Below, piece after piece: positions 1 through 34,384 of a DNA stretch of 34,384 nt. Made by a program: the position numbers and the translations under genes. The stretch comes from Halieaceae bacterium (GTDB lineage Bacteria > Pseudomonadota > Gammaproteobacteria > Pseudomonadales > Halieaceae). The DNA is taken from the NCBI GenBank assembly GCA_029247075.1, contig JAQWLX010000108.1, forward strand, positions 1 through 34,384. Direction: 5' to 3'. The notes below the pieces were generated by a model. That model was given only the letters and a program-made list of their open reading frames with translations, had not been told where the DNA came from and did not search any database. Position 1 is the stretch's first letter. The number at the start of each line of letters is the position of its first letter.

Positions 1-639
1 GATATTGACACCTCGCCGGGGAGGACCGAAAAACTGATAAAAATGGCTCGAGAAGTCTTCGGCGATGATATGGTATTAATGATAGACGGAAATGGCTCAT
101 ACTCGGTCAAAGAGGCAATTCGAATCGGCCGCATCCTAGAAGAATACAACTACGCATTTTATGAAGAACCAATTCCATGGGACTGGTATGAGGAACAAAA
201 ACAGGTAGAGCTAGCGCTTGATATCCCGATGGCGGGCGGCGAAGAGGAATTCGGTATGCATGCCTTCCGTTATCTTATCGGGAACCGAGTATTCCAAATA
301 GTACAGCCCGACCTTTTCTATTTTGGTGGAATGATTCGAACAATGAAAGTTGCTCGGATGGCAGAAGCTGCTGGACTAAAAATCACTCCACACATTTCTG
401 CCGGAGGTCTAGGTTTTCTCTATATGCTCCATATGATTTCAGTCTGCCCTGCTACCTATGACTACCACGAATTCAAGATGTTCGATACTTGGGATGCTAA
501 TCTCACCGAATTTCATATCGAGAGCAAGGGGGCCCCTTTTGAGAGTAAGAACGGAATAATCAAGATTCCAAAAGGACCGGGATTAGGCGTCGAGATAGAT
601 CCAGCCTATGTTAAAACACATAAAGTATTTAACGGATAA
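1..639 (+). CDS. Enolase-superfamily (mandelate racemase/muconate lactonizing type) dehydratase, 5' end cut
   Basis: The reading frame is open from base 1, so the gene begins outside the window; about 212 codons remain, covering the C-terminal TIM-barrel part. Metal-binding and catalytic motifs of the mandelate racemase subgroup can be read in order: DGNGSY (first Asp ligand), YEEPIP (second ligand, Glu), GGEEEFG (third ligand, Glu), QPDLFYFGG (Asp of the His-Asp dyad) and TPHISAGG (His general base). Members remove a proton alpha to a carboxylate, usually dehydrating acid sugars or racemising 2-hydroxy acids. The substrate cannot be told here because the N-terminal capping domain, which sets specificity, is missing. 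The gene ends 40 bp before the NorE-like gene on the same strand, with no clear terminator between. Superfamily assignment is firm; exact reaction unknown. Confidence 0.85.
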   Translation, partial: DIDTSPGRTEKLIKMAREVFGDDMVLMIDGNGSYSVKEAIRIGRILEEYNYAFYEEPIPWDWYEEQKQVELALDIPMAGGEEEFGMHAFRYLIGNRVFQIVQPDLFYFGGMIRTMKVARMAEAAGLKITPHISAGGLGFLYMLHMISVCPATYDYHEFKMFDTWDANLTEFHIESKGAPFESKNGIIKIPKGPGLGVEIDPAYVKTHKVFNG

Positions 640-679
640 GTCTGGCGCACCTTGATTATCTACTCATTACAAAATTATC

Positions 680-1273
680 ATGTCTAACCTCGAATCCCAG
701 TCTAATATTCCAGCAGAAAAAGGTGTTTGGCTATTTGTATATTTTGATTTGCTTGCTTTTGGCGCACTGTTTGGAACTTTTCTGTACTATCGATCAATAC
801 AACCCGATGTCTTCCTAAAATCGCAAAATGCTTTGGATGTTAACCTAGCAACACTAAACACTTTACTGCTTCTAACCAGTTCGCTGTTTGTCGCACTCGC
901 CGTCAACAGAGCTAGAAGCTCCCATTTAGAGGAACTCTCGAGCAAAAGAAAAATTGAAAGATGCCTTCTTCAAGGCGCATTTGTCTGCGGTCTGAGTTTT
1001 TGTTTGATAAAGGTTATCGAGTATACGAACAAGTTTGAAGAGGGATTTACCTTAATCACGAACGACTTTTTTATGTTCTATTTTGTTCTAACCGGCATTC
1101 ATGCTTTTCACGTCATTTTAGGATTGTGTTTACTTGGATTTTTAATTAGAGAAGTAAGTAAAACCCACTTTGACAGTAATAGTATCAGCTTCATGGAAGG
1201 CAGTGGCTGTTTCTGGCACTTGGTCGACTTTCTTTGGGTTATTTTATTCCCTTTGCTCTACGTTTTAAATTGA
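680..1273 (+). CDS. NorE-like heme-copper oxidase subunit III family protein
   Basis: A 197-residue integral membrane protein with about five membrane segments (near 16-36, 57-77, 95-112, 131-156, 178-196). The fourth segment carries TGIHAFHVILG and the last region EGSGCFWHLVDFLWV, both typical of cytochrome c oxidase subunit III. It is much shorter than true subunit III (about 260-290) and fits NorE, the accessory protein found with nitric oxide reductase and some other oxidases. It is followed after 9 bp by a NorF-like gene, the usual norE-norF order. No norC/norB or oxidase subunit I lies in the window, so the partner enzyme is not visible. A role in respiratory oxidase or NO reductase assembly is inferred from the family. 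Confidence 0.75.
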   Translation: MSNLESQSNIPAEKGVWLFVYFDLLAFGALFGTFLYYRSIQPDVFLKSQNALDVNLATLNTLLLLTSSLFVALAVNRARSSHLEELSSKRKIERCLLQGAFVCGLSFCLIKVIEYTNKFEEGFTLITNDFFMFYFVLTGIHAFHVILGLCLLGFLIREVSKTHFDSNSISFMEGSGCFWHLVDFLWVILFPLLYVLN

Positions 1274-1282
1274 CTGTATTTA

Positions 1283-1570
1283 ATGATCATGAAGAATAAA
1301 TTAGAAAAACAATTTACCCTGGTTTGGTTAGCGTTGGTGGGATTAACCTTCGTATCGTGGTTTCTATCAGAGGGATCCGCTCAACCGGTGTTATTTGGAA
1401 TGTCCGGTCCCAATTTGGGAATTCTGGTACTAACTATTTCTATATTTAAAGTTTATCTTATTATCAGTTTTTTCATGGAATTACGTACCGCACCTTTTGC
1501 GTTCAGATTCAACTTCGAAATAGTATTATTTGTGATGTGGCTTTCCCTAATATGGCTTTATTCTCTCTAG
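1283..1570 (+). CDS. NorF-like / prokaryotic cytochrome c oxidase subunit IV family membrane protein
   Basis: A 95-residue hydrophobic protein with three predicted membrane helices (about 12-30, 40-63, 75-94). The central FKVYLIISFFMELRTAP segment matches the small prokaryotic subunit IV/NorF family, where a Lys and Glu-Leu-Arg sit in the second helix. It lies 9 bp after the NorE-like gene, so the two are almost certainly co-transcribed. The start at 1283 (ATG ATC ATG) could equally be the second ATG at 1289. The function is not catalytic; NorF is thought to help assembly or activity of the partner oxidase/reductase. Family call rests on length, topology and neighbour. Confidence 0.65.
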   Translation: MIMKNKLEKQFTLVWLALVGLTFVSWFLSEGSAQPVLFGMSGPNLGILVLTISIFKVYLIISFFMELRTAPFAFRFNFEIVLFVMWLSLIWLYSL

Positions 1571-1582
1571 TAAACAAAAAGT

Positions 1583-1606
1583 CCTAAATTATTACTAGGA
1601 TTTAGG
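1583..1606 (-). terminator. Probable Rho-independent terminator for the membrane protein gene
   Basis: Read on the minus strand, CCTAAAT, a 10-nt loop and ATTTAGG form a 7-bp perfect stem followed by ACTTTTTG. It sits at the end of the minus-strand gene, overlapping its stop codon, between two convergent genes. The stem is AT-rich, so efficiency may be modest. On the plus strand the same hairpin lacks a good T-run. Confidence 0.5.
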
Positions 1607-2300
1607 CTAACTCTTTGGCCCGAAGGGCGGACTTCCTAATCAGTACCGCTATCATGATAAGCCATAGCACGAGAGCAATCACGGGGAGCCAGAACCCGAA
1701 CAAACCGTCCCACGCAAATGGTCCGGCATGATAAAAGAATATTAACTGTCCAGGCAAAACAAAAATAGCAAGCCATAAGGAGAGATAACCACTCCATCTT
1801 GGAAAAGAAGGAACATCTCGCTCGTCCAAAAAGGACCCTAACACCACGGTCACCACGCAGGGCATAAAGAGCGATAACCCACCAACAAACTGCAACCAAC
1901 CAATGTCATTTAATAACTGAATCAATTCTGGTGATCTATTCAAGCGATAGGAGGCAATGAGCCACCACATTGCCGGATAAAAAGTTAATATTGCAGTACC
2001 AACACCACCAAGCACTTGCCAGATGGCTAACATACCAAAACGCCCTTCTATTTGCTCCAGTTCAAGGGCAACAGCAATAGAGAAAGGCATAAAAAAGACA
2101 GCACTAAACATGCAAATAATCATGCCTGTCCTAATTCTAAGCGCGTCACTCTGGTAAATTGAACTTATCTCCGCTGCTCCACTAGCGGGTTCATGAGGAG
2201 GTAGATAACCAGCGACTAACTGAAATCCTAAACCAAGAAGAAATACATATAAAATCCCAGACCAAAATCCGAAAAGTTGCATTTTGTAATTCAAATTCAT
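1602..2300 (-). CDS. Integral membrane protein of unknown function
   Basis: About 232 residues from the ATG at 2300; an in-frame extension to 2342 adds 14 residues (MFLFFTRKCYQVSE) that look less like a natural start. Several hydrophobic segments are visible: one near the start (GILYVFLLGLGFQLVAGYL), then around MIICMFSAVFFMPFSIAV, VLGGVGTAILTFYPAMWWLI, a pair around LSLFMPCVVTVVLG and LSLWLAIFVLPGQLIFF, and a last one ending in RKSALRAKELA. This gives roughly six or seven membrane helices with a positively charged tail. I do not recognise a characterised family. The gene stands 91 bp downstream of the amidohydrolase on the same strand, so the two may be co-transcribed, and it ends at a terminator hairpin. 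Confidence 0.7.
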   Translation of the reverse strand: MNLNYKMQLFGFWSGILYVFLLGLGFQLVAGYLPPHEPASGAAEISSIYQSDALRIRTGMIICMFSAVFFMPFSIAVALELEQIEGRFGMLAIWQVLGGVGTAILTFYPAMWWLIASYRLNRSPELIQLLNDIGWLQFVGGLSLFMPCVVTVVLGSFLDERDVPSFPRWSGYLSLWLAIFVLPGQLIFFYHAGPFAWDGLFGFWLPVIALVLWLIMIAVLIRKSALRAKELA

Positions 2301-2391
2301 TTCGCTAACCTGGTAACATTTTCTGGTAAAAAATAAAAACAACTATAACGTAAAAGGTACAACAAATTTAGCATGCTACATCTCTCAATGA

Positions 2392-3474
2392 TTATGGTTC
2401 GATACCATAGAATTCATGAGGATTCCTGCTGAGAATATTCCAAACGGCTGCTTCGGATAATTCGCTTGATTGCGACATTCTTTTTAACCTGGCAATCGCA
2501 TCGATCTCCGACGCCATATCTGCGTGACCAAAATCGGATCCGATTATTAGATTCTCCTCTCCTCCCAAACCGACTAAGGTAGCAACATCGTCGTATGTAT
2601 CACAAGCGATGTACAGGCGATGCTCCCTCAATAGCTCTTTGTCAAAATCAAAAGACTTCATCCAGCTCATTCGATCTGCGCAACGACGTAATTCCTTAAT
2701 CATATATGGCAGCCATGAACCGGAAGTCTCTATAAAACCAAACCTGAGAGATTGAAACGCAGCTGCAACGTTGTTTGTCACCAGAGCGTGGAAAGCTTCG
2801 AGTACCGGAACTGTAAATACCAGCATACTGTCAAATGCATGCGGATCAGCATCGGAGAAAGCTGGGTCTCCAGTCCCCAAGTGAATGCAAATTGGAATAT
2901 TCAGAGCATCTGCAGCATCGTACAAGGGGAAAAAATAAGGGTCGCTGGGAAGCCGATTCCCAGCTTCTCTTCCTTTTTTCAAAACTCCACATGCACCATG
3001 CTTGACAGCAAAATCTAGCTCTTCCAATGCAGCTGATATTGTCATTAAAGGCAACGGCGCCACCCATCTCAAGCGTCCATTCCCCTCCTTCCATTTGTCT
3101 GCCATCCACCGATTATATGCCCTGCATAGGGCTAGCTCGACTTCAGGACGGCCACTTACCTGACTAAGAAATAGCGACGGATAAAGAATCTGAATATCCA
3201 CCCCAAGGCTATCCATTTGTTTAAGCCTAGCCGGCACATCTCGAAGTTCACGGACACGCTCCACGGTGCCTGTGCGCTCATCATCTCTGACACGTCTAAC
3301 TCTGAGATGCCCATCAATTATCCAATAGCGATTGTAACCCTTAATAGTCACCCCTTCCGAATTTCTCTCATCGGGAACAACTGTGAGCGGTTGAAATTTT
3401 TTCTCATCAGCATCGAGATAGCTCCACGTCTCTTCGGTCTCGTCAACATGAGTATCCGCATCGATGACCGCCAT
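2392..3474 (-). CDS. Amidohydrolase 2 family metal-dependent hydrolase/decarboxylase
   Basis: 360 residues with the Amidohydro_2 (ACMSD-like) TIM-barrel pattern: N-terminal DADTH (metal-binding region, His9), CIHLGTGD (His198) and IIGSDFGH (Asp314, final metal ligand) before the C-terminal NPHEFYGI. The usual HxH is DxH here, a variant common in this family. Members hydrolyse or decarboxylate small carboxylic or aromatic ring-cleavage intermediates and often occur in catabolic clusters. The start is firm: a strong Shine-Dalgarno (GAGAGGAGGAG) lies a few bases before the ATG. It is divergent from the PQQ dehydrogenase gene across a 249-bp regulatory gap. The substrate is unknown. Confidence 0.85.
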   Translation of the reverse strand: MAVIDADTHVDETEETWSYLDADEKKFQPLTVVPDERNSEGVTIKGYNRYWIIDGHLRVRRVRDDERTGTVERVRELRDVPARLKQMDSLGVDIQILYPSLFLSQVSGRPEVELALCRAYNRWMADKWKEGNGRLRWVAPLPLMTISAALEELDFAVKHGACGVLKKGREAGNRLPSDPYFFPLYDAADALNIPICIHLGTGDPAFSDADPHAFDSMLVFTVPVLEAFHALVTNNVAAAFQSLRFGFIETSGSWLPYMIKELRRCADRMSWMKSFDFDKELLREHRLYIACDTYDDVATLVGLGGEENLIIGSDFGHADMASEIDAIARLKRMSQSSELSEAAVWNILSRNPHEFYGIEP

Positions 3475-3514
3475 AAGCTCCTCCTCTCCGAGATATAAAC
3501 GAATGTACCATAGT

Positions 3515-3588
3515 ACTAGTCAATCAATTAATTCGTCCAGAACCTCGTTATCAGCATTTTAAAGTAATTTAATGAAACAACTAGTCAA
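3515..3588. repeat. Direct repeat of ACTAGTCAA in a divergent promoter region
   Basis: ACTAGTCAA occurs at 3515-3523 and again at 3580-3588, both on the plus strand, inside the 249-bp AT-rich gap between the divergent amidohydrolase and PQQ-dehydrogenase genes. Each copy contains the palindrome ACTAGT. Such pairs can be operator sites. No regulator can be assigned. Confidence 0.3.
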
Positions 3589-3661
3589 GCGACTTTTGAA
3601 AACATACTATTGAGGGTTAAATTCAAAATAATGTAGTAATTCTATTTAAGTTATATAGCTG

Positions 3662-3674
3662 ATATTATCGAAGT
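3662..3674 (+). promoter_or_regulatory. 13-bp sequence shared with the TonB receptor upstream region
   Basis: ATATTATCGAAGT lies 50 bp before the PQQ-dehydrogenase start and is repeated exactly at 12761-12773, 32 bp before the first TonB receptor gene. TATTAT within it resembles a -10 box, but no convincing -35 hexamer is found at 16-18 bp. It may be part of a promoter or a regulator site. A chance match is possible. Confidence 0.3.
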
Positions 3675-3723
3675 AGAGTTTTGAATCGGTGATTGAATTA
3701 CTCATCTTGGAGCAACCTAATAG

Positions 3724-5799
3724 ATGCAATCATATATTAGAAAATTCAAGCCTCTGCATAAAGCTGGGCTACCTTTTGTCGCAATTACCCTCATACTACT
3801 AATCGTGGGATGCGATCATAGATCGATTGGCGAAACTCCCGATACCAGTAGTGCTCTGCCAAAAAATGATTCAGAGTGGCACTTTCACGGTCTTGATCAA
3901 AACGAGACACGTCACTCACCTCTTATCAATATCAATAAAAATAATGTCTCTCGGTTAGGCCTAGCATGGTCAACATCCTTGAGAAGCACAAGAGGCCTGG
4001 AAGCCACTCCAATAGTGAAAGAAGGAGTCATGTATGTGACATCGACCTGGAGTAGAGTATTCGCCCTCAATGCTAAAACTGGCGAAGTTATATGGTTTTT
4101 TGACCCCCTAGTCCCGCGGGAATGGGCACCAAAGGGCTGCTGTGATGTCGTTAATCGCGGCGTAGCCGTTGCCGGAAATCAGGTTTTCCTAGGCACTTTC
4201 GATGGACGTTTAATTTCTTTAAATGCTAGGGACGGTTCGTTATTGTGGGAAACAAATACCATAGATAAAACAAAACCCTACACGATTACGGGAGCACCCC
4301 GAATCGCGGGTGATAAAGTTCTTATCGGAAATGGTGGTGCCGATTTTGGAGTAAGGGGTTATGTCTCAGCCTATGACATGATCTCTGGAGAAATGAAATG
4401 GCGTTTCTATACTGTCCCCGCCGGCACTGATGGCCCGCATGAACATCCCGAACTAAATCTGGCGGCTAAGACATGGGATCCCAACAGCGCTTGGGAATTT
4501 GGTGGTGGCGGTACTGTTTGGGACAGTATGGCCTATGATCCTGAAATTAACCTGGTATATGTCGGGACCGGAAATGGATCACCTTGGCCAAACTTTGTCC
4601 GAAGCCCGGCGGGTGGTGATAATTTATTCTTGTCAACAATTCTCGCGTTAGACGCTGACACCGGCAAGATGGTTTGGTACTACCAAACCACACCCGGTGA
4701 TAGCTGGGATTACACAGCAACGCAGCACATCATACTTGCCGATATCGAATGGGAAGGACAACCTCGTAAAGTTCTTTTTCAGGCCCCAAAAAATGGTTTC
4801 TTCTACTTAATCGATAGAGTATCAGGCGAGTTATTAGCAGCAGATAAGTATGTCCGGACTAGCTGGGCAACGCATGTCGATTTAAAAACAGGACGACCAA
4901 AACTGAGCGATACCGCAAACTATAGCGATCATGCCAGCATAGTGTTTCCAGCAACTCTAGGTGGCCACAATTGGCATCCGATGTCTTATAGTCCGAGGAC
5001 CGGTCTAGTCTATATCCCAGCACAGGATGCAGCCACCTACTTTTCTCCAAAAAATATTTCAGTTCTATTGGAAAGCGATCATTATCCTAACCTCGATCAG
5101 GTTGTACCTGACCCATGGGTAGGCTTTTCAATTTTAATCGGATGGGACCCTATCAAACGAGAAATTGAATGGAAGCATGTGTATCCAAATTTTGCGAACG
5201 CTGGAGTTCTCTCAACCGCGTCGAATCTGGTAATTCAGGGAGACGCTGAGGGTTTTCTAAACTTCTATGATGCGGCCACTGGGAAGGTAATACATCGCAT
5301 TCAGTTGGGAATTGGTATCATTGCACCACCAATCACCTATATGCTAGATGGGGAACAATACATCGCCATGGCGGCGGGATGGGGTGGAGCTACCTTTGTC
5401 CTGGCAGAGGCAGACATCGCAGCTAGAAAGTATCCTAATAACGGAAAACTCTTAGTTCTAAAGCTGGATGGCGAAATGATTCCAAAGCCCGATCCCCTCC
5501 CACGTCAATCAAAACGACGAGGAGGTTCAAAGTATATCGAATTATCAGATACTGAGACGTTGGGCAAGTCTGTATACAATATTCATTGTGGCGGTTGTCA
5601 TGGCTGGTTCGGTCACTCAGGCCTTCTGCCAGATTTAAAAGATCTCAATGAGGATAAAATCAAAAACTTGAACTCCATTGTGCTAGACGGAGCTTTGGTT
5701 CCCTTAGGAATGCCATCGTTTAAAAATAAATTAAGTGAAAGTGATGTAGCTCATCTGCAATCTTATCTACTTGCAGTACAGAAAGACGATGCGCGCTGA
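3724..5799 (+). CDS. PQQ-dependent quinohemoprotein alcohol dehydrogenase, lipoprotein type
   Basis: 691 residues. An N-terminal signal peptide ends in the lipobox LIVGC (Cys30), with Asp at +2, which in enterobacteria favours retention in the inner membrane. The eight-bladed PQQ propeller follows, with the vicinal cysteine pair GCCDVVNRG (Cys139-Cys140) that stacks on PQQ, WEFGGGGTVWDSM, TGNGSPWPN and SWDYTATQ with catalytic Asp329. A C-terminal cytochrome c domain carries CGGCH (622-626) and a likely axial Met663 in LGMPSF. It therefore oxidises an alcohol in the periplasm and passes electrons through heme c to the respiratory chain. Most characterised quinohemoprotein ADHs are soluble periplasmic proteins, so the lipobox is a little unusual. 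It is followed 12 bp later by the P450 gene, and the two are likely co-transcribed. Confidence 0.93.
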   Translation: MQSYIRKFKPLHKAGLPFVAITLILLIVGCDHRSIGETPDTSSALPKNDSEWHFHGLDQNETRHSPLININKNNVSRLGLAWSTSLRSTRGLEATPIVKEGVMYVTSTWSRVFALNAKTGEVIWFFDPLVPREWAPKGCCDVVNRGVAVAGNQVFLGTFDGRLISLNARDGSLLWETNTIDKTKPYTITGAPRIAGDKVLIGNGGADFGVRGYVSAYDMISGEMKWRFYTVPAGTDGPHEHPELNLAAKTWDPNSAWEFGGGGTVWDSMAYDPEINLVYVGTGNGSPWPNFVRSPAGGDNLFLSTILALDADTGKMVWYYQTTPGDSWDYTATQHIILADIEWEGQPRKVLFQAPKNGFFYLIDRVSGELLAADKYVRTSWATHVDLKTGRPKLSDTANYSDHASIVFPATLGGHNWHPMSYSPRTGLVYIPAQDAATYFSPKNISVLLESDHYPNLDQVVPDPWVGFSILIGWDPIKREIEWKHVYPNFANAGVLSTASNLVIQGDAEGFLNFYDAATGKVIHRIQLGIGIIAPPITYMLDGEQYIAMAAGWGGATFVLAEADIAARKYPNNGKLLVLKLDGEMIPKPDPLPRQSKRRGGSKYIELSDTETLGKSVYNIHCGGCHGWFGHSGLLPDLKDLNEDKIKNLNSIVLDGALVPLGMPSFKNKLSESDVAHLQSYLLAVQKDDAR

Positions 5800-5811
5800 C
5801 ATTGGTACTGG

Positions 5812-7014
5812 ATGAACCTCACTCTCGATTTCAATGATCCTGATCTTATCGCCGATCCCTACCCTTTTTACGAAAAATTGCGTACTGAAAAGCCTGTCTT
5901 TAGAACAAATTTTGGAACTCAAAAAGTTATCGTGGTAAGTCGTTTTCCAGATGTTGCAAAAATACTAAATGATAAAGATACTCTCGTTAATAAACTCGGA
6001 ACCAACAAACCAGACCAATTTAGAAATAGCCCCGCTGGAATGCTTTGGCGAAATGCAATATCAAGGATGGATCCTCCAGAACATACTGACCTGAGACGAG
6101 CTGTAAGCAAACAATTTACTCTTAAGAATTTGAGTTTCTTGAAACCAAGTATCGAGAAAATAACCCAAAATGTCTTTAATGACTTAGACTCCACCAGAAT
6201 AGATGTCGTAGATGAAGTTGCTACGAAGATTCCTCTATTAGTTATCTGCAATTTACTTGGGATTCCTAAAGACGATTGGCAAAAGCTTCAAAAATCGACA
6301 GATCTATTTCTAAAAATATTTTTACCTGATCGCCTCTCTTGGGAAGAAGTGGAAGACGTCAATTCAGCAAGCCAGTATTTCATCGAATATTTCAGTGATC
6401 TTATAAAACATACTCAAAAAAACCCAGATTCGAATCTCACTTCAGACCTCATAAATGGCCCCCTAAGAGCCGGATCAGTTTCTATTGAACAGCTAATCGG
6501 TCTGTTGAGAGGACTTTTCACTGCTGGATTCGAGACTACTGCGGCTACTATTTCCGCAAGTTTTCTTGCCTTCTCCAAGCAAAAAGATCAATTTGAACAA
6601 ATGCGTTTTAAAGAAAGTACTATCCCGAACGCAGTTAACGAAATTCTCCGTTGGGAAACACCTGTTCAGGCCATGATTCGTTATGCCAGCAAAGATCTGA
6701 AATTGGGGAATTTTGCTGTGGGCACCGGCGAAGCCCTTCTGCTACTAACAGGATCTTCGAACCACGATCCTATGCGCTATCAAACACCCAATAAGATTAA
6801 TATATTTCGAGATTCAACAGACCACCATGCATTTGGAGGCGGGAGACACTATTGCTTAGGTTTTCATTTAGCGAAGTTAGAGATTGAAGCAGTATTGAGG
6901 GAGATGAGAAATAGATTCAGTGAGATAAATCTGGAGTGCGTTGAAATTCAAAGAAAACCAAATTTACAGTTCCGATCGATAACTACCCTGCCTGTGCGTC
7001 TGGTTGCCAAATAA
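5812..7014 (+). CDS. Cytochrome P450 monooxygenase
   Basis: 400 residues, the usual length of soluble bacterial P450s. Key motifs: I-helix AGFETT (about 238-243; acid-alcohol pair for O2 activation), K-helix ExxR (EILR, 277-280), and the heme-binding loop FGGGRHYCLG with the thiolate ligand Cys348. RMDPPEHTDLRR near 85-96 is the standard C-helix region. It hydroxylates an unactivated carbon using O2 and electrons from a ferredoxin/reductase pair. No ferredoxin or ferredoxin reductase gene is seen in the window, so its partner must be elsewhere. It starts 12 bp after the PQQ-ADH stop and ends 4 bp before the convergent aldehyde dehydrogenase gene. Context suggests hydroxylation of a hydrophobic substrate whose alcohol is then oxidised; this is inference. 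Confidence 0.95.
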   Translation: MNLTLDFNDPDLIADPYPFYEKLRTEKPVFRTNFGTQKVIVVSRFPDVAKILNDKDTLVNKLGTNKPDQFRNSPAGMLWRNAISRMDPPEHTDLRRAVSKQFTLKNLSFLKPSIEKITQNVFNDLDSTRIDVVDEVATKIPLLVICNLLGIPKDDWQKLQKSTDLFLKIFLPDRLSWEEVEDVNSASQYFIEYFSDLIKHTQKNPDSNLTSDLINGPLRAGSVSIEQLIGLLRGLFTAGFETTAATISASFLAFSKQKDQFEQMRFKESTIPNAVNEILRWETPVQAMIRYASKDLKLGNFAVGTGEALLLLTGSSNHDPMRYQTPNKINIFRDSTDHHAFGGGRHYCLGFHLAKLEIEAVLREMRNRFSEINLECVEIQRKPNLQFRSITTLPVRLVAK

Positions 7015-7018
7015 CTCA

Positions 7019-8488
7019 CTACGTCAAACTGATCCCGTCAGATTCCGAAGATTGTTTAAAACCAATCAGTGATTTAGTCTCCAAATATTCTTCTAATCCT
7101 GCGACACCCCATTCTCTGCCATTGCCAGAATGCTTGAACCCTCCAAGAGGCGCCATAGGATCAATATCCGCGCCATTTATAAATACGCTACCCGTTCTAA
7201 GACGACGCGCTATAGAGATCGCATGAGTACGATCATCTGCATAAACATAGCCTGACAAACCGTAATTGCTATCGTTAGCAATCCTAATCGCATCCTCTTC
7301 ATGACTATAGGGAAGAATACAAAGCACGGGGCCGAATATTTCTTGCCGAGCAATCTCCATATTATTTTTTACATCTGAAAAAATCGTGGGCTTAACAAAA
7401 TAGCCCTTCGCCAAATCTTCTGGTCGGCCAATGCCTCCGCAAATCAATACCGCTCCTTCACTTATCCCGGTCTGAATCATCTTTTGCACTTTGTTGAATT
7501 GATTTTTATTTGCCAATGGACCTAATGTCACATTTTCTTCATTCGGATGGCCGATAACTGCTGAACCCGCAACAGAGGCAGCAATTTTCTCGGCTTCTTC
7601 CATTCGAGACTGTGGGACTAATAGTCTAGTGGGTGCAGCACATGATTGACCGGAGTTGACCATTAACAACGTAGTGCACAGCTCTACACCTTCTTCAAAT
7701 TTCGGGTCGTCTAGCAAAATATTCGCTGACTTTCCTCCAAGCTCAGTAGTTACTCGTTTAACGGTCGAAGCCGCCCTTCTCGAGATTTCAGCCCCCGCGC
7801 GAGTGCTGCCAGTAAATGAGATCATATCAACGTCGGGGTGACACGAAAGCGCTGTACCGGTTAGTTCGCCATCGCCATGCACCAAGTTGAATACACCTGC
7901 GGGGACCTCTGCTGCATCAAAAACTTCCGCTAAGATTAACGCAGATAATGGGCTCAGCTCGCTTGGCTTCCATACAACCGTACATCCAGCCGCAATAGCC
8001 GGAAATACCTTACAAGCGATTTGGTTAATCGGCCAATTCCATGGAGTGATCAAGCCACAAACCCCAATCGGTTCTTTAACGATACAAGTAGTACTTTGAA
8101 TAGTTTCAAAAGTATAATTCTTGAGAATTGAGATCGCTGTCTCAATGTGAATTGTTCCAGTCGCAGCCTGAACTCCTCTAGAAAGAGCAGTGGGGACACC
8201 CATTTCCAGCGTCATTGATTCAACAATATCATCGTAACGATTAGAATATTCTTTGGCTAACCTCTCCAAGATAGTCAACCGTTCTTGCACCGTGCTCTTT
8301 CCAAATCTGTCAAAAGCAGTTCGTGCAGCACTAACCGCCCGATTAATATCATCAGCATTTCCAACAACTACTGATCCAATCTTTTCCTCAGTGGCAGGGT
8401 TGATTATAGGAACCGTAGACGTAGATTGAGGACGCACCCAAACCCCATCCACATAAAAACGATCACAGTCATTCATCTCAAATTCCAT
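7019..8488 (-). CDS. NAD(P)-dependent aldehyde dehydrogenase
   Basis: 489 residues, full length for the ALDH superfamily. Motifs: PWNWP (149-153), FTGSTRAG (225-232, cofactor-binding turn), ELGGKS with general base Glu249, SGQSCAAPTR with catalytic Cys283, and EIFGPVL near residue 395. It oxidises an aldehyde to a carboxylic acid in the cytoplasm. It is the last gene of a five-gene minus-strand operon, with only 3 bp between the EthD-like gene stop and this ATG (8488); an internal ATG at codon 5 is an alternative start. It could finish oxidation of the product of the LLM monooxygenase or amidase in the operon, or serve the convergent PQQ-ADH/P450 pair. Specificity cannot be read. Confidence 0.94.
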   Translation of the reverse strand: MEFEMNDCDRFYVDGVWVRPQSTSTVPIINPATEEKIGSVVVGNADDINRAVSAARTAFDRFGKSTVQERLTILERLAKEYSNRYDDIVESMTLEMGVPTALSRGVQAATGTIHIETAISILKNYTFETIQSTTCIVKEPIGVCGLITPWNWPINQIACKVFPAIAAGCTVVWKPSELSPLSALILAEVFDAAEVPAGVFNLVHGDGELTGTALSCHPDVDMISFTGSTRAGAEISRRAASTVKRVTTELGGKSANILLDDPKFEEGVELCTTLLMVNSGQSCAAPTRLLVPQSRMEEAEKIAASVAGSAVIGHPNEENVTLGPLANKNQFNKVQKMIQTGISEGAVLICGGIGRPEDLAKGYFVKPTIFSDVKNNMEIARQEIFGPVLCILPYSHEEDAIRIANDSNYGLSGYVYADDRTHAISIARRLRTGSVFINGADIDPMAPLGGFKHSGNGREWGVAGLEEYLETKSLIGFKQSSESDGISLT

Positions 8489-8491
8489 AAG

Positions 8492-9202
8492 CTATTTTGT
8501 CCATGTGTGCGGATTTAGAAGTGTCGCGTTGAGACACGCAATATTGCTTTTTTTGTTTGAAACAATCTCATGCAGTTCTGCGCTAGGTTCACTTGAAGAG
8601 GGAGCGTCGGAAAATAATATTTTTGCCGTCTCAAGATTACTCCACTCTGCAAGCAGGATCCATTCTGGCTGAGATGACGGAAAAAGAGGATGCTTACCTG
8701 ATTGCTTAGCCAAGCGAAGGCTGATCAGGCCACCATCAGGCTGATTTTTCAATTCGAAATAATCAGCAACAAACTGTTTTAATAGTTTTTCATCGGAACT
8801 CGTCAAATCAAAACATGTCGTCGAAATCACTGGTGAGTTAACTGCAGTTCTCCGACTGGGGCTAACCGAGCGACCACCAACTCCTTCGATCACAAACCCT
8901 TCCGTTGCCACCTGCTGATAAGTCGTATTGGAATGATTGCTGATTTTGTTTAAGACCTCATTTACCAACTGAGAGTCATTTTTTCTCACATCGATATAAG
9001 CATCGGAGGACAAAATTTCTACACTTGGAATTTCGTAAACATTGCAGATGAATGGTTCTCCAACAACAGAATGATAGGCATTGCAGCTAAAAAAACCGGT
9101 TCCGATTAAATCAGGCCCATGCCGGGTGTCATACCATTTAACAAATTCTGTCAAATATTCTCTTTCTACGTCCATTCTCACCACGTACAACAACGGTAAC
9201 AT
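8492..9202 (-). CDS. Two-domain EthD-like / dimeric alpha-beta barrel protein, function unknown
   Basis: About 236 residues. The N-terminal half (LLYVVRMDVE, then FVKWYDTRHGPDLIGTGFF and the CNAYH/CNVYEIP strands) has the strand-helix-strand look of dimeric alpha-beta barrel (EthD/antibiotic monooxygenase-type) proteins, including a W-Y-x-x-R-H-x-x-D segment. The second half (TCFDLTSSDEKLLKQFVADY, then QPEWILLAEW) looks like a degenerate repeat of the same fold. I chose the ATG at 9202 because GGGGGAA lies just before it; a TTG at 9223 would add seven residues that include that ribosome-binding sequence. It is fourth in the amidase/LLM/ALDH operon. EthD-like proteins are often accessory proteins in oxidative catabolism, and no catalytic residues can be named. 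The fold call is a pattern judgement. Confidence 0.6.
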   Translation of the reverse strand: MLPLLYVVRMDVEREYLTEFVKWYDTRHGPDLIGTGFFSCNAYHSVVGEPFICNVYEIPSVEILSSDAYIDVRKNDSQLVNEVLNKISNHSNTTYQQVATEGFVIEGVGGRSVSPSRRTAVNSPVISTTCFDLTSSDEKLLKQFVADYFELKNQPDGGLISLRLAKQSGKHPLFPSSQPEWILLAEWSNLETAKILFSDAPSSSEPSAELHEIVSNKKSNIACLNATLLNPHTWTK

Positions 9203-9231
9203 AACGTTTTCCCCCGGTAGCAATACTTAAC

Positions 9232-10161
9232 TTAGCTGGTTGGCAATTTAATCGACTCTTTGGAATATCCCAGAGCAGCCCCAAAATCCCCTGCAGACAC
9301 CATCCCTGGTGACGCATTTGTGAGCAACAAAAGTGCTTCCCCTCTCTTTTCATGAAATTCTTCTAGAGTCTCACCTGTTCCGGGACAAATCAAAGAAGCA
9401 ACTAAACCGCTCGTAATATTAGTCCCAACTTTGTCAGTAGCATAAGAAGAAACTAACATTCCTGTTGCAGAAGGTTGATACAATGAAACATCACCCTCAA
9501 TTAACGGAATCGATTGTGGGCCGGTCATTTTACCGGTCAACTGTCCTCTATACTTTAGAACATTCAAACAGCCGCTAACCCCGACTGCAGGATCTGACAG
9601 AGCACCTCCTCCGAATTCAACCAACATAGAACTACCTCCTGAATCAACTACAGCTTTTGAGAGTTGGCCAGGTTGGGCAAAATTTGTAACCACTGGGGTA
9701 TAACCAAAAGATGACGAAAATTCCAGATTCCCATAATCATAGGTATACCACAGCGCCATGGATGGTGTTCCAGAATGCAGGTCTACCACATGGTCTGCCT
9801 CATTCATTACAGTGTTCAGTACTGCATTTGCGATTTGGTTTGTTATAAATCCGGAATCCATTCCTGGAAATACCCTATTCAAATACAAGTGGTCTGGGCT
9901 CACCCTGGTACCAACTTCTAGCGCATACGGATTGGCTGCAGGGCATAAGATTACTCTACCGCACAAAGCAGATTCATTTGAAAGAACTTCTGCTAGCTGC
10001 CAAAGCGCAAGCGTAGCCAGAGGTTTATCGCCAAATATCCCACCCACAAAAGCAGTAGAAGGCCCAGGAGATCTCCCCTCCACAATCAAAAACCGTATCT
10101 GCCAAGGCATTCCGTCCGCTCGGCAACCGACGCTTATGTCATGCGACTTGACCTCAGGCAT
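9232..10161 (-). CDS. AstE/AspA-like (succinylglutamate desuccinylase/aspartoacylase) protein with degenerate zinc site
   Basis: 309 residues with the M14-like deacylase pattern: VGGIFGDKPLA (40-49), CPAANPYALEVGTR, LYLNRVFPG (92-100), VVDLHSG (His129) and MLVEFGGG (Glu182, position of the general base). In active family members the first motif is HGxE and supplies two zinc ligands. Here it reads F43-G-D-K46, so His and Glu are replaced by Phe and Lys while the third ligand and general base remain. It may be inactive as a zinc amidohydrolase, have a different role, or bind metal differently. The ATG overlaps the end of the LLM gene by 8 bp, so translation is probably coupled. It belongs to the operon led by the amidase. 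Confidence 0.75.
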   Translation of the reverse strand: MPEVKSHDISVGCRADGMPWQIRFLIVEGRSPGPSTAFVGGIFGDKPLATLALWQLAEVLSNESALCGRVILCPAANPYALEVGTRVSPDHLYLNRVFPGMDSGFITNQIANAVLNTVMNEADHVVDLHSGTPSMALWYTYDYGNLEFSSSFGYTPVVTNFAQPGQLSKAVVDSGGSSMLVEFGGGALSDPAVGVSGCLNVLKYRGQLTGKMTGPQSIPLIEGDVSLYQPSATGMLVSSYATDKVGTNITSGLVASLICPGTGETLEEFHEKRGEALLLLTNASPGMVSAGDFGAALGYSKESIKLPTS

Positions 10162-11176
10162 CTAAAAACTCCGGGATTACATCTTGGCCTACCTGTCGAA
10201 TCGCATCTAACGTTGCATTAATATCCGGCCCTTGGAAATGACGCATTCTCACCATCATTTCCTCTGGCTGTAAGGTTTCTACCCATTCACCTATTTGATC
10301 AATCCATGTGGCAGAAGAGCCACATAGCACCCGATCCGGCAGGACATGATCAAGCTCCAGGGCGGATGAACTACTCACATCTTTTAGCCATGGGTCATAA
10401 TCTACGTGATACGCATTTCCTCTATCAAAATATACCCGAGAATATCCTAGAACATGAGGACCATATACCCCTCTAGCAGCTTGGTCCGTGTGATCTATCC
10501 AAGCTTCCCTAAAAAGCACTATCCTAGGAGTTTTTCCCAATAAATTACATTCTTCTCGGTATACATCTGCCAGATGACTAACCCATTTTCCACTCCGTAT
10601 CGGATCTGTTATCCAACCGTCGGCTGTCCGAGCAGCACGACGCACACCCGGCACCGACCAAGCTCCGATAAAAACTTCCAGATTATCCGGACCGAGAGCC
10701 GGATCTCTTGGAGGCACCTTGCCTGCCCAGGGTTCTGGGATTTCCATCTCCTGACCTGCTCTGTGAGCTGCGATAACATCCATTCCTATGTCCATTCTCA
10801 CCTTGCGTTCCCTGAGAGAGACGCCAAAAGGATCGAAATCTCCTTGGAAGTAACCCACTCCGACAGTTAATCTGAATCTATTAGGAAACATCGCCTCAAT
10901 CAAACTCGCATCCTCCGCAACTCTTACAGGATGCTGGGTGGGCAATACTGTCACGGAAGTTCCGAATTTCATTTTTTGTGTACGAGATAGCCCCAAAATG
11001 CATGGGATAAATGCATTGGTAGTATAGCTAGTGTCTCCGAGATGCTTTTCTCCTGAATAAGCTCCAGAAAATCCACTTTCTTCGGCGACCTGACATTCGG
11101 ACAAAAATCCTGGAATATCTAGAATCCTTTCCCCCTCTACTAGCTTCTGTACCGCCGGTGCTATGCTAAATTTCAT
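10154..11176 (-). CDS. LLM-class flavin-dependent oxidoreductase (luciferase-like monooxygenase)
   Basis: About 340 residues from the ATG at 11176, preceded by AGAGGAT at a good distance; an in-frame ATG at 11197 would overlap the upstream amidase stop. The bacterial luciferase fold is seen in AEESGFSGAYSGEKHLGD (helix 1 region), LGLSRTQKMKFGTSVTVLPTQHPVRVAED (strand with the PxxxxxxD segment), NRFRLTVGVGYFQGDF and the C-terminal ARTADGWITDP. Such enzymes use reduced FMN or F420 to oxidise C-H, C-N or C-S bonds. Second gene of the operon, 11 bp after the amidase and overlapping the next gene by 8 bp. Together with an amidase and an ALDH it suggests oxidative breakdown of a nitrogen- or carbonyl-containing compound; the substrate is unknown. 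Confidence 0.9.
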   Translation of the reverse strand: MKFSIAPAVQKLVEGERILDIPGFLSECQVAEESGFSGAYSGEKHLGDTSYTTNAFIPCILGLSRTQKMKFGTSVTVLPTQHPVRVAEDASLIEAMFPNRFRLTVGVGYFQGDFDPFGVSLRERKVRMDIGMDVIAAHRAGQEMEIPEPWAGKVPPRDPALGPDNLEVFIGAWSVPGVRRAARTADGWITDPIRSGKWVSHLADVYREECNLLGKTPRIVLFREAWIDHTDQAARGVYGPHVLGYSRVYFDRGNAYHVDYDPWLKDVSSSSALELDHVLPDRVLCGSSATWIDQIGEWVETLQPEEMMVRMRHFQGPDINATLDAIRQVGQDVIPEFLDA

Positions 11177-11187
11177 AAATTCATCCT

Positions 11188-12624
11188 CTAAACACAAGTT
11201 GCTGGCTTAATATCTTTCCATGGCCTGGCCCCCTCTAACTGGGCCGCTAATGAAAAAAGAAGATCGTCTCTGCCATAGCCCGACATAAGTTGGACACCAA
11301 TCGGAATCTTGTTTTCATTCCACCAAAGGGGGACTGACATTGAAGGAATGCCAGCTTGGTTGGATATAGCTGTAAATGGTATGAATTCAAAAACTGCTTT
11401 TAGATAAGAATCGACATCACTAGAATTTGTATCTAATGTCCCTATTGCTGGTGGAGGTGTAGCGGTGACGGGAGATAGCAACATATCGTAGTTGAGAAAA
11501 AAATCTCCCACATCCCTCCCGGCTTTATGCATCACCCAAATTGCCCGCGCCAAGTCCGCCGCAGTTCGATCATGGCCAATTTTTGCCAAGAATCTGATCA
11601 CAGGCTCTATCTCTTTATCTGTTGGTTCTCTACCCACCTGATCGCTGTATGAATCAATTGTTGCTTGAACATTAGCTGCAATAATCACAGTGTAAGCAGC
11701 GCCAACGCTTGCGGAGTCGTATTCTGGAACAGCCTCTTCCACGCTATGACCAAGGTCCTTCAAAAGTTCGATAGCGCTATCAAGTGCACTAGTGCAGTCA
11801 GGGTGGACTAGTGCTCCATTCAAGGCTTCTCTCTGGACCGCTATTCTCAATTTTGTGGGTGGAATACTTAGTTGCTCTAAAAACGAACGTCCAAAGCTTG
11901 GTCCACTATAGGGATCGCCAACCGCTCTGCCACAACCCACATCCAGGAGGACAGCACTGTCTCTCACACTAATTGTTAAAGCATGCTCGCTACTCAATCC
12001 ATTCCATGCCTCACCCAGATCAGGACCACAGGGCATCACACCTCTTGACGGTTTAAAGCCAAACACTCCGCAGCAAGAAGCAGGAATACGAATAGAACCT
12101 CCTCCATCTGAACCATGGGCCGCAGGAACAATTCGACTCGCTACAGCGGCTGAAGCGCCTCCACTAGATCCACCCGCACTCAAATCCAAATCCCATGGAT
12201 TCCTAGTTGCTCCGAATAGGGCTCCCTCGGTACTTGGGCAGCAAGCGAACTCAGGCGTATTAGTTTTTCCAAAGATCACCAATCCGGCTTTCTTATATCG
12301 GGAAACCAGTTCTGAATCACGAACAGGAGTATTGCTGGACATAAATCTGCTACCGGATGTAGTTGGCACTCCAGCATAGGATGCTCTTATATCCTTTAAC
12401 AAAAATGGCACACCAGCGAGCGGACCATCTAATACCTCTGTTGCAATAGTTTCTCTGGCATGATCATACATTTTGAGTACTACAGCATTAATCGAGGGAT
12501 TAATTTCTTCCACCGCAGAAATTGCTGCTTCCAGTAACTCTTTCGGCGAAACCTGTTTCTTCTGCACAAGCTCTGCCAAACCTATTGCGTCGAAATCACT
12601 ATACTCTTTCACTGTAATCACCAC
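11188..12624 (-). CDS. Amidase signature family amidase
   Basis: 478 residues with the full amidase signature. The Ser-cisSer-Lys triad is visible: Lys77 in PFLLKDIRA, cis-Ser153 in AGGSSGGAS and nucleophile Ser177 in SDGGGSIRIPA; the 24-residue spacing between the serines is typical. It hydrolyses a carboxamide to acid and amine or ammonia, normally in the cytoplasm, and no signal peptide is seen. The start is uncertain: GTG codons at 12624 and 12621 lie almost on top of the AGAGG ribosome-binding sequence, while the GTG at 12612 has better spacing. It leads a five-gene operon and is divergent from a TonB receptor gene, hinting that the receptor imports the operon's substrate. Confidence 0.93.
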   Translation of the reverse strand: MVITVKEYSDFDAIGLAELVQKKQVSPKELLEAAISAVEEINPSINAVVLKMYDHARETIATEVLDGPLAGVPFLLKDIRASYAGVPTTSGSRFMSSNTPVRDSELVSRYKKAGLVIFGKTNTPEFACCPSTEGALFGATRNPWDLDLSAGGSSGGASAAVASRIVPAAHGSDGGGSIRIPASCCGVFGFKPSRGVMPCGPDLGEAWNGLSSEHALTISVRDSAVLLDVGCGRAVGDPYSGPSFGRSFLEQLSIPPTKLRIAVQREALNGALVHPDCTSALDSAIELLKDLGHSVEEAVPEYDSASVGAAYTVIIAANVQATIDSYSDQVGREPTDKEIEPVIRFLAKIGHDRTAADLARAIWVMHKAGRDVGDFFLNYDMLLSPVTATPPPAIGTLDTNSSDVDSYLKAVFEFIPFTAISNQAGIPSMSVPLWWNENKIPIGVQLMSGYGRDDLLFSLAAQLEGARPWKDIKPATCV

Positions 12625-12709
12625 CTCTAAATCTCTTGCATGTGTAATACAAAATTTACAGTTCCCAAGATATCAAGGCTATTTATAAATATCAAAGCTT
12701 AGAATATTA

Positions 12710-12736
12710 AAAGTATACTGATAGTATTGATACTTT
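12710..12736. promoter_or_regulatory. Inverted repeat, candidate operator between amidase operon and TonB receptor
   Basis: AAAGTAT (12710-12716) and ATACTTT (12730-12736) form a 7-bp inverted repeat with a 13-nt spacer; the palindrome AGTATACT lies at 12712-12719 and TACT-GAT-AGTA sits inside. It is near the middle of the 180-bp divergent gap, a position suited to a regulator acting on both operons. No regulator gene adjoins it. Confidence 0.4.
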
Positions 12737-12760
12737 ACTCATACTTGGTAGACTTGACCT

Positions 12761-12773
12761 ATATTATCGAAGT
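12761..12773 (+). promoter_or_regulatory. Second copy of the shared 13-bp upstream sequence
   Basis: ATATTATCGAAGT, identical to 3662-3674, ends 32 bp before the TonB receptor ATG and before its strong AAGGAG ribosome-binding site (12792-12797). TATTAT could act as a -10 element. The repetition in two upstream regions suggests, but does not prove, shared control. Confidence 0.3.
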
Positions 12774-12804
12774 TCCCCAACTCTTGTGAAGAAGGAGCGA
12801 AAGC

Positions 12805-15186
12805 ATGAAGTACTTAACGCAGTTGGCTGGCTTTTTTTTATCCATAAATCTATTCCTAACGACCGGAATGGTCTATGCCCAGTTAGAAGAGGTCGTTGTG
12901 ACCGCGCAGAAGCGGAGTGAGTCTCTCCAGGATGTTGGTATATCTATATCAGCCTTTTCGGGTAGAGAGTTACTAGAAAGAGGTATTGATGACGTAACGA
13001 CTCTTGATGAAACGATACCAAATTTGCGAATTACAGATGGTCAGGGAAAAGGCGGGGCGGTACCTCGATTTTCCCTTCGTGGAGTTGGATTTCAGACGGA
13101 TCCAACAACTGTCTCCAGTTCGCCCGTGGCAATACACGTAAATGAAATACCCTACCCTTATCCGATAGTAGGATTAAATTACCTTTTTGATTTGGAACGT
13201 GTAGAGGTATTGAGAGGACCTCAAGGTGATTTGTTCGGACTAAATACAACTGGTGGAACCATTAATTTTATTACTGGTAGACCGACTGAAGAATTCGAAG
13301 CCTCTGTCACAATCGAAGCAGGACGCTTTGAACATACCAAGCTAGAAACGTATGTCAGTGGAGCTATATCCGATACTGTCCGTGGACGTCTCGCTTTTTC
13401 TCGTGATGAGCGAGGTGAGGGCTTTCAGACAAATAGTTTTACGGGTGCAAAACTTGGAGAGGCGGAACGATGGGGGTTGCGTGGCACGCTAGAAATCGAT
13501 TTGTCAGATGATGCAACAGCGCTTATTTCAGTACACCGCACTGAAAATGATTCAGACGCACTTGCTGCTCGACCATTGACTACAACTTGGGGCATAGGTT
13601 TTTGGCTACTGGGTGATCCAACCCAAGTGATTCCCGGGTCTACCGAGAGTCATTCCGTTGGCTGGGGGCCAGACGTTTTTAATCCAGATAGCGACCCATT
13701 CTATGATCGAAAAAGTACAGGTGTCTCGGTCAGACTCGATTGGGATTTAGGTGACATGACGCTTACTTCCGTAACCGGTTACGAAGACTTTGAGCGTTCT
13801 GACATGATTGACCCGGATGGATCAAATTTCAGTTACTTTAATTATCTTTATCAAAGTGACATCGAAGCCTGGTCAACTGAGCTAAGACTTGCATCCGATA
13901 CTGATGACCCAATTAACTGGCTTGTCGGTGCCAGTTATGCTGACGACACGACACATCAGTTGAGCGCCTTCGATGCGCGAGATGAAACCACTTATCCAGG
14001 CATCGGGATGCAAAACCCCACGCAAAAACGAGATGTATGGGCGATCTTCGGTCATCTAGAGTGGGAATTTGCTGATAAATGGACCCTGGTTACTGGCCTT
14101 CGATTTACTGATGAAACGCGAAGTCAGACTCAACAAGGTACCTTTCAGGCCGGAGATGGCTCGGGACTCGTTGCGGCAATTACAGGTTTCAAACCGGGAC
14201 CAACTCTTACGACACCAGGGGAGACACTCACGGGAGCCGTATTCGCTTGTTTCGTAACGGGTAACCCTGATGATTGCACGCCTGGACCACCGGGTGGGTA
14301 TTCCGATTCAATAACATACGATGATTTTTCTGGCAAGATCGGCTTGAACTATCAAGCGAGCGATGAGTGGATGCTTTATGCGAGCTTGTCCAGAGGATTC
14401 AAGTCAGGTGGTTTCGCTGACAATGCTGCTTCTAATAGAGCAACCTTCGCGCCAAACAAGGCTGAGTATATAAATGCCCTGGAAATTGGCGCTAAAGGCG
14501 AATTCGATGATCGTTTGCGTTTTAATACCTCAATATTCTTCTATGATTATGAAGACCAACAAGTTGTGGATGCTATCGTGGATCCACAAATTGGTTCGAT
14601 TTTAGCAATTGTAAACGCTGACGAGTCGGAGGTTTATGGATTTGAAGTTGAAGCGCTGTGGGCTCCAGTTGAAGGCCTTAGTATTATTCAAAATATTGGA
14701 TATTCCCATGGGGAATTTACGACATTTAATGAAGTTGATAGCTTAGCCACAAGAGCCCAAGCATCGAACCCGGGTTGGGATGGCACATACCGACCAGTGT
14801 ACGTTGACTCTGCGGGAGAGGATATTGGTTTTCCCGAATGGCAGTACTATGGTGCATTCAGCTATCAGTGGCCGATCAGTCAGTTGGGGTCGGGTCTCGT
14901 TGGTAGAGCAACATTTGATTATTCCTACCAGAGTGAAACAAATCTTGGTGATACCTATGTTGGAGCTGTTGACCCAACTGAAACGGGTTCACTTGACGTT
15001 GATTCATACTGGATTGCCAACGTTAGATTATCTATCGCTCAGACGGATAGCTGGGAAATCACGCTATATGCTCAAAATGTTTTTGATGAAGAGTATGAGC
15101 AGTATAAAGAGGCCGTCAACTCTTCAAACATGGTTATCGATGGCATGCCAAGGGAGTGGGGTATCCGATTTACTAAGGATTTTTAG
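12805..15186 (+). CDS. TonB-dependent outer-membrane receptor
   Basis: 793 residues. Signal peptide residues 1-25 (cleavage after MVYA). A TonB-box-like LEEVVVTAQKR follows, then the plug domain (about 40-150, with ISAFSGREL, PNLRI, FSLRGVG, VEVLRGPQG and TGGTINF), and a long beta-barrel ending in the aromatic-terminal IRFTKDF, as required for outer-membrane insertion. It imports a scarce ligand across the outer membrane using TonB energy. The style (VVVTAQKRSESLQDV) is that of receptors common in oligotrophic gammaproteobacteria and sphingomonads that often sit next to catabolic operons. Strong AAGGAG 7 bp before the ATG. Divergent from the amidase operon, whose substrate is a plausible ligand (inference). 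Confidence 0.95.
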   Translation: MKYLTQLAGFFLSINLFLTTGMVYAQLEEVVVTAQKRSESLQDVGISISAFSGRELLERGIDDVTTLDETIPNLRITDGQGKGGAVPRFSLRGVGFQTDPTTVSSSPVAIHVNEIPYPYPIVGLNYLFDLERVEVLRGPQGDLFGLNTTGGTINFITGRPTEEFEASVTIEAGRFEHTKLETYVSGAISDTVRGRLAFSRDERGEGFQTNSFTGAKLGEAERWGLRGTLEIDLSDDATALISVHRTENDSDALAARPLTTTWGIGFWLLGDPTQVIPGSTESHSVGWGPDVFNPDSDPFYDRKSTGVSVRLDWDLGDMTLTSVTGYEDFERSDMIDPDGSNFSYFNYLYQSDIEAWSTELRLASDTDDPINWLVGASYADDTTHQLSAFDARDETTYPGIGMQNPTQKRDVWAIFGHLEWEFADKWTLVTGLRFTDETRSQTQQGTFQAGDGSGLVAAITGFKPGPTLTTPGETLTGAVFACFVTGNPDDCTPGPPGGYSDSITYDDFSGKIGLNYQASDEWMLYASLSRGFKSGGFADNAASNRATFAPNKAEYINALEIGAKGEFDDRLRFNTSIFFYDYEDQQVVDAIVDPQIGSILAIVNADESEVYGFEVEALWAPVEGLSIIQNIGYSHGEFTTFNEVDSLATRAQASNPGWDGTYRPVYVDSAGEDIGFPEWQYYGAFSYQWPISQLGSGLVGRATFDYSYQSETNLGDTYVGAVDPTETGSLDVDSYWIANVRLSIAQTDSWEITLYAQNVFDEEYEQYKEAVNSSNMVIDGMPREWGIRFTKDF

Positions 15187-15206
15187 GGTATTTCAACAGA
15201 AATATT

Positions 15207-15240
15207 GAAACCTAGTCTCTACCGCAGTGGGCTAGGTTTC
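15207..15240. terminator. Hairpin between convergent genes, likely bidirectional terminator
   Basis: GAAACCTAG (15207-15215) and CTAGGTTTC (15232-15240) form a perfect 9-bp stem; CTAC/GTGG in the loop can add four more pairs with one wobble. It follows the TonB receptor stop by about 20 bp and overlaps the stop codon of the convergent LLM pseudogene. There is no strong T-run on either side, only TTTC-type tails, so it may also act as an mRNA end stabiliser. Confidence 0.5.
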
Positions 15241-16240
15241 ATATAACCCCCTGAGCAGACAAAAGCGGGATTGTGTCGGTAGCAAATCTTCGTAAGTCTT
15301 TTTCGTAATCCTGAAAAGTCAGCATAAGTGCATCAACTTCTGAACTACCCATCACGTGGATCGCACCTCCACTTGAGGCTAGCATATCTAGTGTAAAATC
15401 GTCGAAGGAACCACTTCCTGCGGTTAGATCGCCCATCCAATTGTTAGCAGCGACGCGATCAGTCTCCGCCAAAATCCGATCTAGTTCCTCCTGAGCTGCT
15501 TTTCTTGAATCTCGCCACAGCAAGAAAGGAAAGACAGCGACTTTGACCTTCCGTCCCTCCATTAGAGCCCGCTCGCAGATTTTAGGAATAACTACTGCTG
15601 CTTGATCGACTGAGGCAAGTGAAATAAAAGCCCAATCACATAGCCTGGCCGTCATACTTTGTGCATCCTCTGACGTGCCTGCAATTGCAGGTTGCACGCT
15701 GGGCACCGGGCGAGATTCACCATCCGAGATTTGATACCACTTAGAACTATGATTTACCGGAAAATTCCCCGACCAAAGCTCTCTTAGTATCTCAATAAAC
15801 GCTGAAGTTTTCTCATCGCGTTCGTCATGAGGCTCTAGCTAAATACCCATCATTCTAAATTCTCTCTGACTCCAACCACTAACGATGTTCAAACCCCACC
15901 TGCCTCCACTTGCATGAGCCAACGTCGCCCCCATTTTGGCTACGACAAAAGGATGGAAAAGGGGCACGTGCACTATCGAAAATACATTTATTCTATGAGT
16001 TGCCCTTAGCAAACTAGCCGCTCACGTTATCGTTTCAAGCGATTCACCCAAAAAGTTTGTATCTCCCCCAAACCCTCTCCAGCGACTTACAGGAAAGAGA
16101 TAGCTGAATCCTAACCATTCTGCGTCCAAAGCTATTCTCTTGTTGATCTCGTAGTGCCACTGGTTTGGGGCGACATTGTAAGTCGAAATAGAAGGCATAT
16201 TTGAATAATTGGGCATAAATAGACCCAGAGATAAGCTCAT
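15239..16240 (-). pseudogene. LLM-class flavin monooxygenase pseudogene with two in-frame stop codons
   Basis: A single frame of 334 codons reads as a near-complete luciferase-like monooxygenase. It opens with MSLSLGLFMPNYSNM, then LDAEWLGFSYLFPVSRWRGFGG, ESLETIT, HPFVVAKMGATLAHASGGRWG, NIVSGWSQREFRMMGI, LEPHDER and a normal C-terminus. Two stops interrupt it without any frameshift: TGA at 16022-16024, where relatives usually have Trp (TGG), and TAG at 15839-15841 before LEPHDER. It resembles the dimethylsulfone/alkanesulfonate monooxygenase branch. It lies 31 bp after the acyl-CoA ligase stop on the same strand and was probably the last gene of that operon. Preservation between the stops suggests recent inactivation. 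Sequencing or assembly error would be an alternative, but needs two independent errors. Confidence 0.88.
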
Positions 16241-16271
16241 TGCGTTTACCTCAAAGCCCTGTAAACATAGC

Positions 16272-17888
16272 TTAATTCATAAGTTTTTCGCGGCCAAATC
16301 GAATATCGTGAGATTCTCTATCCCACGAGTCGGGAGTTGCACCCTCATTTCGGAGGACTACCTTCATAACTTTGGCGGAAGGCGTTTTCGGCAGCTCATC
16401 CAGTACTCTTATATACCTCGGGACCATGAAGTAAGCCATCCGTTCGCCAAGAAAATGTATCAACTCCTTGGGATCTATCTTAGATCCCTCGACGGGGGCA
16501 ACAGCAATCATAACTTCATCTTCCCCGACATCGCTTGGTACTGCATAGGCCGCTGCTTCCCTAACTGCTGGATATGAGACGACTTCCGCCTCTACTTCGA
16601 AGGAAGAAATATTCTCTCCGCGGCGACGAATAGCATCCTTCATTCTATCTACAAAATAATAGTATCCCGACTCATCTTTACGAAAACAATCTCCAGTATG
16701 GAACCATCCGTTGCGCCAAGCTTCAGCGGTAGCCTCGGCTTGTTTGTAGTAACCGCTATTCATTCCCCAAGGACGATCCGTCCTGACAATCATTTCTCCA
16801 ATCTCTCCCAACTCGACTTCGCAGTCATTTTCATCTACTAGCCTCACGTCTACACCTTCCCGAGCTTTCCCACATGTACCTCGCTTGGAGGGGTTTGGCG
16901 TTGAAACAATAGGTGATGATATTTCAGTCATATTGAAAATCGTGTAGACATCTATACCAAATCTCTGATGGAACTCCGAACTCGTCTCTGTGAGTGGAAC
17001 CATAAAGGCGACCCTTACACCGTGATTTTTGTCATCTTCGGACGGTTTTTGCTTTAACAGAAAAGTGGTCATGACACCCAATAGAAAAAATGCTGTTGTT
17101 TTGGTCTCACGAACGAAAGGCCAAAACTTCTCAGTATCAAAAGTATCCATCACCGCGATGGAGCCACCTCTGACCAACATAACAAACGTGATGCCCATAC
17201 CACCAATATGAAAAATTGGCATATTAATCAAAAACCGATCTTCGCCTGTTACAAAATGCCAAGTTTCCGGACCAGCGTTCGTAAAAATGTGTAGATAGGA
17301 AGATAGCACTCCCTTGGAGGGCCCTGTGGTTCCAGATGTATAGATTATGGATTGCGTATCCCAGGGCTCTATCGGTCGCACGAGTTCAGGAAGATCAGAC
17401 TTCGACTGGGCTAAAGTGTCGAAATTCACTATTGGCAAAACAGACTCAGATTTTTCGCCGACAGACACCAGCTTTTCTATAAGTGCCGTATTGGCTCCAG
17501 TCAGCCTAGATATCAACTGGCTGTGCAAAACGAGTACTCTCGCATCAGAATTATCCAAGACATGCTCTAGGAGCGCCCCTTTAAAGGCTGTATTGAAGGG
17601 CACGAAAACTCCTCCAATATAATTAATTGCGAAAAATGTGAGAATTGCCTCTTTACCGTCAAACATCCAGACAGCTACATGATCTCCTTGATTGACTCCT
17701 TCCTCAGCCAAACCCGATGCTAGTTGCACCACCTTTTCTTTTAATTCGGAATATGTCCATGTTTCATCATCCTCAAATACTGCGAACTCCTGATCGGGCT
17801 TTTCTTTAGCCCATCTATCGACAAGATATCTAGTTACGCACGTATCTCGAGAAGGGACTCTCGGGTCTCTCGTCGCTGCTCCATTCAT
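16272..17888 (-). CDS. AMP-forming acyl-CoA synthetase (CaiC-like ligase)
   Basis: 538 residues of the ANL superfamily. The nucleotide-binding P-loop is IIYTSGTTGPSKG (181-193); the A5-like FNMTEISSP, the hinge FVDRMKDAIRRRGENISSFEVE and the C-terminal catalytic lysine region TPSAKVMKVVLR are all present. It activates a carboxylic acid to its CoA thioester through an acyl-adenylate. The general style, with TWTYSELKEKV and GENISSFEVE, is close to crotonobetaine/carnitine-CoA ligase-like enzymes for short polar or branched acids. Its ATG overlaps the TetR stop codon by 4 bp (ATGA), so translation is coupled. Its position next to the divergent B12 mutase operon suggests it supplies the mutase substrate as a CoA ester, as ligases do in hydroxyisobutyrate pathways (inference). 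Confidence 0.92.
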   Translation of the reverse strand: MNGAATRDPRVPSRDTCVTRYLVDRWAKEKPDQEFAVFEDDETWTYSELKEKVVQLASGLAEEGVNQGDHVAVWMFDGKEAILTFFAINYIGGVFVPFNTAFKGALLEHVLDNSDARVLVLHSQLISRLTGANTALIEKLVSVGEKSESVLPIVNFDTLAQSKSDLPELVRPIEPWDTQSIIYTSGTTGPSKGVLSSYLHIFTNAGPETWHFVTGEDRFLINMPIFHIGGMGITFVMLVRGGSIAVMDTFDTEKFWPFVRETKTTAFFLLGVMTTFLLKQKPSEDDKNHGVRVAFMVPLTETSSEFHQRFGIDVYTIFNMTEISSPIVSTPNPSKRGTCGKAREGVDVRLVDENDCEVELGEIGEMIVRTDRPWGMNSGYYKQAEATAEAWRNGWFHTGDCFRKDESGYYYFVDRMKDAIRRRGENISSFEVEAEVVSYPAVREAAAYAVPSDVGEDEVMIAVAPVEGSKIDPKELIHFLGERMAYFMVPRYIRVLDELPKTPSAKVMKVVLRNEGATPDSWDRESHDIRFGREKLMN

Positions 17889-18565
17889 CCTATACCCCCA
17901 TCAATAGCTGTTATCTTAGCAACGTTTTTTTGGCGATGATCAACATATAGTAACGACAACACCATCTCCAATATGTGATTCGTAATATCCAAAGAGGTCC
18001 ACTTTCCACCAGGGATATACCAGAAAGAAACCCATGAAAGCACGCCACTGATTGTTTTAGCAGTGAGCCCAAGATCGTCGATAAAAAATTCGCCAGACTC
18101 AACACCTATCTCCAATAACTTTGACAGGCGATGATCAAACAAGCTGCGCTGCTGCCTTATAGATCGAGCTTCTGCGGAGTCTAGATTCTTTTCTTCACGG
18201 CCATAAACAACAATATATTCTTGATAGCCAATAACGATATCTGTGACTTCTGTTACTAACTGTATCAATTTATCTGAAGGACTCTCTTTCCCTCCGTCTA
18301 TGCGATCAAATGCCTCTAGAGACAAAGTTATTCCTGTCTGACAGATCTCATAGAGTAATTGACTCTTATTCTTGTAATAGCCATATATGAAGGGCTTCGT
18401 AACATCTAGTTGATCCGCTATCGCCTCAATAGTCGTCCTCTCATATCCCAATTCATAGAATAAGTGACACGCTTCTTCCTGGATGCGCTTCTTTTTAAAT
18501 TGAGATATTTCGTCCTTCAAACCCTTGGGTTCCATCGCTTTTTTCTGCATCGGCTGCTTTCTCAC
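17885..18565 (-). CDS. TetR/AcrR family transcriptional regulator
   Basis: 226 residues from GTG at 18565, 1 bp after the dehydrogenase stop; an ATG at 18550 is an alternative with AAGGTGAG upstream. The N-terminal TetR helix-turn-helix is clear: IQEEACHLFYELGYERTTIE, then AIADQLDVTKPFIYGYYKNK. The C-terminal ligand-binding domain is variable, and WVSFWYIPGG resembles TetR regulators of lipid/CoA metabolism. It lies inside the operon between the dehydrogenase and the ligase, so it probably autoregulates the operon and perhaps the divergent mutase operon. Candidate operators are the repeats at 19750-19827. The inducer is probably an acid or acyl-CoA of the pathway (inference). Confidence 0.93.
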   Translation of the reverse strand: MRKQPMQKKAMEPKGLKDEISQFKKKRIQEEACHLFYELGYERTTIEAIADQLDVTKPFIYGYYKNKSQLLYEICQTGITLSLEAFDRIDGGKESPSDKLIQLVTEVTDIVIGYQEYIVVYGREEKNLDSAEARSIRQQRSLFDHRLSKLLEIGVESGEFFIDDLGLTAKTISGVLSWVSFWYIPGGKWTSLDITNHILEMVLSLLYVDHRQKNVAKITAIDGGIG

Positions 18566-18566
18566 C

Positions 18567-19724
18567 TTAAATGGCTAAATCTAGAATTTTTCGCACATCT
18601 GACGAAGACTCGATCTTCTTAGGATTAGTTCTGGCCCAAAAATCCAGCATGGTATATTCCGCTATTTGGTCGAGTCTATCTTCTGTGACACCGACTTCTG
18701 ACAGGGAGCGAGGCATGCCAAGTTCAGAAATAAATTCATCTACTATTTTACTTGCATCTTCTCCTGGACGACCAAAGCAATCACTAATGCGTCGCTGTCG
18801 ATCGGCGTTAACCTCTCTGTTGTACTCGAGGACCGCTGGGGCCATCACGCACGAACAGTAACCATGTGGAACATCACAGGTACCCCCAAGGATATGACCA
18901 ATTGCATGGCTAGCCCCCATCGGCACACCACCTATAATAGGAATCATTGACTGCCATGCTCCAATCTGACACCGCAGGCGCGAATTCATATCATCGGGCG
19001 ATTTGTGAACTATTGGCAACGCATCGCTTAGAAGCCTTAACGCGCTCTCGGCTATACCATCACTAAAATGGTCTGATGATAGAGAGCCTAAAGTCTCTAG
19101 AGCATGGTCAACGGACCTCACACCTGTTGAAGTCCAAAGCCAAGCAGGAGTATGTCTCGTTAATTCGGGATCCAGTATTACGGCAACAGGGGCCATCATG
19201 GGGTGCTCAAATCCCTGTTTGTGACCAATCTTCTCATCAGTCGCACCCGCTAAGGGATTAAATTCTCCTCCTGATAATGTTGTTGGACAGCAAATTACCC
19301 TTAAATCAGGACTCTCAAACGCCGGCTTTATAGTCTCACCGGCCTCATTAACATAAACATGGAAAGGCTCTAAATCATCATGTTCCACCAAGCCATGCTT
19401 TAAAACTAAGGGAATTATTTTTCCAGCGTCTGTTACAGAACCACCGCCAATAGTAACAATAAGGTCTGCTTCGCTAGATCGAGCATTGGCAGCAGCCTCC
19501 AAAACAGAAGATCTAGGAGCGTGCGGCGGAATACCGTCATGAACACAAACCACTCGGTCCCCCAGTGCTTTGCAAACTCTCTCTATTTCGTCAGTAGTCT
19601 TTAAAAGGGTACTGCTCACGAGTAAAAAGATACGGGATGAACCAAGTTGATCGACTTCATGTACTAATGCCTCTGAAAGTCGTTCACCGAGATGAACCCG
19701 CTCTGTCGTTGTTAGCTGAAACAC
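18567..19724 (-). CDS. Iron-containing-type alcohol dehydrogenase, maleylacetate reductase-like subgroup
   Basis: 385 residues with the group III dehydrogenase fold: GGGSVTDAGK (93-102, NAD(P) binding), CPTTLSGGEFNPLAGATDE (146-164), and the metal region TGVRSVDHALE (200-210), SHAIGH (272-277) and VPHGYC (285-290). In classical Fe-ADHs the metal Asp sits four residues before the His (GxDALxH); here that place is Arg with an Asp directly before the His, as I recall for maleylacetate reductase-like enzymes. Cytoplasmic NAD(P)H-linked oxidation of a hydroxy- or reduction of an oxo-compound is expected. The start is GTG at 19724, with GAG upstream. First gene of the operon with TetR and ligase; the divergent mutase operon starts 132 bp away. 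Confidence 0.88.
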   Translation of the reverse strand: MFQLTTTERVHLGERLSEALVHEVDQLGSSRIFLLVSSTLLKTTDEIERVCKALGDRVVCVHDGIPPHAPRSSVLEAAANARSSEADLIVTIGGGSVTDAGKIIPLVLKHGLVEHDDLEPFHVYVNEAGETIKPAFESPDLRVICCPTTLSGGEFNPLAGATDEKIGHKQGFEHPMMAPVAVILDPELTRHTPAWLWTSTGVRSVDHALETLGSLSSDHFSDGIAESALRLLSDALPIVHKSPDDMNSRLRCQIGAWQSMIPIIGGVPMGASHAIGHILGGTCDVPHGYCSCVMAPAVLEYNREVNADRQRRISDCFGRPGEDASKIVDEFISELGMPRSLSEVGVTEDRLDQIAEYTMLDFWARTNPKKIESSSDVRKILDLAI

Positions 19725-19749
19725 TTAATTTCTCATTTTTTGCTTACCT

Positions 19750-19827
19750 AAACACAACGCTAACAGCGAAAACGAGTATAGTAAAGGGCTGGGAATATGA
19801 GTAAACAAACGCTAATATCAGTATAGT
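19750..19827. repeat. Paired direct repeats in the divergent mutase/dehydrogenase promoter region
   Basis: AAACACAACGCTAA (19750-19763) recurs with a one-base deletion as AAACAAACGCTAA (19803-19815). Each copy is followed by AGTATAGT (19775-19782 and 19820-19827) at different distances (11 and 4 nt). All four elements lie in the 132-bp gap between divergent operons, one of which encodes a TetR regulator, so they are candidate operators. AGTATAGT resembles AGTATACT at 12712-12719. Confidence 0.4.
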
Positions 19828-19856
19828 TATTTTTTGAGTCCGATTCAGAGAAATTT

Positions 19857-21485
19857 ATGAAAAAATCAGAATCTGAGCAAATTAGATCTGCCTCAGGTAT
19901 TGAACTTAAAACATTCTATACCAAGGACGATATACCTAAAGCTCACGAACCCTATATTAACACATCGCCTGGAGAAGCTCCCTACCATCGCGGTTTTCAC
20001 AAAAAGGGTTATAGAACAAAACCGTGGCGAATTTTCCAACTAAGTGGATTTGGAAAACCTGAAGATGAAAACGAAAGAATTAAATTTCTTCTAAAAAATG
20101 GAGAAACCGGTTTTATAATGGAGCATGATCGTAATACAGCTGATCATTGCTATAACGTCGATCATCCACAGGTATTAGCTCGCCGTGAGGACGTAGGATT
20201 AACTGGCGCAGTAATGCAAAGCGTTCGTGATACAGCGATCTGCCTGGAAGGTTTACCCATTGAGACAAGTTTTGGACACGCTGGTGGTGCAGTAGTGCAA
20301 CATGCTCCTTTCGCACTTGCATCATATTGGACTGTTGCAAAAAAATTAGGGTACCAACTGAGTAAATTAGCGGGTACTGGTCAAAGCGACTTCAATCTCA
20401 CATATCTGGGATGCATCACTAAACAGCAGATTCCCACAAAAGCCGGGCTACGTTTCAATACTGATATCATCGAATTCTGTGGGAAGGAAATGCCAAATTG
20501 GGTACCTGTTTCTATTGCCGGTTATAATGGAGCCGATTCAGGCCTTACACCAGATCAGGAACTAGGATCCTTATTCGCAAATGCCATTGAATATCTTGAC
20601 GAAGTTCAAAGGCGGCAAAGTATTCCATTAGAAGTGGCTGCTAAAGGATGTGCCGGTGTGAGCTTTAGAGCGTCTATTCATATTTTTGAGGAGGCTGCGA
20701 AGATGCGCGCCGCGCGGCTAATGTGGAGTCAACTTCTAAAAGAACGTTACAACATAACTGAACCAAAAATTGCGAATTTACGTATCCATTGCGTTACCGC
20801 TGGATCAAAAATGACTTATCAGCAACCTTTGAATAATATTGTTCGGGGAACTCTTATGGGATTAGCCGCTGTATTAGGAGGCGTGCAGTCATTAGGAGTA
20901 TCAGGTTATGACGAAGCCCTATCAATCCCATCGGAGCACGCCCATCAAATGTCCGTCCGAATTCAACAAATCTTGCAAGAAGAAACTCAATTAGCTGCAG
21001 TAACAGATCCTTTGGGAGGCTCTTACTATACAGAAGCTCTCACAGGACTGCTTGTCGAGAAAGCTTGGACATTTTTTGAAGAAATTCAAGATCAGGGAGG
21101 ATATCTTGCATGTCTAGATAATGGCTGGCTGCATGCAAAAGCAGCAGAAAATCAGCATTTGGAATTCATGGAGATGGAGCACGGTAAACAGCAACTTGTT
21201 GGTGTCACATGTGCGGAGGAGGATGCATCGCCTTTTCAAATTGATGGTTTCATGGGTACAGATGATGCTTTTGATGTCGCCCTGGAAAGACTAAATACAG
21301 TGAAGAGGGAGCGTCATGAGCGGGGAGCCTCTGCTAGCCTAAAGGCATTGGAAAAAGCCTGCCGCGGAGAAGATAACATTATGCCTCCAATCATGGATGC
21401 AGTCGCTGCTGAAGCCACACTTGGTGAAATAGGTGATGTATATCGGGAAGTCTTTGGCGACTGGAATATTCCGATACAATTTTAG
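19857..21485 (+). CDS. Divergent B12-dependent acyl-CoA mutase, large (catalytic) subunit
   Basis: 542 residues with the TIM-barrel domain of the methylmalonyl-CoA mutase family but no B12 domain, as in split mutases (ICM, 2-hydroxyisobutyryl-CoA mutase). Recognisable blocks: KPWRIFQLSGFGKPEDENER, KNGETGF, GHAGGAVV, KLAGTGQSD, SIAGYNGADSG, AAKMRAARLMW, NNIVRGTLMGL, AVLGGVQSL, GYDEALSIPSE and TDPLGGSYY. Pocket positions, aligned from memory to P. shermanii MCM: Tyr89 is Leu62; Ala116 is Glu89 (Asp117 in hydroxyisobutyryl mutase); Arg207 is Cys186; His244 is Asn224; Glu370 is kept (Glu353). Loss of Tyr89 and Arg207 argues against methylmalonyl-CoA. The nearest archetype by eye is the hydroxyisobutyryl mutase. 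It would rearrange an acyl-CoA carbon skeleton by radical chemistry in the cytoplasm. First gene of an operon with the small subunit and MeaB. Confidence 0.9.
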   Translation: MKKSESEQIRSASGIELKTFYTKDDIPKAHEPYINTSPGEAPYHRGFHKKGYRTKPWRIFQLSGFGKPEDENERIKFLLKNGETGFIMEHDRNTADHCYNVDHPQVLARREDVGLTGAVMQSVRDTAICLEGLPIETSFGHAGGAVVQHAPFALASYWTVAKKLGYQLSKLAGTGQSDFNLTYLGCITKQQIPTKAGLRFNTDIIEFCGKEMPNWVPVSIAGYNGADSGLTPDQELGSLFANAIEYLDEVQRRQSIPLEVAAKGCAGVSFRASIHIFEEAAKMRAARLMWSQLLKERYNITEPKIANLRIHCVTAGSKMTYQQPLNNIVRGTLMGLAAVLGGVQSLGVSGYDEALSIPSEHAHQMSVRIQQILQEETQLAAVTDPLGGSYYTEALTGLLVEKAWTFFEEIQDQGGYLACLDNGWLHAKAAENQHLEFMEMEHGKQQLVGVTCAEEDASPFQIDGFMGTDDAFDVALERLNTVKRERHERGASASLKALEKACRGEDNIMPPIMDAVAAEATLGEIGDVYREVFGDWNIPIQF

Positions 21486-21496
21486 GGACTACCAAG

Positions 21497-21901
21497 ATGG
21501 AGCATAAACGAATATTAATGGCAAAAACCGGTCTCGATGGACATTGGCGAGGACCTACGATAGTCGCTAGAGCGCTTCGAGATGCCGGCTACGAGGTAAT
21601 AATGATTGGCATGGCAACAAGTGATGAGATTGTCAGAGCCTGTATCGACGAAGATGTTGATCTTGTCGGGCTGAATATTGGAGGCCACATAAAAGTAGCA
21701 TTGAGAGCAATTGAAGCGATAAAACTCGAAAGACCAGACCTTCCAATATTTGCTGGTGGAACGATTACGCCAGCATCGGCTAGACAACTTGAGTCGCTTG
21801 GAATAGAAGTATATCCGCCCGGATCACAACTAGCAGACATTGTCGTCGCTGCCGGTAGATTAATTAACTCTGACTCCTTCTCGCAGGCGGGAGAAGATTG
21901 A
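21497..21901 (+). CDS. B12-binding small subunit of the acyl-CoA mutase
   Basis: 134 residues, a stand-alone cobalamin-binding Rossmann domain, about the size of HcmB/IcmB small subunits. The base-off/His-on signature is KTGLDGHWRG: Lys10, Asp14 and His16 match the Lys-Asp-His set of methylmalonyl-CoA mutase, and His16 is the lower cobalt ligand. GLNIGGH and FAGGTITP line the nucleotide-tail cleft. It pairs with the large subunit 11 bp upstream to form the active heterotetrameric enzyme. Its stop overlaps the TTG start of the MeaB-like gene by 4 bp. Because the B12-binding residues are intact, the odd catalytic subunit is probably part of a working adenosylcobalamin enzyme rather than a relic. 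Confidence 0.95.
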   Translation: MEHKRILMAKTGLDGHWRGPTIVARALRDAGYEVIMIGMATSDEIVRACIDEDVDLVGLNIGGHIKVALRAIEAIKLERPDLPIFAGGTITPASARQLESLGIEVYPPGSQLADIVVAAGRLINSDSFSQAGED

Positions 21902-22860
21902 ACTCAAAAAACTCGGATCTTTTGTCGAGAGCGATTAAAGGCGAACGAGGAGCCCTTGCTCGTCTGCTAAGCATTTCTGAAAATGACATTTCTGCATCAG
22001 CCGAGATTGAGCTAAGCCTCCTTAACTCATTGGGAGTTGCGAAGATTGTCGGTGTAACCGGTCCACCTGGTGCGGGAAAATCAAGTGTAATCGCCCAGCT
22101 ACTTAATCATACCAAGGAGGAATTTGACAAGACCGCCGTTATCGCCGTTGATCCAAGCTCTCCTTTTACCAAAGGAGCCCTGCTTGGCGATAGAGTAAGA
22201 ATGGAAATAGTTGATCGAAGTAAATCGATCTTCATCCGCTCCATGGCATCTCGCGGGAATCACGGCGGCTTGGCTAGAAGCACTACCTCCGCTATCACTT
22301 TATTCGACGGTTGCGGATGGCCATTAATAATCGTGGAGACACTTGGGATTGGCCAAATTGAGCTCGATATAGCGAGCATCGCCGATGTCACTGTGGTCGT
22401 ACTTACACCAGGCTGGGGAGACAACTTCCAAGCCAACAAGGCAGGTCTTACTGAGTCTGGAGATATCTATGTCGTCAACAAAAGTGATCGGCCGGGAGCA
22501 GCAAAAACCAGAATAGAATTAGAGGAGTCACTTAGCCTCCTCCCGCACTCTTCAACTTCCATTCCTGTATTGGAAACTATAGCGACTAAGTCTTCTGGAA
22601 TTGATGATCTTTGGAAAAACATAATGGAGAAATGTGAAACATCTGAATCAAACACCTCTGCTAAGAAATATTCTCGCCGCTCACAATTAATTCATCGTCT
22701 TCTGAAAATTAGGGTTGATGAAGCTGTAAACGATTGCATTCAAGGGTTATATACAGAATTCACCGATGAGAGACAAAATATACCTTTTGAGGAGGCTAAT
22801 GCTTCTCTAAATCGCCTTGTGGCAGATGTTGCAGAGAAGTTAAAACCAAAGAAAACATAA
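21898..22860 (+). CDS. MeaB/ArgK-type G3E GTPase, mutase chaperone
   Basis: 320 residues. Walker A GPPGAGKS (55-62); VDPSSPFTKGALLGDRVRM (84-102), diagnostic of MeaB; SMASRGNHGGLARST; switch region ETLGIGQIELD; and base-recognition NKSD (194-197). MeaB-type proteins gate cofactor loading and protect and repair B12-dependent acyl-CoA mutases. The start is TTG at 21898, overlapping the small-subunit stop (TTGA), with GGGAGAAGA just upstream; no better ATG is near, and translation is likely coupled. A dedicated MeaB in the mutase operon matches the meaH arrangement reported for 2-hydroxyisobutyryl-CoA mutase clusters. The last part (about 255-320) is the dimerisation arm. Confidence 0.93.
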   Translation: MNSKNSDLLSRAIKGERGALARLLSISENDISASAEIELSLLNSLGVAKIVGVTGPPGAGKSSVIAQLLNHTKEEFDKTAVIAVDPSSPFTKGALLGDRVRMEIVDRSKSIFIRSMASRGNHGGLARSTTSAITLFDGCGWPLIIVETLGIGQIELDIASIADVTVVVLTPGWGDNFQANKAGLTESGDIYVVNKSDRPGAAKTRIELEESLSLLPHSSTSIPVLETIATKSSGIDDLWKNIMEKCETSESNTSAKKYSRRSQLIHRLLKIRVDEAVNDCIQGLYTEFTDERQNIPFEEANASLNRLVADVAEKLKPKKT

Positions 22861-23174
22861 ATTAACTGACGCTGGCCTTTTGAAGCGCGATGAGAGATTG
22901 GCCGTTGGCATTACCGAAGCTGCGATTAATTCAAAGGCGTTCTTTAGATAATATGTGGGATTTCGGAATAACTTTACCATTCGAAATTTAATTTCTTCAT
23001 TTCTAAGTGGTGTTTCTTTTTCCTCATAAAACATACCAAAATTTACTTACCTATCCTGATACTCCCTTAGACTAGTATGTGTGAGGTATATTAGCTTCCC
23101 TACTACTTAAACTACTCTTTCAAATAGTTTATTTCAGTTAAAATAGCTAACCGAGCAGTTGAGCATTATGCCAT
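22861..23174. other. Intergenic stretch, no supported gene
   Basis: 314 bp between the MeaB and MFS genes. Open frames on both strands are short and do not resemble known proteins. The last 100 bp are AT-rich and should hold the MFS promoter; GTTA-AAATAGC-TAAC near 23138-23152 is a small inverted repeat. No tRNA or convincing terminator is seen. Confidence 0.5.
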
Positions 23175-24479
23175 ATGAAAAATACAGAATCAGATCAGAC
23201 TGGTGTCGCAAGCGGAGATATAGGATTTCTTTTTTTCCTAACATTTCTTAACGTATTGAACATGATCGACCGGCAATTATTAGCAAGTCTTTCAAATTAC
23301 ATTATACCGGATCTCAAGCTTACTAATACAGAATATGGTCTACTGACTGGTCTGGTTTTTCTATTTTTCTATTCCATTGCCGGACTATTTATGGGAATCT
23401 TAGCGGACACGGTAAATCGAACTCGTTTGATTACTTTTGGGCTTGCTTTATGGAGCGGATTTACAGCACTTACTGGGATGGCACGTAGTTTTGCGGGTTT
23501 AGCTATCCCACGAGTGTTTATTGGTATTGGCGAATCCATCATAACGCCAAGTGCAATGTCTTTACTTTCTGATCGATTCCCCTCTTCAAATTTAGGTTTT
23601 GCAACCGGATTTTATTACCTAGGGGTACCAATTGGGGCGGGAATAAGTCTGCTTGTTGCTGGTTATCTTGCGCCAATAATTGGATGGCGAAGCTGTTTTT
23701 ATTTACTTGGCGGACTCGGCATATTTTTGTCTTTAATGATGTGGTTTATGAAGGAAACTCCTAGACGATATCACCTACCAATAAACAATAATAGGACGGA
23801 TGAGCCAGCGATCAATATGAATTATGTAGCCCGGCTCGCATTCGAAACCATCCCTAAATCGCCTGCTTTGGTGTGGACCATAGTAGGAGCCATGTCCATG
23901 AGCTTCTTCTTTGGAACTATTATTTTTGAACAGTTATGGCTGGTGCAAGAGAGAGGGTTTGAACGATCTCAAATTGCAACACTCTCGGGATGGTTAGCTT
24001 TAACAGGTGGAATTCTAGGTAATTTACTAGGCGGTATTGGAAGTGATATTTTTATCCGAAAGACACAACTAGCTCGTCCTATGTTTCTTTTTTGGGTTCT
24101 TTTGATATTAGCACCAATAACTATTATTTATCGAATCGTGCCTGACGATTCAATCTGGATAAAAATTGGACTTTTTGTCGGAATGTTTCAAATTGGCGCC
24201 TTTTATGGCCCGATTTTTTCTACAGTCCAGGAATTGGTTCCTGCACAAATTCGATCGACTAGTGTCGCTTTGCTTCTTCTAATGATGAATTTAGTCGGAA
24301 CAGGTATAGGTGTTACCATTTCCGGGATGGCAATAGACATGATGATTTTGAAAGGTATTGATCAGCCTTATACAGTGACTTTGCTAGCATTAACCATTAT
24401 CGCATTCATCTCTATACCATGCTTCCTGTTTGCTGGTTTGGGATTTGAAAGAGGCAAAGATCGAGTAAGAGATATGTGA
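23175..24479 (+). CDS. MFS transporter (spinster-like family)
   Basis: 434 residues with about 12 hydrophobic helices. MFS hallmarks: FLNVLNMIDRQLLASL in the first helix, GLLTGLVFLFFYSIAGLFMGILADTVNRTRL (helix 2 to loop 2-3 with the D-x-x-x-R motif), RVFIGIGESIITPSAMSLLSDRFP in helices 4-5 and GIGSDIFIRK in the second half. The N-terminal block is typical of the spinster-like group used by many proteobacteria for aromatic acids, steroids and other organic acids. It lies 314 bp after the mutase operon on the same strand and probably has its own promoter. Transport of the cluster's substrate or product is an inference. Confidence 0.9.
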   Translation: MKNTESDQTGVASGDIGFLFFLTFLNVLNMIDRQLLASLSNYIIPDLKLTNTEYGLLTGLVFLFFYSIAGLFMGILADTVNRTRLITFGLALWSGFTALTGMARSFAGLAIPRVFIGIGESIITPSAMSLLSDRFPSSNLGFATGFYYLGVPIGAGISLLVAGYLAPIIGWRSCFYLLGGLGIFLSLMMWFMKETPRRYHLPINNNRTDEPAINMNYVARLAFETIPKSPALVWTIVGAMSMSFFFGTIIFEQLWLVQERGFERSQIATLSGWLALTGGILGNLLGGIGSDIFIRKTQLARPMFLFWVLLILAPITIIYRIVPDDSIWIKIGLFVGMFQIGAFYGPIFSTVQELVPAQIRSTSVALLLLMMNLVGTGIGVTISGMAIDMMILKGIDQPYTVTLLALTIIAFISIPCFLFAGLGFERGKDRVRDM

Positions 24480-24545
24480 TTCTGTAAGATTTCGAGATGC
24501 TTTTCGGTAATTCAAACAACCTGATTAAAAACTAAATAAAAGAAT

Positions 24546-24607
24546 GCCGAAAAAATATCCAGAATCTGGTAGCTGGGCGCTAGCTTTCACTTACTTTGTG
24601 GCTCGGC
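24546..24607. other. Possible folded element downstream of the MFS gene
   Basis: GCCGA (24546-24550) can pair with TCGGC (24603-24607); inside are CCAG-aat-CTGG (24559-24569) and TAGC-tgggc-GCTA (24570-24582). The nested hairpins lie 67 bp after the MFS stop. It does not fit a tRNA, and no T-run follows. It could be part of a transcript end. Confidence 0.2.
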
Positions 24608-24726
24608 AAGTTGCTTAATAAAATTATCAATGTGGAGATATCGCTCATGATTAGTTCTAGAAATTACTAATAAGCTTATAAATAATTTTAGCATTGGTTA
24701 CCTTAACAACCTCTAGTTTTAGATTC

Positions 24727-24948
24727 TTAAAACCACCGCAATGTTCCGATCACACCTGCTGAAGCGTAGAAAAACTGAAGCAGCAAAATTCCATAATGTT
24801 TACAAAGAAATGCCCATATACCAATAGCGATTGCAGATAGAAAAAGAAGTGAAAAACCTAGCACCTCGTTACCAGTATTCGAAGCAACAAGCATGGAGTA
24901 GACAATCGCGGTAACAACACCGAACCATTCAAGCGCTTTTTTCAACAT
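24727..24948 (-). CDS. Small integral membrane protein, function unknown
   Basis: 73 residues with three hydrophobic segments (about 10-23, 28-48, 52-70), starting MLKKALEWFG and ending in RWF. An AAAGGA ribosome-binding site lies 7 bp before the ATG, supporting a real gene. The composition, with a conserved-looking ASNTGNEVLGF loop and a Gly/Ile/Leu-rich last helix, recalls small uncharacterised membrane proteins of proteobacteria; I cannot name a function. It is the only confident gene in a 1.3-kb gene-poor region and stands alone on the minus strand. Confidence 0.7.
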   Translation of the reverse strand: MLKKALEWFGVVTAIVYSMLVASNTGNEVLGFSLLFLSAIAIGIWAFLCKHYGILLLQFFYASAGVIGTLRWF

Positions 24949-25781
24949 GTAAAAATCCTTTGTTTTCCGTTAAGTAGAATAGAGGCTCGAGTCGATATCA
25001 ACGACTAACAGTTATCGTATGAGTTTCACTCTCGCACGGACCTCTCGAGCACCATAGATCAAATTTTTAAAGACGGCACGAAAGGTTTATCGACCAAGCG
25101 TAATGATGTTTTGTGACGGGCATTACGCTGCCAAATAGAGTTTCGTAGTTTATTGGAAATGATCAAGTAATAAGTTCCACTTATCCTATACTGAATTAAT
25201 AAGATCTTTTTGAGAGTCAATCCTCCTGACCTACCACTATCGGGCCAAACTTTTCTTAAGTAGGAAACACGACATATTAGCGTCGGAAACCTTTTCAACG
25301 TCTTCTACGCACAACATTCTCAGTCTAAATTCATCGGTTTCAAGAGCTATGAGGATCCCAAATTCATCAGTTACAAACAGATATTTTTTTCGCTGATGGG
25401 TCATGTGATCGTCTTTAATTGCTAAGGGCTTAGGTAACTAAAATCCAAAGTAATTTGCAGATTTTCGCAGAAGCGGTAATATTCTATAGTTTTTGTTACC
25501 TTATGACCAACGAACACTAAACCACTAATGCTAAAAGATTAGTCTGCGAATTGAATTGATAACATTCTCTAAAAAAACTGCTCATATGTGAAGAGATGAC
25601 TTTACTTCAGCAAGCTGAGTAAGAAAGGTTTATGGAAGAGCTTGGAAAATTAAAGTTTACGAGAAAAAAAGGTGACGCGTTCCCAACACTCGAAGTCTAC
25701 CTTACGCTCATTGATGAACAAGGTTTCGTAATACGGATACATAAATATTTTCAAAATACACAGTAGTGCGAGGCAGCTATA
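24949..25781. other. Gene-poor AT-rich region
   Basis: About 830 bp without a convincing gene. It holds an inverted repeat AGTCG-ATATCAA-CGACT at 24990-25006 just upstream of the small membrane protein gene, a strong hairpin at 25097-25129, and two small frames that I cannot confirm: minus strand 25237-25404 (55 residues, starting MTHQRKKYLFVTDEFG, no clear ribosome-binding site) and plus strand 25632-25766 (44 residues, starting MEELGKLKFTRKKG, AAAGG close upstream). The final part should carry the promoter of the second TonB receptor gene. No transposase remnant is recognisable. Confidence 0.5.
25097..25129. repeat. Strong hairpin in non-coding DNA
   Basis: AGCGTAATG (25097-25105) and CATTACGCT (25121-25129) are perfect 9-bp inverted arms around a 15-nt loop. 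No T-run follows on either strand, so it is not a standard terminator. No second copy was noticed in the window. Function unknown. Confidence 0.45.
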
Positions 25782-25799
25782 ATTAAAAAAGACTATCGA

Positions 25800-28067
25800 T
25801 TGTATTTTATCCTGACTAATCTCTTGTTTTGGTCCCAGCAAACCTGTGCAATTTTAGAAAAAGAGAGTTTGACATTGGAGGTCGTAGAAGTAATTGCCGT
25901 AACTCCGTTTTCTAACATCGAGTTAGGGAAGAGGAAATCCTTATCGATACAAACCTTCAACAAGCAGGATATCGAGGAAATCGGAGGCTCTTCCATCGCA
26001 GGTTTTCTGGAACGACGAGCTGGCAGCGTTTCGATTAATAGCGCACAGAATAATCCACTTCAACCAGACGTGCGCTTGCGTGGTTTCACGGCCTCACCAT
26101 TACTTGGCATCTCTCAGGGCATAGTGGTTTATCAAAACGGTATACGTGTTAACGAAACCTTTGGTGATACTGTCAATTGGGACTTGCTTCCTATAAGCAC
26201 AGTCGAAAACGTAGATTTAGTAGCGGGGTCCAGTCCGTTGCTTGGCTTAAATGCGCTCGGCGGCGCGATTGCTATCACAACCAAAACGGGCTTTTCTGCC
26301 CGAGAAGCGACTGCAGACCTGCAATACGGTTCCTTTAATGCGCGCAAAATAAATATAACAAAAGGTGGCAATAGTGATGATCGCTGGGGTTATTTTCTGG
26401 CATTCGATGGCATGGAAGAATCTGGCTGGCGGAATTTTTCACCTTCTCAAGCACTTAATCTGTATGGCGCATTAAGTTGGCGAAGTAAACATAGCAACTT
26501 TGATCTCTATGTAAATAGGGGTAACACCAACTTACATGGCAATGGTGCCTCCCCTGAAGCATTGTTGGAACAATCTCGGAAGCAAGTATTTACACATCCT
26601 GATATTACAGAAAATGAGATGAACACGAGTAGTCTTAAAGTTAGTCACGGATTTTCAGAAATTACCCAACTCAATCTCAGCGCATTCTATCGCAATACCA
26701 ATACCCAAAGTTTTAATGGCGATGGTTCCGAATTTGACGATTGTGAACCACCGCTAAGTGAATTTCTTTGCCATGAAACCGGCGACCTAATAAATGATCA
26801 TCTTGGAAATCCAGTGTCTGATAACTTTGATGCGATCAATAATCAAAGCCAACGCACGCAAAAAAGCTGGGGAGGTACACTTCAACTCCAACACAAGCAG
26901 TCATGGCTCGGTGCGGAGCATAACTTTATTGTCGGCGCTGATTATCTTATTGGCAAGACCGAGTTTATCTCGACAGTTGAATTTGCGGAGTTAACAGCAA
27001 ATCGTTCAACCACAAAATCGGGACTATTCGACTCAGAAGGGTTTACCAACCTTGACACGGCGAACCGCCTAGCAGCACTTTATTTTACCGATACCATCTT
27101 ACTTACTCCTAAATTAGGTATAAATCTCTCCACTCGTTTTAATAGTGCTCATATAAAAACCAAGGATCAAAGTGGCCAGCGGCCAGAACTTGACGGAAAC
27201 CATAGTTACCAGCGACAAAATAGTGGGTTAGGTATAACCTATCAATTGCATGATGCGGCAACTTTTTCTTTAGGTATACATCAAGCTTCAAGAGCACCTA
27301 CTCCTGTAGAACTTGCGTGTTCGCATCCACATGCACCCTGTAATTTGCCCAACACTTTCCTAGCGGATCCGCCACTGAACGATGTGGTTTCACTGAACTA
27401 CGAAATCGGAGTAGGCGGTCAATTAAAGCATCTGTATCACTGGCACATCGGTATATTTCGTACCGCGATCCAGAATGACATTCTTTTTCAATCTAGTGGA
27501 GGTGTATTATCTAATCAAGGATTTTTCACTAACGCCGCTGACACTCAACGGTTAGGTCTTGAAATCAATCTAGCAGGAACATTCGATCACTGGAGCTGGT
27601 TTACTAACTATTCCTATCTACGAGCAACATTTGAGGATGACTTCATATCAAGTAGTCCCAATCATCCTTTAGCCAAAAATGGAGTAACACCTGTCACCGC
27701 AGGTAATCGTATACCAACCATTCCAGATCACAATCTTAAGCTTGGTGCGAGCTATAATTTCTCTGAACGATTTGATGGTAACTTCGATATTCTGATCAAC
27801 TCTGGACAGTTCCTGCGCGGTGATGAAGCTAATCTCGAAGCAAAAACGGACAGCTATATGCTAGCAAATATGACATTTAACTATCGATTAAGTGACCATC
27901 TTAGATTTACATTACAGATAAGAAATCTATTCGATAAAGACTATGAAACCTTTGGCCTATTTGGCGAAGCTTCAGAAGTTTTGGGAGATCTCGACGATGA
28001 CGACACTCGGTTTTTGAGTCCTGCCACGCCCAGAACAATTTTTCTCAAGCTGCGCTTCGGCTGGTGA
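25800..28067 (+). CDS. TonB-dependent outer-membrane receptor (second)
   Basis: 755 residues from a TTG at 25800, but this start is doubtful: nothing like a ribosome-binding site precedes it. The frame is open back to 25767, and starting at ATA 25779 or ATT 25782 would add IKKDYR, a positive n-region before the hydrophobic YFILTNLLFW and the SQQTCA cleavage region; GAGG lies at 25770. The plug domain is clear (LSIQTFNKQDIEEIG, PDVRLRGFTASP, VYQNGIRVNE, LPISTVENVDLVAGSS, LNALGGAIAI) and the barrel ends in FLKLRFGW, with the required terminal aromatic. LFDKDYETFG near the C-terminus is typical. The ligand is unknown. It reads toward a membrane protein and cytochrome b561. Confidence 0.88.
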   Translation: MYFILTNLLFWSQQTCAILEKESLTLEVVEVIAVTPFSNIELGKRKSLSIQTFNKQDIEEIGGSSIAGFLERRAGSVSINSAQNNPLQPDVRLRGFTASPLLGISQGIVVYQNGIRVNETFGDTVNWDLLPISTVENVDLVAGSSPLLGLNALGGAIAITTKTGFSAREATADLQYGSFNARKINITKGGNSDDRWGYFLAFDGMEESGWRNFSPSQALNLYGALSWRSKHSNFDLYVNRGNTNLHGNGASPEALLEQSRKQVFTHPDITENEMNTSSLKVSHGFSEITQLNLSAFYRNTNTQSFNGDGSEFDDCEPPLSEFLCHETGDLINDHLGNPVSDNFDAINNQSQRTQKSWGGTLQLQHKQSWLGAEHNFIVGADYLIGKTEFISTVEFAELTANRSTTKSGLFDSEGFTNLDTANRLAALYFTDTILLTPKLGINLSTRFNSAHIKTKDQSGQRPELDGNHSYQRQNSGLGITYQLHDAATFSLGIHQASRAPTPVELACSHPHAPCNLPNTFLADPPLNDVVSLNYEIGVGGQLKHLYHWHIGIFRTAIQNDILFQSSGGVLSNQGFFTNAADTQRLGLEINLAGTFDHWSWFTNYSYLRATFEDDFISSSPNHPLAKNGVTPVTAGNRIPTIPDHNLKLGASYNFSERFDGNFDILINSGQFLRGDEANLEAKTDSYMLANMTFNYRLSDHLRFTLQIRNLFDKDYETFGLFGEASEVLGDLDDDDTRFLSPATPRTIFLKLRFGW

Positions 28068-28244
28068 ATATAATCCCCTAAGAGCAATAAAAAATATTAG
28101 ATTAAAAAGCTTAAGTCATGATTTATACAACTATTTTCCTATTCGCAACGGACTCAAAGCACTTAAGACTTGATCAGAATATAGTTTATAACTATGCTTT
28201 TTTGGAGAGTAACAGAAACACATTTGATTTTTTAAGGAAAGCCA

Positions 28245-28787
28245 ATGTCAATAGCAGCTCCTAATAAACCAAGGCCAACGTGGGCCGTATGGCTCGGTGC
28301 TATAGCAGTTATATTCGGCGTCTTACAAACAGCGGTTTACAGTAACGAATGGATGACGCAAAAAGTAATTAGCGAAGATATTACCGCGATGCAATCGACT
28401 CCAGACTGTCCTGAGGATGAGCTCTTAGAAGAGGACATTTCCTTGGCCGAATGCGAGTTAATGGCCGCGAAAGTTAACATTATGATCGTCTCCAGACCAA
28501 GTTGGTTCAGAGATTTTCAGATGTGCATCTCGTTACTCGGCGGAATAATCGCATTCGCCTCAATATTTGTCGGAGCAGCACTAGTTGAATATCGAAATTG
28601 GGCACCAACAGGCGCAGTTGTCACCTTCACTGTTTTACTTGTTATCAATACTGTCGAGTTCGCCGCAGCAACACATGCGGGCCCGCTGCTAAGAGCTACT
28701 TATCTCTGGAATATCACTCTTTGGTTCTTTATTCATCTTATCATGACCAGTGCCGCCCTTGCAGGACATCACAAAAAAGATAAGTAG
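28245..28787 (+). CDS. Four-helix membrane protein of unknown function
   Basis: 180 residues with hydrophobic segments near 14-32, 92-112, 118-140 and 150-172. Between the first and second helices is an acidic loop (DCPEDELLEEDISLAEC) with two Cys 14 residues apart that could form a disulfide if periplasmic. The C-terminus is HHKKDK. AAGGA 6 bp before the ATG supports the start. It lies 177 bp after the TonB receptor gene and 52 bp before the cytochrome b561 gene, so it may act with the latter, for example in periplasmic electron transfer. I do not recognise the family. Confidence 0.75.
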   Translation: MSIAAPNKPRPTWAVWLGAIAVIFGVLQTAVYSNEWMTQKVISEDITAMQSTPDCPEDELLEEDISLAECELMAAKVNIMIVSRPSWFRDFQMCISLLGGIIAFASIFVGAALVEYRNWAPTGAVVTFTVLLVINTVEFAAATHAGPLLRATYLWNITLWFFIHLIMTSAALAGHHKKDK

Positions 28788-28839
28788 GGGCAGCTAAACC
28801 TATTTTAACATCCAGAAAAAACAGCGACAGGAGCATTTA

Positions 28840-29385
28840 ATGACTCAAACCCGAGGCTTCAGTAGAAGAGCAATCATCATGCACTGGCTAATCACTATTT
28901 CAATCTTTTTCTTGTTTATTTCGAGCTGGTGGATGCTCTCATTACCGTTTCCGTCTGAAGATTTTAAGTATCGTGTGCTTCCTTTTCAAGTGCACAAGAA
29001 TATAGGAATTACAATTCTCTTTTTCTTGGCTATCTTGCTCTACCTACGATTTAAATTCCCACCGGGAACGGTCGTGATCTCTCACGCACACCCGTGGATG
29101 TCCCGCCTGGTTATTTTTTATCATTTTTTATTGTACGTAATCATTCTCTCTTGCTGCGTTAGTGGATATATGTCTTCATCTTACAGCGGCTGGAATACGA
29201 CACTTTGGTGGATTATAGAACTGCCAAATTGGGGCTATGAAGACGAAGAGTTAAATATTTTTTATTCTGAAATTCATCTATGGACATGCTGGGCGCTACT
29301 TGTGCTCGTTGCCATACATGTGAGCGGTGCGATTTACCACGCTTTTCGAAATGACGGTATCGTGCAGCGAATGCTTCGTCTTTAG
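28840..29385 (+). CDS. Cytochrome b561 family di-heme membrane protein
   Basis: 181 residues with four membrane helices. Likely heme-ligand histidines are His15 (IIMHWL), His52 (QVHKNIG), His146 (EIHLWT) and His160 (VAIHVSG); the 14-residue gap between the last pair equals that in E. coli CybB. SRRAIIMHWL at the start and FHxxLY in the middle are standard for the prokaryotic b561 group. It carries electrons between the quinone pool and a periplasmic partner, or oxidises superoxide as shown for CybB. AGGAG 6 bp before the ATG. It follows the four-helix membrane protein by 52 bp, probably in one transcript, and converges on the CoxG-like gene. Confidence 0.9.
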   Translation: MTQTRGFSRRAIIMHWLITISIFFLFISSWWMLSLPFPSEDFKYRVLPFQVHKNIGITILFFLAILLYLRFKFPPGTVVISHAHPWMSRLVIFYHFLLYVIILSCCVSGYMSSSYSGWNTTLWWIIELPNWGYEDEELNIFYSEIHLWTCWALLVLVAIHVSGAIYHAFRNDGIVQRMLRL

Positions 29386-29552
29386 CTATTCAACGTTCAC
29401 TAGGCGAGTCTCTTTTAAAGCTTTATTGATTAACAGAGAAGTGGAGTCATTAATACTTTACGACTTGTTGTCTTCACTGTTTGAGTACAAAAAGATATGC
29501 GTTAAAATACAACAGTTTAATTTAAAATCATATTGAACTCGACACAACTTCA

Positions 29553-30119
29553 TTAATTTGTAAAAAACAAATAGAGAATAATTATTACTGCCGTCGCCGC
29601 ACCAGCAAAAAGAAAATGATTCTGCTTTCTACTGCGCGCCAATATGATTTGGTCCTCTTCCGTAAAAACTTTTTCGGCGTCTTTGTCTAGGATCGAACTA
29701 AATTTGCCAAAAAACTCATCAGCCATTTTTCGCGTCACACCAGAGACGAGCCTCGCTCCGACCTGAGCTAGCTTTCCACCAATCTTTAATTTAGCCGTAT
29801 AACGCAAAATCGTAACTTCAGCTGACTCACTCAAAGAAATATGAGCGGTACCATTGCCAAATCCTGCAGCACCACCCTTGGCCGACCCGACAAGAGTATA
29901 ACTATGTGGAGGTTGGAGATTTTGCATTTCGATGTTTGTGTCAAACACTGCTTTAACTGGTCCAATTGCTGCAACAATTTTTGCTTGGTATTGGAAATCG
30001 CTTAGCTTTTTTATTTCCTGACACCCTGGTATACACTGCTTGAGAGTTTCAGCATCGTGGAGTGAATTCCATACTTGCTGAGCAGCCAAACCAATCTTAT
30101 ATTCACCTTGGATATCCAA
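29553..30119 (-). CDS. CoxG-like SRPBCC protein with C-terminal membrane anchor
   Basis: 188 residues. The CoxG (CO dehydrogenase subunit G) family pattern is clear: FxIxxxxxxVWxxLxDxxxLxxCIPGC at the N-terminus, AAIGPVKAVFD, LVGSAKGGAAGFGNGTAHI and KIGGKLAQVGARLVSGVTRKMADEFF. A single hydrophobic helix (about 171-187) ends the protein and would anchor it to the inner membrane, as in other CoxG proteins. CoxG serves Mo-hydroxylases of the CO dehydrogenase type by linking them to the membrane electron chain. None of the hydroxylase subunits (coxLMS-like) is in the window. The start is TTG at 30119 with AGGGGAA just upstream. About 280 bp upstream holds no supported gene. Confidence 0.88.
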   Translation of the reverse strand: MDIQGEYKIGLAAQQVWNSLHDAETLKQCIPGCQEIKKLSDFQYQAKIVAAIGPVKAVFDTNIEMQNLQPPHSYTLVGSAKGGAAGFGNGTAHISLSESAEVTILRYTAKLKIGGKLAQVGARLVSGVTRKMADEFFGKFSSILDKDAEKVFTEEDQIILARSRKQNHFLFAGAATAVIIILYLFFTN

Positions 30120-30397
30120 AAAATTCCCCTAGGAGTCTGCTTAATTCTTACTGGTTTTGATCTCGAAAAGGAGACCCTATAACTATTTACCAACTCAACA
30201 AAAAAGTTATCCAGCCGAGCGACAAATGCAGGGTCAGTATCGGTGTTCAACATTAGTTCTTGTTGATGCAATTGGTTTAAGCATAACAGCAAAATGGTAC
30301 TTGAATAAATGCATATTACCTCTCACGGTAACATTCTGTTCGACTTAGTACCAGAAAGTCTGTATATTCTTACAAAAGAGATAAGGAGTAAATAACA

Positions 30398-31750
30398 GTG
30401 GCAGAGGATTTAGATTTTCCGAATGCACCGGTGCCTCACGAAGCTCGAATGCCATCCGGATCACTTACAATGGCCTGGTGGGCTGTCGCCACTGCAATGT
30501 TTTGGCTTGTTATCTCTGCGTCATTGGCGGCAAGGTTCGGAACACTCAATGCCCTCGCTGGGATGTCGATTTCTGTAGTTGTTTATGCAGTCGCCGGAGG
30601 AATTCTTTCCAGATACGCAATTAGAACTGGTCTCTCTGTGGCACTGTTTTCCAGAATTCTATTTGGTTATCATGGCGCCCTATTGGCAACCCTAATATTT
30701 TTTACGGGCGCTATCTTCTACAGCGTATTTGAAGCTTCCGTCATAGCAGTGGCGATTCAAGATTACTTCCCCAAACTATCCCTCTCGCAGTCCTATCTAA
30801 TAGTTGTCCTTTACAGCGTACCATTAGTACTTGGTAGCGTGCAGCATTGGCTGGGAAAGTTAAACGGCATACTTCTGCCGTTCTATTTAATTGGCTTGAT
30901 TGCCGCCGTAATACTGAGCGTTTATGAATACGGATACAGTAATGCCTGGCTAGAACTAGGTCCTCAGAATACGCTCACTAGCTATGGAACTTGGAGTTGT
31001 TTTACATACTTTTTGGGCGTTTTCCTCACCTTAATGTATGCATGGGACTACGCTAGATTTGGTCGAGAAGAAGATCGTGAATTCCATGCAAAGTTCAATT
31101 TTGGACACCCGTTTTTCTTGTTCACTATTCTGGTTAATGGGATAGCTGGAATTTTTCTAGTCGCGACCATACCTTACGAGGGAGCACTATCAGAGGTCTC
31201 CGTTGTGCTTGGTCTGCTCAAGTTGATGGGTTTCTATGGCCTGATTTTTGTTTGGGTAAGTCAGACAAGAATAAACACAGCTAACTTCTTCATGGCGATC
31301 GTTAATTTAGAATCTATTCTGCAGCGACTCACTGGTAGACATACACCAAAACTTTTTGCAGCGGTCTTCGTTGGGATTACGGTATACGTTGTTATGTTGG
31401 CCGATGTCTTTAGCTTCCTATTCCAAGCGCTTTCGTACTTGGCCATCATGGTCGTAGCTTGGGTGTCCATTGCACTCACACACATCCTTTCGCCTCTATA
31501 CGAAAGACTCATGGGAACAAGAATGGAAATACGAGAAGGCTTCGTCCCTGCCCTCAATTCTGCAGGATTGCTTGCGTGGTTTCTTTCTGCATTTGTTGGG
31601 CTGTTGTTTTTTAATGCGGGGGGAGTGTGGGCAGCATCCTCGTCACCTGCGACAGCAGTCATTGCTTCCTTCGCCTATCTTATAATGTTGAAACGTGCCA
31701 AACGCTCTTGGTATTTAATCAGTGAGAAAGACAATGGTGAGACTACATAA
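30398..31750 (+). CDS. NCS1 family (nucleobase:cation symporter-1) transporter
   Basis: 450 residues with about 12 hydrophobic helices. N-terminal PHEARMPSGSLTMAWWAVATAMFW and the first helices (ISASLAARFGTLNALAGM, GGILSRYAIRTGLSVALFSRILFGYHGALLATLI) match the purine/cytosine permease (CodB-like) family; YAWDYARFGRE corresponds to the conserved segment after helix 6. It imports a nucleobase, hydantoin, allantoin, thiamine-like or other small nitrogen compound with a cation. The start is GTG at 30398 with AAGGAG 9 bp upstream. It precedes the second acyl-CoA ligase by 140 bp. The substrate cannot be read. Confidence 0.88.
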   Translation: MAEDLDFPNAPVPHEARMPSGSLTMAWWAVATAMFWLVISASLAARFGTLNALAGMSISVVVYAVAGGILSRYAIRTGLSVALFSRILFGYHGALLATLIFFTGAIFYSVFEASVIAVAIQDYFPKLSLSQSYLIVVLYSVPLVLGSVQHWLGKLNGILLPFYLIGLIAAVILSVYEYGYSNAWLELGPQNTLTSYGTWSCFTYFLGVFLTLMYAWDYARFGREEDREFHAKFNFGHPFFLFTILVNGIAGIFLVATIPYEGALSEVSVVLGLLKLMGFYGLIFVWVSQTRINTANFFMAIVNLESILQRLTGRHTPKLFAAVFVGITVYVVMLADVFSFLFQALSYLAIMVVAWVSIALTHILSPLYERLMGTRMEIREGFVPALNSAGLLAWFLSAFVGLLFFNAGGVWAASSSPATAVIASFAYLIMLKRAKRSWYLISEKDNGETT

Positions 31751-31851
31751 TGTCTGAAAGATCACACCAGCGGAACTTCCTAGCTATGCTAATTATTCGA
31801 GGGACATCCAGATAGATACGAAGCTTGATCTACAACCTTGTGTGATAGCAA

Positions 31852-31870
31852 AATCTTTTATTTAAAGATT
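31852..31870. repeat. Inverted repeat before the second acyl-CoA ligase
   Basis: AATCTTT (31852-31858) and AAAGATT (31864-31870) form a 7-bp AT-rich inverted repeat with a 5-nt loop, 20 bp before the ligase ATG. It could be a regulator site or a weak transcript end for the NCS1 gene. No function is assigned. Confidence 0.25.
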
Positions 31871-31890
31871 AACATTTTGAATCTTCCACA

Positions 31891-33423
31891 ATGAATATAG
31901 CGATATACATGACAAGGTCGGGAACTACTTTCCCGGACTCCCCGGCCATCGCAAAAGGCACTACCGTCCTGCGCACATATGGTGAATTAGCAAAACGTGT
32001 CTCCAGTCTCGCCTATGTTTTCCGCAACTTGTTCAAACTTGAACCAGGAGACCGCGTCGCTCTGACTTTGAGTAATTGCCCTGAGTATCTTGAGCTCTTA
32101 TACGCATGCTGGCATGCGGGCTTGGTTGCTGTTCCGATCAATGCAAAACTTCACCAAAATGAATTCGCTTACATCCTGAGTAACAGTGAGGCCAAGATCT
32201 GTTTTTCTTCCCACGAGCTTGTCGAGACTATAGCAACGATCGAGAATGATTTGCTAAAAGCAGTGATTGATATTTCCTCTGAGAATTATGAGCGATTTTT
32301 TGAACACAATGCTTTGCCATTAGTCAGTCGTGAATCAGGTGACCCCGCCTGGATATTCTACACCAGCGGCACTACTGGAAAACCAAAAGGTGCAGTGATT
32401 AGTCATCACAATATACTCATGAGTTCGTATTGTTATTTTGCAGATGTTGATCAGAAGTCTCCTTGGCGAACAATCTTACATCCGGCACCTCTCAGTCATG
32501 GTTCCGGTTTTTATGCGCTGGCTCATGTTATGCAGGCAAGCTGCCAAGTGATACCAGAGTCCAATAGCTTTGACGTAGATGAAGTTTTTCGTTTGATTGA
32601 ATACTGGCCGGCTGCGGTATTTTTTGCGGCACCAACCATGTTAAAACGAATGCTGGATTATCCTGCGGATACCGACACCTCTAACCTGAAAACCATTATC
32701 TATGGCGGCGGACCGATGTACCTTGAAGATTGTCTTGCTGGAATCGAGCGATATGGACCAAAATTTGCTCAGCTATATGGGCAGGGAGAAAGCCCTATGA
32801 CCATCACTGCATTAAGTTCTCGCGTGCATGCACAAACTGATCATCCACGCTGGCATCAGAGACTTTCATCGGTTGGCACTCCACAAAGTGCAGTCCAGGT
32901 GCGCATTGCTGACGAAGAAGGTCAGCACCTCCCCAATGGAAGAGTTGGGGAGGTGCTGGTTAGAGGAGGAACCGTCATGAGTGGGTACTGGCGTAATCAA
33001 GATGCGACCATGCAGGTTCTTCGAAACGGCTGGTTACACACGGGAGATCATGGGGTTTTTGACGACGATGGATTTCTAACCCTGAAAGATCGTTCAAAAG
33101 ACTTAATTATCTCTGGAGGAACAAATATCTACCCCCGAGAAGTTGAAGAAGTTCTTATGAAACATCCTGATATAGCGGAGGTGGCAGTTATCGGTCGACC
33201 TGATCGCGAGTGGGGTGAGAGCGTCATTGCATACGTGGTCCCATCGACAAACAAGGAGATTGATGAAAGAGCCCTTGATAGTTTCTGCGTCGAGAATATA
33301 GCCCGGTTTAAGAAACCCAAGTCCTACTATAAATTGGATAAACTACCAAAGAACAATTATGGCAAAGTACTGAAGACCAGACTAAGAGAAATGGAGCAGG
33401 AGAATAAAAAGAAGTTGCCCTGA
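31891..33423 (+). CDS. AMP-forming acyl-CoA synthetase (fatty-acid/aryl-CoA ligase type)
   Basis: 510 residues, ANL superfamily. P-loop FYTSGTTGKPKGA (156-168), LYGQGESPM (A5 region), YWRNQDAT, GWLHTGDHGVFDDDGFLTLKDRSKDLIISGG and NIYPREVEEVL (hinge), and catalytic Lys492 in NNYGKVLKTRLR. It is more like long- or medium-chain fatty acid/aromatic acid ligases than the ligase at 16272-17888, so the window encodes two distinct acid-activating enzymes. It follows an NCS1 transporter by 140 bp and precedes a NorQ/CbbQ-type ATPase by 44 bp. The substrate is unknown. Confidence 0.93.
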   Translation: MNIAIYMTRSGTTFPDSPAIAKGTTVLRTYGELAKRVSSLAYVFRNLFKLEPGDRVALTLSNCPEYLELLYACWHAGLVAVPINAKLHQNEFAYILSNSEAKICFSSHELVETIATIENDLLKAVIDISSENYERFFEHNALPLVSRESGDPAWIFYTSGTTGKPKGAVISHHNILMSSYCYFADVDQKSPWRTILHPAPLSHGSGFYALAHVMQASCQVIPESNSFDVDEVFRLIEYWPAAVFFAAPTMLKRMLDYPADTDTSNLKTIIYGGGPMYLEDCLAGIERYGPKFAQLYGQGESPMTITALSSRVHAQTDHPRWHQRLSSVGTPQSAVQVRIADEEGQHLPNGRVGEVLVRGGTVMSGYWRNQDATMQVLRNGWLHTGDHGVFDDDGFLTLKDRSKDLIISGGTNIYPREVEEVLMKHPDIAEVAVIGRPDREWGESVIAYVVPSTNKEIDERALDSFCVENIARFKKPKSYYKLDKLPKNNYGKVLKTRLREMEQENKKKLP

Positions 33424-33467
33424 TTTAGTTCTGGAGGCTTAGCAGATCTAAAGCTAGACTTGTCATT

Positions 33468-34280
33468 ATGTCGACACCCGCAATACATTCAAAACAGAGC
33501 GTTCTCAGAGATGAGCCATATTACGAACCTATATCAAATGAGATCGATGTCTTTGCTGCGGCATATCGAAATCAACTACCCGTTATGCTCAAAGGACCTA
33601 CCGGATGTGGCAAGACAAGGTTCGTCGAATACATGGGGTGGCATTTAAAGCGTCCGATTGTCTCCGTTACGTGCCATGATGATCTCACAACATCAGATTT
33701 AGTCGGGCGTTATCTGATCAAGGATGGGGAGACTGCCTGGATAGACGGACCATTGACCTCTGCAGTTCGAAACGGAAGTATCTGTTATCTCGACGAGATC
33801 GTAGAGGCACGCAAAGATACCACTGTTGTTATACATTCCTTGTGCGACGATCGACGCCTTCTGCCAATTGAGAAACTCGGAGAGTTATTGCCTGCTCCAC
33901 CAGAGTTCTCTCTTGCAATTTCATACAACCCTGGCTATCAAAGTGTTTTGAAGAACTTGAAGCAAAGTACCCGGCAACGGTTCGTCTCTTTAGAGTTCAA
34001 TTATCCCAATGCGAGCCTTGAGCAAACGATTATCGAGAAGGAAACAGGATGTGAAGCAGCTACAGCATGCAAACTGGTCAAGTTAGGATCAATGACAAGA
34101 AATCTGCGAGGGAATGGTCTGGATGAAGGCGCGAGTACTCGTTTATTAATCAATGCGGCCAAGCTCATGAATGACGATATCGATCCGGCTGCCGCAACCA
34201 GCACAGCCATTTCTCAAGCTCTGACCGACGATGAAGATATGTTACAGGCAATAAACGAGCTCTGCCGATCAGTGTTTTAA
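33468..34280 (+). CDS. MoxR-group AAA+ ATPase of the CbbQ/NirQ/NorQ family
   Basis: 270 residues. Walker A KGPTGCGKT (42-50), Walker B ICYLDE (105-110), VEARKDTTVVIHSLCDDRRLL, sensor region ISYNPGYQSVLK and STRQRFVSLEF arginine-finger region; the whole reads like NirQ/NorQ/CbbQ. The N-terminal EPYYEP is also typical. These ATPases work with a von Willebrand A partner (NorD/CbbO) to activate metalloenzymes such as NO reductase or Rubisco. A new coding frame starts 29 bp after its stop and would be the expected place for that partner. The start at 33468 has no strong ribosome-binding site. Given NorE/NorF-like genes at the other end of the window, NorQ is possible, but CbbQ-type cannot be excluded. 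Confidence 0.92.
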   Translation: MSTPAIHSKQSVLRDEPYYEPISNEIDVFAAAYRNQLPVMLKGPTGCGKTRFVEYMGWHLKRPIVSVTCHDDLTTSDLVGRYLIKDGETAWIDGPLTSAVRNGSICYLDEIVEARKDTTVVIHSLCDDRRLLPIEKLGELLPAPPEFSLAISYNPGYQSVLKNLKQSTRQRFVSLEFNYPNASLEQTIIEKETGCEAATACKLVKLGSMTRNLRGNGLDEGASTRLLINAAKLMNDDIDPAAATSTAISQALTDDEDMLQAINELCRSVF

Positions 34281-34309
34281 TCTCTAATTTCAACCAACGT
34301 TCAAATAAG

Positions 34310-34384
34310 ATGGACCTGGACAGTATGTCTAGAAAAATCAGAGTTACGCACCCATTGAGACCTGCTAGGAACAGCAGAAATTGC
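34310..34384 (+). CDS. Start of next gene, cut by window edge (possible VWA-domain partner)
   Basis: ATG at 34310 opens a frame that continues to the edge (25 codons, beginning MDLDSMSRKIRVTHPLRP). There is no recognisable domain in so short a piece. Its position 29 bp after a CbbQ/NorQ-type ATPase is where a NorD/CbbO-type von Willebrand A gene usually lies, but this is only inferred. The ribosome-binding site is weak. Confidence 0.35.
   Translation, partial: MDLDSMSRKIRVTHPLRPARNSRNC

Follow-up and report, generated by a model that had tools for sequence, protein, structure and literature searches.

A putative discrete subfamily of AdoCbl-dependent acyl-CoA mutases with an unusual pocket in Halieaceae and other bacteria

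The window, that is, the whole stretch of 34,384 nucleotides analysed from a Halieaceae bacterium, contains a two-subunit acyl-CoA mutase of the adenosylcobalamin (AdoCbl)-dependent kind, flanked by genes for CoA activation, oxidation, regulation and amide hydrolysis (Table 1). The positions that an earlier note had given to the mutase, its partner and the chaperone were borne out by scores above the cut-offs of TIGR00641, TIGR00640 and TIGR00750. The large-subunit reading frame is intact and scored 451 bits against PF01642 and 369 bits against the superfamily profile TIGR00641 (cut-off 304), while the small subunit reached 90 bits (cut-off 57). It is the sole PF01642 match in its own genome, which is 70.8% complete. 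Against plasmid records, tblastn with the mutase returned 426 records, all below 60% identity (best listed 36.2%), and an Rfam scan of the window gave no matches at the gathering threshold.

Table 1. Features around the mutase genes in the window.
Feature	Coordinates	Strand	Evidence and remarks
Cytochrome P450 adjoining the amide module	5812..7014	+	PF00067; 38% homologues in L206 and L218 modules
Aldehyde dehydrogenase (ALDH)	7019..8488	-	PF00171; 38% homologue near mutase in L127
243-aa protein, no Pfam family	8492..9223	-	only sub-threshold DUF4286 match
AstE/AspA-type deacylase	9232..10161	-	PF24827
Luciferase-like (flavin or F420) oxidoreductase	10154..11197	-	PF00296
Amidase-signature amidase	11188..12624	-	PF01425; 57% in L206, 49% in L127
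TonB-dependent receptor	12805..15186	+	profile match
AMP-forming acyl-CoA ligase	16272..17888	-	PF00501; NCBIfam PRK06155 484 bits, cut-off 722
TetR regulator (TetR_C_24)	17885..18565	-	Pfam profile
Iron-type alcohol dehydrogenase (Fe-ADH), divergent from mutase	18567..19724	-	PF00465/PF25137
AdoCbl acyl-CoA mutase large (substrate-binding) subunit	19857..21485	+	542 aa, TIM barrel; PF01642, TIGR00641
B12-binding small subunit	21497..21901	+	134 aa, motif LDGHWRG; PF02310, TIGR00640
MeaB-type G-protein chaperone	21898..22860	+	TIGR00750 254 bits, cut-off 241

An AlphaFold2 model of the large subunit, computed from 45 family rows (mean pLDDT 86.9), matched 4r3u (Z 41.6, rmsd 2.4, 497 aligned) and 4req (Z 41.0, rmsd 2.2, 494 aligned), and the two fold matches to this predicted structure are tied. 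Residues 62, 89 and 224 are found at the ends of the predicted barrel strands 58-63, 85-88 and 215-221 or slightly beyond them and thus have the location expected of pocket residues.

A scan of GTDB contigs yielded 92 relatives, 80 of which were fetched, with 46-82% identity to the focal mutase; a single odd or decaying copy is ruled out by these 80 homologous loci. Among them are Halieaceae (Luminiphilus, Haliea including Haliea alexandrii, Pseudohaliea rubra and Kineobactrum sediminis), gamma proteobacterium NOR5-3, Steroidobacteraceae, Alphaproteobacteria, Acidimicrobiia including Acidithrix ferrooxidans, a Ktedonobacterales bin and others. These names are the depositors' titles, mostly of metagenome-assembled genomes, and some are doubtful (Klebsiella pneumoniae for L085, Janthinobacterium lividum for L094); some loci also duplicate genes of the genomes searched (L059 is in G001, L082 in G014). 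With the own genome counted, the family was found in 6 of 58 whole genomes of relatives and in 3 of 369 genomes of the class. In the phylum to which G425 belongs, the matches listed place it in 1 of 297 genomes, namely G425, the genome of L137; in that of G426 (Acidithrix), they place it in 2 of 296, one of them being G426. The non-family mutases among the matches listed in the genome searches had at most 39% identity, against at least 46% within the family. At first look, genomes G508 and G645 each showed 32 candidate stretches.

In a careful tree of 61 rows, the 20 family rows formed a single clade (support 100/100) on a stem of 1.17 changes per site. The MCM, HCM, PCM-like, IcmF and ECM-like groups were each recovered at 100/100, with the family outside all of them; the PCM-like group comprised three rows and the ECM-like group only two sequences, and we assume that the labels PCM-like, IcmF and ECM-like, given from locus tags or domain layout, are right. 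The partial loci L129, L138 and L100 were excluded from the trees. The neighbour of the family varied: FastTree joined the PCM-like rows, L152 and L156 to it at 1.0 and grouped those rows together at only 0.13; the careful tree placed L151 beside it at 82/80; and a tree with added Asn-type rows put three of these next to it at only 70. The sister group is unsettled across these three trees, and PCM as sister is unproven, its placement by FastTree having been lost in the careful tree. Relative to the five groups in the careful tree, the suggestion of a new subfamily is supported by a clade of its own and by the identity gap (46% against at most 39% in the listed matches). As far as the sequences can be compared, the enzyme is of a known kind, the subfamily is discrete and conserved, and its pocket is unusual.

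The pocket had been described from four residues of the window protein, Leu62, Glu89, Cys186 and Asn224. Residue counts were made over the 80 family loci, three of which are partial but cover these positions. Leu62 and Asn224 are present in 80/80, Cys186 in 79/80 and Glu89 in 74/80, with Lys in the other six, and the combination occurs in none of 105 non-family mutases. These 105 sequences comprise sets of 76 and 29, the former including near-duplicates (such as L024/L058 and 4r3u/L140). Alignments with MCM or HCM agree on the equivalence of Leu62, Glu89 and Asn224 to MCM Tyr89, Ala116 and His244. The equivalence of Cys186 to Arg207 was found in three alignments (as Arg207 or Gln208); in two others, however, Cys186 falls on the preceding residue, and in one it falls at a gap, with Thr188 taking the place of Gln208. 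The loop around Cys186 has one extra residue. In no register does the window protein have Arg or Gln in the Arg207 column, the residue being Cys, Ile or Thr. A non-family mutase, L175, also carries Cys in the 186 column.

The Asn residue proved less special than the earlier note had proposed. His244 had been called near-universal, which fits one sample (71/76) but not the other (only 18/29, with 11 Asn). Asn at this position occurs in 1/76 and 11/29 other mutases, several branching near the family, and these Asn244-type enzymes outside the family refute the uniqueness of Asn224. The eleven (L175-L177, L181-L182, L196-L198, L201, L203 and L205) all resemble the focal enzymes in having neither Arg nor Gln in the 207 column. 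They differ from them in having at most 39% identity among the matches listed, in lacking Arg58, Phe60 and Glu89, and in keeping Gln330. A quick 50-row tree has a branch (SH-aLRT 99) that parts 29 rows from the family together with eight of the ten Asn-type rows; the Asn-bearing L181, L182 and L152 fall among the 29. Another type of mutase (L141, L143 and L149) has Val/Glu/Val/Gln in the four pocket columns.

Arg58 and Phe60 set the family apart more clearly than do the four residues first named. Altered CoA-binding positions had been noted and were confirmed: Arg58 (MCM Thr85) and Phe60 (MCM Arg87) are each found in 80/80 family loci, compared with 1/105 and 0/105 non-family mutases, and Lys55 (MCM Arg82) in 69/80. 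The sole non-family sequence with Arg at the Arg58 position is L151, which lies about 22 kb from L152, with its Asn at His244, on one contig (G177:C137); the two are strongly divergent mutases. Further conserved residues are His90 (78/80), Arg92 (79/80; 0/105 in non-family mutases), His141 (75/80, Lys in five), Lys189 (74/80), Val313 (MCM Gln330; 75/80) and Ser349 (MCM Asn366; 75/79). At least 79 of the family loci covering them retain the equivalents of Gln197, Tyr243, His328 and Glu370.

Comparison with known mutases begins with HcmAB (4r3u; Methylibium, Xanthobacter), the nearest solved structure by sequence. The two systems share the two-subunit architecture, the fold, the B12-binding partner, an acid at the Ala116 position and a cluster with ligase and MeaB genes. 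If the focal enzyme were a further version of 2-hydroxyisobutyryl-CoA mutase (HCM or Rcm activity), Leu/Glu would bind the tertiary hydroxyl in place of Ile/Asp, and this co-occurrence of ligase, mutase and MeaB would be expected. We nevertheless regard such an activity as unlikely. Identity to the Methylibium protein is 33%, the pocket reads Leu/Glu/Cys/Asn rather than Ile/Asp/Gln/His, and Arg58 and Phe60 occur only in the focal enzyme. The residues Ile90/Asp117/Gln208, seen in 4r3u and Methylibium and taken by us to set 2-hydroxyisobutyryl specificity, are absent, and the focal mutase lies outside the HCM clade, each clade having 100/100. The gene surroundings diverge as well: by BLASTP, the window ligase does not meaningfully resemble the AMP-binding protein encoded in the hcm cluster of Methylibium (E 0.02), the regulator is TetR here and GntR there, and the fetched hcm cluster has no Fe-ADH. 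Clade, ligase and residues rule out an identity with HcmA itself. An oxygenated substrate, as the earlier note proposed, is possible by analogy with the Ile/Asp pair of HCM; an amine or amide also fits Glu89 and part of the gene context. RcmAB of Kyrpidia is reported to be related to HcmAB only distantly (PMC7176365); PMC11599936, PMC10481361, PMC7888143 and PMC13188929 were also consulted.

With MCM (1req, 2xiq, 6oxc), the focal enzyme shares the fold, the cofactor motif and a MeaB partner. An ordinary MCM is ruled out by residues and clade: Tyr89 and Arg207, presumably the determinants of methylmalonyl specificity, are replaced along with His244, Gln330 and Asn366, the B12 domain is a separate chain, and the protein lies outside the MCM clade. 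Its score against the MCM equivalog NF006944 is 334 bits versus 876, a deficit due in part to the missing fused B12 domain. A canonical MCM is encoded as a separate gene in G001, G011, G014, G015 and G044, with Tyr89, Ala116, the Arg207 motif and His244. The protein is likewise no IcmF, as its chains are separate, NF045497 gives 123 bits against 1500, and the pocket is not Phe/Gln, the pair that we assume to confer isobutyryl specificity. In the 61-row tree, the focal clade is separate from the two sequences labelled ECM-like. Xaut_5043/5044, the PCM-like pair that we take to be pivalyl-CoA mutase, has two subunits, MeaB, TetR and ligases nearby, and Leu at the Tyr89 position. It differs in its 31% identity, in its Leu/Leu/Asn/His pocket and in showing no firm grouping with the focal clade; the PCM-like group (100/100) stands apart from the focal group in the careful tree.

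The earlier note had further proposed a substrate with no second carboxylate, which is not established. Arg207 is gone, but with several new conserved basic residues (Arg58, His90, Arg92, His141 and Lys189) its loss still leaves room for a second carboxylate. In place of Arg207, one of these five might hold an acyl-CoA that is larger or has a second carboxylate, such as an alkylsuccinyl-CoA. Their conservation in 74 to 80 of 80 loci is in keeping with this, as is the branching of some Asn244-sharing mutases near the family. However, Glu89 would oppose a nearby carboxylate, the basic residues are only assumed to face the pocket, and no alkylsuccinate gene was recognised by eye in seven Asn-type neighbourhoods; we thus consider a substrate of this kind rather improbable.

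The genes around the mutase recur across the family. Neighbours were counted with tblastn at E 1e-12 and a minimum seed coverage of 40%, and many of the 80 loci are cut by contig ends. At high-GC loci, heuristic gene calls recovered 73/80 mutases; neighbour lists read by eye are rough, and the counts come from tblastn. The small subunit was found at 77/80 loci, the ligase at 67 (48 with at least 45% identity), Fe-ADH at 50 (48 at that level), MeaB at 48 (30), TetR at 47 (44), the TonB-dependent receptor at 40 (37), an enoyl-CoA hydratase at 40 (34), a P450 at 27 (23), an acyl-CoA dehydrogenase at 20, an SfnG/RutA-like flavin monooxygenase at 18 (all 18) and a metallo-beta-lactamase-like lactonase at 17. 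In the window, a 155-aa ORF at 15239-15706 is similar to the C-terminal portion of this SfnG/RutA-like monooxygenase (L059 1599-2642, G001, same genus; 59%) and looks truncated. The best NCBIfam match of Fe-ADH, 4-hydroxybutyrate dehydrogenase, scored 149 bits, far below its cut-off of 500, and the nearest solved structures of the ligase, Fe-ADH and the L059 monooxygenase were generic matches only.

As a control, five genomes holding both paralogues were compared. The MCMs of these genomes are encoded in frames of 720-791 codons and have Tyr89, Ala116 and His244, with Arg207 in an MVRNTY motif. The ligase, Fe-ADH and small subunit were found at 5/5 focal and 0/5 MCM loci and TetR at 4/5 and 0/5, while the MCM loci had only distant MeaB homologues (31-35%). 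Thus, the ligase association belongs to the focal paralogue, and the ligase of the window probably makes the CoA thioester for the mutase. The TonB-dependent receptor is a possible uptake route.

The replacement of His244, Gln330, Asn366 and Arg87 in nearly all family members, at positions that presumably face adenosyl or CoA, is what one would see if the protein were no longer a mutase or if its cobalamin served another reaction. We judge this very unlikely, as the family is strongly conserved across several phyla, the small subunits keep the DxHxxG B12 motif in all 77 found among the 80 loci, MeaB and ligase are linked, and one or more of the four residues are missing from other, uncharacterised subfamilies as well. 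The motif, the recurring gene set and the intact frame likewise support the view that the enzyme would be functional, as had been argued from the partner subunit.

Gene context offers the strongest clue to the role of the mutase, and besides the recurring ligase, Fe-ADH, TetR and MeaB it includes an amide module at 7019-12624, which sits 7-13 kb upstream of the mutase. In three other loci (L118 and L121, titled Acidimicrobiia, and L119, titled only 'bacterium'), homologues of its genes lie on the mutase strand, upstream of the focal mutase: the 243-aa protein (54-57%) at 2.7 kb, the luciferase-like protein (70%) at about 2 kb and the deacylase (61-62%) at about 1 kb, the distances ranging from 0.9 to 2.7 kb. 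Near the mutase of L127 (Ilumatobacteraceae) are homologues of the amidase, the deacylase (42%), the 243-aa protein (37%) and ALDH, and near that of L206 are the amidase, the luciferase-like protein (42%), the deacylase (43%) and the P450. The 243-aa protein was matched in 2/97 relatives, namely its own genome and G044, and tblastn of it against plasmids gave no match. G044 carries the module as a separate operon, in the order TonB receptor, amidase (63%), luciferase-like (65%), deacylase (58%), 243-aa protein (49%) and P450 (38%), and its focal mutase is on a different contig. In L218, hydantoinase A and B genes lie close by (best NCBIfam match caprolactamase alpha, 527 bits, below its cut-off of 1000), and L206 has hydantoinase A domains. 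The module thus also adjoins the mutase in distant (actinobacterial) relatives, and these arrangements tie at least some members of the family to compounds of the amide or lactam type. The link may hold for a part only because two or more module genes (at least 37% identity) were near only 5/81 focal loci (flanks of at most 10 kb) and many gammaproteobacterial loci have other oxygenases: in the 33 loci L059-L090 and L134, 18 have another monooxygenase and 20 another P450.

Position 89 offers a further view of the substrate. The six Lys89 members are L122, L125-L128 and L131, five of which also have Lys at 141. In L125 (12100-15189), a sulfoacetaldehyde acetyltransferase (TIGR03457, 783 bits, cut-off 676) directly follows the small subunit and is itself followed by an aminotransferase; L126 and L131 have the same aminotransferase cluster at the same distance. 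The genome of L125 holds both a Lys89 and a Glu89 copy, the second focal copy being L206 (G431:C184), with different neighbours. This pattern in the sequences suggests that residue 89 may face the variable part of the substrate. It is conceivable, if highly speculative, that position 89 sorts the family by substituent charge, with Glu89 enzymes acting on amino-substituted branched acyl-CoAs (2-aminoisobutyryl-CoA to 3-aminobutyryl-CoA type, from cyclic-amide breakdown) and Lys89 enzymes on anionic, possibly sulfonated ones.

Taken together, we find it likely that 19857-21901 encodes an AdoCbl-dependent acyl-CoA mutase of a distinct subfamily that would convert a branched acyl-CoA to a form ready for beta-oxidation, as part of a dedicated catabolic gene set. 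Counting against this are the changes His244 to Asn, Gln330 to Val, Asn366 to Ser and Arg87 to Phe, and the own genome (70.8% complete) has no match to the adenosyltransferase families PF02572 or PF01923. Family membership, fold, unbroken motifs, a separate clade, the fixed residues of the pocket and the recurrence of neighbouring genes are observed here; activity and its direction are inferred. In the proposed route, the CoA ligase would form the acyl-CoA thioester, and homolysis of AdoCbl would yield a substrate radical. By the mechanism expected of the family, the acyl-CoA carbonyl would then shift between adjacent carbons, with MeaB guarding the cofactor. A branched (alpha-substituted) acyl-CoA would thereby take a form accepted by beta-oxidation, and dehydrogenases, hydratase and thiolase would complete the breakdown. 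Only tentatively can the substrate be pictured as a short, branched acyl-CoA whose polar group would face Glu89 and which would arise when the amidase, deacylase and monooxygenase module opens a compound of the amide or lactam type.

To our knowledge, AdoCbl-dependent acyl-CoA mutases provide one of the few routes by which bacteria straighten branched carbon skeletons, and few classes of substrate are known for them. A limited search of the open-access literature found no description of this subfamily. The fixed, odd pocket and the recurring genes in Halieaceae, Steroidobacteraceae, Alphaproteobacteria and Acidimicrobiia point to a catabolic pathway for which no description was found, and the records titled as strains (Haliea alexandrii, Kineobactrum sediminis, Pseudohaliea rubra, NOR5-3 and Acidithrix ferrooxidans) could allow it to be tested.
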